DNA of 64,000 nt from Aporhodopirellula aestuarii (GTDB lineage Bacteria; Planctomycetota; Planctomycetia; Pirellulales; Pirellulaceae), in the NCBI RefSeq assembly GCF_023701485.1, contig NZ_JAMQBK010000039.1, forward strand, positions 124,001-188,000. Direction: 5' to 3'. This document shows positions 1-64,000 of this stretch, piece by piece. The notes below the pieces were generated by a model. The model had not been told where the DNA came from. It searched no databases and saw only the letters and a program-made list of their open reading frames with translations. The position numbers and the translations under genes are program-made. Position 1 is the first letter of the stretch. Every line of letters starts with the position of its first letter.

Positions 1-48
1 AACAGTTCCACAATCACGTTGGCATGATCGGGAAAGCGATCCGCGTAA

Positions 49-636
49 TCTGCGAGTTGCGGAGATTGCCCTCACCTTTCGGGTGACAACAACTGCGAAG
101 TTGCCTCAGGGATGGCAGGTTGTCTGGCTAAAGTCACGCCCGCGGCTTGCAACGCCTGCCAGAACGAATCCAACCCGCGAGCGATCAATGTCGTCATGAT
201 CGGTATGGCGTTGGTCAACAAAAAGCGACGCAAACAAGACGTCACCGAGTTGGAAGCACTTCTTCGCAACTACATCCCGGACGAAGACCCGATGCCGGCG
301 ACGCTGAAGATCAGCAGCTTTTGGCCCGGTCCCGGCAACGAACTCAAAAAGATGATCGCTTGGTTTGCCAAGCCGAGCGAAACGTGCAACTGCGAAACCC
401 GTGTCGACACGATGAACGACTGGGGTGCAGAAGGTTGCCGCCGAAACATTGACACCATCGTCGATTGGTTACTCGAAGAAGCCCAAGCAAGAGGACTCCC
501 GCATGGAAGGTTTACGCAAGAAAACGTGCCGATCGACTGCCGATCCAACTTCATTTCCAGAATTGGCATTCGTTTTACCTTGCCCATCGAGTCGAGGTTG
601 AAGTACGGTGGTTCCTCACACGCGAACGCGACGTAA
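49..636 (+). pseudogene. Cysteine-rich conserved hypothetical protein, start and tail lost
   Basis: The open frame runs from just after a stop at 46-48 to 636. Only the part to about 530 looks like real protein. It opens with a cysteine-rich stretch (CGDCPH, then ACNACQ), has a middle part reading WPGPGNELKKMIAWF, a CNC motif, and then MNDWGAEGCRRN...IVDWLLEEAQARGLP. I recall this architecture from uncharacterised proteins common in planctomycete accessory regions, whose function is unknown. The frame has no ATG, GTG or TTG before the first cysteines. The first ATG (112) falls inside the cysteine motif and would remove half of it, so the start seems lost. After about residue 140 of that reading the family resemblance ends, and the frame runs antisense into an M28 peptidase scrap. 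This suggests a recombination joint near 530-580. Confidence 0.5.
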
Positions 637-823
637 CGAGCTGTTCGTTTGCCCTGGTGCTCGCGAAGCAACCGGCTGACCTCCAGCATGACCGCAACGG
701 CCGAAGCGTTGTCGTCAGCACCAGGCGTGGAGTAAACAGTGTCGTAGTGGGCATCGAGCAGCACGATCTCGCCCGCACGCTTGGTTCCGGTTTGCTCCAC
801 AATCAGATTCGTAGCTTCATCGT
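580..823 (-). pseudogene. M28-family metallopeptidase fragment
   Basis: About 80 codons match the core of M28 zinc aminopeptidases: EIVLLDAHYDTV, then STPGADDNAS, MLEVSRLL, KRTARYVAFACEE and PPYF. In the family the His and Asp of AHYD, the Asp of ADDNAS and the Glu pair of the final EE bind metal or catalyse. No signal sequence or upstream domain precedes the fragment, and after SMGK the frame becomes unrelated sequence antisense to the neighbouring decayed gene. Both ends are therefore missing and the product cannot be functional. A shorter paralogous scrap lies at about 53180-53330 in the opposite orientation. Confidence 0.72.
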
Positions 824-864
824 GAGGACTTGATTTCTTTGTCCCTTGGGGGCTCCGGAGACGG

Positions 865-2001
865 TTAACTGAAACGGTTGATGCGGAATAGATCCAAGTT
901 GAAGTCGTGGGTGTCGCCGACCGCCAAATGCATTGCGATTTCGCCGAGAACGCTCGTGAACTTGAATCCATGACCCGAAAGTCCTGCGATCACAACGACG
1001 TTGAGATGCTCGGGCAACGTGTCAATCAGAAAGTGTTCGTCACTGGTCATCGTGTAGTAACATCCCGCGTGGGATCGCAAGTGAGTCGTCGCACCGGGCA
1101 AGTGCTCGCGAACGAATTCTTGCACAAGTCGAAGGTCTTCCGCATCGGTGGCATAGTCGCCGCGGGTCGGTATCTCGACGCTTTGGCCGCCGCTGTGACG
1201 CGCAACCTTGATGCCGTTGTCATCGATCGATGGGAATCCGTAAAAGTAGCCGCGAGGTAGCTCAAAGAAGAAGCATGGGAGATGCGGTGATTGATCGGAT
1301 TCGGCCGGCGCGGCGCTAAACCAGTACTGGTGTTTTCTCAGCACTTGCAATTGCACGCCCAGGCCGGACAAGACATGGCCGCTCCAGGGTCCGGCTGCGA
1401 TGATCAGCCGGGCGGCGGAATATCGGCCTTGATCGGTTTCGACCACAACACCCTCGGTTGTGGCCGACCAAGTCCGCACGGTTTCGTTGTGACGGCACAC
1501 GGCACCCTGATCCGCGGCACATTGCAAATAAGCGGCTACGCACGACTCCACCTTCAGATAGCCCGCGTTTGATTCAAAGACCGCCGCCATCTCGGAACTG
1601 GCGGAGAGTCCTGGCCAGCGGTTTTGAACTTGATCGATCAAGAGTTTTTCAATGTCCAGTCCGTATCGTTCGGCACTTCGGATCACACCAGGGACAACCA
1701 CGCCATCGACCGGTCCGACTTCGACCAGTCCGGTTCGTACAAACAACCGCTGGTCGGAGGCCTGCTCCAGCGACTCCCACAACTCATAGGCGCGTCGAAG
1801 CAACGGTATGTAGGCGGGGTGTTCAAAGTACGCCTGTCGAATCACACGCGTCTTTCCGTGCGAGCTGCCATGATTGTGCACGGGTGAGTATTGGTCGATT
1901 CCCAAAACTCTCAAACCGGCCAAAGCGGCATGGTACGCCGCCGCACTGCCGACACCGCCGAGCCCCAAGACAATCAAATCCCAATTCGAATCGGTATTCA
2001 C
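865..2001 (-). CDS. Monomeric sarcosine oxidase / N-methyl amino acid oxidase family flavoprotein
   Basis: A 378-residue FAD-dependent amine oxidase of the DAO superfamily. It is expected to demethylate sarcosine, N-methyltryptophan or a related N-methyl amine using oxygen, giving formaldehyde and hydrogen peroxide in the cytosol. The Rossmann motif GLGGVGSA is at 13-20, with an acidic IDQ at the end of the second strand. SHGKTRVIR at 47-55 matches the family's flavin-contacting loop. Lys265 in GIKVARH corresponds to the oxygen-activating lysine of monomeric sarcosine oxidase. Cys314 in HAGCYYTMT is the expected covalent FAD attachment site. The length is normal for the family. The predicted start is GTG with no clear Shine-Dalgarno sequence. 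It stands alone between decayed genes, so substrate choice cannot be read from context. Confidence 0.9.
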   Translation of the reverse strand: MNTDSNWDLIVLGLGGVGSAAAYHAALAGLRVLGIDQYSPVHNHGSSHGKTRVIRQAYFEHPAYIPLLRRAYELWESLEQASDQRLFVRTGLVEVGPVDGVVVPGVIRSAERYGLDIEKLLIDQVQNRWPGLSASSEMAAVFESNAGYLKVESCVAAYLQCAADQGAVCRHNETVRTWSATTEGVVVETDQGRYSAARLIIAAGPWSGHVLSGLGVQLQVLRKHQYWFSAAPAESDQSPHLPCFFFELPRGYFYGFPSIDDNGIKVARHSGGQSVEIPTRGDYATDAEDLRLVQEFVREHLPGATTHLRSHAGCYYTMTSDEHFLIDTLPEHLNVVVIAGLSGHGFKFTSVLGEIAMHLAVGDTHDFNLDLFRINRFS

Positions 2002-2289
2002 CGTTTGCCGTTCAACGGTGTTAATGAGCCCATCGATTGTTCCAACGAATGATTCTCTTTCATGTTACCCACCCCTGCTGAAACGATCTCGCGATCACGA
2101 AAGTACGCGAGCAAGTATTCTAGCGAGCTCGAATTCATCCATCGGCTGCTAGAACGACGCATCCACCGCATTTCCTGCAAGAATACCGGACCGCAAGTCG
2201 AGAAGCCGAAACCCAAGTGGGTAGGCGAATCTGTAGAACCTTTCGTCTTCTGTCACGGGGCGCCTGAAAAGGGACCACCTGTCGGGACC

Positions 2290-2470
2290 TGGTCCCTTTT
2301 GAACTTTTCTCGGCATTCTTTAGCCGGTAGCTGCGGCCGGTGATCTTCATGATCTCCGCCGACTGCAAGAACCGATCCAAGATCGCACTGGCGCTCGGTA
2401 CGTCACCGATCAGCTTGCCCCAATCCTCTAGAGGACGGTTTGATACCCCGAGGACCATGGTAGGTGTGCT
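2290..2470 (-). pseudogene. IS21-family IstB (transposition helper ATPase) C-terminal remnant
   Basis: About 55 codons read VSNRPLEDWGKLIGDVPSAS followed by AILDRFLQSAEIMKITGRSYRLKN. This is the typical C-terminal end of IstB-type AAA+ proteins that assist the IS21 transposase. The ATPase core with its Walker motifs is absent upstream, and no IstA transposase is present. I see no terminal inverted repeats. It is the last scrap of an eroded insertion sequence downstream of the helicase gene. Confidence 0.7.
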
Positions 2471-2718
2471 TTGAGCCGGCGAATTCACCGAGTACTGTTG
2501 CGTAAATGAACACCGGCACTCCTGAAACCTGGACGCGCAAACAGCTACGCGAACGCTGCAAACTCAGCGATGGGTGTTAGACGGTTCTACGGCAGGCGAT
2601 CAGTGATCGAGGACTGACGGCAGTCGATCACTCTCGATTTCGAAGACATTGCCTCCCCTGGAACGCGACAAGATCGCATCGTGGTGACCACGCCCAAACC
2701 AATCCTGCCCACGGAACG

Positions 2719-5025
2719 TCATGGATTCAGTTGGCAATGCCCTGATGATGCCACGGCCGAATCGTACCAACCCGCTGCTTCCCACCGAGCAACACGATTG
2801 GGAACCGCATGTTTCCAAGAGTCACGTAATTGACGCCGCCGCTCCCACAGCAGCTGCCTGAGGGGTTGAGGCAAGAAGATCATCTCCCGCTCAAGAAGCT
2901 GAAATATATCTTCCTTGCCGACCCTCCATTGACCGATCGCGGTGTTCCCACCTGGTAACACCCGTCCGAATTCGCAATTCCCCTGCCATTGATATCGCGA
3001 GTGATTGAAGATCTGCATCCACAGGGCGATCCAGGGGATGATTTTGCGATAGTCCGTCGTGCCCTGGTGCATACGGACCTCAAGAAGCTGGATCGCATTG
3101 TCGATGCGATTTAAGTTGACCGAGTGATATCGCGATAGCGATCCGGAGGAGAACAGGATCGGGGCCTTATTGAGCTTTCTACTGTCGCGGTAGGGCTTGC
3201 AGAACTCGTTCCGCCCGTAGTTGTCATAAGTGTAGGGCCCGTGCCACTGGTACAGCCTCGAGGGTGCGACTAGGGTGTAGAGTCCATTTTCTAACCGCGT
3301 CAATCGGGCGGCGAATCCCCTTCGACGTTCTTCCGTATTGAGGCGAGTTGCCAGGGTAATGTGAAGGCCCGTTTCGTGATTGATGCGCATCGTGGGCGAC
3401 TGGTCCAAAAACCGGTCCAGCCCCTGAGACACTCGGGCTAGTTCGTCAAATCCATCGCGGTTAACCAGAATCGGAGAGACAACCTCCCAGCCGCATGAAC
3501 TGTCATAGCAAACCCGCCACGAGCAGTGTTCGTTATTTTCGTGGTAGCCAAGGGGGCGTTGGCACACCGGAAGCGAAGCGGAATGCTTGAGGCACTCGAT
3601 GATCTTCTGGGCACCGACGCGCCAGTCGCGGTCGCGAGACCGGGGACGAGGCGACGTTCCGATTTCAATCTCGACCCCAAACGTCTGGTCGCATGCAAAC
3701 GGAACTCCCGCAAGCCCGGGCAACTGCAGCACTTCGAAGCGTCGCACATCTTCGAGCTCGTCATGCTGAACCCTAGGACCACTCGGCATCGTCGAGGAAG
3801 TCGGCGCAACGCCTTGGGTATATTCCTTGGCGTGAAATAGCTGCGAGCCCAGGCGGGTTACCGAATCGGTAAACTCGACGATGGTGAACGAGTCCTTACC
3901 AGGGGATTTTCTAGCACCGCGACCCACCATCTGTGCCAGCAGTGTCAAGCTGTCCGTGGGACGCGTCAAGAAGACCGCATCGATCTCAGGTACGTCAAAC
4001 CCACTGGTCAACATCTCGACTGCTACCAGCGTATTGATGCGCCCTTCACGGAATTCCGAGATTGCGGTTTGGTTGTCCTCGGCGTTGTTGGCTGAATGCA
4101 CGGCTTTGGATGGTACGCCACTTCGCGACAAGAGGGTGGCGAGTTGATTGGCATGGTTGATGTTACATGCAAACATCAAAACACGCTGATACTGGCCCTT
4201 TTGGTAACCTTGCAAGAACCGCTGGATGATTTTTTCGTTTCGGGTTTCGCGATCTCCCAGATCGGCAAGCGACTTCGGCGTGATCTGCCCGCTATTAATG
4301 ATCGGATCCCATGTCTCGCCCGTAGCGAACTCTTCGATGCGGGGCGTAGCGAGGAACTCGGGACAAAGCTCTGCAAATGATTTGGCGTAGGCGATGTGAT
4401 GTGTCTCTGGATCGACGCGAGGCGTCGCCGAAAGCCCGATCATCAGTGACTGGCCCAAGAACCGATCCAGCAACGCTTTTCCATGCTGGGCTGCAGCGGC
4501 CCAGTGACACTCATCGATAATCACCAACAAGGGCTGCTTGCTGAAAGGGTCATGAGCGTCACTCGAGAAACGGCTGTACCAAGTCTGGACCGTGGTAAAC
4601 AGAAATCTCGCCTGTTGATTTTCCTTCATATCCGGCAGACCCTTCGGGTCGCCAATCGTTCCCATTTGGCTGCTGTATTGGGGTACGCATGCTTGACACT
4701 TCCGCCATGCTTGCTCGAGCAGATCCCAGCTCGGCGCGAGCCAAAGAACTTTCATGTCCTCGTTGCGATCAAGAAAGTCGTACGCCAGCTTCATGGCAAC
4801 CAGCGTCTTTCCCGCGCCGGTCGGAAGGCTGATCACCTGCACACGCTCGGGGTCGCTCGATAAATGATGATCGGTCTGCTGGACGGCATCACGCTGATAC
4901 CGACGAAGCTCCGGGAACCTGTGATCTTCGTCTGAGCCCTTACGTTTCCCTTCGATCGAATGGGGCGAAGGTATGGCAGCAATTGTCGCCAATGGAATTA
5001 CAGCAGTTGATTCGATAACACTCAT
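2719..5025 (-). CDS. SF2 DEAD/DEAH-type helicase fused to a putative amidoligase domain
   Basis: A 768-residue two-part protein. Residues about 38-400 form a superfamily 2 helicase of the type III restriction/UvrB-like kind: Walker A PTGAGKT at 68-74, DECH at 171-174, LSATP at 198-202, and motif VI QMVGRGAR at 365-372. Residues about 449-680 match the putative amidoligase family (ATP-grasp-related COOH-NH2 ligase fold): FGVEIE at 449-454, DSSCGWEVVSPIL at 508-520, TGLHI at 552-556, SVNLNR at 635-640, and EVRMHQGTTDYRK at 649-661. Family members are thought to form amide bonds between carboxylates and amines, often peptide-like. ATG 5025 is preceded by a strong GGGGAGG about eight bases upstream, so it has its own initiation signal. 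It lies last in a same-strand run of genes. How a nucleic-acid motor and an amide-bond enzyme cooperate is unknown; tagging or modification in defence against mobile DNA is speculation. Confidence 0.9.
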   Translation of the reverse strand: MSVIESTAVIPLATIAAIPSPHSIEGKRKGSDEDHRFPELRRYQRDAVQQTDHHLSSDPERVQVISLPTGAGKTLVAMKLAYDFLDRNEDMKVLWLAPSWDLLEQAWRKCQACVPQYSSQMGTIGDPKGLPDMKENQQARFLFTTVQTWYSRFSSDAHDPFSKQPLLVIIDECHWAAAAQHGKALLDRFLGQSLMIGLSATPRVDPETHHIAYAKSFAELCPEFLATPRIEEFATGETWDPIINSGQITPKSLADLGDRETRNEKIIQRFLQGYQKGQYQRVLMFACNINHANQLATLLSRSGVPSKAVHSANNAEDNQTAISEFREGRINTLVAVEMLTSGFDVPEIDAVFLTRPTDSLTLLAQMVGRGARKSPGKDSFTIVEFTDSVTRLGSQLFHAKEYTQGVAPTSSTMPSGPRVQHDELEDVRRFEVLQLPGLAGVPFACDQTFGVEIEIGTSPRPRSRDRDWRVGAQKIIECLKHSASLPVCQRPLGYHENNEHCSWRVCYDSSCGWEVVSPILVNRDGFDELARVSQGLDRFLDQSPTMRINHETGLHITLATRLNTEERRRGFAARLTRLENGLYTLVAPSRLYQWHGPYTYDNYGRNEFCKPYRDSRKLNKAPILFSSGSLSRYHSVNLNRIDNAIQLLEVRMHQGTTDYRKIIPWIALWMQIFNHSRYQWQGNCEFGRVLPGGNTAIGQWRVGKEDIFQLLEREMIFLPQPLRQLLWERRRQLRDSWKHAVPNRVARWEAAGWYDSAVASSGHCQLNP

Positions 5026-5437
5026 GTAGATGTCCTCCCCGGACGGGTGCCCGTGCCTAGATTTTGATTAGGAACGCTTCCTCTTCTGGTTCAGTTTGTG
5101 GAAGCTGTAGATCGCCCCAAAGATCGATGCTCACGCTTTCGGATTAACGCCCACGGCAGGCGAGTACCATGCAATAGGGCGGTCTGCAGTCCAGTCGGTC
5201 TGCTATCGGCTCCAGCCCTCTCGCGAAGCCACTGCAGACATGGAAAAGCGTGCACACCGATCGGGCGAGTTGACTTTGCTGGTTCTAGCAGCACGGCCGT
5301 TTTCACCAAACACGGCCTGGACAGTCGCTTGGAAAAACTCAGTCAGCCTTTGTGGATCACCCTTCTGTAATTCAATGAGTGGTACAGGATCGCTACCGAC
5401 GCCATGTCGGTGGGCGGTATCCGGAAGACGCCTCGGT
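5026..5437. other. 412-base gap between unknown gene and helicase gene
   Basis: There is no confident gene. On the minus strand a frame from about 5405 to 5203 reads like protein (PVPLIELQKGDPQRLTEFF, then QATVQAVFGENG) and ends at a stop. It has no ATG and no recognisable family, so it could be a decayed small gene between two members of the module. The bases just before 5026 hold the helicase ribosome binding site. Confidence 0.4.
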
Positions 5438-6223
5438 CTAGGCTGATGACTGGTTTGATTGCAACTTGCGCGTGTGCTTAAGGTGTTGTGTCCAAGCCTG
5501 GTAGATTTTCGTCCAGCGGCCGTGAGCTCGCTCCACTGCGGATCCCCAATACGCTGATCTCTTTTCATCCTGACCGGTAACGCTGGGCATGATCCAGCAC
5601 CGCATCAGGTCCATCCAAGCGATCACAACAACTTCCGCGTACATCCGACTGAGCGGGTCGTTTTCGGCGGAACCAAGGATCTCCGTGGTGTCCGCGTCAA
5701 GACGACACCGCCAAAGAGCAACGTTCTCGGGCGAGGCTGAGCCGACGAACTGGAGTAAGTGTTCACGTGAGACCGCGATCATGTCGGTAGCCTCGCGAAG
5801 TATCTCCGGCTGGGCGGCGATCCAGCTATCAAGCTGAGCTCGTGCGTCGACGTCGCCGCTCTCGGCGAGCCGGCAAACCTCTTTGAACTTGTGGAGACCC
5901 GGCATCTTCTTGTCGGCTTTGGGGGGTGCTGTGGATTGGCTGTGCATTTCAAGTTCGCCCATTTGTCGAATGACCTTCCAGTTTGTGGACCACTCGCTCA
6001 ACCATTCCAGCGATATATTGGCTGCGATGTCATTGTCTCTTTCGCGGCAGCAGGCTTCGCGATGGGCAAGCTCGTTGGCTTTCGCGAGACGCTCCTCTTC
6101 CACGAACAATTGAACCACCGGGTCCGAGGCCTTGCCGATGTAGCGTTTCTGCCGCTTGCCGTTGAGACGCCGTGCGAGGACGACATAGTTTTTCGCTGTG
6201 CCTTTTCGTTGTTCGATTTGCAT
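5438..6223 (-). CDS. Conserved hypothetical protein with basic N-terminal module
   Basis: About 261 residues from ATG 6223. An upstream TTG at 6256 in the same frame would add 11 residues but lacks a ribosome binding site. The N-terminus (NYVVLARRLNGKRQKRYIGK) resembles a short basic module I recall at the start of uncharacterised proteins on integrated planctomycete elements, where an aromatic/basic stretch is followed by a KxYIGK-type turn. The rest is mainly helical, rich in acidic and tryptophan residues, with no enzyme motif. The gene follows the 299-codon gene closely, which suggests co-transcription. A DNA-associated accessory role is possible but unproven. Confidence 0.65.
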   Translation of the reverse strand: MQIEQRKGTAKNYVVLARRLNGKRQKRYIGKASDPVVQLFVEEERLAKANELAHREACCRERDNDIAANISLEWLSEWSTNWKVIRQMGELEMHSQSTAPPKADKKMPGLHKFKEVCRLAESGDVDARAQLDSWIAAQPEILREATDMIAVSREHLLQFVGSASPENVALWRCRLDADTTEILGSAENDPLSRMYAEVVVIAWMDLMRCWIMPSVTGQDEKRSAYWGSAVERAHGRWTKIYQAWTQHLKHTRKLQSNQSSA

Positions 6224-6260
6224 AGACTTTGTGTACCACACATGCCATTTCAACAAAAAA

Positions 6261-7160
6261 CTATGCTGAATGCCGTCTTCCGCCTATCAAAATGTGCGAA
6301 TTATCTTCAGATCGCACAACTGGCAGTGCGTATTCTTCCGTGCCAAGGAATCTGCCGAGCACTTGTGCAGTTCTTTTTCCGAGCACGTGGCTGAGGTTGT
6401 CGAAGTGGGAGGGCTGCCGTGACGATAGGTCTCCGATTCGCAGGGCAACCTCACACAGACGGTTGGCGTCGGTCTCCGGTAGTTGGTGCCGCATCAGTAA
6501 GAGCTGCAAACGCTTGATCTCACGGCCCCTGCTCGTGGCCAGATCACAATCTTCGTGCAGGTGCGGGATTCCCGCCAGCCAGCGCTCACAGACCGCGGGC
6601 CCGCAGCGGTAGGATTCGCGGCACACAATGTTGTGCAGATCGCTGACAGGTTTACCATCTCGGTCGAAGACGTGGCAGGCCAACCAGGCCTTGGCATCGA
6701 GGCTGTCGAGGACATCGAAGTAGACGTCACAGTAGTCCCGCACGGTTTGAGTGGCGAGACCGCTGCGTACGGCGACGACATCGGGCGGCAGCCTCGCCAG
6801 CAATCTTGCCTCGACGTTCAGCCGTGTTGCCGGATCGTGAAAGATTGTCTCGGCCGCCGCGATGTCGAGTAGATGATCTCCGCGATAATGCGTACGTGCA
6901 TCGAAGGGTGCTCCTCGCCGGTAGTCAACAACTTGCCAGAACTCCGAACCATAATCGACATTCGCCGCCACGACGCCATGTGTGACAACCGATCGTGCCC
7001 TTTGCCATCTCCACACTGGACCCATCGCGAAACGAACATACTTCCGAGTGTCCTCTGCCGACATCTTGTCTTGACGACATATGGGGAACGAGAACTGAAG
7101 AGGTTCAGCAGGTGTTGCAGCCATGATTTTTCGTGGGCGAGGAAACGGGATAAGAAGCAC
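6261..7160 (-). CDS. Conserved hypothetical protein, HTH-like middle segment
   Basis: 299 residues from a GTG at 7160; an in-frame ATG at 7124 is an alternative start and neither has a clear ribosome binding site. The stretch RLNVEARLLARLPPDVVA, then VRSGLATQTVRDYCDVYFDV, looks like the short helix-turn-helix-like segment I have seen in uncharacterised planctomycete proteins (an 'ARLLAG..D..IA.R.GL....V..Y...FFDV' pattern). No catalytic motif is visible. It starts 25 bases after the stop of the 249-codon gene and ends just before the next gene, so it belongs to the same transcription unit. Function unknown. Confidence 0.7.
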   Translation of the reverse strand: MLLIPFPRPRKIMAATPAEPLQFSFPICRQDKMSAEDTRKYVRFAMGPVWRWQRARSVVTHGVVAANVDYGSEFWQVVDYRRGAPFDARTHYRGDHLLDIAAAETIFHDPATRLNVEARLLARLPPDVVAVRSGLATQTVRDYCDVYFDVLDSLDAKAWLACHVFDRDGKPVSDLHNIVCRESYRCGPAVCERWLAGIPHLHEDCDLATSRGREIKRLQLLLMRHQLPETDANRLCEVALRIGDLSSRQPSHFDNLSHVLGKRTAQVLGRFLGTEEYALPVVRSEDNSHILIGGRRHSA

Positions 7161-7185
7161 CGCATCGAGACTAGCGATTGCGACC

Positions 7186-7935
7186 TCACATTGACTTCGC
7201 CACCAGCCGTCGCGGCGTGTGCTTAGCGAGCTGTTTCACCGGCAGCATCTTCTCGTCCAGGTTGTATGAGCAAGGATAGCTCTTGGCGATCGTGAACAGC
7301 TCGTTCTTGCCGGTGTGGATGATTGGTGTGAGGCAGCGAACCATGTTTGCCTTCTTCCTCCCGGTGAGGTAATAGTCGTCGATCAAGTCAAGGCGATTCT
7401 CTAGCACCTCCGCAATAGCGTTCTTTTCGAACTTCGTTTGCGGGGGATAGATGGCAGCGGCGAATGCAAGTTGGCAACCCACGGTCAGGTTGAGCTGAAT
7501 TGGTTTATTCGCCTGCGCATCTTTGATGTATTTCCCAATCGTGTTGCGGTGGAGGTCGATTCTCGCACGCAGCCATCTTGCACTGGGGATAGCACCCGTT
7601 CCGAGATGGAATCGTTGCCCTTGTCCCCCGATGAGTCGTAAGTATGCGGCCAAGCGAGTCTCGATTGATAGGCCAGGGTTCCTCAACCGACGTGAATCTA
7701 GCCGGCTCGCATACCAATTGCAGTAGCGTACGTATCCAGCAGGACCGGCGGCCGCAAGTTCGAACGCGGTCGTCCCCTCCGGCAACCCGGCCAGGATAAG
7801 GTAGTCGGCGTCGACAGGAGTGGAACTAGGCAGTGAAGGTGGCGATGAGACAGACAACAGAGAGGTCCTTACCGAGGGAGCGTTGATGGTTTGCACAATG
7901 ATAGGTGCATCAGCCTGGACTCCAAAAAGATGCAC
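7186..7935 (-). CDS. Hypothetical protein, 249 residues
   Basis: The predicted start is GTG 7935 with a weak upstream signal, so the true start may be downstream. The N-terminal 45 residues are low-complexity and rich in Ser and Pro. The rest is compact, with NTIGKYIKDAQ that could be a DNA-recognition helix and a basic C-terminal tail (KHTPRRLVAKSM). No family recognised. It sits between the HTH gene and the 299-codon gene in the same orientation, with a gap of only 25 bases downstream, so it is probably part of their operon. Confidence 0.6.
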   Translation of the reverse strand: MHLFGVQADAPIIVQTINAPSVRTSLLSVSSPPSLPSSTPVDADYLILAGLPEGTTAFELAAAGPAGYVRYCNWYASRLDSRRLRNPGLSIETRLAAYLRLIGGQGQRFHLGTGAIPSARWLRARIDLHRNTIGKYIKDAQANKPIQLNLTVGCQLAFAAAIYPPQTKFEKNAIAEVLENRLDLIDDYYLTGRKKANMVRCLTPIIHTGKNELFTIAKSYPCSYNLDEKMLPVKQLAKHTPRRLVAKSM

Positions 7936-8003
7936 ATGGAATCGTGCTGTCGATTAGTTACGCGGGCGTGTTCACGTTCGCGACCTGCTGCCGTAGGACC
8001 AGC

Positions 8004-8450
8004 CTAATTGTCTTGGCGGCTACCGATGCCTTTCATCAAGAACTCAGCCAGCGTTCCTCTGCGTTCAGGGGCCTCTTCGCACCAGCGGTCTGCATCGGCT
8101 AGCCGAGCCCGCTTCTCCGCCCCTAGTTCTTCGAACGGAACAGGCGGACAGACTCCCGACAGGATCGCCAGGGTATTCATCGCATCGAAGTTGATCTGCT
8201 TGCGGTGGCCCGTTTTCAATTTCGAGATTGCTGTCGGGTCACACCCCAGAAACGTTGCCAGCCGCTTGATGGTTGGGCGACAGTCATGCCCTGGTCGGTA
8301 TTGGTGCCCACGTTGGTCGCATGAGCCGAGAAAGCTGAGGATGCGTTCCTCTAGCGACTGTTGGTTGAAATCCCGCTTGCGGGATTCTTGGTAAGACTCC
8401 GAATTCAGCATCTCGATGAGACCGGGGAGATCGGAACGGTCGTTGTTCAT
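8004..8450 (-). CDS. Cro/CI-type helix-turn-helix protein
   Basis: About 148 residues from ATG 8450, chosen over 8483 because AAAGGA lies seven bases before it. The central part (RPTIKRLATFLGCDPTAISK, then LKTGHRKQINFDAMNTLAIL) fits an XRE/Cro-type helix-turn-helix: helix, GCDPTAI turn, recognition helix, and a supporting helix. The N-terminal part is charged. The C-terminal part is acidic and may mediate oligomerisation. It is a likely transcriptional regulator of the surrounding module. It lies between the small gene that overlaps the ParB-like gene and the unknown genes, a common place for a control gene of a mobile or defence island. Confidence 0.75.
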   Translation of the reverse strand: MNNDRSDLPGLIEMLNSESYQESRKRDFNQQSLEERILSFLGSCDQRGHQYRPGHDCRPTIKRLATFLGCDPTAISKLKTGHRKQINFDAMNTLAILSGVCPPVPFEELGAEKRARLADADRWCEEAPERRGTLAEFLMKGIGSRQDN

Positions 8451-8552
8451 GGTTATTCCTTTGGGAATGAATGGAAATGACAAGGGTACTTACCCACAAG
8501 CTGCTGCCAGAGGAGCATTTCCCGAGGGACGATACTCGGGCAGTGGCGTCGC

Positions 8553-8738
8553 TTATGCCTGGGGAATCTGGTTGAGTCTCTGATTCAAACGCTCGATCGC
8601 TTGCTCCACGGCAGGAGTGTCCGGATCGACTGCCACGTGCTCATCGTCGTCCGTGGCTCCTATGAACTTGTCGCTGCCGGATCCGTACACCATGATCGAG
8701 ACATCCAGCTTGGGCCCCCTAAACCCAGGCCACCTCAC
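8553..8738 (-). CDS. Small hypothetical protein overlapping the ParB-like gene
   Basis: 61 codons. The sequence after residue 16 (MVYGSGSDKFIGATDDDEHV, then a coiled-coil-like AVEQAIERLNQRLNQIP) has a composition that looks coding. Its start overlaps the last 20 bases of the ParB-like gene in another frame, as in translational coupling. An internal ATG at residue 16 is an alternative start. No family recognised. A small partner protein of the ParB-like product is one possibility. Confidence 0.5.
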   Translation of the reverse strand: MRWPGFRGPKLDVSIMVYGSGSDKFIGATDDDEHVAVDPDTPAVEQAIERLNQRLNQIPQA

Positions 8739-9495
8739 CCGGTGCTGTTAGTTCGCGGATGCCGTCGCCATGCTCTGTGACGACGCTGAGGTCTCGCTGT
8801 GGTCGCGAAGGCTTCCGCTTCTTGGGTCGTGGAGCCTGCGTCTGCTTGCGAGGCACGCCAGTACGGTTAGCGGCTTCCTCGAGCGATATCTCCCCCGACT
8901 CAATGCTAGGCTGTAAGTCAGGAGCCGCCAACAGGATTTTCTCGGCCAACGCCAAATCTGCACGCGGTACCTCTTCCTCCTTGGCTACTTTTTCCAGGGC
9001 ACGAGGGCCACGCTTCTTAGGTTGTTGGCTTCGCGCAAGCTTTGCGCCATCCGGCTGCTTTTGGCTTTGACGAACTTTCTCTGCACCCACAGTCCGTTTT
9101 ACGCCCGCAAGCTTCCGCTGCATGGAAAGGCGATCGACAGCAAGCATCAATTTCTGATTCTTCGTGAGGTGACGACGGGCCACGTTGGATTGAGCGATCG
9201 CCTCTGGGCTATGCTCCGTTACCTTCACGTCGTCAGCGGTGAGGGCGACGCCAGCAACGAAGCATGCCATGAGGCGAGAGCGACCGTCGAGTAGCTGCTT
9301 GTCGTGATTGATGTAGATGGGCTCGAGCAGGCCGTTCTCCTTGATCGAGTCGACCATGTTGTCGAAGTTTCGTTGTGGGATTATCGGGATGGAGTTGCAC
9401 ATCGGGTGTATCTTGCCGACCAGCGTTCCTGCATGCTGTAGGCCCTCTTTGACTTTCGGTCGTTCGTAGCGAGGGGAATACTTGTTCTCGTTCAT
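8719..9495 (-). CDS. ParB-like nuclease/partition-fold protein
   Basis: About 258 residues from ATG 9495. A longer frame reaches 9639, but its first 48 codons translate the repeat-rich upstream region and look non-coding. Residues about 45-85 contain the ParB N-terminal signature: MVDSIKENGLLEPIYI, then LLDGRSRLMACFVAGV. The centre is basic and the C-terminal third (LQPSIESGEISLEEAANRTG) resembles the segment after the HTH in ParB/RepB-like proteins. These proteins bind DNA, and some bind or hydrolyse CTP or act as nucleases. No ParA is present nearby, so chromosome or plasmid partition is unlikely. It is the first gene of the same-strand module ending in the helicase-amidoligase. Confidence 0.75.
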   Translation of the reverse strand: MNENKYSPRYERPKVKEGLQHAGTLVGKIHPMCNSIPIIPQRNFDNMVDSIKENGLLEPIYINHDKQLLDGRSRLMACFVAGVALTADDVKVTEHSPEAIAQSNVARRHLTKNQKLMLAVDRLSMQRKLAGVKRTVGAEKVRQSQKQPDGAKLARSQQPKKRGPRALEKVAKEEEVPRADLALAEKILLAAPDLQPSIESGEISLEEAANRTGVPRKQTQAPRPKKRKPSRPQRDLSVVTEHGDGIRELTAPGEVAWV

Positions 9496-9545
9496 GTTGA
9501 GGCTACGTGAAGAAAGGAGACGGCGGCACGTGTCACCGTGGTTCG

Positions 9546-9597
9546 CTCGAAGCAGTCGAGCAGAATTTAGCCGACTGCTTCGAGCAGAATTTAGCCG
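9546..9597. repeat. Overlapping inverted and direct repeats upstream of the ParB-like gene
   Basis: Two 12-base arms (9546-9557, CTCGAAGCAGTC, and 9573-9584, its exact reverse complement) flank a 15-base loop. In the same stretch a 17-base sequence (CGAGCAGAATTTAGCCG) occurs twice, at 9557-9573 and 9581-9597. The block lies about 50 bases before ATG 9495 of the ParB-like gene. It could be an operator for the HTH regulator, a binding site for the ParB-like protein, or a hairpin in the leader RNA. Confidence 0.6.
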
Positions 9598-10107
9598 CCG
9601 TCCCTCTATGCGGATTAACCACGATGACGATCTCATCATGACAGCGATGCCAACAGTTCCAAAATCGACAATCCTCGCGTGATGGCGAAACGGACCAACT
9701 CTCCACCGCTGTACCCCGGTAGCCTAATTTTGTTCGGATGAGAGGGGCCTAAAGGGTCGGTAGGGTCGCTTTGAGAAAGTGGTTGAGCACCGAACGCGAA
9801 ACTACGACGATCCATGCTCTTCAGACCTTCTGCGGTCTAAGTGTTGTAAGAGTTGCTGTCGATGTTGCATGTCAATTTGCCACAAACAATCGCCCAATTG
9901 GCTGACACTGGCGAAGAGCAGCGGAACTTGGGTGCATTGTTGGGTGTCACCCCCGGAAGCATCGCAGTTATCCCGTGTTTTCCCAGACTCGGTTCGAGTC
10001 CTAGCGGGTTTCTGCGTTGCGTATGCGGCGTAACCGCACACCAGAACCGTTGTAGGCGTGGGGTTTAGGATCTTGGGTTTTGTCTCAATTCCCGTATCGG
10101 AGATCCC
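9598..10107. other. 510 bases without a recognisable gene
   Basis: Frames on both strands give no known protein. A short perfect stem (AGACC/GGTCT at 9823-9838) is present. A TTCGAGT motif near 9993 resembles a tRNA T-loop but has no tRNA body around it. The region separates the helicase/ParB module from an IS66 scrap and probably holds the module promoter near its left end. Confidence 0.4.
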
Positions 10108-10260
10108 ATGAATCCAGACAACATTTCCCCGGCAGTTCGCGTTTTGACCGAGCGATTTGATCGATTTCGTGCCGCCGACATGACCGTCGCTCAGTTTTGT
10201 AACGCTGAAGGCGTTATTCAAACCGCCTACCATTACTCTTTAAAAAAGCTTCACGGCAAC
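10108..10260 (+). pseudogene. IS66-family accessory ORF (TnpA-like) N-terminal remnant
   Basis: The frame starting at ATG 10108, preceded by CGGAG, reads ERFDRFRAADMTVAQFCNAE, then GVIQTAYHYSLKKL. This matches the N-terminal helix-turn-helix of the small IS66 accessory protein, which normally reads as 'R...F..S..SVA.FC..EGVS...FY.W...L'. After about residue 50 the match ends and the frame drifts to a stop at 10347. No TnpB or full transposase follows. Two scraps of the IS66 large transposase occur near 53.45 kb. Confidence 0.6.
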
Positions 10261-10496
10261 CAGAGGTCCGCCCAAATGCCGTTGTCCAACGCGATGCCAC
10301 GGTTCGTATCGAAATCGTCCAGAGCGTCCAGAGCGTCATGTTTGTAAAGATAGACCTCGAACAGCTTCTGAGGACTTCGCGTCGGTTGGAGTTCTGCCAA
10401 AAACTCGCCGCCCAGATCTCCTGGCGAACATGGTCCAGGATCTCGAAGGTCAGCTCCGAATGTTTCTTGACAGTCGCTTCGCTGGCGGACTTGCTG

Positions 10497-11030
10497 TCAT
10501 GACCTGCACCCAAGAATTCTGTCCACCGTCAGATCGATATGCCAGCGGTCGATCCATCGACGAATGTTTGCGTATGGTACACGATGCGTTTGCGACGTGG
10601 ACTCTGCCAGTTTGAGTGCCCAGGCATCAAATAGTTTACTGTCGACATGCGACTTGTACTTTAACAGCACTCGCAATTCGCACCACCAAGCGGAATCCGG
10701 TTCAGCCAATTCGACTGCGTATTGCTGCTCCACCGCGTGCGCTGCGTATTTGCGGGTTTCGGAATTCAGTCCGTTCCCACGATCCACAACAATCGGTGAC
10801 ACGCCGTGTGAAATCGCATTGCGAAATCGGTCAAAATTCCATTGGCGCGCCAGTGGTAGTTTTTCGCTGCTGTAATCGTAGCTCGCCGGATCGTCGCCCA
10901 CTTGAGTATAAAAATACAAATCAGTTTCCAGCACAATGCCGTCTTGACCTGCCAATCTCCGAGCACGGTGGCTCTTCCCGCAGCCCGGCAAGCCTCGCAT
11001 CAGATACACAGTCTTTTTCGTACCGTTCAT
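10497..11030 (-). CDS. N4BP2-like P-loop kinase/ATPase
   Basis: 177 residues from ATG 11030; an upstream TTG at 11060 is unlikely. The N-terminus holds a strand plus Walker A (MRGLPGCGKS), followed by the acid-rich ETDLYFY and a YDYSSEKLPLARQWNFDRF segment. The pattern 'P.SGKST.A......ST D.......Y.F....L..AH......A' is typical of N4BP2-like ATP-binding proteins, relatives of polynucleotide kinases. PIVVDRGNGLNS fits the family's VD.TN element, and the C-terminal HRVPYANIRRWIDRW matches its conserved end. It may phosphorylate nucleic acid ends or another substrate. It starts about 110 bases downstream of the first giant gene on the same strand. A broken copy lies in the same position after the second giant gene. 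Confidence 0.8.
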   Translation of the reverse strand: MNGTKKTVYLMRGLPGCGKSHRARRLAGQDGIVLETDLYFYTQVGDDPASYDYSSEKLPLARQWNFDRFRNAISHGVSPIVVDRGNGLNSETRKYAAHAVEQQYAVELAEPDSAWWCELRVLLKYKSHVDSKLFDAWALKLAESTSQTHRVPYANIRRWIDRWHIDLTVDRILGCRS

Positions 11031-11143
11031 CTTCGTCGTTGACCTCGCATTCGATTCCAACCACGTTGAATGATGCCAGTGGGATTTTCAATTACCTACC
11101 ACATGCCGGTTCACCTGTAGCTGGATACCAATTGTTGGGCTTT

Positions 11144-14100
11144 CTACGGCTTCAGTTTGTCATTGAGGCTGCCGAACAGGTGGTCGTCTCCTTGCTCGCC
11201 CTTCAAGTCATCTTTATCGCCATCGGACAGTAGGGTGCCGACGGCCGCCATCGCCGAGGGTAAATCACCCGCATTCCAAAATGTCAGTGCGGTATCAAGA
11301 GCCGAGAGGTCATTTTCGTTGGCAGCCATGTCAGCGAACATCAAGTCATCCCCTTTGCCGCCTTTCATTTTATCCTTGCCATCGCCGCCGATCATCAGAT
11401 CATTGCCGTTTCCTCCCTTCATGTCATCGTTGCCCGCACCACCGACGAGGATGTCATCGCCACCACCGTCGGATCCGCCATCGGAGCCACCATCAAGTTT
11501 GTCGTCTCCGGCACCGCCAAATAGGACATCGTTACCGCGTCCGCCCTTGAGGTCATCCTTCCCGTCGCCGCCATCGAGCAGGTCATTGCCTCCTCCGCCG
11601 GTCAGGTCGTCCTTGCCTTCACCCCCATAGATCTCCGCGTCTATCATAACATCTTTATGGATCTTAGCTTTGTCGTCGTCGCCACAAAGATGAATGACAA
11701 TTTGGTCAACATCCGTGACGTTGAAGTAGTCGGTACCACCATCACTTCCGCCGTCAGACCCGCCATCACTGCCACCGCCCTTGTCGAGCTTGGCTTTGAC
11801 TTTCAGCTGATCGGCTCCACCGTCGGAGCCTCCGTCACTTCCGCCATCGGACCCACCGTCGCTGCCCAGTTTGATGTCGATGTCATCACGGCCATCGGTA
11901 CCGATCACATACAGCACGCCATCGACGAGTCCGACCCCTTGCGAGATGGCAGTGGTCGTCCATGTATCGGTGCCACCGTTGCTGTCTGCGACGGTTACCG
12001 AGATGACGAAAATTCCACCGGTGGCATAGTCATGACTCGCATCAAAAACATCAGCTATTTGATCGACAGACGCTAGGATTTCTGGACCGGAATCATCACC
12101 CCAATCCACGATCACGGTATGGGTATCGTTAAGATCGAAGTCGGAGAACGATCCATCGATCCAAACCATGCCGTCTGCCGAGCTATCACACACCTCGTCA
12201 TGGCTCGAGTTCAGGCTCGTCACGGTGGGATCATCATTGGTGCCGGTGATGGTCACCGTGATCAATCGATCGACCGTACCGCTGTTGCCGTCATCCAGTG
12301 TGATGTTGAACGTTTCCACCTTGGTTTCACCGGCCTGCAGGTATTCGACATCTGCCGCCGCAACACTGTAGTTCCAAGTGATCACGCCACCGATGCCGGT
12401 TCCGGTTGTGTCCGCCGTCACGCTGGCGGTCAGCGAGCCCAAGGCTCCTGCCGAAGCGGTTATGGTTCCGTCGATGTTATGCACGTCGAGCAGGTCGACG
12501 TCACTGAAACCGATCGTACCCGAATCGGTCAGGTTACCGGTCGGTGTGACCAGTTCGGTAACCGCACCGGTGACATCGGCCACGTCCACGATCGGATCAT
12601 CATTGGTTCCGCTGATGGTGACCGTGATCAATCGATCCACCGTACCGCCGTTGTTGTCATCCAAGGTGATGTTGAACGTCTCGACCTTGGTTTCACCGGC
12701 CTGCAGGTATTCGACATCTGCCGCCGCAACACTGTAGTTCCAAGTGATCACGCCACCGATGCCAGTACCGGTCGTGTCCGTCGTTACACTGGCGGTCAAC
12801 GTTCCCAAGGCTCCGGCCGAAGCGGTGATGCTGCCGTCGATGTTATGCACATCGAGCAGGTCCACATCGCTGAAGCCAATCGTACCGGTGTCCGTCAGGT
12901 TGCCAGTGGGAGTGACCAGTTCCGTGACTGCACCGGTCACATCGGCCACATCTACCAACGGAGTATCGTTGGTGCCGGTGATCGTGATCGTGATCAATCG
13001 ATCGACCGTGCCGCCGTTGCCATCATTGAGCGTGATGTTGAAGGTTTCCACTTTGGTTTCACCTGCCTGCAGATATTCCACATCCGCTGCCGCAGCGCTG
13101 TAATCCCAAGTGATGACTCCACCCGCACCGTTGCCCGTAGTGTCCATTGTCACGCTGGCAGTCAACGATCCTAAGGCACCCGCCGAAGCGGTGATCGTAC
13201 CGTCAATGTTATGGACGTCGAGAAGGTCCACGTCGGTGAATCCGATCGTGCCGGAGTCCGTCAGGTTGCCAGCGGGGGTAACCAATTCGGTGACGGCACC
13301 CGTGACATCAGCTGCGTCCACGATCGGATCATCATTCGTGCCGATGATCGTGATGGTTACTGCTTCGGTTACACTGTCGTCTTCGTGTGGGAGCGTTGCG
13401 GGAGTGCCGACGCTGCTACTGTCGGTAACGGTCACGTCAAAACTCAGCGTGATCGTTTCGCTCATGCCCAGGAACTGAACGGCGATGTTGGCCACACTGT
13501 AGTCCCAACCGTCGTTGTCAGCCGTGAAACCGCTACTAACGTCCGAAATCTGGCTCGCGGTCAATGTGCCACCGCTCCAAACTGCATCGATGTTATAGGA
13601 ACTGCTGATCGTGTGCGTGTCATCGCCATCGACATCGCCAAAACTCAATACGCCACTATCGACCAAGCTGGGCGTCGAGTCATCTTCGGTGACTTCGCCA
13701 GTGGCGTCCACGCTCAGAGTCGGCGTATCGTTGACTGCCACGACCGTCAACGTGGTGGTGGCGATTAGGCTATTGTCGATCCCGTCGCTGACTACGAACT
13801 CGATGGTCCGATCGGTGGGATTGGGATCCTGTGACGCATTACTGTATGTCACGGTCCGCAGCACTTGTTCGTAGTTGGCGACCGTGTCTTCGCCGGTTAG
13901 CGTTAGCACGCCGCCGGAGTAGTTGGCGGTGATATTCGTTCCGCTAACATCGACCGCCAGCACCTCGGTTGCGCTGTCCAGGTTGTTGGTCAACGTCACC
14001 AATGCCTCGGTGATCGAACCGGAATTCGCGTGATATTGACGAGCGAAGATTCCCCAGTTGGATTGATCTTGACTCGGCCACGTCACGACAAAGTTCCCAC

Positions 14101-17100
14101 TCGCATCCATCGCGACTGCCTTTCGAAATGGCGGAGCGCTAGGCGTTGAATTGATTTCGAACTCACTTCCCTGAGGAATTCCCGTTGCATCGTAAACCTG
14201 CCCCATCACGCCAGGTCCGATGCCACTGGGCGTATTCACCACACTCCATACAATGACGAAAGTTCCGTTTGCGCTCATCGCTATGAACGGATCTTTTTGG
14301 GGAGCGATTGTCGTCGTATTGACGAGAAACTCACTACCCAATGCAATGCCCGACGAGTTGTATCGCTGGGCGTAGACACCGTGTCCGCTACCATCTTGCC
14401 CAATGCTCTCCCAAGTGACGACGAAGTTGCCCAGATCGTCCATCGCAACCGACGACGCTTGTTGGGAAGAGTTGGTATACGAGTTGACCTGGAACTCGCT
14501 ACCTTGTGCAACGCCCGATGCGTTGTAGCGTTGGCCGTATATGCCGTAGCTATTGCCGTCCTGGTCGTAGCTTTCCCAGGTCACCACGAAATCACCTCCT
14601 GGGCTCATCGCGAGGGAGGGTCGAGATTGCCAGTCAGTGGTATAGGTGTTGATCTGAAACTCGCCGCCTTGGGAGTTACCCGATGCATCGTAAAGTTGAC
14701 CATAAACTCCCGTGCCGCTGCTGTCTTGGGTGTTGCTTTCCCATACGATGACAAATCCCCCCGAATCATTTACTGCGACCGACGGACTCTTTTGATTGTC
14801 TGCCGTAAACGTATTGACCTGAAACTCAGCATTCTGTGGAACGCCTGCCGCGTCGAAGCGTTGAGCGAAAATACCGTCGTCGCTTCCGTCTTGGTTCACA
14901 CTCACCCAGGCGACGACAAAGTCCCCAGAAGCATTCATTGCGACCGCCGGCCTGTGTTGATTACCAAGTGTGGCGGAATTGACTTGAAACTCGCTTCCCT
15001 GAGGCACACCGGCGGCATTGAAACGTTGCCCAAACACTCCCAGGCCGTCCCCGTCCTGGTCTATGCTCGTCCAAACGATCACGAAGTTACCAGCGTCGTC
15101 CGTGGCAATCGGTCGGCCAGCGGTACCAACATAAAAACTTTGTAAGTCGACAAACGTCGTGTTGACCTGAAATTCCGAACCAAACGGCGTGTACGGTGGT
15201 GGGACGTCAACATCGGACAAGGTCAAATCAGTATCTTGGATTAGGACGGCGCCACCGTCTTCGGTGAACGTCGTGGCGTAGTCGATTCCCGCATCGTCGG
15301 TACCGTTCAAGTCCAATACCGGTGCGTCGTTGCTACCGCTGATTGTTACGGTAACCGAACCTGTCGCAGTTCCCCCATCGCCATCGCTGATCGTGTAAGT
15401 GAACGTATCGGTTGTCGTTTCTGACTGTGCCAGTGACTCGAATTGTCCGTTCGGATCGTAAGTTACATTCCCTGACGTATAGCTAACCAATCCCAACGTA
15501 CCAGTGACATCAATGGCCGTGACTGTCAAAGGATCGTTGATTCCCGCTGGATCAGTATCGTTGTCGAGCACATCAATGTTGATGGCCGGTCCGTCTTCAT
15601 TAACACTGCCCACATCATCGACCGCAGTGGGATCGAGATTGCCAACGGACACCTGCAATGATTGCTCGACGAAATCGACCCCAACCGTCCCGCCAACGAA
15701 GTCACCCGACATGTCGTCGTCGGCCAATCGGACCGTGACGGTGTAAACGCCGTCATCAGCGTATACATGAGTGCCGCTGATAGATCCCGACCCAGCCGTT
15801 TCGCTAATTGCACCAGCATCGGCTGAACTGCCATCGCCCCAATCGATTTGTGCAGAGTGGAGATCCAGCGTTCCAACATCCGTGAAATTCACTGTGAGGT
15901 TGAAGGAATCACCTTCATCCACAACGAAGGTCGGCGGCGAATTGAGCAGGACGGAAACACTTGCTCCGTTGTAATTCGCCACGATCAAATCGGTCTGTCC
16001 GTCGTTATTCACCTCGCCAAGTGAGATGAAAATGGGTGTGTCCCCAGTGGAGTAATCGACCGCCGATAAGAATGTTCCATCGCCGTTCCCTTCAAGGACG
16101 CTGACATCATCTCCGTTTAAGTTGGTGGAAACGATATCGGGATTACCATCGTTATTTAGATCCGTTGCCGCGACGGAGCGCGAGCCAGATCCCGTCGTAA
16201 AATTCGCTGGTGATTGGAATGTTCCGTCACCGTTGCCAATCACCACGCTGGCAATACTGCTGCTGAAGTGGACAACGACGAAATCAGTTATCAGGTCGCC
16301 GTTAAAATCTTCGGCGGCGATACCGGCGGGTTGTGGACCGGCTGAGACGCTGACGGCAGGTTGGAAGGTCCCATCGCCGTTGCCCGCGACAAAGCTGACG
16401 TCCGCACCGGACCCGTGGTTTGCCACCACCAAATCCAATAGGTTGTCGCCATCGAAGTCGCCCACATCCAGCGACAGTGGATGACTGCCCACGGTATACG
16501 TCACGACTGGTTGGAACGTCCCATTCCCATTGCCCATCAAAACGCCGACGTTGCCCGAAAACTGGTTGATTAGCAGCAGATCGTCGATGCTGTCCGAATC
16601 TAAATCGGCAGCCTTCACAAAAACCGTTTGCGATCCGCCGGATGCGTACGTTACTGGAGCTTGGAATGTCCCGTCACCATTCCCCAGGAAGACTTGCAGC
16701 GAGTTTCCGCCGATGACCGCCAAATCCATTTTGGAATCGCCGTCGAAGTCCGCTGCGTCGATGCCGCGGCCATCGCCATTGAGCGCCAACAGCGTCGGTG
16801 CGGCAAAGTTGCCGTCACCGTTGCCGAGCATGATGGACAAATTGTCAGTCGATTCGTTCGCCGCAGCCAAGTCCGCGTTGCCGTCACCATCGAAATCGGC
16901 AGTGATGGCTGCCAGCGGACGCGTGCCGTCGGTCAGCGAGTCGACGGTGCTTGCAAAACTGATCGGTGCCCCAGCGTTGCTCGGTGTGATCTGAGGTAGG
17001 ACATTCAACACGGTGACATCGGTCGTCGCCGTACCGCCCACGGTCGCCGGCGACGCATCGTCATCGTCGACAATGGTGACCACGACCGTACTCGCATCCC

Positions 17101-20100
17101 AACTAGTCGTATTACCGGGGGCCGGGCCATCATCCATGAACTGATGATCCACATGGAACTGAATCGTGGACGCGGTGACCGTACCAATCGTCAGCGTTGA
17201 ACCATCGCTGCCGGTGAAGTTTTCACCTCCCGATAGCACATTGGTGGAGTCCAGGTTATAGGAAACGACACCAGGATCGTTGGGATCGTTCCAGTCGACC
17301 GTCAATGTAAACTCGTCCTGCGTTCCAGGATCATCGATCGTTCCGGTCAACGTTGCGATATCGTTTTCGCCGATAGGCGAGATCATGGATAGCGTGACTG
17401 TTGCCTGCACATTGTTGACGTTCAGTACCGTGTGATCCACATCCAGATTGGTTCCGTCACTGACTTCAACATTGACGCCACCCGAGTAAGGGCCATCAAC
17501 GATCCCCAATGCAACGAGTTGCGGCCATGTCAGGCTCAATGTCGGAGCGGTTCCTGTGTTGAAGTCAAACGTATTGTCTCCGTTAACATCCCAACGATAG
17601 GTCAGTATGTCTGCGGGAACGTCGGCATCCGTCGAAGCTGATGCATCCAGCGTCAGCCCCATCCCCTCATCGATGACGTACAGCCCGCCGGCATCGGCGT
17701 TCGGGACAAGGTCATCGTTTACAATTTTTCCGATGACGGTGACGGTGCCCGCAGACAAGCGGTAGACGCGAGCATGGCCGGAATCATTTCCGTTTCCATC
17801 GGCCAGTCGTGCTCCGACGACAACTGTATTTCCATCAGCACTCATTCCGACAGCCCAGCCGGATTGATCAAAGGAGGCACCACCGTCGATATCGGCTCCC
17901 ACCTGATTCCAGACGACGCCGTCAAATCGGTAAATCCGCGAGTGTCCGGCTCCGCTTGCCGCCCCGTCATTGCCGAACGCCCCGATGATGACCGTCAAAC
18001 CATCGTCGCTCATAGCGACTTCGCGGCCAAACTGATCACCAACGTTCTCGCCAACGATGTCAGTACCCTGCTGATCCCAAGACACCCCGTCGAATTGGTA
18101 GATGCGAGCAGTCCCGAAGAACGCCGCGCCAGCATTGCCACCAACGACAATAGAATTACCGTCAGCACTGATGGCTACGGCCGAACCAACCTGATCACCT
18201 GCTTCGCCATCAATGTCCGTTCCTAATTGAACCCAGCTGCTTCCATCAAAACGATAGACGCGGGCGTGACCCGAACTGGTACCATTCCCATCGTTGGCTG
18301 GGGCTCCGATGACGACGGTATTGCCGTCCTGACTGATCGCAACGGCCCGACCTGCTCGGTCATCAGCGGCTTCGCCGTCGATGTCGCCGCCCTTCTGAAT
18401 CCAGTTGCTCCCGTCGAACGCGTAGACACGCGCATGGCCGGAATCCGTACCGTTACCGTCATTGGTCGAGGCCCCGATGATAAGCGTATTGCCGTCGCCA
18501 CTTATCGCTACTGAATAGCCCGATTCGTCAGCAGAAGCTTCGCCGTCGATGTCGCCGCCCAACTGGTTCCATTCACTGCCATCGAAACGGTATACGCGAG
18601 CGTGCCCCGAGTTGCTGCCATTACTGTCGTTTAGAATTGCCCCAATAACTACCGTGTTGCCATCGTCGCTGATTGCGACGGACCATGCCGACTGATCGTA
18701 TTGCGCTTCACCTTCGATGGCAAAACCGAGCTGATTCCAAGTGTTGCCGTCGTGTCGATAAATTCGCACGTGGCCGGAGCCATCGCCTTGCGCGTCGTTG
18801 TTGACTGATCCCACCGCAACCGTATTCCCGTCGGCGCTCATTGCTACCGAGTAACCGGCTTCGTCGCCGGCAAACTCGCCGTCAATATCTCCACCCAACT
18901 GCGTCCAGCCGCCGTCATTCAACACGCCCGTCCCCAACAGACTCACGTCGCGGCCACCGGCCTGCAGATTGGTTGCCAGAAGCGTCAGTGTTTCGTCCAA
19001 CTCAGCCAGATTCTCTTCCGTAACATTGACGGTGATCTGCCCTGTCAGGTCGTTTGCGAGAATCGAGAGCGTGCCGCTGGCTGCGTCGTAATCCTGACCA
19101 CTCGTCGCCGAGTCGTCCTGAGTTCCATAGTCAAATGACACGTCGGTATCGACCGGGTTACTCAGCGTCACGTCAAACACCAGTTGCACTGAGTCACCCG
19201 GATCACCTTCGACCACCGTCGCATCCGTGATCGTCACTGTCGCACTGTCGTCGTTCTCGATCTTGATCACCGCCGAAGGATGAATCGGACCCGCCTCACC
19301 GCTGTCGCTGAAGTTGGCAAACGACAGATCGATCGTTTCGTCCAATTCGACGGTATTGTCGCCGAGAAATTCGATCGGCACGGTTTTGGTGGTCTCACCG
19401 ATGCCGAATTCGAGCGTCACGGGGCCGGCGGAGAAGTCGTCTCCGGCAACGGCCGTGTCGCCGATCAGCACAACGTCGACTGACGTCGCGATCGCAGTCA
19501 CTTCTGACCTCGTAACCGTGACGACGTAGCTTGTATTTGTGCCGTCGCCTTCAAAGTCTGAGAATGAGGCAGCCGAAAAATCGTATTTGGGCGTTCCCAC
19601 ACTGATAACCACATCGTTGCCGGTAGCGGCGTCGAGTCCGAGGTAGGAAATGGTGGCCACAAGGCCGGAACCAAGGAAATCGTTGCTGAGGACTGCTCCT
19701 TCAGACAAACCAGCAAACGTGCCACCAACCGGCTCAGCGCCATCGTCGTGAATGACGACATACTGCTGGCCGCCCCCCGGTATAAATCCACCCAAGGTGG
19801 ACCAGTTCAACGCCACATTGTTTCCAATCGTAAGCGTACCCGTGACGTCCAACTGGTCGTGGAATCCGGCACCAACGCCAGCAGAGGCACCACCGATTTC
19901 GACATCGAATGTCGCGTCGTCCGCCAGCGTTACATTTGCGACGACGCCCAGGATTCCTGCCGAACCACCCGGCGAAACGCTGCCGGAAAACGACAATTGC
20001 GGAACGGTCACGTCGGGGTTCCCCGTGTTGATGTCACCGATTGTCGTGTCACTAATCAATTCCAGGGAAAGCGATAGCGCGGGATCCACAGGTGACGTGA

Positions 20101-23100
20101 TCGAGATCGCTCCAGAACCGTTGACAACCCCGCTGGTTTTAGTCCCAACCTGAATGACACCTGCTCTCACACGGTCCAACTCTGCATCGGCCAGTTCCAG
20201 TGTGTCGGCAGCAACATCTGTGCCAGAACCCAGATCGATTTCCTGGCCGAGACTCCTGTTGCGAAGGACGACGGTTTGCCCCGAAGCCGAAATCGTGCCC
20301 GCAAGATCCATCCTGTCGGCTGTGACGATCTGGAATCCGCTGGAATGCATATTAGCGCCGCTGTTCAGACGGAACATCCCGCCATCCTGCCGCAGCTCCA
20401 AAATCAAGCTGTCGACATCAACGTCGTTCGCCGCCGGAGTATTTTCGACCGATAAGTCTCCATTGAACACCAGTAACTGCAACTGGCCGTCAGGGCTACC
20501 GATTCCATTCACGCCGTCGACACTGCCAACGGCAAAGCCATTCGATTCGTGCAGGAAGATGTTTCCAGTCGTCGTTTGAATGGCCACTTTACTGAAGTCA
20601 TTACCTCCATTCGTCAGGGTCACCTGCCCACCAGCCTCGACAGCCAGGTTCGCCTCGGTGACGCTTCCCGACTGTGTTACTTCGGCACCTGTGATGAGGT
20701 GCAGGTTGTCGGTGTTGGCGGTATCGATCGATGCGGATACTGTGATGGCACCCGAATTTGCGGATCCGATTCGGATCGCGATCGCGGTGATTCGGTCCAG
20801 TTCGGCGTCGGAAAGCTCAAGCGTGCCGCCGGCCGTGTCAGTTGTGGATCCCAGGTCAATCGCCGTTCCCGCGGTCTGAGGAATCAACGAGACAATCCGA
20901 CCGGGACCGGCGACCAGCATGCCCTGAATGTCCGCCCTGTCCGCATTGACAGTAATGTTGCCTGCCTGCGACCTGACCATGGCACCCGTATTCACGACCA
21001 GTGCATTGGACGACGAAGGCAAAATGAAGATGGCCTGATTGCTGACGTCAATGTCGTTCGCCGCCGGAGTGTCCTCAACGACGATATCGCCGGCAATCGA
21101 AAAGAGTGTCAGGTTGTTGCTGCCGCTGCCGTTGCGAATGCCATGAATACCGTTCACTGAGCCGACGTGGAAGCCACCGTAACCATGAAACCGAACTGGT
21201 CCCGACGTTGTCGCCACAGCCAGCGTGTCCACGTAATTCACACCGTTGAGATTGACCTCGCCACCGGATTCAATCGCAAGATTCGTCGTCGACACCGAAC
21301 CTCCTGAATCGGTCACCGTACCATCCGTGATCAGATGCAACGTGTCGCTGTCCGCGGGACTGACGGCCGAGGTGAATACGATGTTGCCCGCTGTCGGTGA
21401 ACCAATTTGCAGGACGCCCGCGGTGATACGATCAAGCTCCGCATCGGTTAAGCTTAGGTGCCCGGACGTTTCATTGCCGAGGTCAATTTCACGACCGGAT
21501 GAATTATTGACGATCGCAACCAGACCCGCGACGGCATTGACCGAAGCGGAGGAATTGATCGATACGTCATCGGCGGTGATGTGAATATCTCCGGCCGACG
21601 GCAACTGAACGTTACCGCCTGCAGCGTTGATATCCGCCAATATATCAACGCTGCCGCTCGTCACGTGGACTTCGCCACCACCGCTGTTGATCGTATTGCT
21701 AAGGTGAACAGAACCGTCGTCGAGTGTTTCGATGTCGACCATGCCGCCGGACGTTGTCAATGCGGCTGCACTGTCGATCTGCCCATTCGCTGCGAGATAA
21801 GTCGAAAGATAGATGGCCCCGGTTGTTGTCGTGAGTTCGCTGGCGCTGCTGAGCAGGATCGTGTTCGCTTCAATATCAATTGTGCCGGTCGTCGCTGAAA
21901 TCTGTGCGGATACATCCGCTGTGTCGTTGACACCGAAAGTAACGTCGCCACCGCCGGTGATGATTTCTCCGGACACGATCATGTCCGTAAATGAATCGAG
22001 AATCACCTCTCCGCCGCCGGTATTAACTGTCTGGAAAGTCGCTTCCTGCGCGTTGATCCGGACATCTCCACCATTGGTCCCAATCAAAGCTGTCGCGACA
22101 ACGGTATCATTACCGCCCTGACCATCAATCGTCAGATCCGCAGCGAAGCCCGCGTCCAGGCCCGCCACGGTAATCACATCGTCGCCCAGGCCTGCATTAA
22201 TCGTCAGTGAGTTGGCTGGGTTATTAAACGTCGTTGTTTCGCCAGCGGTGGAATCCACAGTCGTTTGGCCAAAGCCCGCGTCGCTAACAGTGATCGATTC
22301 AGACACATTGCTGTAGTTCAGTGTCACATGATTTGCAGCAATGCCGGACGTGATTGGCTCAAGCCCTGTGTAAGTGATTGTCGCATTTCCGGTCAGGTTG
22401 ATACTGCCACTGCTGGAATCGACGTAGTTGAAGGTTGCATCGGCAAAGGTGCCACCGATCAGAGAAAGCGAGTCGCTGGCTGTGCCACCATCAAAAATAA
22501 TCTGGCGGCTGAAGTTGCCCGTGGAAAAGTCCGTCGTCAGGGAATCGTCACCACCGAGCGTGTTGACGAAAATGTCACCGGTAAATGAGGAGAGCGGTAT
22601 CTGAACGGTATTGGTGCCATTGCCTGTGGCGCCTGCAATTTGGGTCCCGATGCTGTGACTGGAATCGTGAATGACCAGATTCCCGCTGCTGACTGACAGC
22701 GTAATATCGTCGTTGCTGTCCCCGCCCAGGACGTCCTCGATGACAAGGTTATTCGCGCCGTCGATGTAGACGTCTGTGTCAGCGACCGTTACGACAAACG
22801 TATCACTGTCGATTCCCCCATCGTCGTCTTCCAGCGTAACGCTGACTGTGTATTCGCCGCCAGCTGTGTAGGTGTTGTTCAGAACAAACGTCTTGTTGAC
22901 CTGATCAATCGTCAGCGGCTGAGGACCGTTGCCGTCGTCGTAGTCAACGGTCCCGGTCCAGACGTCCGTTCCGGGGTCTGTGAAGGACAATGCGCGTGTG
23001 AAGTTTCCAGCGGCCGCTGGTGGCAGTGTTTCATCGGCACCGGCCTCAAAGTCGGGAGCCACGTTGTTGACCGTCACGGAAAATGGATTATCGTCATTCT

Positions 23101-26100
23101 CGACGAGAAGGTTGCCGATCGTGCCGCCTGGTGTGTAGATGCTGGCGTCGGGGATCAAAGTACCAGTCGAAGGTATCGACGACGTGTAGAACACGTTTCC
23201 ATTTTGGAGGTATCTAACCGTCGACCCTGTTCGCTCCACCCGAAAAACATCGCCGACGTTGTAGCTGCCAAAGCTTCCGATCGGATTTGCATTTTCGTAA
23301 ACCCGCAAGTCGGCGCCGTCCCTGAGGTAGATGGCGTAGTCCAGCGACGTGTACGTCGCATGCGGATTATCATCCGACAGCCCCGCCATCCGAAAGGTGT
23401 TGGTTTCGAGAGCCGTGAACTGCACGTACCCATCGCCATACACCAACTGATCAGAAGCCGCACCAGCATTCCAGTTGCTGCCACCGTTGGCCTTGGTGAT
23501 GGTTCCACCATCGATCGACACATGGACGGGATCTGACCAAACCAACTGTTCACGCGGAGTTCCGCCTACAACCGTTGCGTTCGTGAATGCGCCGCCCTGC
23601 CAAAGAGCAGTGTCCAGCATAAGAGTGCTGCTTGACGGAATATTAGACGTGTAGAAGGTTCCGCCGTTCCGCTGATATGTAACCGTCGAACCTGTTCGCT
23701 GAACTCGAAAGACATCGGCCGGCGAATACCCACCAAACCCACCGATGAAGCCGCCGTTCTCATAAACTCCCACGCCGCCGCTGTTGTTCAGGTAAATGGC
23801 GTAATCAATTGAGTTGTAGTTTGTGTCGGTATCCCCGTCTGACAGTCCAAAGACCTTACTCGTCGTCGTGTCGACAGCAGAAGCCTCTACGTAACCATCT
23901 CCCAGAATGAGGTCGTGCGAGGTCGCCCCTGCGTTGAATGCAAATCCACCTTTCGTCTTGGTGATTGTGTTGCCACTGATCCCGACGTTTTCCGGGTTAT
24001 GCCAGAACAGGTCTTCTCGCAACGTCCCTCCGACGATGACGACTTCGGTAATCTTGCCGCCGGGGGTGTTTATGCTCATGTCCGCCATCAATGCACTGTT
24101 TGAGGCAATGGCTGATGTGTGGAATGGGTTGCCATTCTGAAGATAGCGGATTGTGGAACCGGTTCTCTCAACCCGCAGGACATCGCCGTTCGTGAAAGCA
24201 CTGAATGGGCCACTTATGCTGCCATTCTCATAAACATGCAATTGACCGTCTGGGTGTGGCCAGATTGCGTAGTCGATTGAAGAGAAACTTTGGTCTGTGT
24301 TTCCCGCCGAAAGACCAAACATCCTGTTCGTTCCGGTCTCAACCAGAGTCGATTCGACGTACCCATCGCCAAGAATTAACTGTTTCGATACGGCATCTGC
24401 GCTCCATCCAAAGCCAACGTTCGTCTTGGTGATCGTGTTTCCATCGATCGAGACATTAACCGGATTGATCCACACGACTTCGGTTGGATCAACGAACTCA
24501 CCGCCCTGAGCCTGTCCACCGTCGTCGTCGGAAAGGGTGACGCCAATCAGATATTCGTCGCTTGGCGTTCCACTCGGGTCGTCATCATCATAAGTGTGTT
24601 GAATTGAAAACGTGCGATCGCCGACGGGCAGGACGTGCGTCGTCACGTTGCCGTCGCCCCAGTTCACTTCGACCGTGTGTTCGTCGCCCGTGCCGGGGTC
24701 GACGAAGCTTCCGGTCAGAGTGACCTCACTTCCTTCGTCGACGTTGTCGTTCAGGATGGCAATGTGACCCGCTGATGCACCCGCAGTCCCAGCGTCAAAG
24801 ATGTTGGCGATGTCACCTGTGCTCAGGGCCCGATTGTGAATTGCAAGTTCATCAACGGAACCATTCAGCCAGTGATTGGGCGAATACGCGTTCGAGAATG
24901 TGCCAATTCGGCCACCGTTGGACAGAATAATGGGGTCAGCCTTCGGCGAAACGGAAGCGGGAGTCACGATGTCCGCCAATTGGATCCCGTCAAAGTAGAC
25001 GCGTGTCGTGCTGCCTTCTCGCACGAGTGCAGTATGATGCCAACTGCCTACGACAGACGCTCCCACCGGCACGTCGTATTCGATCGTTCCTCCGGTCGAA
25101 AACGTGACGAAATGATGGAGTGTGTCGTCGCTGTCAACAATCAGTCCGAAACTGGCGGCACTGCTGTTCCCGTCGCCTCGCATATCAATCAGGTACGAAC
25201 GACCCGCAGGATTGTGGGCCTCGATATAGAACCACGTTTCTGCCGTGAAGTCTCCCAGTGATGCGGGCGAAGAAAACGCAGGGATGCTCGCGTAGCCGTC
25301 AACGCCATTAAAACTCAGACTTTGCCCGACCCTGCCGGTAGCTCCTGCAGAGGAACCTCCGATCAGCGTCGCATGGTTACTACCGACCGAGTCTGATGCG
25401 TCGCCTTCGCCCTTCCACAACGCAATTGGTTCCAGAATCGACGGATCCACGTTGTTGACCGTCAGAGCAAACTGAACATTGGTTTGCACCTGACCATCTT
25501 CAGCTGTGATCGTCACGGTCTGAGACTCATCCGGGCCATCGGTGGTGTCGTATGACCATGTCCATGATCCACTGACGGCGTTGATGGTGCCGACCGATGC
25601 AGTCACTGTCAGCGTGTCGCCGTCGGCATCGCCAAACGTGCCGGAATTCGCGGCGGTCTGGCCTTCGTCCACCTCGACGAGCGTCGCATTGGCATCCAGA
25701 TGCGGTGCATCATTCACTGAGACCACCGAAACGGTCGACGTAGCGACGGCACTGGTCTGGCCGCCGGACGTAACGACGAATTCGACGATTCGATCGGACG
25801 TATTTGGGTTCTGAGCTGTGTTGTTGTAGGTGACTGTTCGCAGAACCTGTTCGTAGTTGGCTGCGGTACTGCTTCCTGTCAGCGTCAGCACTCCCGTACC
25901 GGAATCGTAGCTGCTGCTGATGCTCGTGCCGGTGGTGTTGGCGGCGAGAGTCTCGGAAGTGCCGTCCTGCAGGTTGGTCAATGTCACCGTGGCCGATTCG
26001 ATCTGGCTCTCTACGGTGTAGCGTTTTGCATAGATATCCCAGCGACTGCCCCCCGGTTGATTGTATCCCTGCCACACAGCCATGAAATTGCCGGAAGGGT

Positions 26101-29100
26101 CCGTCGCCACGGACGGGTACAGCTGTTCGTTTGCAAACGTCGTGTTGACCAGAAATTCGCTGCCAGATTTTGCACCCGAGGAGTCGTATCGCTGTCCGTA
26201 GATGCCCCAGCCGCTGCCGTCTTGAGAGGCACTCCTCCACATAACGACAAAGTTCCCCGCCGCATCCGCCGCCACAGATGAGTCGAATTGATTATTTGCG
26301 ATAACCGTGTTTACTAGCAGTTCGCCGCCAATCTTCACTCCTGCAGAATCGAACCGCTGAGCAAAGATTTCCCACGAAGTCCCACTGTGAATACTTGCCC
26401 AGGCGACGACAAAGTTCCCGGAACTGTCGTAGTCAACGGATGGGCTGTTCTGATTGGACTGAGTGCTGGTGTGGACCTGAAATTCCCCGCCAGTGGCAGC
26501 CCCAGTTGCAGTGAATTGCCGACCGTATATGCCGAAAACCGATCCGTCCTGATTGAAGCTCTGCCAAGTGATGACGAATTCACCGTTCCCCCGGGCAGCG
26601 ATCGACGGCAAAGTTTGATTGGACATGTAGGTGCTGACGTGAATCTCGCCGCTGATCGCCGAACCCGCAGAATCAAAACGGCGAGCAAAAACCCCGTAGC
26701 CACTTCCATCCTGTTCATTGCTGGCCCAGGTGACGATGGAATTGCCGGCGTCGTCCATTGCCGCTGCTGAGTAAAGCTGATTGTTTGTCGTGTATGTATT
26801 GACCTGAAATTCGCTGCTGACAGGCATTCCGGACGAATCATATCTGCGTGCATACACTCCCCAAGCACTGCCATCCTGGTAAGCACTGGACCACGTGACG
26901 ACAAATTCGCCCGCGTCATTCATCGCAACGCCCGGATACCATTGCGTGTTATTCGTCGTGACATTGACGAGGAACTCACCGCCGATCGCATTTCCTGCTG
27001 CGTCATATCGCCGCCCATAGATCCCCCAGCTGTCACCATCTCCGGTGGCACTCGCCCAAACAATCACCGAATTTCCGGCGGCGTCCATGGCGACATTTTC
27101 CGCTCCCGTCCAGCCCTGAGTTTCCTGATCACTGGAGGTGTTCGTGTTCACTCGAAACTCCGGACCCGCCACAGCCGCTCCGGATCCCGCCGCCGCCGAG
27201 GCTGTCAGATCCGTATCCTGAATCAACACGGGCCCGCCGTCTTCCGTAAACGTCGTCGCGAAATCAATCCCCGCTTCGTCTTCGCCGTTTAAATCGACGG
27301 TGGGTGGAGTCAGCACGTTGAGTTGGACGTCGTTACCGTCACCGCCGACGTAGGTCATGACAGCAACAAGCCCGGACCCTAGGAAATCGCTGATCACCCC
27401 TCCTTCGGGCAAGCCATCGAAGGTCCCGGAAACAGCATCGCCCCCGTCATTTTTGATGATGACTAACTCGTCTTCGACGGAAGGCGTATATGCACCAAAT
27501 GTCGTTGGATTGAACAGTACATTGCTGGCAATCGTCACCGAGCCAACGACATCCAGTTGATCGTGATTGGTGCTTCCATTGCCCGGCGAGTTCCCGCCAA
27601 TTTCAACATCGAAACTGGATCCCGATGCGAACGTGACATCCGACGTAGTCAGAATGCCAGGGCTTGCACCTGGATCGATCGCACTACTGCTTTCGACTAA
27701 TAGTGGGCCGTCGATCGTTCCGACTCCCGACAGTGTGACCACAGCCGTTCCATCACCGATTGTTGTTTGGTTGGCTCGGAGCGTGGCGTTCACAAAGACG
27801 CTATCGGCACTGGCGATCGTCACGGTCGACAGTGGTCCACTGTTTGAAATGGAGGCCGCAGAGATGTGATTTAGCAGATCGGCTTGGGTTACAGCCGTGT
27901 TGTAGATGGCAGCTTCGTCAATCAGACCGTCGAATCGATTCCCACTCCAGCCACCAATTTCGAGATTAGACGGCGTGTCGCTGGGAACAGCGAGTGAACC
28001 GGTTCCTCGAAGTGCACCGTCCACGTACACGCTTATCGCACCGTTATCCATGACTGCAGCGACATGTTGCCAGATGCCAGTTTGTATTGCCCCGCCGCCA
28101 ACATACGAATACTGAGTCCAGAATTGCAGCTGCGAATTGCTGATTTTGAACGAGTATTCAGCTCCCCCCGTCCATTTTGTGAGGATGTGCTCGTTAGAAA
28201 GTGAATCGGGTTTGATCCACGCCTCAAACGACATTGTCGAGCTTGTCAAACTCGGACTGTCAGGGACGGTGATGATCCCCGGAAATGCACCAAATCTGGC
28301 GGATGGATTGCTGTCTCCCGAAAGTGCGCTTGGCTCGCCCGCTATCACTCCGTTTGAAGCAACACCGTGGTGTCCATTTCCTGAGGAATCCGCTCCGGGA
28401 GGGTTCTCTCCCAATCGCCAATATCCAACAGGGTTGTTCGACGAAACGGCATCAACGTACGGTTCTACCAGTTCTCCGACGCGACCGTTGAATTCGACGT
28501 TGCCGGTGCCGGCGGTGATCGTGAGCGATTGTTGATTGGCCTGAGCTGCGCCGACGGTATCGTTAAAGAAGATGTCGCCGGTGCTGGTTCCGGTGTCGAG
28601 TGTGATGTTCTGCGTAAGAGTGACGGGGCCGTTGAAGGTGATATCGCCAGCGTTAGTGGTAATGTCGGCGGCGAGTGTGATCGAGGTTGCCTGGACGTCA
28701 ATGCTGGTGAATTCTTGGTTGACTACGGAATTAAAGGCGACGTTGACGTCGTCGGTTCCCAATGCGTCGCCGTCGATGATCAGGTCGGTGCTGAGCGACG
28801 GATCAACAGACGCGATGATGATCGTGTCGGCTCCATCGCCGCCACGGATGGTGAGCGAGCCGGTGGGGTTGGTGAAGGTGGTTGTCTCAAAGTTTCCGCT
28901 GGGACTGCGGAGCTGCATCATGCCTGTCGTGCCAGGATCGGGATCTTCCAGAATGGCATCGGTGACTCCGGCAGGCAGTTCGAAGATCACATCGCCGAGC
29001 GTACCAACGTCTAGTAGGAAGGGTTCCAGTCCAGTCCAGGTAAAGGCAAGATCGTCGCCAGAGCCTTGCGGATCAAAGACGGTGTTGCCGTCGGTGGCAT

Positions 29101-29536
29101 TGGTCAGGGTTTGGGTGATGCTGTCGAAGTTGCCGCCCACGATTTCGACGGCGTCGTTGCCAGCAGCGCCGCCGTGGAACGTGATGGGCACGGAAAAGAT
29201 GCCGCCGCTGAAGTCAAGGACAAAGGTGTCGTCGACGCTATCCTGTCCCGTAATGATGATCTCGGTGGGTGATGCCAGCGCCTTGGACGCCAGCACATTG
29301 CTTTCATTGCCCGCTTCGACCACTTGCAGCTGACTGCCGTTCTGGATCAGCGTGACTACACCGATCGTCGGATTATCGGCGGCGTTGTATTCCAGCAGTT
29401 GCTCGGCTTGGGCCAAGTCCAGCGGCGGAGGCAAGAGGTTGGCTGCCAGCACACGTCGATCTTCGAGTTGCTCTACTAACAGCTTTCTTCGCCAAGTTCG
29501 CAATTCACGTCTGGCGGCACATTGTTGTTTTCGCAC
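11144..29536 (-). CDS. Giant multidomain surface/secreted protein 1 (6,130 residues, RTX-like C-terminus)
   Basis: The frame opens with a GTG at 29536 and has no interruption. The N-terminus is basic and then reads LLVEQLEDRRVLAA, the LEPxxxRxLL-type motif of giant planctomycete proteins; there is no classical hydrophobic signal peptide. Approximate map by position: LamG 28455-27855; seven-bladed propeller 27170-26010; cadherin-like 25990-25450; LamG 25430-24780; PKD 24770-24510; three about 156-residue repeats 24490-23080; PKD; beta-strand-rich region 22750-19600; two Calx-beta 19570-18950; propeller 18910-17745; PKD; FG-GAP propeller 16960-15960; PKD and cadherin-like 15940-15310; propeller 15190-14010; VCBS-type repeats 13690-12225; PKD-like; RTX-like GGxGxDxL repeats with SDGG inserts 11930-11150. 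An adhesin or matrix role outside the cell is likely, with calcium binding and type I secretion suggested by the RTX-like end. No secretion genes are in the window. Confidence 0.93.
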   Translation of the reverse strand: MRKQQCAARRELRTWRRKLLVEQLEDRRVLAANLLPPPLDLAQAEQLLEYNAADNPTIGVVTLIQNGSQLQVVEAGNESNVLASKALASPTEIIITGQDSVDDTFVLDFSGGIFSVPITFHGGAAGNDAVEIVGGNFDSITQTLTNATDGNTVFDPQGSGDDLAFTWTGLEPFLLDVGTLGDVIFELPAGVTDAILEDPDPGTTGMMQLRSPSGNFETTTFTNPTGSLTIRGGDGADTIIIASVDPSLSTDLIIDGDALGTDDVNVAFNSVVNQEFTSIDVQATSITLAADITTNAGDITFNGPVTLTQNITLDTGTSTGDIFFNDTVGAAQANQQSLTITAGTGNVEFNGRVGELVEPYVDAVSSNNPVGYWRLGENPPGADSSGNGHHGVASNGVIAGEPSALSGDSNPSARFGAFPGIITVPDSPSLTSSTMSFEAWIKPDSLSNEHILTKWTGGAEYSFKISNSQLQFWTQYSYVGGGAIQTGIWQHVAAVMDNGAISVYVDGALRGTGSLAVPSDTPSNLEIGGWSGNRFDGLIDEAAIYNTAVTQADLLNHISAASISNSGPLSTVTIASADSVFVNATLRANQTTIGDGTAVVTLSGVGTIDGPLLVESSSAIDPGASPGILTTSDVTFASGSSFDVEIGGNSPGNGSTNHDQLDVVGSVTIASNVLFNPTTFGAYTPSVEDELVIIKNDGGDAVSGTFDGLPEGGVISDFLGSGLVAVMTYVGGDGNDVQLNVLTPPTVDLNGEDEAGIDFATTFTEDGGPVLIQDTDLTASAAAGSGAAVAGPEFRVNTNTSSDQETQGWTGAENVAMDAAGNSVIVWASATGDGDSWGIYGRRYDAAGNAIGGEFLVNVTTNNTQWYPGVAMNDAGEFVVTWSSAYQDGSAWGVYARRYDSSGMPVSSEFQVNTYTTNNQLYSAAAMDDAGNSIVTWASNEQDGSGYGVFARRFDSAGSAISGEIHVSTYMSNQTLPSIAARGNGEFVITWQSFNQDGSVFGIYGRQFTATGAATGGEFQVHTSTQSNQNSPSVDYDSSGNFVVAWASIHSGTSWEIFAQRFDSAGVKIGGELLVNTVIANNQFDSSVAADAAGNFVVMWRSASQDGSGWGIYGQRYDSSGAKSGSEFLVNTTFANEQLYPSVATDPSGNFMAVWQGYNQPGGSRWDIYAKRYTVESQIESATVTLTNLQDGTSETLAANTTGTSISSSYDSGTGVLTLTGSSTAANYEQVLRTVTYNNTAQNPNTSDRIVEFVVTSGGQTSAVATSTVSVVSVNDAPHLDANATLVEVDEGQTAANSGTFGDADGDTLTVTASVGTINAVSGSWTWSYDTTDGPDESQTVTITAEDGQVQTNVQFALTVNNVDPSILEPIALWKGEGDASDSVGSNHATLIGGSSAGATGRVGQSLSFNGVDGYASIPAFSSPASLGDFTAETWFYIEAHNPAGRSYLIDMRGDGNSSAASFGLIVDSDDTLHHFVTFSTGGTIEYDVPVGASVVGSWHHTALVREGSTTRVYFDGIQLADIVTPASVSPKADPIILSNGGRIGTFSNAYSPNHWLNGSVDELAIHNRALSTGDIANIFDAGTAGASAGHIAILNDNVDEGSEVTLTGSFVDPGTGDEHTVEVNWGDGNVTTHVLPVGDRTFSIQHTYDDDDPSGTPSDEYLIGVTLSDDDGGQAQGGEFVDPTEVVWINPVNVSIDGNTITKTNVGFGWSADAVSKQLILGDGYVESTLVETGTNRMFGLSAGNTDQSFSSIDYAIWPHPDGQLHVYENGSISGPFSAFTNGDVLRVERTGSTIRYLQNGNPFHTSAIASNSALMADMSINTPGGKITEVVIVGGTLREDLFWHNPENVGISGNTITKTKGGFAFNAGATSHDLILGDGYVEASAVDTTTSKVFGLSDGDTDTNYNSIDYAIYLNNSGGVGVYENGGFIGGFGGYSPADVFRVQRTGSTVTYQRNGGTFYTSNIPSSSTLMLDTALWQGGAFTNATVVGGTPREQLVWSDPVHVSIDGGTITKANGGSNWNAGAASDQLVYGDGYVQFTALETNTFRMAGLSDDNPHATYTSLDYAIYLRDGADLRVYENANPIGSFGSYNVGDVFRVERTGSTVRYLQNGNVFYTSSIPSTGTLIPDASIYTPGGTIGNLLVENDDNPFSVTVNNVAPDFEAGADETLPPAAAGNFTRALSFTDPGTDVWTGTVDYDDGNGPQPLTIDQVNKTFVLNNTYTAGGEYTVSVTLEDDDGGIDSDTFVVTVADTDVYIDGANNLVIEDVLGGDSNDDITLSVSSGNLVIHDSSHSIGTQIAGATGNGTNTVQIPLSSFTGDIFVNTLGGDDSLTTDFSTGNFSRQIIFDGGTASDSLSLIGGTFADATFNYVDSSSGSINLTGNATITYTGLEPITSGIAANHVTLNYSNVSESITVSDAGFGQTTVDSTAGETTTFNNPANSLTINAGLGDDVITVAGLDAGFAADLTIDGQGGNDTVVATALIGTNGGDVRINAQEATFQTVNTGGGEVILDSFTDMIVSGEIITGGGDVTFGVNDTADVSAQISATTGTIDIEANTILLSSASELTTTTGAIYLSTYLAANGQIDSAAALTTSGGMVDIETLDDGSVHLSNTINSGGGEVHVTSGSVDILADINAAGGNVQLPSAGDIHITADDVSINSSASVNAVAGLVAIVNNSSGREIDLGNETSGHLSLTDAELDRITAGVLQIGSPTAGNIVFTSAVSPADSDTLHLITDGTVTDSGGSVSTTNLAIESGGEVNLNGVNYVDTLAVATTSGPVRFHGYGGFHVGSVNGIHGIRNGSGSNNLTLFSIAGDIVVEDTPAANDIDVSNQAIFILPSSSNALVVNTGAMVRSQAGNITVNADRADIQGMLVAGPGRIVSLIPQTAGTAIDLGSTTDTAGGTLELSDAELDRITAIAIRIGSANSGAITVSASIDTANTDNLHLITGAEVTQSGSVTEANLAVEAGGQVTLTNGGNDFSKVAIQTTTGNIFLHESNGFAVGSVDGVNGIGSPDGQLQLLVFNGDLSVENTPAANDVDVDSLILELRQDGGMFRLNSGANMHSSGFQIVTADRMDLAGTISASGQTVVLRNRSLGQEIDLGSGTDVAADTLELADAELDRVRAGVIQVGTKTSGVVNGSGAISITSPVDPALSLSLELISDTTIGDINTGNPDVTVPQLSFSGSVSPGGSAGILGVVANVTLADDATFDVEIGGASAGVGAGFHDQLDVTGTLTIGNNVALNWSTLGGFIPGGGQQYVVIHDDGAEPVGGTFAGLSEGAVLSNDFLGSGLVATISYLGLDAATGNDVVISVGTPKYDFSAASFSDFEGDGTNTSYVVTVTRSEVTAIATSVDVVLIGDTAVAGDDFSAGPVTLEFGIGETTKTVPIEFLGDNTVELDETIDLSFANFSDSGEAGPIHPSAVIKIENDDSATVTITDATVVEGDPGDSVQLVFDVTLSNPVDTDVSFDYGTQDDSATSGQDYDAASGTLSILANDLTGQITVNVTEENLAELDETLTLLATNLQAGGRDVSLLGTGVLNDGGWTQLGGDIDGEFAGDEAGYSVAMSADGNTVAVGSVNNDAQGDGSGHVRIYRHDGNTWNQLGFAIEGEAQYDQSAWSVAISDDGNTVVIGAILNDSNGSNSGHARVYRFDGSEWNQLGGDIDGEASADESGYSVAISGDGNTLIIGASTNDGNGTDSGHARVYAFDGSNWIQKGGDIDGEAADDRAGRAVAISQDGNTVVIGAPANDGNGTSSGHARVYRFDGSSWVQLGTDIDGEAGDQVGSAVAISADGNSIVVGGNAGAAFFGTARIYQFDGVSWDQQGTDIVGENVGDQFGREVAMSDDGLTVIIGAFGNDGAASGAGHSRIYRFDGVVWNQVGADIDGGASFDQSGWAVGMSADGNTVVVGARLADGNGNDSGHARVYRLSAGTVTVIGKIVNDDLVPNADAGGLYVIDEGMGLTLDASASTDADVPADILTYRWDVNGDNTFDFNTGTAPTLSLTWPQLVALGIVDGPYSGGVNVEVSDGTNLDVDHTVLNVNNVQATVTLSMISPIGENDIATLTGTIDDPGTQDEFTLTVDWNDPNDPGVVSYNLDSTNVLSGGENFTGSDGSTLTIGTVTASTIQFHVDHQFMDDGPAPGNTTSWDASTVVVTIVDDDDASPATVGGTATTDVTVLNVLPQITPSNAGAPISFASTVDSLTDGTRPLAAITADFDGDGNADLAAANESTDNLSIMLGNGDGNFAAPTLLALNGDGRGIDAADFDGDSKMDLAVIGGNSLQVFLGNGDGTFQAPVTYASGGSQTVFVKAADLDSDSIDDLLLINQFSGNVGVLMGNGNGTFQPVVTYTVGSHPLSLDVGDFDGDNLLDLVVANHGSGADVSFVAGNGDGTFQPAVSVSAGPQPAGIAAEDFNGDLITDFVVVHFSSSIASVVIGNGDGTFQSPANFTTGSGSRSVAATDLNNDGNPDIVSTNLNGDDVSVLEGNGDGTFLSAVDYSTGDTPIFISLGEVNNDGQTDLIVANYNGASVSVLLNSPPTFVVDEGDSFNLTVNFTDVGTLDLHSAQIDWGDGSSADAGAISETAGSGSISGTHVYADDGVYTVTVRLADDDMSGDFVGGTVGVDFVEQSLQVSVGNLDPTAVDDVGSVNEDGPAINIDVLDNDTDPAGINDPLTVTAIDVTGTLGLVSYTSGNVTYDPNGQFESLAQSETTTDTFTYTISDGDGGTATGSVTVTISGSNDAPVLDLNGTDDAGIDYATTFTEDGGAVLIQDTDLTLSDVDVPPPYTPFGSEFQVNTTFVDLQSFYVGTAGRPIATDDAGNFVIVWTSIDQDGDGLGVFGQRFNAAGVPQGSEFQVNSATLGNQHRPAVAMNASGDFVVAWVSVNQDGSDDGIFAQRFDAAGVPQNAEFQVNTFTADNQKSPSVAVNDSGGFVIVWESNTQDSSGTGVYGQLYDASGNSQGGEFQINTYTTDWQSRPSLAMSPGGDFVVTWESYDQDGNSYGIYGQRYNASGVAQGSEFQVNSYTNSSQQASSVAMDDLGNFVVTWESIGQDGSGHGVYAQRYNSSGIALGSEFLVNTTTIAPQKDPFIAMSANGTFVIVWSVVNTPSGIGPGVMGQVYDATGIPQGSEFEINSTPSAPPFRKAVAMDASGNFVVTWPSQDQSNWGIFARQYHANSGSITEALVTLTNNLDSATEVLAVDVSGTNITANYSGGVLTLTGEDTVANYEQVLRTVTYSNASQDPNPTDRTIEFVVSDGIDNSLIATTTLTVVAVNDTPTLSVDATGEVTEDDSTPSLVDSGVLSFGDVDGDDTHTISSSYNIDAVWSGGTLTASQISDVSSGFTADNDGWDYSVANIAVQFLGMSETITLSFDVTVTDSSSVGTPATLPHEDDSVTEAVTITIIGTNDDPIVDAADVTGAVTELVTPAGNLTDSGTIGFTDVDLLDVHNIDGTITASAGALGSLTASVTMDTTGNGAGGVITWDYSAAAADVEYLQAGETKVETFNITLNDGNGGTVDRLITITITGTNDTPLVDVADVTGAVTELVTPTGNLTDTGTIGFSDVDLLDVHNIDGSITASAGALGTLTASVTTDTTGTGIGGVITWNYSVAAADVEYLQAGETKVETFNITLDDNNGGTVDRLITVTISGTNDDPIVDVADVTGAVTELVTPTGNLTDSGTIGFSDVDLLDVHNIDGTITASAGALGSLTASVTADTTGTGIGGVITWNYSVAAADVEYLQAGETKVETFNITLDDGNSGTVDRLITVTITGTNDDPTVTSLNSSHDEVCDSSADGMVWIDGSFSDFDLNDTHTVIVDWGDDSGPEILASVDQIADVFDASHDYATGGIFVISVTVADSNGGTDTWTTTAISQGVGLVDGVLYVIGTDGRDDIDIKLGSDGGSDGGSDGGSDGGADQLKVKAKLDKGGGSDGGSDGGSDGGTDYFNVTDVDQIVIHLCGDDDKAKIHKDVMIDAEIYGGEGKDDLTGGGGNDLLDGGDGKDDLKGGRGNDVLFGGAGDDKLDGGSDGGSDGGGDDILVGGAGNDDMKGGNGNDLMIGGDGKDKMKGGKGDDLMFADMAANENDLSALDTALTFWNAGDLPSAMAAVGTLLSDGDKDDLKGEQGDDHLFGSLNDKLKP
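11150..11930 (-). repeat. RTX-like nonapeptide and SDGG repeats at the 3' end of giant gene 1
   Basis: The coding strand specifies calcium-type nonapeptides such as GGGGNDLLD, GGDGKDDLK, GGRGNDVLF and GGNGNDLMI. These are interrupted three times by runs of the tetrapeptide SDGG (up to GSDGGSDGGSDGGSDGG), which appear in the DNA as imperfect 12-base tandem repeats. RTX repeats fold into a calcium-filled beta-roll. The SDGG runs are rich in Asp and Gly and may be flexible linkers or extra calcium sites. Almost the same arrangement ends giant gene 2. Confidence 0.8.
12228..13326 (-). repeat. Three tandem 366-bp coding repeats in giant gene 1
   Basis: Three consecutive units of 122 codons. Each begins with a variant of VDVADVTGAVTELVTPTGNL and ends with VDRLITVTITGTND. 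They are cadherin/VCBS-type beta-sandwich modules. The units are so alike in DNA that the antisense frame shows the same 119-codon pattern at 366-base spacing. The same unit is present seven times in giant gene 2. Confidence 0.85.
14010..15190 (-). repeat. Seven-blade repeat block (second QDGS-type propeller) in giant gene 1
   Basis: Seven repeats of about 55 codons carry the pattern EFQVNTxT..Q..P.VAM...G.FVV.W.S..QDGS..G.Y.QRY...G. Counting the A(V/I)AM(N/D/S)..G core gives exactly seven, the usual blade number of a closed beta-propeller. The same family also makes seven repeats at 26010-27170. Confidence 0.75.
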
Positions 29537-30049
29537 GGTATCGATCCATTGATAACCATCCGTGGTGGGGAGTGGTGAGCAAGGAACGCATAATTAGTGC
29601 AACGTTCTGGGCAGCACCAGCGGACAATCAGTCTGGAGTCTTGCGATTTCTGCTACTGGCGATTGAGCAAGAGAAACCGAGAAAGACCCAGGTGAGACAG
29701 GCCAAGTGGCAGATATGAAGAACGCCCGACTTTCAATTCGTTGGCATTGCGACACACTCTGGAAGAGATAGCCTGCCCCCTCGTTAGTATGTCGCATTCC
29801 CATCCCGATAGATCCAGATAATCCATCATTTCGGAAATTTCTCGTTGAAACGAGAATCTGGAGTCGTGTTGGATTTCGCGTGAAGCAGTAATACTGAGAC
29901 AACCTCCTGACCCAGTTCTCAAGGGGGGCAGCCACGGTCGTGGCGTCATAGCCATTGCCAGGACAATGCATGCAGTCCGCGGAGGTCCTTCGGGCACTCG
30001 CTCACGCGATCCACGACGGCAAGCAGCGTCGTGGGCTTGTCGTGATCCT
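29537..30049. other. 513-base gap upstream of giant gene 1
   Basis: Short frames exist on both strands (for example minus 29653-29997) but none has a recognisable domain or convincing start. The region should hold the promoter of giant gene 1; I see no near-consensus promoter on the minus strand. Its right edge at 30050 is where the duplicated block begins. Confidence 0.4.
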
Positions 30050-30459
30050 CAGGCATCAAATAGTTTACTGTCGACATGCGCCTTGTACTTTAACAGCACT
30101 CGCAATTCGCACCACCAAGCGGAATCCGGTTCAGCCAATTCGACTGCGTATTGCTGCTCCACCGCGTGGGCTGCGTATTTGCGGGTTTCGGAATTCAGTC
30201 CGTTCCCACGATCCACAACAATCGGTGACACGCCGTGTGAAATCGCATTGCAAAATCGGTCAAAATACCATTGGCGCGCCAGTGGTAGTTTTTCGCTGCT
30301 GTAATCGTAGCTCGCCGGATCGTCGCCCACTTGAGTATAAAAATACAAATCAGTTTCCAGCACAATGCCGTCTTGACCTGCCAATCTCCGAGCACGGTGG
30401 CTCTACCCGCAGCCCGGCAAGCCTCGCATCAGATACACAGTCTTTTTCGTACCGTTCAT
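30050..30459 (-). pseudogene. Broken duplicate of the N4BP2-like kinase gene
   Basis: This is a near-identical copy of 10621-11030. Reading from the position of the ancestral ATG (30459), the Walker A motif GCGKS becomes GCG-stop-S. At 30403-30405 the lysine codon AAG is TAG, while the intact copy has AAG at 10974-10976. The frame otherwise stays open to about 30050, where homology ends and the last about 45 codons of the intact gene (from ALKLAES onward) are missing. It has therefore lost both its catalytic lysine and its C-terminus. A short open frame internal to it (30049-30384) is a relic. Confidence 0.88.
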
Positions 30460-30572
30460 CTTCGTCGCTGACCTCGCATTCGATTCCAACCACGTTGAAT
30501 GATGCCAGTGGGATTTTCAATTACCTACCACATGCCGGTTCACTTGTAGCTGGATACCAATTGTTGGGCTTT

Positions 30573-33500
30573 CTACGGCTTCAGTTTGTCATTGAGGCTG
30601 CCGAACAGCTGGTCGTCTCCCTTTTCACCCTTCAGGTCGTCTTTGTCGCCATCAGACAGCAGGGTGCCGACGGCCGCCTTCGCCGATGGTAAATCACCGG
30701 CAGTCCAAAAGGCCAATGCCATATCGAGCGCCGCGAGATCATTTTCGTTGGCAGCCCTGTCAGCGAACATCAAGTCATCCCCTTTGCCGCCTTTCATTTT
30801 GTCCTTGCCATCGCCGCCGATCATCAAATCGTTGCCGTTTCCTCCCTTCATGTCATCGTTGCCCGCACCACCGACGAGGATGTCATCGCCACCACCGTCG
30901 GATCCGCCATCGGAGCCACCATCGAGCTTGTCGTCACCGGCACCACCGAACAAGACGTCATTTCCACGTCCGCTATTAAGATCATCCTTACCGTCGCCAC
31001 CATCGAGCAGATCGTTGCCGCCACCGCCGGTCAGCTTGTCCCTGCCGTCACCGCCGTAGATCTCAGCGTCGATCATAACATCTTTATGAAGTTTGGCTTT
31101 ATCGTCGTCGCCACAAAGATGAATGACAATTTGGTCAAGATCCGCGACGTTGAAGTAGTCGGTACCACCATCACTTCCGCCGTCAGACCCACCATCACTG
31201 CCACCGCCCTTGTCGAGCTTGGCTTTGACTTTCAGCTGATCGGCTCCACCGTCGGAGCCTCCATCACTTCCGCCATCGGACCCACCGTCGCTGCCCAGTT
31301 TGATGTCAATGTCATCCCGCCCATCGGTACCAATGACGTACAGCACTCCGTCGACGAGTCCGACCCCTTGCGAGATGGCAGTGGTCGTCCACGTATCGGT
31401 GCCACCGTTGCTGTCTTCGACGGTTACCGAGATGACGAAGATTCCACCGGTGGCATAGTCATGACTCGCATCAAAAACATCAGCTATTTGATCGACCGAC
31501 GCTAGAATTTCGGGATCGGAATCATCACCCCAATCCACGATCACCGTATGGGTCTCGTTAAGATCGACGTCGGAGAACGATCCATCGATCCAAACCATGC
31601 CGTCTGCCGAGCTATCGCACACCTCGTCATGGCTCGAGTTCAGGCCAGTCACGGTGGGATCATCATTGGTGCCGGTGATGGTCACCGTGATCAATCGATC
31701 GACCGTACCGCCGTTGCCATCGTACAGCGTGATGTTGAAGGTCTCGACCTTGGTTTCATCCTTGGCCAGATACTCAACCGCTGTGGCTGGGACACTGTAG
31801 TTCCAAGTGATCAGGCCACCGCTGCCGGTGTTCGTCGTGTCCGTCGTCACGCTGGCGTTCAATGTCCCCAGAGCCCCCGCCGATGCGGTGATCGTTCCGT
31901 CGATGTTATGAACGTCGAGCAGGTCGACGTCACTGAAGCCAATCGTACCCGAATCCGTCAGGTTGCCAGTCGGGGTGACTAGTTCGGTGACGGCACCGGT
32001 GACGTCGGATGAGTCGACGATTGGAGCATCATTCGTGCCCGTGATCGTGATCGTGACCGTGATCAGTCGATCAACGGTGCCACCGTTGGCGTCATCCAGC
32101 GTGATGCTGAAAGTTTCGACCTTGGTTTCACCGGCCTGCAGGTATTCCATGTCGGTAGCGGCCACGCTGTAGTCCCATGTGATAAGGCCGCCGCTGCCGG
32201 TACCGGTCGTGTCGGTCGTCACACTGGCGTTCAATGTACCCAGAGCCCCCGCCGAAGCGGTGATTGTGCCGTCGATGTTATGTGCGTCGAGCAAGTCGAC
32301 GTCACTGAAGCCAATCGTGCCGGAATCGGTCAGGTTACCGGTTGGCGTGACCAATTCGGTGACTGCACCGGTCACATCGGCCACATCTACCAACGGAGTA
32401 TCGTTGGTGCCGAAGATCGTGACCGTGATGAGACGGTCAACCGTACCACCTTGACCGTCATTGAGCGTGATGTTGAAGGTTTCGGCCTTCTCTTCGCCAG
32501 CCTGCAGGTATTCAACATCCGCAGCCGGCACGATGTAGTTCCAAGTAATCAGGCCGCCGCTGCCTGTGCCGGTCGTATCCGCCGTTACACTGGCCGTCAA
32601 CGTTCCCAACGCACCAGCCGATGCGGTGATCGTGCCGTCGGCGATATGCACATCGAGCAGGTCCACATCGCTGAAGCCGATCGTTCCGCTGTCGGTCAGG
32701 TTGCCAGTGGGTGTGACCAGTTCGGTGACTGCACCAGTGACATCGGCGACATCCACGATCGCAACATCATTCGTGCCAGTGATGGTGACCGTGATCAGTC
32801 GATCGACCGTGCCACTCTGGCTATCATCAAGCGTGATGTTGAAGGTTTCGATCTTCTCTTCACCCGCTTGCAGGTATTCGACATCGGCTGCGGCCACACT
32901 GTAGTCCCAGGTGATCACGCCACCCGTGCCACTGCCCGTCGTATCAGTCGTGACACTGGCGGTCAGACTTCCCAAGGCACCAGTCGAAGCGGTGATCGTG
33001 CCGTCGATGTTGTGAACGTCGAGTAGGTCGACGTCGCTAAAGCCGATCGTGCCGCTGTCGGTCAGGTTACCGGTCGGCGTGACCAGTTCAGTGACTTCAC
33101 CCGTCACATTTTCGCTGGCCACGACCGGGTCATCATTCGTGCCGGTGATCGTGACGGTGATCAAGCGATCGACCGTGCCGCCGTTGCCATCATCCAAAGT
33201 GACATTGAAGGTTTCGACCTTAGTCTCACTGTCTGCCAGATACTCGACGTCGGCTGCTGCGACACTGTAGTTCCAGGTGATCAGGCCACCACTGCCAGTT
33301 CCGGTGGTGTCCGTCGTCACGCTCGCGTTGAGTGTTCCCAGCGCTCCAGCCGAAGCGGTGATCGTGCCGTCGATGTTATGCACATCGAGCAGGTCCACAT
33401 CGCTGAAGCCGATCGTGCCTGAATCGGTCAGGTTACCGGTCGGCGTGACCAATTCGGTGACCGCACCCGTGACATCGGCCACGTCCACGATCGCTGTATC

Positions 33501-36500
33501 ATTCGTGCCGGTGACCGTGACGGTGATCAAGCGATCAACCGTACCATCGTTGCCATCATCCAAGGTGATGTTGAAGGTTTCGACCTTCGTTTCATCCTTG
33601 GCCAAGTACTCAACGTCCGCCGCTGGGACGCTGTAGTCCCAAGTGATCACGCCACCGCTGCCGGTATTCGTGGTGTCCGCCGTCACACTGGCGGTCAACG
33701 ATCCCAAGGCACCTGCCGAAGCGGTGATGGTTCCGTCGATGTTATGCACATCGAGCAGGTCGACGTCACTGAATCCGATCGTGCCGGTGTCCGTCAGGTT
33801 GCCAGTCGGTGTAACCAGTTCGGTCACCGCGCTGGTCACGTCAGCCACGTCGACGATGGCTGTATCATTCGTGCCAGTAATCGTCACCGTGATCAGTCGA
33901 TCGACCGTGCCACCATTGCCATCGTTGAGCGTGATGTTGAAGGTTTCAACCTTGGTTTCACCGGCCTGCAGGTATTCCACGTCTGCAGCCGCCACGCTGT
34001 AGTCCCACGCGATCAGGCCACCCGTGCCATTACCAGTCGTGTCCGCCGTTACACTGGCGGTTAGCGTTCCTAAGGCGTCCGCCGATGCGGTGATCGTGCC
34101 GTCGATGTTATGCACGTCGAGCAGGTCGACGTCACTGAAGCCGATCGTGCCGGTATCGGTCAGGTTACCAGTCGGTGTAACCAGTTCGGTCACCGCGCCG
34201 GTCACGTCAGCCACATCCACAACGGGAGTATCGTTGGTGCCATGGACCGTGATCACCACGTCAATGTTATCGGTACCATCGGCGGAGACTACGTTAAAGG
34301 TCTCGGTCGGTATCGCGCCGGCAGCCAGAGCTTGCACTGTGGTTGCCGCATTGTTGAGCGTGTAGCTCCAGTTGCCATCGGCGTCTACGCTGAACTCACC
34401 ATATGTGCTCAGGCTGCTGGTCTGCGGAACGACTTGATCTTCACCGCTATCGACATCAGCCACCGTCAGGTTGCCGCTGGCCGTCAGCGTGCCATCTTCG
34501 AAAACGCTGCCGCTGGTGTCACCTGTAATCGTTGCGTCATCATTCAGGCCGCCGACCGTGATCATCACCACTTCGTTGGCAGTGTCGTCGACCGAAACCA
34601 CCGTGAAGCTATCGCTGACCGAATCACCCGCGTTGAGATCCTGTGCGCTGCTGTTATCCAGCGTGTAGGTCCAGTTGCCCGACGCATTGATCCCGAATGT
34701 GCCGTAGGAACCGGCAACATTCGATTGGGCCGTGAAGATATCTTCACCGTCGTCCACATCGCTAACCGACAAGACACCTGTCACATCGATTATGGAATCC
34801 TCATCGGTCGAGCCCGTTGCCGTACCGCTAATCGTGGCTGCATCGTTGAGTCCGCCGATCGTGACCATGACGAATTCGTTGGCAGTACTGTCCACCGAAA
34901 CCACCGTAAAGCTATCGGTGACTGAATCACCATCGTTGAGGTCCTGGACCGTGCTGTTGTTCAGCGTGTAGGTCCAGTTGCCCGCAGCGTCGATTCCAAA
35001 CGTCCCGTAAGAACCACCGACATTCGACTGGGCCGTGAAGATGTCCTCACCGTCGTCGATATCGCTGACGGCCAGGGCGCCAGTCACGTCGATCGTCGAG
35101 TCTTCATCGGTCGAACCAGTTGCTATGCCGCTAATCGTGGCGTCATCGTTGGTGCCGTTGACCGTGATCACGACGTCAATGTTATCGCTGCCATCAGCCG
35201 AGACGACGTTGAACGTTTCGGTCGGTGTGTCGCCGGTTGCCAGGGCCTGCACGACAGCGGCCGAGTTCGTCAGGGTGTAAGTCCAGTTACCGTCGGCGTC
35301 GATAGCGAAATCACCGTAGGTGCCGGCAGTGCTGGTTTGAGCGACCACTTGGTCCTGACCAGCATCCACATCCGCTACAGTCAAGCTGCTACTGGCTATC
35401 AACGTAACATCTTCGGTAACGCTTCCGCTGGCATCACCCGTAATCGTTGCCAAATCATTCAGGCCATTGATCGCGATCACGATCGCTTCACTGGCAGTGC
35501 CATCGACCGATGCCACCGTGAAGCTATCGGTGACCGAATCGCCCGCGTTGAGATCCTGAACACTGCTGTTGTCCAGCGTGTAAGTCCAGTTACCTGCTGC
35601 ATCGATACCAAACGTTCCGTAGGAACCATCAACATTCGATTGAGCGGTAAAAATGTCCTCGCCTTCATCCACATCGCTGACATTCAGGATGCCGGTCACA
35701 TCGATCGTGGAATCTTCGTCAGTCAAGCCAGTTGCGGTGCCACTAATCGTGGCTGCATCGTTGAGTCCGCCGATCGTGACCACGACGACTTCGTTGGCAG
35801 TGCCGTCTGCCGAAACCATCGTGAAGCTATCGCTGACCGAATCACCGGCATTGAGATTTTGGACACTGCTGTTGTCCAGCGTGTAAGTCCAGTTACCCGC
35901 AGCGTCGGTGCCAAACGTCCCGTAGGAACCACCGACATTCGACTGGGACGTGAAGATGTCCTCGCCGTCATCGACATCGCTGACCGCTAGAGTACCAGTC
36001 ACGTCGATTGTGGAATCTTCAACAGTCGATCCAGTTGCGGTGCCACTAATCGTGGCTGCATCGTTGAGTCCGCCGATCGTGACCACGACGACTTCGTTGG
36101 CAGTGCCGTCTGCCGAAACCACCGTGAAGCTATCGGTGACCGAATCACCGGCGTTGAGATCTTGGACCGTGCTGTTATCCAGCGTGTAAGTCCAGTTGCC
36201 CGACGCATCGATTCCGAAAGTACCGTAGGAACCATCGACATTCAACTGAGCCGTGAAGATATCTTCATCATCGTCCACGTCGCTGACCGCCAAGGTGCCA
36301 GTCACGTTGGTGGTTGCGTCTTCATTGGTCAAGCCAGTTGCGGTGCCACTAATCGTGGCTGCATCGTTGGTACCGGTGACGGTGATGGCGAACGAGCTAT
36401 CGTCGCTGGCCAGTTGATTATCGGTGACCGTCCAGTTGACTACCACCTCGAGTTCTTCACCTTGAGCCAAGTACTGGTAGGCCGCATCGGCTGGATCTAG

Positions 36501-39500
36501 CGTCCAAGTACCGCCGGAGCCCAATGTCAGACCGGCCACTGTGGTGTCCAGACTGTAAGTGGCTGTGGTGCCAAGCACATCCACGTCCGTAGATGTCACT
36601 TGACCGCTAATCACCGCACCATCTTCAGCCGCCACTTCATCGTTCGCCAGATCGGCCACGGGAGCGTCGTTGGTACCGGTGACGGTGATGGTGAACGAGC
36701 TATTGTCGGTCGCCAGTTGATCATCGGTGACCGTCCAGTTGACTACCACCTCGAGTTCTTCAGCTTGAGCCAAGTACTGGTAAGCGGCATCGGTTGGATC
36801 GAACGCCCATGTACCACCAGAGCCCAATGTCAGGCCGGCCACCGCTGTGCCCAAGCTGTAAGTGGCTGTGGTGCCGAGTATGTCGACGTCGCTGGATGTT
36901 ACTTGACCGATGATGAACGAGCCATCCTCAATAGCCGCTTCGTCGCTAGATAGATCGGCGACCGGCGCAGCGTTCGTGCCTTTGACCGAGATCGCCACGT
37001 CGATGTTGTCCGTGCCGTCCGCGGAGACCACGTTGAAGGTCTCGGTCGGCATCTCGCCCGCTGCCAGGGCCTGCACGATGGCGGCCGTGTTGTTGAGCGC
37101 GTAGCTCCAGCTGCCGTCGGCATCGATATCAAACGTGCCGTAAGTCCCGGCGCGGTCGACCTGCGGAACCACTTGGTCCTGACCAGTATCAACGTCTGTC
37201 ACCTCCAGGTCTCCGCTGGCCGTCAGCGTACCGTCTTCAGCCACGCTGCCGCTGGTGTCACCGCTGATCGTGGCATCATCGTTGGTGCCAATTAGGGTAA
37301 CTGTTACGATCGCAGAGTCAGTTCCACCATCCCCATCGTTGATGTTGTAGCTGAATGTGTCGGTTGCCAACTCACCCGTCGCAAGGAACTCGAATTGGCC
37401 GTTGGGGTCGTAGGTGACGTCACCGGCTGTGTAGCTGACGGTCCCTAGGGTTCCGGTCGTGTCGATACCCGAGATGACCAACGGGTCGGCTGCGCCCGCC
37501 GGATCCGTATCGTTGGCCAACACAGCGATCACGATTGCCGGGCCATCTTCGGCAGCATCTCCAACGTCGGGATTCGCCGTTGGAGCAACATTGCTAACCG
37601 TGATGACGGCCGCATCGCTTTGGGTACCGCCGTCTTCGTCTGAAACCGTGAACACGATCTCATAACTGCCGTTGTCATCTGGGGTGAAGTCGAACGAAGT
37701 CAGGTCCACGCCGCTGTCCGAATCGAACGCGGTGGCCGAACCATTCTTGAACACTTCATAGCTGTACGTCAGCGTGTCGTTCGCACCGGCCGGGTCGGTG
37801 GCACTGGCCGTGACATCGATTTGAGTGCCTTCGACACGCGTGGCGCTGATGCTATCGATCGATGGTGTCGGAGCGACGTTGCGGACCGTCACTGTTTCGC
37901 TATCATTGCCAATACCCGTATCGTCGTCGGTCACTACCACACTGATCTGATAGGTATCCGTTGGGTTATCGTCCAGGTACTGATGACTCAACGAGAATTG
38001 ACGGGTACTTGGATCCCAGTTGATACCGTCAGCAATCTCGGCAAGTAAAGTATTCCCCAAATCAAATGCTTGGGAGTCATCGGGGCTCGAAGGGTCACCC
38101 CAATCCAGCTGCAATGAGAACGTTTCGGGCGATCCTGATTGCAGCACCACGTTATCGGTGTGCAGGCTTGGACTTCGCCAATGTACAGAAACCAGATTCT
38201 CGAAGTTCGTGAAGGAGATCGTCTCGAATCCGTACGTTCCGTCAGTCGTTGCCGACTGTGTAACCGTTGAACCATCCAATTTGGTGCCAACGAATGTAAC
38301 CGTCCTGAATCTGTTAGCCTCATCAGGGTTGTATTCTGAGAGGTCTAGAGAGACCAAATCAAATAGCTCAGCATTATCATTCGTCAGTAGCGTTGTGCCT
38401 AACCAAAAACGATTGATGAGTCCAGCAGAGCCTGGATAAGCGGTTGATGTCGAACTCCCCATGGAACCTAGAGCCTCAGCGTCGCCACCTTGTCCAAGCG
38501 CACCTGAGAAACCTTGAAAGGCGAATCCATTTGTCGCATAGCTATCAAATGTGGAGCCAACTCCAGATCCAGCATGCGACAGGTCTTCAAAGTCAATTAC
38601 GACGGTGGATGATTGAGCCGGATCGGAAATGACTCCGCTCAGTGTCGTCGTTCCGTTTTCATCGATGGAGGTGTCAGACAATGACACTCCCACGGTCGGA
38701 GCAATGTTGTCAACCGTGATGACTGCCGCATCGCTTTGGGTACCGCCATCTTCGTCACTGACCGTCAGCACGATCTCATAACTGCCGTTATCATCTGGGG
38801 TGAAGTCGAACGAAGTCAGGTCCACGCCACTTTCCAAAGCAGATGCGATCGTTGAACCGTCTTTGAAGACTTCGTAGCTATACGTCAGCGTGTCATTCAC
38901 ACCGGCGGGGTCGGTGGCACTGGCCGTAACGTCGACCTGGGTGCCTTCGACTCGCGTGGCGCTAATGCTATCGATGGATGGTGTGGGATCAACGTTCGCC
39001 ACCGTCAGCGTCGACGTTGCAAGATCCGATTCACCAATACTATCGGTCGCTCTCAGAGCGATCGTGCGCGTCGAAAAATCATCCGCAAATGCGATGCTCG
39101 GTTGCTCACCACTTGTGTCGACTTCGAACGTTACCCCGTCATAGTCGAGGTCCCACTCAAACGTCATCAGGAAATTCGGATCCTCATTATCCGACGAGGC
39201 GGTTGCATCGAATGTGATCGAGGTCCCTTCCCCAGCGAGATAAGGGCCGCCCGCGTTTGCTGTCGGCGGTGCGTTCCCAGCCTCGGTCAGAATTACGTCA
39301 CCGTCGGTGTAGTTAATCCGAAAGATCGAACTGTCGACAGTGAACGTGTCGCCGTCGTTAAGCGTCAAAGCACCGTACGTGAATGCACCGCTGATCGTCG
39401 AACCAATTCCGGTGCTTTCGACAATCGTGAACACATCCTGGCTACCGATTGCCGGTGCGGTATCGAGCGTGATCACAAGTTCCGAATCGCTCAAGGTGAT

Positions 39501-42500
39501 GGTTCTACTGTCGCCACCGATTACGAGTTGATCGTAACTGCCCAAACTATCGAGATTCACCTCAAAACTCGCGACCGCGTCGAACATGACCGACCCGTGA
39601 ACATTGACCGTACCGGTGTCTGTCAATGCGGGAGCTAGGTCGCCATTGAGAATCAGCGTATCGTCGGCGAGCGAGGTGCCAGCGAAGCTTTGCGTGATGT
39701 CACCGCCAGTGGTGATTTCCAACGCGTCCGCATTTGCCAAATCGATCGGGCCCGTGAAGATCACGTTTCCGCTGGCGGCCGAGCCGACGACGATATTGCT
39801 AGTTGTGGTGACCAGATCGAGTTCGGTATCGGTCAGGACAAACTGCCCTGAGCCCGTAGCGCCCAGATTGATAGTGCGACCCGCAGTGGAGGGGAGGAAG
39901 CTGACCGAGCCAGCGGACACGTGGACCGAACCTTCGAGATTCACATCCGCCGCCGTGATCAAGACGTTGCCGCCGGAGGTGGAAACCGATCCGCCAACGC
40001 TACTGGAAGCATTCCAGTCGTAAACGCGAGCCTTACCGATATTGATGCCATTGCCATCGCGTGGGGCTCCCAGGGCTAGGGTGTTTCCGTTCCCGTTCAG
40101 CGAAACCGAATAGCCCAACTGATCGAACGTATTGCCGTCGATTTTTTCGCCCCGCTGGCCCCAAGTGGAACCGTTCCAGTCATAGACGCGGGCTTGGCCG
40201 CGATTGTCAAACGTGCTGCCGGAGGGACCGTCGTGCAAGTAAGCTCCCGCAACCAGCGTATTGCCGTCGTCGCTCAGCGACACGGAATAGCCCGCACTAT
40301 CGCCAGCCGCTTCGCCTTCGATGTCAATGCCTCGCTGCACCCACGCGGAGCCATTCCAATCGTAGACACGCGCATGGCCAGCATTACTACCGTTGCCATC
40401 GTTGCCGAAGGCTCCCACAACCAGCGTATTGCCGTCCCCACTCAGCGACACTGAACTGCCGGAATTATCGCCTGATGCTTCGCCGCTGATGTCGACGCCT
40501 CGCTGTACCCAGGAGGAGCCGATCCAGTCGTAGACGCGGACGTGGCCAGCAGAACCGTTTTTATAAGGGCCTCCCACGACCAGCGTGTTGCCGTCTTCAC
40601 TTAGCGACACTGACCGGCCGAAAATTGTGAATCCATCTCCGTCGATATCCGCGCCCCGCTGGACCCAAGCAGAGCCACTCCAGTCGTAGACGCGGGCCTG
40701 GCCCGCCAAACCGCCGTTGTCGCTGTTGTAGGGGGCTCCTACGACCAGCGTGTTGCCGCCGCTTAGCGCCACCGACCAGCCAGACCAATCTCCTGCCGCT
40801 TCGCCGTCGATGTCTGCGCCCCGCTGCAGCCAGTCGGAGCCGTTCCAATCGTAGACGCGGGCATGGCCAGCGTCAGCGCCATTGCCGTCGTTGAACATCG
40901 CCCCCACAACCAGCGTGTTACCATCGACGCTCAGCGCAACCGACACGCCGGACTGATCGCCAGCCGCTTCGCCATCAATGTCCGTACCGCGCTGTACCCA
41001 AACAGCCCCGCTCCAGTCGTAGACGCGAACTTGTCCGGCATCATTCCCATTTCCATTATTGTCGTTGGCTCCAATGGCCAACGTGTTGCCGTCCGCGCTG
41101 AGCGCCACCGATGAGCCGGAGAAATCACCAACCGCCTCGCCGTTGATATCCAAACCCCGTTGCACCCAACTACCCATGACGGCGGCCGAAATATCCAGGC
41201 TGCCAACACCCTCGCCATCGCGATCGGCGTCCAGCCGTACATCTCCACCGTCCGTGGAGACCGCGGCGTTGAGCCTCAATCCGCTTGCGGCTGTCAGCTC
41301 AATGTCGCCACCGGAAAGTGTCCGGACCGAGTCATTGACCGTTAACGAATCCGCGGCTGAGATCTCAATGTTGCCATCTGCGAAAAAGCCGGAGTTATTA
41401 TCAATTGCTCCTATTGTCAGTGAATCTGAATCGTTGACGTAAATGCTGCCGCCAAGCACCGCACCGGCGTCAATTATATCAACATGCACATCGATCGGAT
41501 TGGTCGCTGTGCCAACGGATCCACTCGTTTGCATCAGCAACGAGTCAGCGATAACGTCGAGCCCTGGGTCAAGGTCTACAATTGCTGGAGTTACCTGGAA
41601 AACGACATCCGCGCCGGGTAACTCACCGTCGATGACGCCGCCATCAAAGGTAATAAGCCCCGAGGCCTCTACGTCGCCACCACCGGACAAAACCGGAGCA
41701 CGCAACAGCAGGGAACCGTTCGGTCTTAGCCAAATCGTATTGTCACCGTTTGCATTGTCACTGTCGATTGTCTCATCGATAACGTCAACGCCACCAAGCC
41801 AAATGTTACCGCCCGCCGAGAACCCTCCCAAGGCGAGGCTAGCTCCGCCGATCGCCATGGTATCGGCATCCGCAATCCAGGCATCCCCACCGGCAGTCCC
41901 TTCAAGGTTGTCAACGTCAATGTCCAAGAATCCATTTCCAACGCCGAGCGGTTCACCGATATTCGAACCGGCATTCATCAATGCTGAGCTAGCAACAATA
42001 GCGGAAATTGATGCATCGTTGGTATCAAAAATTGAACCATTTGACGTGTCGACGTAAACCGCACCTGAAGTTATGACGGATTCCAACTGAATGTCGCCAT
42101 CGGCTAACAATTCGACGTTGCCGGTTCCAGCGTCGATCTGTGATCCAGCATCCATGTTGATAGAACCGCCATTGTCACCAGTAGCATTGTCCCCGGTAAC
42201 TGACACTGTTCCCGAGATTGAAGTGATAAGGCCGACCGCCCCAAAACGAACATGATCATCCGACAGCAAAGTAACCGTCCCAAGATCGCTGTTGATTGCC
42301 GACTGAATGTCGATCCCCGGTTGTCCTCCGGTGCCGCTGCCGTTGAGCGAGAGCGATCCGGTCGCCGTACCACTTCCGTCCGTCGTATAAATCGTTGCAT
42401 CACCCGCCAATAGAATACCGGCAGCAGAATCCCCACCCGCAATTCCAGTAATGGCGATGTCCCCTGCCATACTGCTGACGTCTGTAGTGCTGCCACCAAG

Positions 42501-45500
42501 ATAGACACCGAAATCATGACTTGTGCCCGCCCCACCTGTACCCTCAATTTTGATCGTCCCAGAACCCGTAGCTGATATTGTTTTGACTCCACTTGCGATG
42601 ACGCCACTTCCGCTTCCAGAGCTTGTTCCGGTGATAGAGACCTCGCCATCGATGCTGTTGATTTGGGTGTCGGAACCTAGGAGAAGAATTCCATCGTTTT
42701 GATCCGCGCCAACTCCACCTGTCCCATCCATGGTGATGGTGGCAGCAGTTGCCCCCGTCCCCGTGGAGTTAATGCTGCTATCGGTTAGTTCGATACCACG
42801 ATTCGCGGTACCCGATCCCTCTGACGTTCCAATGATCGAGATTGCACCCTCAACACTCGTAACATCCATGACGCTGCCTTGTAACCAGACGCCCGTGTTA
42901 CCGTCCGCATCAACGCCACCTGTGCCGTCGATTGTGATCTTCGCCGCATAATCTCCGGTTCCGGAAGAAGAGATCGTGTCAAGACTCGCAAAGACACCAA
43001 TGTTTGCTCCGCTCTCCCCCACTCCAGCAATACCAGTGATCGAGATTGCCCCATCGACGCTTACAACGCGACTATCGCCTCCCTGCAGGTGAACTCCACC
43101 ATTGGCAAAAGTCCCTTCACCTCCGGTTCCCGTGATACTAATCTTCGCTGTCTCAGCTCCCTTCCCGGTCGACGATATGGCGTCAAAGTGGGATGCGTAT
43201 ACACCAAAGTTGTAGTCTTCAGTTGCGGTGCCTCCTGTCCCAGAGATTGCGATGTCGCCTTCAACGCTCGTCACTTTGGTGGTTTGACCACGAATATACA
43301 CGCCATCATTGTTGCTTGTTCCGCTTCCTCCTATTCCATTGATGGTGATCTTCGCTGCATTAGTGCCATCGCCCGTAGACGCGATCGCGTCGATAAGGTT
43401 CAGTAGGACTCCCTGGTTCTCGGAGCCACTGCCATTTCCACCCGTTCCGTTGACTGTGATGTCGCCGTCAACGCTCGTGATATCCGTTGTCATACCGGCG
43501 ACACGCACGCCAACATTTAAAGCTGAGCCAGTTCCGCCAAAGCCATTGATCCTAATCGCAGCCGCATTATCGCCAGTTCCCGTCGATGAAATAGTTTCGA
43601 TATCTAAAACGTCAACTCCAAAACCGCCACCAACTCCATATCCAATGATCGTGATGTCGCCATCTACGCTTGTGACATCCGTAGTGCTGCCAAACAGTTG
43701 GACACCGTAATTTGCTTCGGCAATTGGACCGCCGTAGCCCTCGATGGTAATTTTCGCGGCATCAAGGCCCATTCCAGTCGAATGTATTCCATCGATTCCG
43801 AATAATGTGATGCCACCACCGTAGTCTGTACCTGCAGTGCCTGCGAGTTCAATGTTACCGTCAACGCTGTTCACCTTGGTCGTTGCGCCATCCACAATGA
43901 TGCCCTGGCCCCATTCGCCTCCAAGGCCGTTGATTGTGATCGTCGCCGCGTCAGCACCTGACCCTGTCGATTCGATTCCTGCAATCCCGCTGACATGCAC
44001 TCCATGCCCACCGACCGATCCTGACGTATCGCCGCCATATCCATGAATTGCAATGTTGCCATCACCACTGGTTATGTTTGTCGTGCCCCCTTCAACTACG
44101 ACCCCACTATTACCTCCGGATGCCCCCCCGCCATATCCTATAATTGTAATCGTCCCAGCCATTTCTCCGACTGCTGTTGAGCGAATGGTTGTTCCATCGA
44201 GCAGGTGCACGCCGTTCGCCGGCGTGCCACTAAAGTCATCACCGCCCGAGCCGTAGAGCGAAATGATCCCGGAGCCTGTCGTTTCGATAATCGCGCCAGT
44301 CGCTTCGATTCCGGTGGAACTCTGTGTTGCGGAGTCACTCGCATTGGCAGTCAGGTAGATTCCACCATCAACAGTGCTCAGCCTAGAACTCGATTCGAGG
44401 ACGATGTTCTGAGCTGCTGCCCAGAATATGGCGCCTCCGAGCGTGACAACTTCGCCGCTAGCATTGATATGGTCTGCAACAACTTGAAAGAACTTGTCGG
44501 ACATGAAACCCAGATTGCCATCAACGCTAACTATGTCATAGCCAGTGTCACCATTGATGGCTAAGTTGGCCGAAAAATCTGCTGACAGGCTGTCAATGTT
44601 AACGATGTCATCACCCGTATCGCCTGCGTTCATTATCAGCGTGCCGGTCGGATTGACAAAGGTCACGGTTTCCGCGGCGACATCCGACGTGACGGTCGTG
44701 CTGCCGCTACCCGCATCGGTAACCGTCAACGTTTCTGAAGCCGTGCTATAATTAAGTGTCACGTTCGTGGCATTGATGGTCGAAGTGATCGGTTCTATTT
44801 CACTGTACGTAACCATTTGGCTATCGACATCGATGGTGCCACTGCTTGCGTCCGCAAACGTGTACGTCATTGCCGAGCCGACTCCCTGAAGTATTAGTTG
44901 GTCACCTGGGGTCGTGGAGGTATTTGTTCCACCGCGATAGTCTATCGGCGGGAGATCTGTGACCGCATCGAACAGCACCGTTAGACTGTCATCTCCGCCC
45001 ACCGTGTCGACGATAATACCGGACGCCCCCGTGATACTCGAAAGTGTTACATCGACTGTATTTGGATCGATTTGAGTTGCACCGCTCTCGGCTTGAATCG
45101 TTTGGTTGGGATCATGCACGCGAACCTTAACGCCATTGATCGACACCGTGAGTGTGTCATCGCTCGTGCCGCCGCCGATGTCAATAATCAGTAGATTGTT
45201 CTGAGCATCAAGGCCAACAGATGTCTCTTCGTCCATGCCGGTGATCGTGATGGTAGCCACCGCGGTGTCAGATTCGCCGGACGGGTCTTCGATGGTGTAG
45301 ATGAAGGTTTGAGTGGCCGTTTCACCGGTAGTCAAGTACTCAAAATCTCCGTTGGGGTCGTACGTTACAACGCCGCCGGTCAAATCGAGAGCGCCCTTTG
45401 TGATCGACGAAGCGTCGATTGCCGTGATGGAGATGGTGTCACCATCCAGATCGGAGTCATTTGCGAGAATCACGTCGGTGATGTCGGTTGCGCCATCGTC

Positions 45501-48500
45501 TTCGCCGAGATTAACTTCGCCGGACACATCGTCTTCTGCGAGCGGCTGGTTATTGCTGGGGGTGATCTCGAGACTTGCCACACCAACAGCGTAGTACTCT
45601 CCATTGGAGTCTTTCACGGCGTAAGCGATTTCGTCTTCGCCAATAAACTCGGCATCCGGAGTGTAAAGCCAAGTCCCTGCTGAAGGGACATCCAGTGAAC
45701 CGTGCTCCGGCAGCGCCGTCACTTCCACTTCAAAACCAATCGGCAAGTCGAGCGGCGTAGTAAGGTCGATTGCGAATGCTACTCCGTCCGTCGTTGCGAA
45801 CTGTTGATCGAAGTCGTCCAGCGGAATGTAGCCGTACCCGATATCAGAACGAATCACGGCGTTGCTGGCGTTTTCAAGCTTCAGACCGATGTACTCCATG
45901 AACTCCGGCGTCATGTCACCTTGCACCGCGACGGTGATCGTGCGCGACGTAGTGTCGCCAACACCCCACGTCAGGCTGCCGGACACGGCCGCGTAGTCAC
46001 CGTCGGCCGTGGTGGCAGTTCCGTCGAACGTGCGATAGTCGACCTGCACCGACTGCGTCGGTACACCAACAATCTCTACCTCAAACGCTAGGTTGCTCAC
46101 GCCCGAGTCACCTTCCTCGACGTACGTGTGGTGGACCAGTAGCGCGGGCGGAATAGCGATGCCAGCGGTCGTCGAATCAATCAGCGTCTGCAAAGGCAAG
46201 CCGGTGTAGGCCGACTCAATAACTGCTGCGGTGGTGGTGCCAGTCGCCAAGTCTTCCAGGGCCGATGCGACATCGGTGTGAGCAACTCGTTGTGAGCGAA
46301 TCACTTGGTCGAGCAGGTCTGTCGGAGGTGAGTCGAGCAGTTGCTGGATGGTCGTGTTGCCGGCAGCGATTACCTCGGCCGCTGCGTCAACATCGCCGAC
46401 TGCTAGGCTATAGCCGGTAGCATCGGCAACGCCAGCGATGATTCCCCGCTGAACAAACGGAGCTGCAAAATCAATCGTCGCGCCATCCTGGGCCAGCAGC
46501 GCCGCGATTTCGCCAAACGCCATGCCTGAAAAATACTCCACGTCAGGCGAGTCTGGCAGTGCGGCGTACATTCGGCTAATGAGCGCCACGGTATCCATGA
46601 TTTGGGCGTTCACCACAACCGCCTGAATTCCTTCGTGGTCGTTCAAGCTGGCGGCGCGCACGTTGTCGAGCATTCCCAAGTCGTTGGCGGACAACTGGAA
46701 TGCCTCGGCAAGACGAGTCTTGGCTGCCGCGAGCGAGAGTCCGCCGTCGGCGATCATGTGGTTAATGACCGTCGACAGGCCATTAATTACATACATTCCA
46801 CCAGGCGCCGACAGGGGAGTCAGCAACGGCAATTCTTTCGCGATGTCCGTTCCGCCCGAGAGGATCCATTGACCCTCGGTCTCGTCGATGGCGTTATCGT
46901 CGTTGAGATCAAACGCGAGACCGATGTGCGCTAAAAAGTTACCTTCCAGATCGGTCGTGGCGATCAGTTCGGAGGGCTCACCTGCATCCTGAACTCCATT
47001 GTCGTTGGCATTCAGATAGTCGGCGACACCGTTGAAGTTCGCATCAAAGAACACGGTGGCGTCACTGACATAACCGTTGGCGCCGTTCAGTGGAAAGTTA
47101 AAGGTCCCCGCAGGAGAGAGAATATCAGCCGATCCTGACTGAACGAACGTAGAACTCTGTAAGTTTGGTGCAAGGATAGAAATCTCTGCATTCGCCGAAC
47201 TTATTAAATTCTCGAGTGCCAGTGTGAAAGGTTGTGGCACCTTTTCCGCGGAGTGAGAACTGGCCGGTATTGGTGGTTTGGTATTCTGATGTGACGCAGT
47301 CGGTCTCTCTTTGTCGCGGACCGTCACCTGCTCGACGGGCAACGGAATGGCGAGGGCGCCAGCGGGATTTGTCTCGTTTGCTTGCGACGGAGTCGTTGCC
47401 TGGGCAATGCCGACCGTAAAAGTCTGGTCACCGTCAACGTCGGTCGGCACGGCGATGTTCACGTCAATGGCGATTGTTCCTGGCTGAATGACGAAGACGT
47501 TGTCTTGGGCACTTTGGCCATCGGATGTGAGTTGAAATCCAGAGCCTCCCGAGCCCGTCAGGTTGAACCCGCCACCGGCGGCCAATCGCACCGTGATGGG
47601 CTCAGTCGACGGACGTGACAGAGAAATGCGGGCCGTCGTGCTGCCGCCTTCCGACAATGATCGATCGCCAAGCAGCTTGATATTTACCTCGGGAGCCACG
47701 TCGCCATCGTCAGCGATTCGCATCGAAACGTGGTCGATCGGATTGCCAGATGCGGTGGAATGAAAGGTGTAGTCGCTCGCAAACTGGACGTTCAGCGTCT
47801 CGATTGCTTCGGGGATGAAGTCGTCGATCACGTTCAGTGTCACCAACTCCGTCGTTCCAGGCGTAACGCTCAGAGTACCGGAGATTGGTCCAGTAAAGTC
47901 TTCGTTTTGGGTCGCGGTTCCTGTGACCACGTAGGAGACGTCAATTGGTTCGGTCTGACTGCCATTGACTGTGACACCAAACTGCAGATTGCCTTCCCCT
48001 TCTCGAACCGTCGTGCCAAATGGGGCTCTCAAGCCAATCAGTGGGTCGTCGTCATACACCCAGATGCTATCCGGGTCGTCATGAACTTCTAATTCGCCGA
48101 GGATTGTTCCCGTAGCAAACGTTACTCCGGCGAATAGGTGACGACTGCCTTCGTTGGTAGCGTCGCCTGGCGGAGTGATCGTCAGCACCAACTGCTGTTC
48201 ACCTTCCATCAGGAAGCCTTGACCTGTCGTATGATCATACTGGTCACCTGACACCGTAAAGCCACCTGATCCGCCGGGGGTGAGTGGGGCGTCTTCGCTC
48301 AGAGCGAGTCCCAGTTCGTAAGTGATCCTCTCAGGAGCAGGGGACGACAATTGAAGCACCAGATTGAAGGGGCCATCGTTCTCTTTTACGCTGGCGTCTT
48401 GAAACGACAAGAACACCATTGGCGGAGGATCGTCGTCATCCTGAATCGTCAAGGAGATCGAATTCAGCTCCGCAGCACCTACACGAACAAACGATGCGTC

Positions 48501-51500
48501 ATCACTGGAAAAATCAAGCGAAATGCGTTCTAAAGGCTCGTCAAGTATGTCCTGACGAACTTCGATCGAGCCGGTGTGAGCCGTGTCCGCATCAATTGAA
48601 AACGTCATTTCGGCAGGCGGCATGTAGTCGGCGTTGACGGTTGCGGTCCCACCCAAATCCAGCGACACCACGACAGGTTCTTCCGCATCGCCGATTAGCG
48701 ACGCGGTGTAGCTCACAACGCCGCTGTCTTCGTTCAAGTTTGTTTCTTGCGCCGACAATTTGATCAGAGGATCGTTGTCGCGAATGGCGAACTCCAGCTT
48801 GTCCTGGTCGCCGGGTCGTACGTAGGGGATATCCCCGACTTGATCGCCAGATGGGACAATCAGCACCACGCGCAACTGTTCGCTCAATTCGTGCAGGTCG
48901 TCGTCGAGCAATGCAATCGTTCCCGAAACCGATGTTTGTCCTTCGGGAATGGTGAGGGACGTGGCGTTCACTTCGTAGTCGTCGCCAAGGGTGACATATC
49001 CGGCAGCGGTCGCTAGGTCGATGCCAAAGGTAACGTCTTGGGTGGCCGCCCTGTCTAGTTCGACAGTAAAGGGGATTTCCCCGAACGACTCGAACATTTC
49101 GCTGGGAGCAGTCGTGGCAATCGAAGCGGCCGGAATATCGTCGTCGTAGATGTCGATCCGGGTTTCCGTAAGGCTGCCCAGGATAGCGTTGGTGGGTTGA
49201 CCAAGCGTCAGGGTGATCGAGGTCTTCGATTCGGCGCTCGTATCGTCGATGAGATCGAAGTCAAACAGCCCGGTCGTGCTGCCCGCAGGGATCGTGACAT
49301 AACCGATACTTGGCCCCACAACGATGTCATCGCCCGCGTTGGCAACTGTGAATGGGACCGTGATCTCCGTGTCGGAAGGCTTCGAGACAAGCACACGAGG
49401 GCCCAGACTAATCGCGCCGCCATCCCCTTCGTGGCGAATGAAGTTGGCTCGGTCAAAGTAAACCAGCGGCTGATCGTTTTGAGGGATAGTTACCAGCTTT
49501 GTCGTGCGCAGCGTGGGCAAAGTAGCCAGATCGGCCTCCGCTGAAGCGTCGAGTGTTATTTGGATTGTCTCAGCTGTTTCGGGCAACGTATCGTTGATCA
49601 GGTCGATTCTGGCGCTCGCACTTTGACTGCCTGCCGGAATCGTGATGGCGGTCGTGTCGATCGTGAAGTCGTCGACGTTGGTCGCGGTGCCTGACAAGTT
49701 GAGCGGAACCACCACGTCCCGGCCCGACACCTTGGTCAATTTGGCGGTGACGGTGGTACTCGCACCAAAATCCTCTTCCAGCGTTACGAAGGGAGCGGTA
49801 AGAAACACGGTCGGCTTAGCATCATTATCCAAAATGTCGACTTGGTGCGTTACCGTCGTGCCAAGACTGGCACCCACCGGGGTACCGAGGGTCAGGATAA
49901 CGGTCTCGACATCTGCCTCGTCGAGCACGTCATTCAGGATGCTAAAGGTGACGTTGGCCGTGGTCTGACCCACGGGAATGACGAACGTTCCCGGAGCAAG
50001 CGTATGATCCGAACTGTCCGCCGTGCCGCCGATGGTATAGGGCACGGTAATCACGTTAGCAGCAGGCGTGGCGGTCGCAAGGGACACGGTGACCACGCCC
50101 GCCCATTCGTCGACGGTCTGACTTGCGGCCGTGAACTCCACGGGCGCGCCGATCACGACCAAAAAGGCCTGCTGGGTCGATGCCCCCGCGTCGTCTTCCA
50201 CGGTGACCGTGGCCGAATAAGTGCCGGATGCTGTGAAACTATGGGTAGGACTTGTCAGATCGACGCCGGACGCCGTCTGACCGTCCCCAAAGTCCCAAGT
50301 GTAAGTGAGCGTATCACCGCTCCCTGGATCGGACGCGTCGACGGCAAAACTCAGGGTTTCGCTGATCTGACCCGTCACGTCGGGCACACTATGGATGACG
50401 GGCGCGGCGTTCGTAACGGTCATCGTCGTCGTCGCTAGGTCGCTCAATCCACCAGGGTCGGTGACGCGAAGTGCGATTGCACGGGCAGCGAACTCATTGT
50501 CGAACTGCACGGTTGGTTGTTCGCCTGTCGCATCAACATTGAATGATCCATCAAAATCGAGATCCCACTCGAAAAGGAGACCCGAGTTGGGTGTTTCGGA
50601 ATCGTGCGAACCCGTACCGTCGATTGGGATGCCGCTTCCCTCGGTGCCGCTATAGGATCCTCCGGCGTTGGCCATGGGGGGAGATGTCTCTTGCAGGATG
50701 TAGAGTTCACTGCCAGTGGCTGGTAGGTTCACCGTCAGATAGGTTGTCGTTCCGTAGTTAGCGAGGAACCGTTCGCTTAGTTCAAATTGATCGTGGACAC
50801 CACTGGCGATATCGAGTAGCTGCTCGGTGGCTTGCGTTGATGGATCGTAGGACCACAAGCCGCCATTGCCGTAGCCACCACCATCGAGGAACAACAACTT
50901 GTCAACCGTTGCTGCAAGCCCTCCGCTGCCCCACGAAATATCAAACTCTGGCGAGTCGAGTTCGGTCGGAACTTCGCCAACCACAAAATTCGACGAACTA
51001 GTTGCTGGGTTGAACTCGACAATCCCACGGTATGAGTAGCTACCGGTGAGCCAAAAGTCCATCACATCGTGGAACTCGCCATCGAGAGGAGTCCCCCACA
51101 TATCGACTGGGAAGATGTTCCCCTCCAAGTCCGTGCCTTCGAACATTGGGATCGACCGTGTTGCGGTGAAGTAGAGCTTGCCGTTGAGAACAACAAAGTC
51201 TGTGAGATCAGACGATGAATCTCCCCACGCGTCGGGTTCGTTGTCGCCGGTAGCAAGGATCTCTTCGTCGAAGGGATTAACCCGTGCGACGATCGTGACG
51301 CCACTGCTTCCGTAGCCTGCAGAGCCGTCTGCGATGGCAAGTTCATAATCGTCAGAAACGGTGTTGCCATTGTCGTCGTTGAATGGGAAGTAGACTTCGC
51401 CACCAACGCTGCGGGTATCCTCTTCTAGATTAAATGGTGGCATCGAGTCCCACAGGTAGTCGGTCGACACTTCGTGGGAGACGGAGTTGGTGGCAACATC

Positions 51501-52178
51501 AACGCTATAGAGATTATTAATTCCGAACGTGGCCTCCGTGGCGTTGTACCCCGCCCAGAAGTAAAGAGTGTTTTCACCAGCGACCAAGTTCCACGGGCTG
51601 GTTGAGTCGGATGAGTTATCAAGATCCACAACTAGCGAGACCCCCACTCCAGCATCATAACGCCACAACTCGTCGCCAACATTGCCATCATCGGCAGCGA
51701 AAAAGAGAATGTCGTCAACCGCAGTTGCACCGCTGGTGTAGATGGGCGATAGCTGCGTCAGAGTGTTATTTTCGGGGTCATACCCAACCAGCTCACCTGA
51801 ACGACCGAAGACAAGTTGGCCCTGGAAATCCAAAAGGTCCGAGCCCGCCAGTGGCAGCCCGGACACAGGATCAAGCAGCTTGCTGGTGGTTCCGGTCGCG
51901 GGAGTATGCCGCCAAATACCGTGGTCCGTCGCGTCATTGGCGGTGAAGTACAAACTGTCGCCGATGATAGTCAGTTCGTCCGGGCTGCTATCCGCCGAAC
52001 CGGGGTTAATATCGGCGACCAGTGTTAGGTCGACGGCCAACAGGTAGCGATTTTCCAACGGTTCCAACCGCAACAACCTGTTTCGAAGCAGCCTCCGAGC
52101 CGCAAGAGCATTGGATTGTTTTTGATTTCGTTTGCGTTTCTTTGGTGCAAAGCTGTTGGCGGACATTTCGGTTTCCAT
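30573..52178 (-). CDS. Giant multidomain surface/secreted protein 2 (7,201 residues, RTX-like C-terminus)
   Basis: An uninterrupted frame from ATG 52178; a second ATG four codons later has GGAA before it and is an alternative. A strongly basic N-terminus leads into LRLEPLENRYLLAV, again the planctomycete LEPxxxRxLL-type motif without a classical signal peptide. Approximate map by position: ELWxxDGT-like propeller 52020-50740; PKD 50700-50160; eight Calx-beta domains 50150-47300; EF-hand-like calcium region 47080-46850 followed by a helical domain 46840-46150; ninth Calx-beta; cadherin-like 45800-45230; beta-helix-like region 45200-41200 including about ten 69-residue repeats; seven-bladed propeller 41175-40010; more strand repeats and two PKD/cadherin blocks 39900-37300; VCBS-type repeats 37290-34230; seven 366-bp units 34225-31664; PKD-like; RTX/SDGG end 31460-30573. 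Probably an extracellular adhesin or cell-envelope component. It is a paralogue of giant 1, most similar at the C-terminus. Confidence 0.93.
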   Translation of the reverse strand: METEMSANSFAPKKRKRNQKQSNALAARRLLRNRLLRLEPLENRYLLAVDLTLVADINPGSADSSPDELTIIGDSLYFTANDATDHGIWRHTPATGTTSKLLDPVSGLPLAGSDLLDFQGQLVFGRSGELVGYDPENNTLTQLSPIYTSGATAVDDILFFAADDGNVGDELWRYDAGVGVSLVVDLDNSSDSTSPWNLVAGENTLYFWAGYNATEATFGINNLYSVDVATNSVSHEVSTDYLWDSMPPFNLEEDTRSVGGEVYFPFNDDNGNTVSDDYELAIADGSAGYGSSGVTIVARVNPFDEEILATGDNEPDAWGDSSSDLTDFVVLNGKLYFTATRSIPMFEGTDLEGNIFPVDMWGTPLDGEFHDVMDFWLTGSYSYRGIVEFNPATSSSNFVVGEVPTELDSPEFDISWGSGGLAATVDKLLFLDGGGYGNGGLWSYDPSTQATEQLLDIASGVHDQFELSERFLANYGTTTYLTVNLPATGSELYILQETSPPMANAGGSYSGTEGSGIPIDGTGSHDSETPNSGLLFEWDLDFDGSFNVDATGEQPTVQFDNEFAARAIALRVTDPGGLSDLATTTMTVTNAAPVIHSVPDVTGQISETLSFAVDASDPGSGDTLTYTWDFGDGQTASGVDLTSPTHSFTASGTYSATVTVEDDAGASTQQAFLVVIGAPVEFTAASQTVDEWAGVVTVSLATATPAANVITVPYTIGGTADSSDHTLAPGTFVIPVGQTTANVTFSILNDVLDEADVETVILTLGTPVGASLGTTVTHQVDILDNDAKPTVFLTAPFVTLEEDFGASTTVTAKLTKVSGRDVVVPLNLSGTATNVDDFTIDTTAITIPAGSQSASARIDLINDTLPETAETIQITLDASAEADLATLPTLRTTKLVTIPQNDQPLVYFDRANFIRHEGDGGAISLGPRVLVSKPSDTEITVPFTVANAGDDIVVGPSIGYVTIPAGSTTGLFDFDLIDDTSAESKTSITLTLGQPTNAILGSLTETRIDIYDDDIPAASIATTAPSEMFESFGEIPFTVELDRAATQDVTFGIDLATAAGYVTLGDDYEVNATSLTIPEGQTSVSGTIALLDDDLHELSEQLRVVLIVPSGDQVGDIPYVRPGDQDKLEFAIRDNDPLIKLSAQETNLNEDSGVVSYTASLIGDAEEPVVVSLDLGGTATVNADYMPPAEMTFSIDADTAHTGSIEVRQDILDEPLERISLDFSSDDASFVRVGAAELNSISLTIQDDDDPPPMVFLSFQDASVKENDGPFNLVLQLSSPAPERITYELGLALSEDAPLTPGGSGGFTVSGDQYDHTTGQGFLMEGEQQLVLTITPPGDATNEGSRHLFAGVTFATGTILGELEVHDDPDSIWVYDDDPLIGLRAPFGTTVREGEGNLQFGVTVNGSQTEPIDVSYVVTGTATQNEDFTGPISGTLSVTPGTTELVTLNVIDDFIPEAIETLNVQFASDYTFHSTASGNPIDHVSMRIADDGDVAPEVNIKLLGDRSLSEGGSTTARISLSRPSTEPITVRLAAGGGFNLTGSGGSGFQLTSDGQSAQDNVFVIQPGTIAIDVNIAVPTDVDGDQTFTVGIAQATTPSQANETNPAGALAIPLPVEQVTVRDKERPTASHQNTKPPIPASSHSAEKVPQPFTLALENLISSANAEISILAPNLQSSTFVQSGSADILSPAGTFNFPLNGANGYVSDATVFFDANFNGVADYLNANDNGVQDAGEPSELIATTDLEGNFLAHIGLAFDLNDDNAIDETEGQWILSGGTDIAKELPLLTPLSAPGGMYVINGLSTVINHMIADGGLSLAAAKTRLAEAFQLSANDLGMLDNVRAASLNDHEGIQAVVVNAQIMDTVALISRMYAALPDSPDVEYFSGMAFGEIAALLAQDGATIDFAAPFVQRGIIAGVADATGYSLAVGDVDAAAEVIAAGNTTIQQLLDSPPTDLLDQVIRSQRVAHTDVASALEDLATGTTTAAVIESAYTGLPLQTLIDSTTAGIAIPPALLVHHTYVEEGDSGVSNLAFEVEIVGVPTQSVQVDYRTFDGTATTADGDYAAVSGSLTWGVGDTTSRTITVAVQGDMTPEFMEYIGLKLENASNAVIRSDIGYGYIPLDDFDQQFATTDGVAFAIDLTTPLDLPIGFEVEVTALPEHGSLDVPSAGTWLYTPDAEFIGEDEIAYAVKDSNGEYYAVGVASLEITPSNNQPLAEDDVSGEVNLGEDDGATDITDVILANDSDLDGDTISITAIDASSITKGALDLTGGVVTYDPNGDFEYLTTGETATQTFIYTIEDPSGESDTAVATITITGMDEETSVGLDAQNNLLIIDIGGGTSDDTLTVSINGVKVRVHDPNQTIQAESGATQIDPNTVDVTLSSITGASGIIVDTVGGDDSLTVLFDAVTDLPPIDYRGGTNTSTTPGDQLILQGVGSAMTYTFADASSGTIDVDSQMVTYSEIEPITSTINATNVTLNYSTASETLTVTDAGSGSTTVTSDVAAETVTFVNPTGTLIMNAGDTGDDIVNIDSLSADFSANLAINGDTGYDIVSVDGNLGFMSDKFFQVVADHINASGEVVTLGGAIFWAAAQNIVLESSSRLSTVDGGIYLTANASDSATQSSTGIEATGAIIETTGSGIISLYGSGGDDFSGTPANGVHLLDGTTIRSTAVGEMAGTITIIGYGGGASGGNSGVVVEGGTTNITSGDGNIAIHGYGGDTSGSVGGHGVHVSGIAGIESTGSGADAATITINGLGGEWGQGIIVDGATTKVNSVDGNIELAGTAGTDYGGGITLFGIDGIHSTGMGLDAAKITIEGYGGPIAEANYGVQLFGSTTDVTSVDGDITIIGYGVGGGFGVDVLDIETISSTGTGDNAAAIRINGFGGTGSALNVGVRVAGMTTDITSVDGDITVNGTGGNGSGSENQGVLLNLIDAIASTGDGTNAAKITINGIGGSGTSNNDGVYIRGQTTKVTSVEGDIAISGTGGTATEDYNFGVYASHFDAISSTGKGAETAKISITGTGGEGTFANGGVHLQGGDSRVVSVDGAISITGIAGVGESGANIGVFASLDTISSSGTGDYAAKITIDGTGGVDADGNTGVWLQGSVMDVTSVEGAISIIGTSEGSGTANRGIELTDSSINSTGTGATAATITMDGTGGVGADQNDGILLLGSDTQINSIDGEVSITGTSSGSGSGVIASGVKTISATGSGTIKIEGTGGAGTSHDFGVYLGGSTTDVSSMAGDIAITGIAGGDSAAGILLAGDATIYTTDGSGTATGSLSLNGSGTGGQPGIDIQSAINSDLGTVTLLSDDHVRFGAVGLITSISGTVSVTGDNATGDNGGSINMDAGSQIDAGTGNVELLADGDIQLESVITSGAVYVDTSNGSIFDTNDASISAIVASSALMNAGSNIGEPLGVGNGFLDIDVDNLEGTAGGDAWIADADTMAIGGASLALGGFSAGGNIWLGGVDVIDETIDSDNANGDNTIWLRPNGSLLLRAPVLSGGGDVEASGLITFDGGVIDGELPGADVVFQVTPAIVDLDPGLDVIADSLLMQTSGSVGTATNPIDVHVDIIDAGAVLGGSIYVNDSDSLTIGAIDNNSGFFADGNIEISAADSLTVNDSVRTLSGGDIELTAASGLRLNAAVSTDGGDVRLDADRDGEGVGSLDISAAVMGSWVQRGLDINGEAVGDFSGSSVALSADGNTLAIGANDNNGNGNDAGQVRVYDWSGAVWVQRGTDIDGEAAGDQSGVSVALSVDGNTLVVGAMFNDGNGADAGHARVYDWNGSDWLQRGADIDGEAAGDWSGWSVALSGGNTLVVGAPYNSDNGGLAGQARVYDWSGSAWVQRGADIDGDGFTIFGRSVSLSEDGNTLVVGGPYKNGSAGHVRVYDWIGSSWVQRGVDISGEASGDNSGSSVSLSGDGNTLVVGAFGNDGNGSNAGHARVYDWNGSAWVQRGIDIEGEAAGDSAGYSVSLSDDGNTLVAGAYLHDGPSGSTFDNRGQARVYDWNGSTWGQRGEKIDGNTFDQLGYSVSLNGNGNTLALGAPRDGNGINIGKARVYDWNASSSVGGSVSTSGGNVLITAADVNLEGSVHVSAGSVSFLPSTAGRTINLGATGSGQFVLTDTELDLVTTTSNIVVGSAASGNVIFTGPIDLANADALEITTGGDITQSFAGTSLADDTLILNGDLAPALTDTGTVNVHGSVMFDAVASFEVNLDSLGSYDQLVIGGDSRTITLSDSELVITLDTAPAIGSQDVFTIVESTGIGSTISGAFTYGALTLNDGDTFTVDSSIFRINYTDGDVILTEAGNAPPTANAGGPYLAGEGTSITFDATASSDNEDPNFLMTFEWDLDYDGVTFEVDTSGEQPSIAFADDFSTRTIALRATDSIGESDLATSTLTVANVDPTPSIDSISATRVEGTQVDVTASATDPAGVNDTLTYSYEVFKDGSTIASALESGVDLTSFDFTPDDNGSYEIVLTVSDEDGGTQSDAAVITVDNIAPTVGVSLSDTSIDENGTTTLSGVISDPAQSSTVVIDFEDLSHAGSGVGSTFDSYATNGFAFQGFSGALGQGGDAEALGSMGSSTSTAYPGSAGLINRFWLGTTLLTNDNAELFDLVSLDLSEYNPDEANRFRTVTFVGTKLDGSTVTQSATTDGTYGFETISFTNFENLVSVHWRSPSLHTDNVVLQSGSPETFSLQLDWGDPSSPDDSQAFDLGNTLLAEIADGINWDPSTRQFSLSHQYLDDNPTDTYQISVVVTDDDTGIGNDSETVTVRNVAPTPSIDSISATRVEGTQIDVTASATDPAGANDTLTYSYEVFKNGSATAFDSDSGVDLTSFDFTPDDNGSYEIVFTVSDEDGGTQSDAAVITVSNVAPTANPDVGDAAEDGPAIVIAVLANDTDPAGAADPLVISGIDTTGTLGTVSYTAGDVTYDPNGQFEFLATGELATDTFSYNINDGDGGTDSAIVTVTLIGTNDDATISGDTSGSVAEDGTLTASGDLEVTDVDTGQDQVVPQVDRAGTYGTFDIDADGSWSYALNNTAAIVQALAAGEMPTETFNVVSADGTDNIDVAISVKGTNAAPVADLSSDEAAIEDGSFIIGQVTSSDVDILGTTATYSLGTAVAGLTLGSGGTWAFDPTDAAYQYLAQAEELEVVVNWTVTDDQLATDNSSFTITVTGTNDAPVADLANDEVAAEDGAVISGQVTSTDVDVLGTTATYSLDTTVAGLTLGSGGTWTLDPADAAYQYLAQGEELEVVVNWTVTDNQLASDDSSFAITVTGTNDAATISGTATGLTNEDATTNVTGTLAVSDVDDDEDIFTAQLNVDGSYGTFGIDASGNWTYTLDNSTVQDLNAGDSVTDSFTVVSADGTANEVVVVTIGGLNDAATISGTATGSTVEDSTIDVTGTLAVSDVDDGEDIFTSQSNVGGSYGTFGTDAAGNWTYTLDNSSVQNLNAGDSVSDSFTMVSADGTANEVVVVTIGGLNDAATISGTATGLTDEDSTIDVTGILNVSDVDEGEDIFTAQSNVDGSYGTFGIDAAGNWTYTLDNSSVQDLNAGDSVTDSFTVASVDGTASEAIVIAINGLNDLATITGDASGSVTEDVTLIASSSLTVADVDAGQDQVVAQTSTAGTYGDFAIDADGNWTYTLTNSAAVVQALATGDTPTETFNVVSADGSDNIDVVITVNGTNDDATISGIATGSTDEDSTIDVTGALAVSDIDDGEDIFTAQSNVGGSYGTFGIDAAGNWTYTLNNSTVQDLNDGDSVTDSFTVVSVDSTANEFVMVTIGGLNDAATISGTATGSTDEDSIIDVTGVLSVSDVDDGEDIFTAQSNVAGSYGTFGINASGNWTYTLDNSSAQDLNAGDSVSDSFTVVSVDDTANEVVMITVGGLNDDATITGDTSGSVFEDGTLTASGNLTVADVDSGEDQVVPQTSSLSTYGEFSVDADGNWSYTLNNAATTVQALAAGAIPTETFNVVSADGTDNIDVVITVHGTNDTPVVDVADVTGAVTELVTPTGNLTDTGTIGFSDVDLLDVHNIDGTITASADALGTLTASVTADTTGNGTGGLIAWDYSVAAADVEYLQAGETKVETFNITLNDGNGGTVDRLITVTITGTNDTAIVDVADVTSAVTELVTPTGNLTDTGTIGFSDVDLLDVHNIDGTITASAGALGSLTASVTADTTNTGSGGVITWDYSVPAADVEYLAKDETKVETFNITLDDGNDGTVDRLITVTVTGTNDTAIVDVADVTGAVTELVTPTGNLTDSGTIGFSDVDLLDVHNIDGTITASAGALGTLNASVTTDTTGTGSGGLITWNYSVAAADVEYLADSETKVETFNVTLDDGNGGTVDRLITVTITGTNDDPVVASENVTGEVTELVTPTGNLTDSGTIGFSDVDLLDVHNIDGTITASTGALGSLTASVTTDTTGSGTGGVITWDYSVAAADVEYLQAGEEKIETFNITLDDSQSGTVDRLITVTITGTNDVAIVDVADVTGAVTELVTPTGNLTDSGTIGFSDVDLLDVHIADGTITASAGALGTLTASVTADTTGTGSGGLITWNYIVPAADVEYLQAGEEKAETFNITLNDGQGGTVDRLITVTIFGTNDTPLVDVADVTGAVTELVTPTGNLTDSGTIGFSDVDLLDAHNIDGTITASAGALGTLNASVTTDTTGTGSGGLITWDYSVAATDMEYLQAGETKVETFSITLDDANGGTVDRLITVTITITGTNDAPIVDSSDVTGAVTELVTPTGNLTDSGTIGFSDVDLLDVHNIDGTITASAGALGTLNASVTTDTTNTGSGGLITWNYSVPATAVEYLAKDETKVETFNITLYDGNGGTVDRLITVTITGTNDDPTVTGLNSSHDEVCDSSADGMVWIDGSFSDVDLNETHTVIVDWGDDSDPEILASVDQIADVFDASHDYATGGIFVISVTVEDSNGGTDTWTTTAISQGVGLVDGVLYVIGTDGRDDIDIKLGSDGGSDGGSDGGSDGGADQLKVKAKLDKGGGSDGGSDGGSDGGTDYFNVADLDQIVIHLCGDDDKAKLHKDVMIDAEIYGGDGRDKLTGGGGNDLLDGGDGKDDLNSGRGNDVLFGGAGDDKLDGGSDGGSDGGGDDILVGGAGNDDMKGGNGNDLMIGGDGKDKMKGGKGDDLMFADRAANENDLAALDMALAFWTAGDLPSAKAAVGTLLSDGDKDDLKGEKGDDQLFGSLNDKLKP
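31664..34225 (-). repeat. Seven tandem 366-bp coding repeats in giant gene 2
   Basis: Seven consecutive 122-codon cadherin/VCBS-type units begin with variants of VDVADVTGAVTELV. One unit opens ASENVTGEV, one VDSSDVTGAV, and one has HIADGTI in place of HNIDGTI. The units are close to each other and to the three units of giant gene 1, which suggests recent expansion or gene conversion. Confidence 0.85.
34230..36370 (-). repeat. Seven tandem VCBS-type repeats of about 306 bp in giant gene 2
   Basis: Units of about 100 codons follow the pattern DAATISGTATG..DEDSTIDVTG.L.VSDVD.GED.F.AQ.NV.GSYGTFGI...GNWTYTLDNS.VQ.L..GDSV.DSF. This is the VCBS repeat family found in large bacterial adhesins. An eighth related unit lies separately near 37280-36980. 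Confidence 0.75.
40010..41175 (-). repeat. Seven-blade repeat block in giant gene 2
   Basis: Seven repeats follow the pattern WVQRG.DIDGEA.GD.SG.SV(A/S)LS.DGNTLVVGA...GNG..AG.ARVYDW.G. Counting the SV.LS..GNT cores gives seven, one closed beta-propeller. A diverged version of the same propeller (YRFDG in place of YDWNG) lies in giant gene 1 at 17745-18910, also with seven blades. Confidence 0.75.
42330..44300 (-). repeat. About ten 69-residue beta-helix-type repeats in giant gene 2
   Basis: Units alternate T.VTSVDGDI.I.G.GG....NGV.....I.SIxSTG.G..AA.ITI.G.GG, with about 69 codons (207 bp) each and about ten copies of decreasing similarity. Alternating short strands with Gly turns suggest a parallel beta-helix as in filamentous haemagglutinin-type proteins. 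Confidence 0.65.
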
Positions 52179-52266
52179 TGACGCTTGGGGGGGACGGGAT
52201 GCGTTTGGGTGGCCGTCGGAGAATCAGTTGTCAGTACCTGATTGCAATCCTTTCGGTGACTCTCGT

Positions 52267-52296
52267 TTGTCTTCCCTGCGGCTTTGGGCCTATAAT
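52267..52296 (+). promoter_or_regulatory. Near-consensus sigma-70-type promoter facing away from giant gene 2
   Basis: TTGTCT at 52267-52272 and a perfect TATAAT at 52291-52296 are separated by 18 bases. Transcription would start near 52303 on the plus strand. No protein-coding gene follows within reach, and a hairpin with a T-run lies about 90 bases downstream, so it probably drives a small RNA. Confidence 0.55.
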
Positions 52297-52302
52297 GCGA
52301 AC

Positions 52303-52402
52303 GTCCATGTTCCCATCCGCGCGCACCCTGCGCCGTCTGGGGAGATGTCTTGTCCGGCGGGGACTGTGATTGCCGTCGTGGACCCCGCCGGGCGCTTTTT
52401 GT
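52303..52402 (+). ncRNA. Candidate small RNA of about 100 nt
   Basis: The stretch lies between a near-consensus promoter and a terminator-like hairpin and contains no plausible open frame. A GTCCATG near its 5' end can pair with CGTGGAC just before the terminator's 3' arm. A short GCGC hairpin (GCGCGCACCCTGCGC) lies between. I do not recognise it as SRP RNA, 6S RNA or tmRNA. It lies about 125 bases upstream of the start of giant gene 2 and is divergent from it, so it could act separately or influence that gene. Existence is inferred, not shown. Confidence 0.45.
52354..52400 (+). terminator. Rho-independent-type terminator of the candidate small RNA
   Basis: CCGGCGGGG (52354-52362) pairs perfectly with CCCCGCCGG (52383-52391) across a 20-base loop and is followed by TTTTT at 52396-52400. 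No protein gene ends just upstream of it on the plus strand. Confidence 0.6.
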
Positions 52403-53179
52403 TGTTCCTGTTTTGATTAGGTCATCGAAACACCTCTTCTGCCTGGGTGATTCCTTTCGCTCGGCACCTCTTGCCGGGGCGTCGTGGCTTCAGCTTCCTG
52501 TACTCAGGATCGTTAAAGAACTTCATTGAGAGTGGGGCGACTGACACTGAGCGCAGAGCCGTTAAGATATCTCGTGGTTCACAGGTCATCCGTATTGGTT
52601 CCGTGCTCAGCGATGTGTTTTGTGCAATGCGATCCTTTTGCTTCACCCATTTCACACTGTTTGAAATCCGGCGATCCTTCTTCGTTCTTTTCATCACGAG
52701 CAAAGGAAACTCAAACAAACAAAAGTGCTCATCTGAAAATCAACTCGCTTTCGCTCCAGCACGGCAACCCATTTGCGCCCTGATAGAAGCGGTGCTTTTT
52801 TAAGCACATCCCATTCCTCTGGCGTATGGCAATATGTCACACGCTCGGTCATCGTGTACAAAGCAATGTACGAGATAGGCAGTAGAACAGGATCTTGATC
52901 AAGTATTTGATGTCGCTGTCCGCTAGCGAGAAATCTTGAAAGATGATGTTCTACTGATTGTCGAAATTTCATCGAACTGTGCCCTGCTGAACATAGTGTG
53001 CATAAGCACACTTTCAACCGTGACTTGTGCCGTATTCGTACGCTCAATCATCGCGGCTCAGCAACTGATATGTGAGCAACAAGTTTGAAATTGTTGACGA
53101 TCCAACGGCGATTTCCATAGTCTCTTCATGGGAACACGTATCCCAATTGGAGCACGCAAGCTGTGGTGATGTGTTGCCG
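52403..53179. other. 777-base stretch without a confident gene
   Basis: Short minus-strand frames occur at 52422-52718 and 52694-53047. The second contains MTERVTYCHTPEEWDVLKKA, which could be a small protein, but it has no recognisable family or ribosome binding site. The composition is more AT-rich than in the giant genes. I cannot support a gene here. Confidence 0.35.
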
Positions 53180-53330
53180 ATGCTTCCGTTCTCGGGCGAT
53201 GCACGGCCGGCGTTACTCGGCAGTGGTGGTCATGCTGGAGGTTAGTCGTTTGCTACGCGATCACGCAGGCAAGCGGACCGCACGCTACATCGCTTTCGCT
53301 TGCGACGCTCCTGGGCATGCGACACGCTGG
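53180..53330 (+). pseudogene. Second M28-family peptidase fragment
   Basis: About 40 codons read VVMLEVSRLLRDHAGKRTAR, then YIAFACDAP. They closely parallel AVMLEVSRLLREHQGKRTAR and YVAFACEEP of the fragment at 580-823. The metal-binding AHYD and ADDNAS segments upstream are missing, and the final Glu pair is changed to DA. It is a non-functional scrap, in the opposite orientation to the first and separated from it by about 52 kb. Confidence 0.6.
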
Positions 53331-53430
53331 TTGGCTGGTAGGCAAAAAACCTGCAACAGCAACGCGTTGGCATCGAGGTTGCGACATTTCACCCAATCAT
53401 CACCTGCGTTAGCTGGGTTGGATCAGGCTC

Positions 53431-53535
53431 TTCAGCTTCTCGATCAAGCTGCTCGCCTGCTGCAGCGTCGGACTCTGCGGCGTTGCCACAGCACCTGACA
53501 TTGCCGCAGGCGAGTGAGCTGATCGAGAAGCTGAA
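53431..53535. pseudogene. Two facing scraps of the IS66 large transposase
   Basis: The plus-strand sequence near 53506-53550 reads ASELIEKLKRQLAG, and the minus-strand sequence near 53431-53465 reads ASSLIEKLKSLI. Both resemble the N-terminal leucine-rich segment of IS66 TnpC transposases (LIEKLKRQLAG..R..RFG). Because they are copies of the same segment facing each other, the DNA forms an imperfect 30-base inverted repeat (53431-53460 and 53506-53535). Nothing else of the element remains. Confidence 0.5.
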
Positions 53536-53721
53536 ACGCCAGCTGGCTGGTCAGTGAGCTCACCGGCCTTCCGGCCATTCTGCCACGCACCTTACCAGGT
53601 TTGTGGCTTTTTTTCTTAGCTCCCAGTGAAACGGGCAAGACACGCTGATAATCGGGGTGGTCGTTAAAGGGATCAACCGCAAGTTTGCTGTAGGGACTCC
53701 CTCACCGGGCAAGGCTCAACG

Positions 53722-54272
53722 CTATGCCAATCTGGCTTGCAGGTGTTCTAATAGTTCTGCTAACTCGGCATCGTCCAGGTGATTGTGGATGCAATCGCCA
53801 AACATTGCAGCCGGGGTGGTGGATTTCGTGGTGCTTTCAAGTGGACCATCAAAACTCTCCGTGTTTTCCGCGGTCGGGGAAACCCTAGCGGGGTAGTTTT
53901 GCGATAGGGCATCTTCAGACACCACGAGACAGATGCCGTCTTTTCCCGTGTTTTCCGCAACGGGGCTCTTTTTGTCTCAGCGTGTCTGCCCGTGTCCATC
54001 GATGTTTGAGCTGCGCTCGGGATCACTGACGGGCCGTTGACCGCCCGATCGAATTCTTGCTGCATTGCCATTGGGTAGTGCTTCTCGGCAACCCGTGGTG
54101 AATTCCCCAGCCAGTTGCAGGTTGCTTTGATTTGGAATCCCTGGCGTTCGAGTTCCGACTGCCTTGTCCTCTTCAAGCTCTGCCAGAAGTCCGGCCACAA
54201 AACAACCTTCGCGCGGGCGGCGCACGCCTCGATCCGTTTCGTTAGATTGATGTCGCGAGGGTACGTGCTCTG
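53722..54272 (-). pseudogene. Tyrosine recombinase (phage-type integrase) C-terminal remnant, frameshifted
   Basis: The minus-strand frame reads AKVVLWPDFWQSLKRTRQSE, then LERQGFQIKATCNWLGNSPR, then VAEKHYPMAM. This is the catalytic C-terminal part of a planctomycete-type integrase ('LR.TR.TEL......HVVC.WIGNS..VA.KHY'), with the nucleophile Tyr in KHY. A stop lies just upstream (about 54275) and no N-terminal DNA-binding domain is found. After about 53925 the frame that looks like protein is a different one (AMFGDCIHNHLDDAELAELL), which indicates a frameshift in the tail. Both defects make it a pseudogene and a mark of past element insertion. Confidence 0.7.
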
Positions 54273-55292
54273 CGGTGCTCAGGCAGAACTAATTACGTAG
54301 CATAGCGTTCGCCTCAAAGGGTTTGTGCAGATCGTCCATTGTTGCCCCTACGAAGAAGAAGCCGCCTCGCCGCCGGCAAGGGGCCTGGTTGACGTGGTGG
54401 TAGAGTCAACAGAGCAGCGCTGGCAAGCACGCAGCGGATCCGGCCGTATAACTCGTCGTCTTCGTGACGCTGGACGATCGGAACAACCTCGCAATTCGTC
54501 CGTAGTTATTAGTGCGTAATCATCACCAACAAACTGCGGCAGGCGTACAGGATCACGGTCGGATTACTCGGCTTCAAAGCGGCCGTGCACCGGCGTATCA
54601 TGATCTTGTTGGAGGCATGTTTCTGGAACAGTTTAACCGCGATCCGATTTGGTTCCGGGACTGACAGGGGCTTTCCCGACACCTCAACCCAGGCGAGCTT
54701 CAGTAACGCACGCAATAGCCTGTTGGCAATCTGCCTCGTATCTTAGGAGCATTGCTGCGGGTGATTCGCATATCCGTTAGAACGTCGTCCAGGCTTTCCG
54801 CCGTCTGTGAATTGAGGCGAGACTTAACGGTTGCGTTAGTGCCAATTCGCTTGACGCTCTCCTGCAGCAGTGTCCGTGGGACTTTCGATTCTCTGTTTGC
54901 GGCTCGTCTTTCCACAGTTTTCTGCCTGTGTTTTTCGGCTATGTTGTGATAACGGGCGATTTGGTGGCCTGTTTCCTTCCACGGGCCGGGCAAACCACGC
55001 ATGACAACGGCCTGCATCCCGGTTAACGAAGCAGGGTTAAGTGGTGCCTATCGAACCGGGCATCTCGTCGCTCCCTGCCTGCGCAGACCCTCGCTTCGGT
55101 GGTTCCCGAAATAGTGGCATTTGCCATCCTCGCGTGTTTGGAAGTGGTACCTTTCGGCCTCGTCATCACCAGTAAGATATAACACCGACAGCTAAGTTGA
55201 TCTCGCCCTTACTCTCGATCGCCAGCCAATCGAGCCCCAGTCCTTGCGTCCACTCCCTCCGTTCAATAGGCAGACCCATTCGATTGGATTTA
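54273..55292. other. About 1 kb of decayed sequence
   Basis: Several short frames exist on the minus strand (54509-54715; 54700-55017, with KVPRTLLQESVKRIGTNATV). Some look like former protein, but none matches a family I recognise and none has a good start. The region probably consists of remains of inserted elements next to the integrase scrap. Confidence 0.4.
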
Positions 55293-55523
55293 CTAGAAGA
55301 ACGCGACCTTGCGTTGGCCACGACTGAATCCGTAGGGAAGGATTACGGTCTCTTTGGTTAGTTCGCCGTCAATTTCTAGGATCAGAGTCGCTTCCCCGGC
55401 GGGGGCGTCCACCGCTGAGTCACGCAAGTGGATCTCCCCTGCGGTAACCTGAGCAACATTGAGACGCTTACCAGCGACAATTAGGCTGATGGCAACATTC
55501 GATGAAAATTTGGTGGGAAGCAT
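55293..55523 (-). CDS. Small hypothetical protein, 76 residues
   Basis: The sequence reads like a compact beta-rich domain: SNVAISLIVAGKRLNVAQVT, then AGEATLILEIDGELTKETVI and LPYGFSRGQ. Strand-loop-strand spacing and good codon-like composition suggest a real gene. No family recognised. Its ATG (55523-55521) shares two bases with the ATG of the divergent kinase-like gene (55522-55524), so if both starts are right each promoter must lie inside the other gene. Confidence 0.55.
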   Translation of the reverse strand: MLPTKFSSNVAISLIVAGKRLNVAQVTAGEIHLRDSAVDAPAGEATLILEIDGELTKETVILPYGFSRGQRKVAFF

Positions 55524-56025
55524 GATGCAGGCCGATAATTTGCTAACTTCTTTACTGACAGCCTACCTAAACGAACGTGAAGATGGCATCCCCAATCCTA
55601 ACGCCCCCCTAGGAATTGGCGAGGATGGGGCTGTTTACCGCACAGCATCCCGCACAGCTGTCAAAATCTTCTACCGCAGCAAAAACTACGAGCGGGAATT
55701 GGGGTGCTATTTGCGACTACGTGACGTTGAAGTTACCGAGGTTGCGGGATTTGCTGTACCCGAATTGATCGACCATGACGATGAACGTCTCATCATTGAA
55801 ATGGGCATCGTTACACCGCCCAGATTACTAGACTTTGGCAAAGCGTACTTGGATCGCCCTGGCCCGTTTTCGCCTGATCTGATTGCAGAGCACTTCGAGA
55901 GCAAGTCCGCAGATTACTCTGACGCAGACTGGTCGCGCGTGCTTGATGCCTATTATGAATTGAAGAGCTACGGGATCTACTATTACGATCTTCGCCCAGC
56001 AAACATCCAAGTTCGAGCCGAATGA
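55522..56025 (+). CDS. Short protein-kinase-like fold protein
   Basis: About 167 residues from ATG 55522 or the adjacent ATG 55525, preceded by GGTGGGAAG. It shows a glycine-rich loop (GIGEDGAVY), a beta-3 lysine (AVKIFY), a hinge region (LIIEMGIVTPP) and a catalytic-loop-like YYDLRPANIQ with the expected Asp and Asn. The protein stops right after this loop, so the DFG magnesium site and the C-lobe are absent. I recall similarly short proteins ending in 'GIYY.D..PGNI' in planctomycetes and phages, so the short length may be the natural form. Kinase activity without DFG is doubtful; it may bind ATP or be a pseudokinase. The longer frame from 55459 overlaps the divergent gene and is unlikely. 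Confidence 0.72.
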   Translation: MMQADNLLTSLLTAYLNEREDGIPNPNAPLGIGEDGAVYRTASRTAVKIFYRSKNYERELGCYLRLRDVEVTEVAGFAVPELIDHDDERLIIEMGIVTPPRLLDFGKAYLDRPGPFSPDLIAEHFESKSADYSDADWSRVLDAYYELKSYGIYYYDLRPANIQVRAE

Positions 56026-56082
56026 GCGTATCGAACTTTATTGCACCTGGGCCGGCGACTACCCGGTATTTCATTGCTTCTA

Positions 56083-56262
56083 TCAAACCACAGGTGTTGC
56101 GACTCCTTCAAAGTAGCACCAGCATTCAGAATCTGCCAGTAACGTCTTGCCGGAGGTTCCTCCGATGACAAGCACGCCCGTTTGGATCTGCCGGCACAGT
56201 CTCTCGATCTCGGCTGGGTTCGATATGTAGCACGGTTTGCTCCGCTCGTCGCTCGGTATCGC
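56083..56262 (-). pseudogene. Remnant reading frame with P-loop-like motif
   Basis: Between stops at 56263-56265 and 56083-56085 the minus strand reads SKPCYISNPAEIERLCRQIQ, then TGVLVIGGTSGKTLLADSEC. The GGTSGKT string resembles a Walker A motif after a beta strand, but nothing follows that would complete a nucleotide-binding domain, and no ATG is present. It may be a fragment of a lost ATPase gene or chance. Confidence 0.25.
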
Positions 56263-56265
56263 TCA

Positions 56266-56640
56266 AGCGGAAAATCATTGATCGCGCAAGCCCCCTCGGG
56301 ACTGAGCAGTCACCCGAAAACCAGAGTACGAACCTCGTCAGTAGCCTAGTGTTCTCGAGTGCAGCGACTGGTTGTGCTTCGTCCCTCTCCGGTGATTCGT
56401 GTCGTTCATTTGCTGCGTTTGAATTCTGAAAATCTTGGTGACTTTTGGAAAGAGTTGCGTCTGATGATCACGTCGATTGGCTGAATTTCATCGGATCCAG
56501 CCCAGTGTTACGTGAAGCGGTGTGTCCCTTCAAACGTGACATGGTCCGCTTACATTGATTTCAAGTGATGATGGACACAAATAGGTATCAGAACGAGAAA
56601 ATATAGTTGGGGCTGCGGGTATGGGAGGCACCGGGGGACG
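56266..56640. other. 375 bases with no visible gene
   Basis: No frame longer than trivial, no strong hairpin and no repeat seen. It lies downstream of the isochorismatase-family gene and may contain its transcription end, but no T-run hairpin is visible. Confidence 0.4.
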
Positions 56641-57249
56641 CTACTTGATGTCCTTCATGAGTTCGCTGGAGTTGCGGACGTCGGCTTTGAGGACTCGCTT
56701 CATCAGCGAGATGGCGTCTTCGGAACGCTGACGCGTGTTCGCTGCCACACAATCTGCGGGAATGGCGATTCGGAAGTCACGCATGTAGGCATCGTTGCTG
56801 GTGAACAAAACGCAAATGTCAGTTGCCACTCCAGTGATGACCAGTCGTTTCACTTGGAGGTGCTCCAGCAGTACGTCTAAGGTTGTTGCGTAAAATGCCG
56901 AATGTTTTGGCTTGAGGACAAAGTAGTCCTCGTCGTGTGGCAATAGCATCTCGACGATCGGTTGGCCGCAGACGCCTTCTCGGAGACAGTGCTCAACTTG
57001 GACGCGAAAGTCGGATTTCCACTTACCAAAGTTGTCGTTGGCGTAAATGATCGGCAGGTCATGATCACGGAAATGCTGTTTGAGCTTCGCGAGATTTTCG
57101 GCTGCGGGCAAAGCGTGCTTGAGCAAGTTCTGTCCTTCGTCAAACTCCAGATCGTTGATCATGTCAATGATCAGAAGTGCAACTTCGCCGCGAACGCTCT
57201 CGCAACCTTGAAGACGGTCGTTCTCCGAACGTTTTCGTTTCGCTGGCAT
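56641..57249 (-). CDS. Isochorismatase-family cysteine hydrolase
   Basis: 202 residues from ATG 57249. The fold is that of isochorismatase/nicotinamidase-type hydrolases. The triad can be placed as Asp29 in LLIIDM, Lys113 in LKPKHSAF and Cys146 in GVATDICVLFT; the cis-peptide VATD segment before the cysteine is also conserved. The length is typical. The family hydrolyses amides or vinyl ethers of small molecules through a thioester; the substrate cannot be told from sequence, and no siderophore or NAD salvage genes are nearby. The first 20 residues are basic and not part of the fold. It appears to be a single transcription unit. Confidence 0.88.
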   Translation of the reverse strand: MPAKRKRSENDRLQGCESVRGEVALLIIDMINDLEFDEGQNLLKHALPAAENLAKLKQHFRDHDLPIIYANDNFGKWKSDFRVQVEHCLREGVCGQPIVEMLLPHDEDYFVLKPKHSAFYATTLDVLLEHLQVKRLVITGVATDICVLFTSNDAYMRDFRIAIPADCVAANTRQRSEDAISLMKRVLKADVRNSSELMKDIK

Positions 57250-57460
57250 GTGGGGTTAAGATTCGGATTGAGAGTCGACGTTGAACGTCCAGTCAGCGTC
57301 GTCAGAAACGTCGCCAAAAAGAAAATGTTCTGCGGTCAGGGATGTGGTTGCGGGCGGACAAATAGCGGTTCGGCTGCTGCGCCGCTGAACGCTTGGGTCT
57401 GCAGGTCTGCAGCGGAATATTCGTTTCGTACGGTTCGTAATTTTGGGTTGGCAACGGCCC

Positions 57461-57493
57461 GTAGGCTGCCCGGTACGTCACCGGGCAGCCTAC
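57461..57493. terminator. Perfect 14-bp palindrome between genes
   Basis: GTAGGCTGCCCGGT (57461-57474) is the exact reverse complement of 57480-57493 across a five-base loop. It lies between the stop of the secreted acidic protein gene (57530) and the start of the isochorismatase-family gene. No T-run follows on either strand, so it may be a bidirectional or Rho-assisted terminator or a REP-like dispersed palindrome rather than a classical terminator. Confidence 0.55.
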
Positions 57494-57529
57494 GTCGTTC
57501 TACTGCGTAATGATTAAGGGATACCGAGC

Positions 57530-58669
57530 CTACTTCCGAGCATTGCCTTGGCTCGATGAAGCCAAGTCTTGGCGTTTCACCGCAGCGCGTTTGATATCGG
57601 TCGTCTTGCCATTGGCTTCGACCTGCGTCGCCATCAGCATCGCGCGATTCTTGATTTTCACGGCAGGACCTTTCACCGTGATTTGAGTGCCTTCGGATAC
57701 GTTGAGGTCGTCGTTCTTGGCGGGGCCGAGATCAACCAGCAACGTCTTGCCTTGATCGGTATTGATCTTTGCCAACTGGTGCTCTTGGCCGCGAACTTTG
57801 CTCGTCATCGCCTTTTCAATCGTGCCGGTGTAACTGCGACCGCTGCGATTGATTTGCGTTGTCGATCCATCACGTTCCAGTTTTTGGGCCAGCAAGACGG
57901 TTTTGTCGCCGGCCTTGAAGGTGACGCCTGTCGCCGTCAACGATTGGCCGAGTCGTGGCGTGTTGTCGAGTTCATTGGCGGGGCCAAGGTCAACGATCAT
58001 GGGCTGATCGGAACTCGAATCGCTCAATTGAACAACCACATTAGTTGTGGCCGGGGTTTTGACCTTTTTAACCGACTTAACCGTTCCCGTAATCGACTTC
58101 ATCTTCGACTGCTGGGTCTTCTGTTTGGCTTCCGCCTCCGCTTGGCTCTTTTGAGCTTCATCGGAGTTTTCGTCGGTCACGTCGGAAAACGAGTAGAAGT
58201 TCATGTCCTCATAGGTGCCATCGCCATCGGTGTCCCAATAGCTGGCGTACGCATCGTACAGACCGTCTCTGTCATAGTCGTAGTAGGACGCCACGTAATC
58301 GAATTGGTTGTCTCGGTTGTTGTCCGAGTAGCTGTTGTATCCGTAGTCGGAGTAGTCGTAATACCAATCGTTTTCGTTGCCGTTGTTGTATCCGTAACTA
58401 CTGCTCGTCCAGTCGATGTCATTATCTTCATCGGTGCTGGTGACGGCGTCGGAGCGGTCATACGTTTCATCGTCCCATCGCCCGATTGCTTCGTCGGTGG
58501 GATTGTAGTCGTTACCATCGAACCATTCGCTGACGTCGTACCACGCATCGTCTTCGTAGTAGCGAGTGTTCTCTTCCCATTCGTCCGCACGAACCAACGC
58601 GGGGCTAAAGGCAAGTCCAAGGACCGCGCACGCGATCGAGATGCGACGGAAGGATCGTGAAGGTTTCAT
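57530..58669 (-). CDS. Secreted acidic Asp/Tyr-rich protein with OB-like repeats
   Basis: 379 residues from ATG 58669, which has AGAGG nine bases upstream; a longer frame from 58756 is not needed. The N-terminus is a signal peptide (basic MKPSRSFRR, hydrophobic core, ALVRA before DEW). Residues about 30-165 are extremely rich in Asp, Tyr, Asn, Ser and Trp, and include DYDRDGLYDAY and DTDGDGTYED, which resemble EF-hand or thrombospondin type 3 calcium loops. A Gln/Lys/Glu helical linker follows. The C-terminal half has repeated strands of the form (I)TGTV.SVK...Q.MIVDLGPA..LD, which occurs at least twice (VDLGPANELDNTP and VDLGPAKNDDLNV) and suggests small OB-like barrels. It is probably a periplasmic or wall-associated calcium-binding protein. 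No named family recognised. Confidence 0.8.
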   Translation of the reverse strand: MKPSRSFRRISIACAVLGLAFSPALVRADEWEENTRYYEDDAWYDVSEWFDGNDYNPTDEAIGRWDDETYDRSDAVTSTDEDNDIDWTSSSYGYNNGNENDWYYDYSDYGYNSYSDNNRDNQFDYVASYYDYDRDGLYDAYASYWDTDGDGTYEDMNFYSFSDVTDENSDEAQKSQAEAEAKQKTQQSKMKSITGTVKSVKKVKTPATTNVVVQLSDSSSDQPMIVDLGPANELDNTPRLGQSLTATGVTFKAGDKTVLLAQKLERDGSTTQINRSGRSYTGTIEKAMTSKVRGQEHQLAKINTDQGKTLLVDLGPAKNDDLNVSEGTQITVKGPAVKIKNRAMLMATQVEANGKTTDIKRAAVKRQDLASSSQGNARK

Positions 58670-59529
58670 GTTACATACCTCTTGTATTGGGGGTGCAAAA
58701 AAGTAATTCGATTGCCGAGTCGCTCTCGGTATGTTGAGACAAACACTTGGTTGCACCGGGGTTGTGGTGCCGACTCGACTGGTTGGAAAGGGCTGCGAAT
58801 CGCGCGCCAGTTCCGCAGGACTTCCAATGAGGCGTTTCAGCGATTCCGCCTATTTCGCAGAGGTGGCTTGAGACTCGGCACACGTGCGTGATCGATGATC
58901 GCTGGTGTCGGGAGAGCGACGCCGGTATCCGCAAAACACCGTCAACTGGACGCCGTGCCCATTACTCGGCAAGAGCAGTTCGTGGCGGCTAAAGCAAACA
59001 ATAGCGTTGACCAACGCGATATTGCCGGAAACGATTCAGTACCGAATCGATCGACTTTGATTCTGATGGTGAATCGATCGACAACCGTTTGATTCGGTTG
59101 TTCGCAATGCGTTCACAATGATCAGACAAATTCGCGGAATGCTTGTGGCGGCTTTTTCACGCTCGCAGCCCCATTGCCAGATCCAACGTTTCAGGCCACG
59201 CCAGCGTGGTGGACTATCGATCACACTGCTGGCGGCGCCTTCACTCCGACAGCAGACGAGTGTTGCATGCTGGTATGAAGGGTTGGACCCTCATTGATCA
59301 GTTTGGTGTTTGATTGCGCGGTGCGCTGGGGTTGTGGCGTCGGAGAATGAAGTGGAGCGGTGAAGAAGGCTTGCAAATTTTCAGGAGAGGGTCGGGATGT
59401 GTTTGAGGCCCGGACAATCACGCATCATGGCTCGCCAGGCAACTGGTCACTGACAGCAGAGGTTGAACGAGAGTTTGTTTGAGGGTATCTCGATCCGTGA
59501 TCGCTTGGCGAAAGGTTGGTAAGCCTCAT
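58670..59529. other. 860-base stretch with repeats but no supported gene
   Basis: Only short frames are present. A 12-base direct repeat (GAATCGATCGAC) occurs at 59044-59055 and 59071-59082, and a seven-base stem (ACAACCG/CGGTTGT, 59081-59101) follows directly. The right part precedes no gene start on the plus strand; the left end holds the promoter region of the secreted acidic protein gene. Confidence 0.4.
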
Positions 59530-60054
59530 TCAGGAGGTTTGTTCTCCGCGGCTGAGTCGGTCGACTCGTCTGAGGATGGAGGGGAAGCGATGGGGGCCGT
59601 GCATGGCCGCGATGTTATGGACGGCTTGGGCAATTGGGATTCCCACTGCGGTGATGTAGAGCGGGCGTGCACTGCCGCCACGACGTAAGTGTGTCGCGTG
59701 CGTTGAATGCTTGAATGGGTTTTTCGCGACACCGATGACGGGGATGCATTCATTCAGAAAACGGTAGAGGTATGCTCCCAAGCCGGGATGGTCTTCATCG
59801 TCCAGCCACACATACCCGTCGACGACAATGCACCGTGGAAGTTGCGGTAGCTTTGTGAGCACTGCTTCGATACATGGCAACTCACGTCGATAGAATTGTC
59901 CGGGCTCATAATCCCGCACGTTCCGGATTCTAAGCGTGTATTCGCTTGCCGAATGGGAGTCACGCCAATCATTGATGACCACGCAGGCCGCGATCGCGGT
60001 CGTTGGCTTGGATTCCGATTCGGTGTAACCAACGTCGATGCAGGCAATCGTCAT
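59530..60054 (-). CDS. nfi: Endonuclease V-like protein
   Basis: 174 residues from ATG 60054. Endonuclease V cuts DNA (or RNA) next to deoxyinosine in repair of deaminated adenine. The family's acidic residues can be seen as Asp7 in IACIDVGY, the Glu of YRRELPCIE and the Asp of CIVVDGYVWLD, followed by HPGLGAYLYRF and VIGVAKNPFKH. The protein begins right at the first catalytic strand and lacks the about 35 N-terminal residues of classical enzymes, so it belongs to a shorter subgroup. No start farther upstream is evident. The neighbouring CAP gene is on the same strand, 81 bases upstream. Confidence 0.8.
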   Translation of the reverse strand: MTIACIDVGYTESESKPTTAIAACVVINDWRDSHSASEYTLRIRNVRDYEPGQFYRRELPCIEAVLTKLPQLPRCIVVDGYVWLDDEDHPGLGAYLYRFLNECIPVIGVAKNPFKHSTHATHLRRGGSARPLYITAVGIPIAQAVHNIAAMHGPHRFPSILRRVDRLSRGEQTS

Positions 60055-60135
60055 GTTGTGCGATCAATCCCTGGGGTGACGAATGTCGGACAGGAGTTGA
60101 TCATAGCGTGGGGTGTTCGGAAATCGATTCCGTTT

Positions 60136-60858
60136 TCACTGCTTCCGCATGAGGGCACCGTCCGAGATGGCGAGTTCTGTCGATTCCTTCAACATGACTT
60201 CCGTGTCGTCATCGTTGAGTCGTAGCGTGGTTGGGAAACAACGAGTCATCGTTACCACGCTGCGTGGGGGCATTTGGAATTCATCGCTACTATCATTGGC
60301 TTCCGTGGAAAGAGTTTGCGTCTCTTCAGATTGGTTGGTCACTTTAATCTGAATCGCCGCTGATTTGGGACGGCCAAACAACTGAACGGCATAGTATGTC
60401 GTGTCGTCCGACGTCGCGACGGCAACGCCGGTCTCGGTGATGTAGTCTGCGAGCATGTTCTCGCGATGAGGCGGCGAGTCGATCCAGCCCTGTACGAACA
60501 CGTCGATCAAACTGTCTGCGGTCACTTCTCCCGTGTTGGTGCGGTAAGCAATGTTTTCCCGCACGACGCAGTATTGGTAGCCTTGCTCTTTCGCTCTTTG
60601 AGCGGGCGTCTTGCCATCGGCATGGTGACCGTATTTGGAATTCTCCGCCATGAAGTTCGCAAACTTGGAGGCGGTTTCTGTTAGCGTTTCGTCTTGTTCG
60701 ACCTTTGGTAGATTGTGCTTTTGGCGGAACTCGTTCGTTTGCACCACAATTGCTTTTTCAACCTCAGAAAGCAACGAGGACCTAGGCGAATCAGCTTGAG
60801 TGGTCTGAGTCAGGCTGAGCAGTATCAGTATTGGGGAAGTGATAAGATAACGTCGCAT
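60136..60858 (-). CDS. Secreted CAP-domain (SCP-like) protein
   Basis: 240 residues from ATG 60858, with GAGG upstream. A signal peptide (MRRYLITSPILILLSLTQ, then TTQA) leads to a CAP domain at about 30-160: TNEFRQKHNLP, ASKFANFMAE, GHHADGKTPAQRA, VRENIAY, GWIDSPPHRENML and TETGVAVA. The two His and Glu residues of the CAP cavity appear as GHH and PPHREN. The remaining C-terminal about 80 residues are beta-rich and of unknown role. Bacterial CAP proteins are extracellular, and their biochemical function is mostly undefined. Confidence 0.85.
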   Translation of the reverse strand: MRRYLITSPILILLSLTQTTQADSPRSSLLSEVEKAIVVQTNEFRQKHNLPKVEQDETLTETASKFANFMAENSKYGHHADGKTPAQRAKEQGYQYCVVRENIAYRTNTGEVTADSLIDVFVQGWIDSPPHRENMLADYITETGVAVATSDDTTYYAVQLFGRPKSAAIQIKVTNQSEETQTLSTEANDSSDEFQMPPRSVVTMTRCFPTTLRLNDDDTEVMLKESTELAISDGALMRKQ

Positions 60859-61208
60859 CGGGAAGCCTCATGTGCGTAGCGGTGTTGCGGGCAGGGTCTG
60901 CCTTCGAATTTTGGCGAATCCAACAGTACCGCAAATCGCAGTCCAATTTGGTTGTTCCCTTCGTGGTAGCAGAACTCGTCAAGAGTTTCGCAACACATTC
61001 CGCTTCGGAGAAAGTGCCAGAGATATGACCGACGTGGACATCGAGATCGTGCTCTCCACTCCGCGACTTCAAAGATGCGGTGTCGAGACGTGTCAGCGAG
61101 GGGGCTGATCCCCGCTGATGCTTCGGGTTGAGATGTCAACAGCCGTTCGAACGCGTCGAAGAGCACGTTGATCGCGGATTGTCTTCGCGATTTTCGCTGC
61201 GTTGGTGG
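60859..61208. other. 350 bases between the fucose enzyme gene and the CAP gene
   Basis: Minus-strand frames (60825-61166 and 60791-61072) overlap each other and show no domain; I do not support them as genes. The region should hold the CAP gene promoter. No clear hairpin with T-run follows the fucose gene's stop. Confidence 0.4.
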
Positions 61209-64000
61209 TTAACTTCGCGTGACCTGCAAACCGGTGGAGGAGACGCGCATGTCGACGAAACGAGCTCGTTCATTTGGTGGGTTGTTTTCCAAGTCTTCGC
61301 GAAGTCGTCTCGCGTGATCGGCATCCTTCGCGAGCATGTACATGAACCCGCCACCACCAGCACCCGATAGCTTGAACGCGGTCGTGTGAGATTGAATGCG
61401 TTCGACGATCTCGACGACTTCGGGAGGATTCGTGCCGCTATCGAGTGCTTGGTTGTGTTGCCAACTGCGGTCGATCGACTCGCCAAACTTAGCGAGGTCG
61501 AGACGTTGGACGGCGTCAAAACACGTGTGGCTGTTGCGTTCGATTCCAGCGAGGACACCGAGTCGTGTTGGGTCATTTAAGAACATGCCTCGCACAATCT
61601 CGCCGAGGACGTCATGGGCTACCCGTGCGATGCCGGTGTAGTAAAGCAAGGCTCGGGATTCATACTCCGGCGACTCGAAGAACGCAGTGGGCAACCATCG
61701 GATCGCAGCGGTTTGAGTCATCCCGGGTTGTGTTTCAATCAACTTGGCACCCGGGAGCAGCCCACCGATTTGATCTTGCCAGCCGCCACCGCTGCCGAGC
61801 ATTTGTTCGACGGCGGTGACGCGGTTTGCGATCGCTTGGGCGTCCCAGTGATAGCCGGCGAGTTCACTCAACGCGCCCAGTACCGTACCGGCGAGGATAC
61901 TGCTCGTGCCCAACCCGGAGCCTTTGGGAATGGCGGCCAGCATCGAGACGTCGACACCTCCACCGAAGCTTCGCAGTTGATCCGCGAGCGAATCAAATTT
62001 GCCGCCGTTGAAATCTGGGTGAAACCCGCACAGACATAACGCGGCTTTGGCGACCGAGAACCCGCTGCCGAGCCCGCAATAGTTGCCCACTTCCTCGTAC
62101 GTATTTAATTGCTCGCTGATCCCCAGGTCGATCGAGCGGATCGTGATCGACAGATCATCCGAACGACGCGCGAACGCTTGAATCGGCGGCTGGCCGTTGA
62201 GATTCAAGGCGATGTTCACCACACACCCACCTTGCTGGATGCAGTAAGGCGGTGTGTCGGTCCATCCGCCTGCAAAATCAACACGCGCGGGACTGCGAGC
62301 CCAAACGATTTGGTCGTTGGCGAGTTGGTTTTGGGGGACGACGGGATTGCGGTGATAGGTGGAAACGATCGATTCTTCGAGTAACCGAAGTGCGGCGCGT
62401 TCTTCAGCTTGCCAGCCGTTGTGATTGCGACATCGCATGACTTCGGAACGAAACATTCGGTCGTGGACCGCCAGCATCACGTCGTTGCCGGCTTCACTCG
62501 CTTCGGGAAGAGGCTCGTTTGATTCCGCAAAATCCTTTGCGACATTTGCCAGGTCGAGTTTGAAGAAGATGCTTCGTCGACCGTGGCCCACCATCACCGG
62601 AAGTGCGTCTCGACGGCGTGTGGATCGGATTTCCTGAACTCGTTGCAAATCCGACTTTTGACTTAGCTCACGCGCGGACAACCGGCGGGCGGCGAGCCAA
62701 GCTTCCCGGTGAGCGTCGGCATCCTCACCGAGTGAATCAGCCGTGCCGGCGATGAGCCACTTCATGAAGTCCGAAGTAATCGCACACGTTTCAAGCAAGG
62801 GGAACAAGCGAGCGAATTGCATGTCCGTGCTCGGATCGAGTCCCGCCTCCTTCCAGCTGATGTTGCGGTCCGAGAACCATTTCGCTGCCGGTTGTTCGAG
62901 CCACATCGTTGACTCATCGGCAAGTTCGCCTCGAAAGCGATCCGCGTAGCCGTACGGTCGAATCGCAAGCCCGCTCTCGCCGACAGGTACGAAATCCAGA
63001 CAGACGCCATCGGCCAGATCAAGCTGCCAGTCGTTTGTCGGCACGCCGGTAAGCATATGACGCTTGCCGATTTTCCATGTTTTGGGGATGTGGCTTCCTT
63101 CCACCCACAATGCTTCGTTCTCTTGGCGTCGCAGCGGTCCGCCAAACGACGAGTCTTGAATGAACTGTTTGGGCTGCGCGAGCGACGAAACCGCGCCTAA
63201 CAACGATTGATCGGTCACGATGTTTTGAAGCGAATACATCGATTCGATGACATCGTTGGTTGTACCAAAATGGTAGAACTCCCCGCCCTGCACGGGTGCA
63301 ATCGCGACGGATAGCTCCGAGACCTCTGAGTCCTTGGCGACCGGTTCGCTGCCGAAGTGTTGCGACCATTGTCCGTAGAGGTCGTAGTTCTTTGGCACGT
63401 CGCCGCCGGCAAAGGCGTCACGTCCGACATCCCAGCCACACTTCGACATCAAGCACGCGACGGCTCGCTCGCTGAGCAACCACACTCCGATGTCGATTAG
63501 AAACGACATCTCCCGAGAGCGGTCACGGATTTCGTCGGGGCTGGGCTTTTGTAGGAACGTTTTCAGTTTTCTCGGGTCATCTCGATCGCAAAACATGACG
63601 CCGTAGTTTTGGGCGACTTCTGGCGACGCCCACATGCCCATCAGAACCACATCGACGTCGGACAGCTTTGGAATCGGTTCCCTGGAGCGGAGCATCACGT
63701 CACCGCTGGCGATCATGACCCGCGCCGACTCGCCCGCTTGGCTGAAAGCCTCACGCAGGAAAGGTTCGTTTAAATCCAGCAGCGTTTGGCCGAGTCGTTG
63801 ACCGCGTGACCATCGCAGGACGGGAACAGGAATGAAGAGTTTTCCCACGCCGGCGTAAGCGGGTAGGCGGCGACTCTCGCCACCGCCGTGAAGGACAATA
63901 CGTTGTTGGGCGTCTGTCCAATCACGGAATCGTTGCGGTTTGTTCTTTGAACGCCTCCAGGCTTCAGCGAGCACATGTGCCGTTCCGCCGCCGGACCCGA
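61209..64000 (-). CDS. fkp: Bifunctional L-fucokinase / GDP-L-fucose pyrophosphorylase, N-terminus beyond window
   Basis: The frame stays open to the window edge, so the 5' end is missing. At the edge it reads GSGGGTAHVLAEAW, the nucleotide-binding loop of the pyrophosphorylase part. The apparent GTG start at 63974 would remove this loop and is wrong. HGGGESRRLP, GKLFIPVP and VMIASGDV continue the nucleotidyltransferase domain. A linking region with left-handed helix-like repeats follows. The C-terminal about 370 residues are a GHMP sugar kinase: ARVDFAGGWTDTPPY, then PKGSGLGTSSILAGTVL as the ATP loop, and KLSGAGGGGFMYML near the end. The enzyme turns free L-fucose into fucose-1-phosphate and then GDP-fucose, which suggests fucose salvage for glycan decoration of the cell surface. 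Confidence 0.92.
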   Translation of the reverse strand, partial: GSGGGTAHVLAEAWRRSKNKPQRFRDWTDAQQRIVLHGGGESRRLPAYAGVGKLFIPVPVLRWSRGQRLGQTLLDLNEPFLREAFSQAGESARVMIASGDVMLRSREPIPKLSDVDVVLMGMWASPEVAQNYGVMFCDRDDPRKLKTFLQKPSPDEIRDRSREMSFLIDIGVWLLSERAVACLMSKCGWDVGRDAFAGGDVPKNYDLYGQWSQHFGSEPVAKDSEVSELSVAIAPVQGGEFYHFGTTNDVIESMYSLQNIVTDQSLLGAVSSLAQPKQFIQDSSFGGPLRRQENEALWVEGSHIPKTWKIGKRHMLTGVPTNDWQLDLADGVCLDFVPVGESGLAIRPYGYADRFRGELADESTMWLEQPAAKWFSDRNISWKEAGLDPSTDMQFARLFPLLETCAITSDFMKWLIAGTADSLGEDADAHREAWLAARRLSARELSQKSDLQRVQEIRSTRRRDALPVMVGHGRRSIFFKLDLANVAKDFAESNEPLPEASEAGNDVMLAVHDRMFRSEVMRCRNHNGWQAEERAALRLLEESIVSTYHRNPVVPQNQLANDQIVWARSPARVDFAGGWTDTPPYCIQQGGCVVNIALNLNGQPPIQAFARRSDDLSITIRSIDLGISEQLNTYEEVGNYCGLGSGFSVAKAALCLCGFHPDFNGGKFDSLADQLRSFGGGVDVSMLAAIPKGSGLGTSSILAGTVLGALSELAGYHWDAQAIANRVTAVEQMLGSGGGWQDQIGGLLPGAKLIETQPGMTQTAAIRWLPTAFFESPEYESRALLYYTGIARVAHDVLGEIVRGMFLNDPTRLGVLAGIERNSHTCFDAVQRLDLAKFGESIDRSWQHNQALDSGTNPPEVVEIVERIQSHTTAFKLSGAGGGGFMYMLAKDADHARRLREDLENNPPNERARFVDMRVSSTGLQVTRS

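Follow-up and report, generated by a model that had tools for sequence, protein, structure and literature searches.

In the TmcA/Kre33/NAT10 proteins, one polypeptide combines a helicase with an N-acetyltransferase domain (PMC6770127), and it acetylates the N4 of cytidine, the product being an amide. The claim of the initial annotation of the locus presented here, according to which no nucleic-acid motor joined to an amide-forming enzyme had been described, is too strong in view of this precedent, and the principle is therefore not wholly new. RadD (YejH) of E. coli has zinc fingers (PMC9049331); it shows no helicase activity of its own on branched DNA and acts together with RecA (PMC8887467). 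Phage amidoligase genes are treated as auxiliary metabolism in PMC10945688. No paper on a helicase-amidoligase fusion was found in literature searches, although the Iyer 2009 amidoligase survey might mention it, and the fusion is absent from passages of PMC10945688, PMC7824862 and PMC11318856.

The window, that is, the whole stretch of 64,000 nucleotides of Aporhodopirellula aestuarii that was analysed, contains such a fusion, and its relevant features are the following:

2719..5025, minus strand: gene for a predicted SF2 motor core (RadD-like) and an Amidoligase_2 domain, in one open frame with an ATG start
5033..5040, minus strand: ribosome-binding site GGGGAGGA, 7 nt 5' of the ATG, from direct reading of the sequence
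4417..4911, minus strand: helicase lobe 1 (ResIII, residues 39-203; motif I PTGAGKT, motif II DECH, motif III LSATP), from Pfam and alignment
3907..4224, minus strand: helicase lobe 2 (Helicase_C, residues 268-373; motif VI QMVGRGAR), from Pfam and alignment
2986..3693, minus strand: predicted GS/GCS-like amidoligase domain (approximately residues 445-680; Pfam match 497-670), from Pfam, structure model, profile comparison and alignment
2776..2931, minus strand: C-terminal helical tail beyond the ligase (approximately residues 699-750), kept in the close group
5438..9639, minus strand: upstream module of 272-aa, 299-aa, 249-aa, HTH-like 159-aa and ParB-like 306-aa ORFs, from locus comparison
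2135..2488, minus strand: IS21 IstB gene remnant immediately 3' of the fusion gene (IstB_IS21, 41.5 bits)

The coordinates given by the initial annotation, which named no strand, are exact. The gene encodes a protein of 768 aa, running on the minus strand from an ATG at 5025-5023 to a stop codon at 2721-2719, and the plus strand shows many stops across the same stretch. The single open frame and the good ribosome-binding site described at the outset were both confirmed, and every helicase and amidoligase motif quoted by the initial annotation was located in the translation: PTGAGKT (68-74), DECH (171-174), LSATP (198-202) and QMVGRGAR (365-372) in the helicase, and FGVEIE (449-454), GWEVVSPIL (512-520), TGLHI (552-556) and EVRMHQGTTDY (649-659) in the ligase. 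The SF2 core spans approximately residues 36-410, with motifs I, II, III and VI all intact. Above the Pfam cut-offs, the helicase half matches ResIII (95.6 bits) and Helicase_C (56 bits), and the C-terminal half, whose comparison with the amidoligase family had been proposed as a check, matches Amidoligase_2 (PF12224) with 33 bits against a cut-off of 22. These matches to both halves, together with the same architecture in homologues, bear out the proposal of an SF2 motor fused to an amidoligase.

As judged from motifs and profiles, the motor core is of an SF2, RadD-like type, its score of 122.2 bits against the RadD NCBIfam equivalog model falling well short of the cut-off of 720 bits. A RadD-type CxxC-n-CxxC zinc finger after lobe 2 is present in none of 51 fusions (only the ZF2-type pattern was sought); this is a weak point, because just 3 of 34 non-fused relatives have the motif. 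Taking into account the lack of independent helicase activity of RadD on branched DNA, the fusion motor may, by analogy, remodel rather than unwind.

PF12224 and GCS2 belong to a common Pfam clan, and profile comparisons place the ligase half with the glutamine-synthetase/GCS-like carboxylate-amine ligases. Thus, a profile of the ligase half (A3) matches a GCS2 profile built from relatives' genomes with a probability of 95.4% and an E of 2e-8, with GVEIE, H and ExR aligned, whereas it matches the RadD-like control with 0.0%; the profile of the whole fusion (A1) reaches only 3.2% with GCS2, over 53 columns. Compared by sequence with solved structures, the ligase has no match with an E under 0.09; the single hit, a flagellar protein (E 0.092), was taken as chance. 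The full-length structure model contains a confident C-terminal alpha/beta structure, and in a structure comparison of this full model helicases fill the best 50 entries, with no GS-like chain among them.

The catalytic residues were followed through an alignment of 84 rows, formed by the window protein, 74 clusters and 9 loci, from which L044-L046, L051, L052, L054, L057, L065 and L080 were omitted as duplicates or partial sequences (L080 was simply not added) and in which L050 and L055 are near-copies. In the ligase, E452, E514, H555, R590, E649 and R651 are present in all 84 rows, and E454 and R632 in 83. In the helicase, K73 of motif I is conserved in 72 of the 73 non-gap rows (11 gaps), D171/E172 of motif II in 77 of 77 non-gap rows, and R369 and R372 of motif VI in 84 and 81 rows of the 84, respectively. 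The GS-type catalytic residues (ExE, H, ExR) are present in the window ligase and in the family, and Q447, G450, E452, E454, W503, D508, E514, H555, R632, E649 and R651 are invariant in fused and stand-alone ligases (19 rows). Both enzymes, with almost invariant catalytic sets, are under selection.

The same fusion, which the initial annotation had suggested seeking in other genomes, was found in at least 74 protein clusters at 90% identity (28, 10 and 36 from three protein searches), with loci from five phyla: Planctomycetota, Myxococcota, Bdellovibrionota, Thermodesulfobacteriota and Pseudomonadota. The first search gave 28 proteins with both halves (P0001-P0028), the score dropping from 264 to 113 bits at the first helicase without a ligase. 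The last gave 282 matches; among the 120 listed, 52 had Helicase_C, 16 of which were already known. P0142, P0146 and P0152 carry no precomputed PF12224, yet they reach 306-321 bits to the ligase profile, and among 16 high-scoring matches without a precomputed helicase domain, motif VI is kept in 3 and absent from 13, which may be cut, decayed or truly unfused forms. In alignment A1 (the window protein and P0002-P0028), all 28 members match Helicase_C and Amidoligase_2 (E 0.001 for the latter); the 27 homologues are 30-57% identical to the window protein, and the same join persists down to approximately 30% identity.

Two exact peptide patterns retrieved 20 loci from 84,980 species genomes, belonging to Planctomycetes, Myxococcales and other deltaproteobacteria, Oligoflexia, Geobacteraceae and Competibacteraceae; 14 are fused in a single ORF, four have no helicase in the ORF (L060-L063, L063 being fragmentary and lying at the very end of its locus), and the other two are L054 and L045. 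Interrupted and short forms are known: L054 has an in-frame stop codon between the halves, L045 presents the ligase half alone, and lobe 1 is absent from the ORF in P0001, P0152 and P0134/L046. These forms could be brought forward for an artefact, namely two genes joined by chance or an assembly error, an explanation that is hardly conceivable and was rejected, since both domains are present in 28 of 28 aligned members and at least 74 clusters carry the same join. In P0001 (Neorhodopirellula lusitana, 477 aa) and P0152 (Urbifossiella limnaea, 474 aa), lying on contigs of 7.8-8.0 Mb, the ligase is kept and lobe 1 is gone; the short forms without lobe 1 may represent decay.

The fusion gene is rare and patchy. 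Whole fusions are present in 3 of 199 genomes of the family, its own included (G000, G148, G156), and the same scan revealed in G183 a ligase half with the end of lobe 2. Twelve other genomes of the genus have, among the matches listed, the helicase part only, and 392 sampled genomes of the phylum gave two matches at 1e-20 (at most five candidates scored per genome). In a quick tree of the helicase half, built with 48 fusions (of 51 split) and 34 others, 47 of the 48 fusions form one group with an SH-aLRT of 88 (the mark being 95), P0130 being unplaced; the fusion probably arose by one join. Both halves diverge together, the correlation between helicase and ligase distances (r 0.672; 76 of 84 rows with enough helicase) being higher than in all 2000 shuffles. 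A split-gene precursor in the same genome was sought among the PF12224 ORFs of contig C83, and rejected: the nearby RadD-like helicases fall outside the fusion group in the tree and, therefore, they are not the parts of the fusion in any shown sense. On that contig, a stand-alone PF12224 amidoligase occurs in each of two phage-like regions that are related to one another, L041 3200-4057 and L042 4451-5374 (both plus strand), with a RadD-like helicase approximately 9-11 kb away and DNA-methylase-like and terminase-like ORFs (named by eye) alongside.

The upstream module was considered as an operon partner and discarded, since L074 and L075, from two further genomes of the genus, carry relatives of it but no fusion, and L074 aligns with window positions 5582-9573 at 68% nucleotide identity; the module is therefore a carrier context and no partner set. 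The 299-aa gene was likewise discarded as a fixed partner, further copies existing in G000 and G148. Restriction-subunit-like and transposase-like ORFs (named by eye) lie near the module in L074, at 13967-17098 and 5428-7731. Elsewhere in the window, tandem giant ORFs of 6130 and 7201 aa occupy 11144-29536 and 30573-52178 of the minus strand; similar antisense ORFs at 10616-11233 and 29955-30692 (plus strand) suggest a duplicated stretch beside both of them, which holds an AAA_33 kinase-like ORF (10497-11060).

The IstB remnant matches only the end of its profile (188-237 of 238), and PF00589 integrases occur near L045, L046, L056 and L059 (four of five ORFs tested). In several loci the fusion lies near integrases or element modules, and it fits the description of accessory cargo. 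A phage home was rejected: the 27 matches of exact peptide patterns in viral_contigs include a single stand-alone amidoligase but no fusion, and identity stays under 60% in all of the 15 phage records matching the ligase half. A plasmid home was also rejected, since none of the 295 matching records covers more than 80% of the query and the best 15 correspond to the helicase half.

The initial annotation had named a role in defence, or in conjugating a tag on the sensing of foreign DNA, as a hypothesis only, and had proposed a check for defence islands. A PADLOC scan of neighbours chosen by eye revealed clear defence-like genes in 2 of 10 loci, L047 (Cas4-like, PDC-S14) and L056 (SngC-like, 199 bits; BrxD-like, 85.6 bits), and a weak neighbour in L046 (20.3 bits), whereas the seven scanned neighbours of the window fusion gave no PADLOC family. 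No whole-length match to a defence model with partner genes appeared, with helicase-core matches only among the best 25 of 47, PbeA being the best of those listed (94.2 bits, residues 32-203) and mREase_IV giving 73.9 bits (65-386). A defence role of the fusion is possible. In L056, within an integrase-bearing stretch, an SngC-like helicase, two BrxD/SngB-like ATPases and a PDC-S02-like ORF adjoin the fusion (9453-15652). Since this is a rare accessory gene, near integrative elements in several loci, a conflict between mobile element and host is its likeliest setting.

The opening of gamma-glutamyl amides is the activity that gives GGACT its name, and the linkage of this cyclotransferase to the fusion is recurrent, the enzyme having been recruited repeatedly. 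GGACT is fused at the C-terminus in L057 (= P0121; 45.6 bits) and P0122 (36.1 bits), and immediately follows the fusion gene in L059 (40 bits, 10 nt past the fusion stop) and L080 (77.3 bits, touching or overlapping that stop). Of the 18 fusion loci whose DNA was read (window, L044, L046-L059, L065, L080), with flanks of varying length (only 50 nt past the stop in L058), it thus accompanies 3. L057, P0122 and L059 are on different branches of the tree, L080 being outside it, and the L080 cyclotransferase belongs to another GGACT subgroup; an initial GGACT profile built on the phage-type group recovered five proteins, and the L080 neighbour, recognised by eye, was later confirmed as GGACT. The window genome, of 9 Mb, encodes GGACT twice and, roughly judged, two chance cases of a next gene are therefore unlikely. 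Stand-alone ligases likewise have a GGACT neighbour on a viral contig (L064) and at the Clostridia loci L060 and L062, whose ligases are 95% identical.

Other domains have been added too: SAP (26.1 bits) together with a weak GNAT (19.4 bits, under the cut-off of 20.7) in L053, and a C-terminal GNAT in P0134/L046 (26.2) and P0167 (21.2), these two being 36% identical to each other. When neighbours were compared all against all (L041-L065 and the window, E 1e-8), beyond GGACT one kinase-like ORF pair recurred across phyla (L044, L048) and two ORFs were common within the family (window, L065). In L080, a same-strand run at 7636-14374 comprises a MoxR-like AAA_3, a 373-aa ORF, a DUF2201 metallopeptidase, the fusion and GGACT, the gene ends overlapping or nearly touching. 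MoxR-like AAA genes, which form common families, occur near L080 and L053, and one near L044 (by eye).

The conserved architecture, the intact active sites and the GGACT linkage make it most likely that the fusion would be a nucleic-acid motor bearing an amide ligase of gamma-glutamyl type. In its full form, a RadD-like motor acting on nucleic acid and bearing a GS/GCS-type ATP-dependent carboxylate-amine ligase with a gamma-glutamyl-type amide product, this proposal is held with somewhat less than even confidence. The fusion would probably modify nucleic acids, or proteins bound to them, by attaching some moiety, because the two enzymes are joined in one protein, both active sites are intact, and the protein recurs in distant bacteria. 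Thus, the motor would load on or remodel nucleic acid, bringing the ligase to an amine there, which could be exocyclic on a base or belong to a lysine in a protein bound to the nucleic acid. A carboxylate, probably the one at the gamma position of glutamate or a glutamyl compound, would be activated by the ligase as an acyl phosphate and turned into the gamma-glutamyl-type amide; a cyclotransferase, whether fused to the protein, encoded next to it or located elsewhere in the genome, could then remove this as 5-oxoproline. The overall scheme would be that of TmcA/NAT10, the ligase replacing the acetyltransferase. A more specific version, in which the ligase puts glutamate or a glutamyl compound on a base amine or a held protein and the cyclotransferase erases it, in a reversible motor-guided modification, is rather unlikely as it stands; if true, mobile elements would carry the fusion to mark, protect or poison genomes, and a class of nucleic-acid-directed conjugation without a ubiquitin-like tag would exist.

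PafA is a protein-joining enzyme of the GS family, and proteins themselves may be what is joined here. The motor would then bring the ligase to DNA- or RNA-bound proteins (e.g., SSB, RecA or proteins of an invader) for the formation of isopeptide bonds, in defence or in the mobile element's own interest. The actin crosslinking domain, a GS-family domain that makes Glu-Lys bonds (PMC2908040), and the defence-like genes of L047 and L056 are consistent with this idea; however, no candidate tag or target gene travels with the fusion among the neighbours of L041-L065 and the window, the recurrent partner GGACT points to small gamma-glutamyl amides, and the scanned window neighbours have no PADLOC match, so that we consider it possible, if unlikely. 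It could also be proposed that the ligase gamma-glutamylates free amines (polyamines, cell-wall precursors), an activity already suggested for amidoligases of phages, the helicase merely sensing nucleic acid or regulating. The GGACT genes beside stand-alone relatives in L064, L060 and L062, and the auxiliary-metabolism view of phage amidoligases in PMC10945688, would agree with such a metabolic role, but the catalytic residues of the motor are conserved as strongly as those of the ligase, and the SAP domain of L053 points to nucleic acid, which leaves it improbable. More improbable still is a role in repair or recombination as a RadD-type factor, with a binding-only ligase fold in place of the C-terminal zinc-finger region: the core is like that of RadD and the second zinc finger motif is missing from the fusions, a weak argument as noted above, but a binding-only domain would not need the six ligase catalytic residues that are invariant in all rows.

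No settled substrate for the stand-alone amidoligases of this family was found in the literature consulted. A ligase coupled to a motor and, in several lineages, to a fused or adjacent eraser-type enzyme restricts the search to nucleic acids and their bound molecules, and the fusion is one small gene to assay. If a nucleic acid were indeed the substrate, ATP-dependent amide ligation would join the ways in which cells or mobile elements mark DNA or RNA.

Compared with known systems, the window core resembles RadD up to profile position 357 of 573, where the match stops, the amidoligase standing in place of the C-terminal region of RadD. The ligase shares the GVExE, H and ExR motifs with GCS2/GS-like ligases, although it is only approximately 14% identical to GCS2. 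With the stand-alone amidoligases of phages and prophages (phrog_2443, 36.1 bits), some of which adjoin GGACT, it has in common the domain and the invariant residues, but those proteins have no helicase joined (291 aa in L062, 354 aa in L064) and are 21-27% identical to the window ligase, against 46-59% for near fused or cut planctomycete forms. TmcA/Kre33/NAT10, by analogy, is the nearest working analogue of the fusion: a helicase and an amide-forming domain likewise share one polypeptide, that of TmcA acting on nucleic acid (PMC6770127), although its amide-former is an N-acetyltransferase and that of the fusion would be an ATP-dependent ligase.
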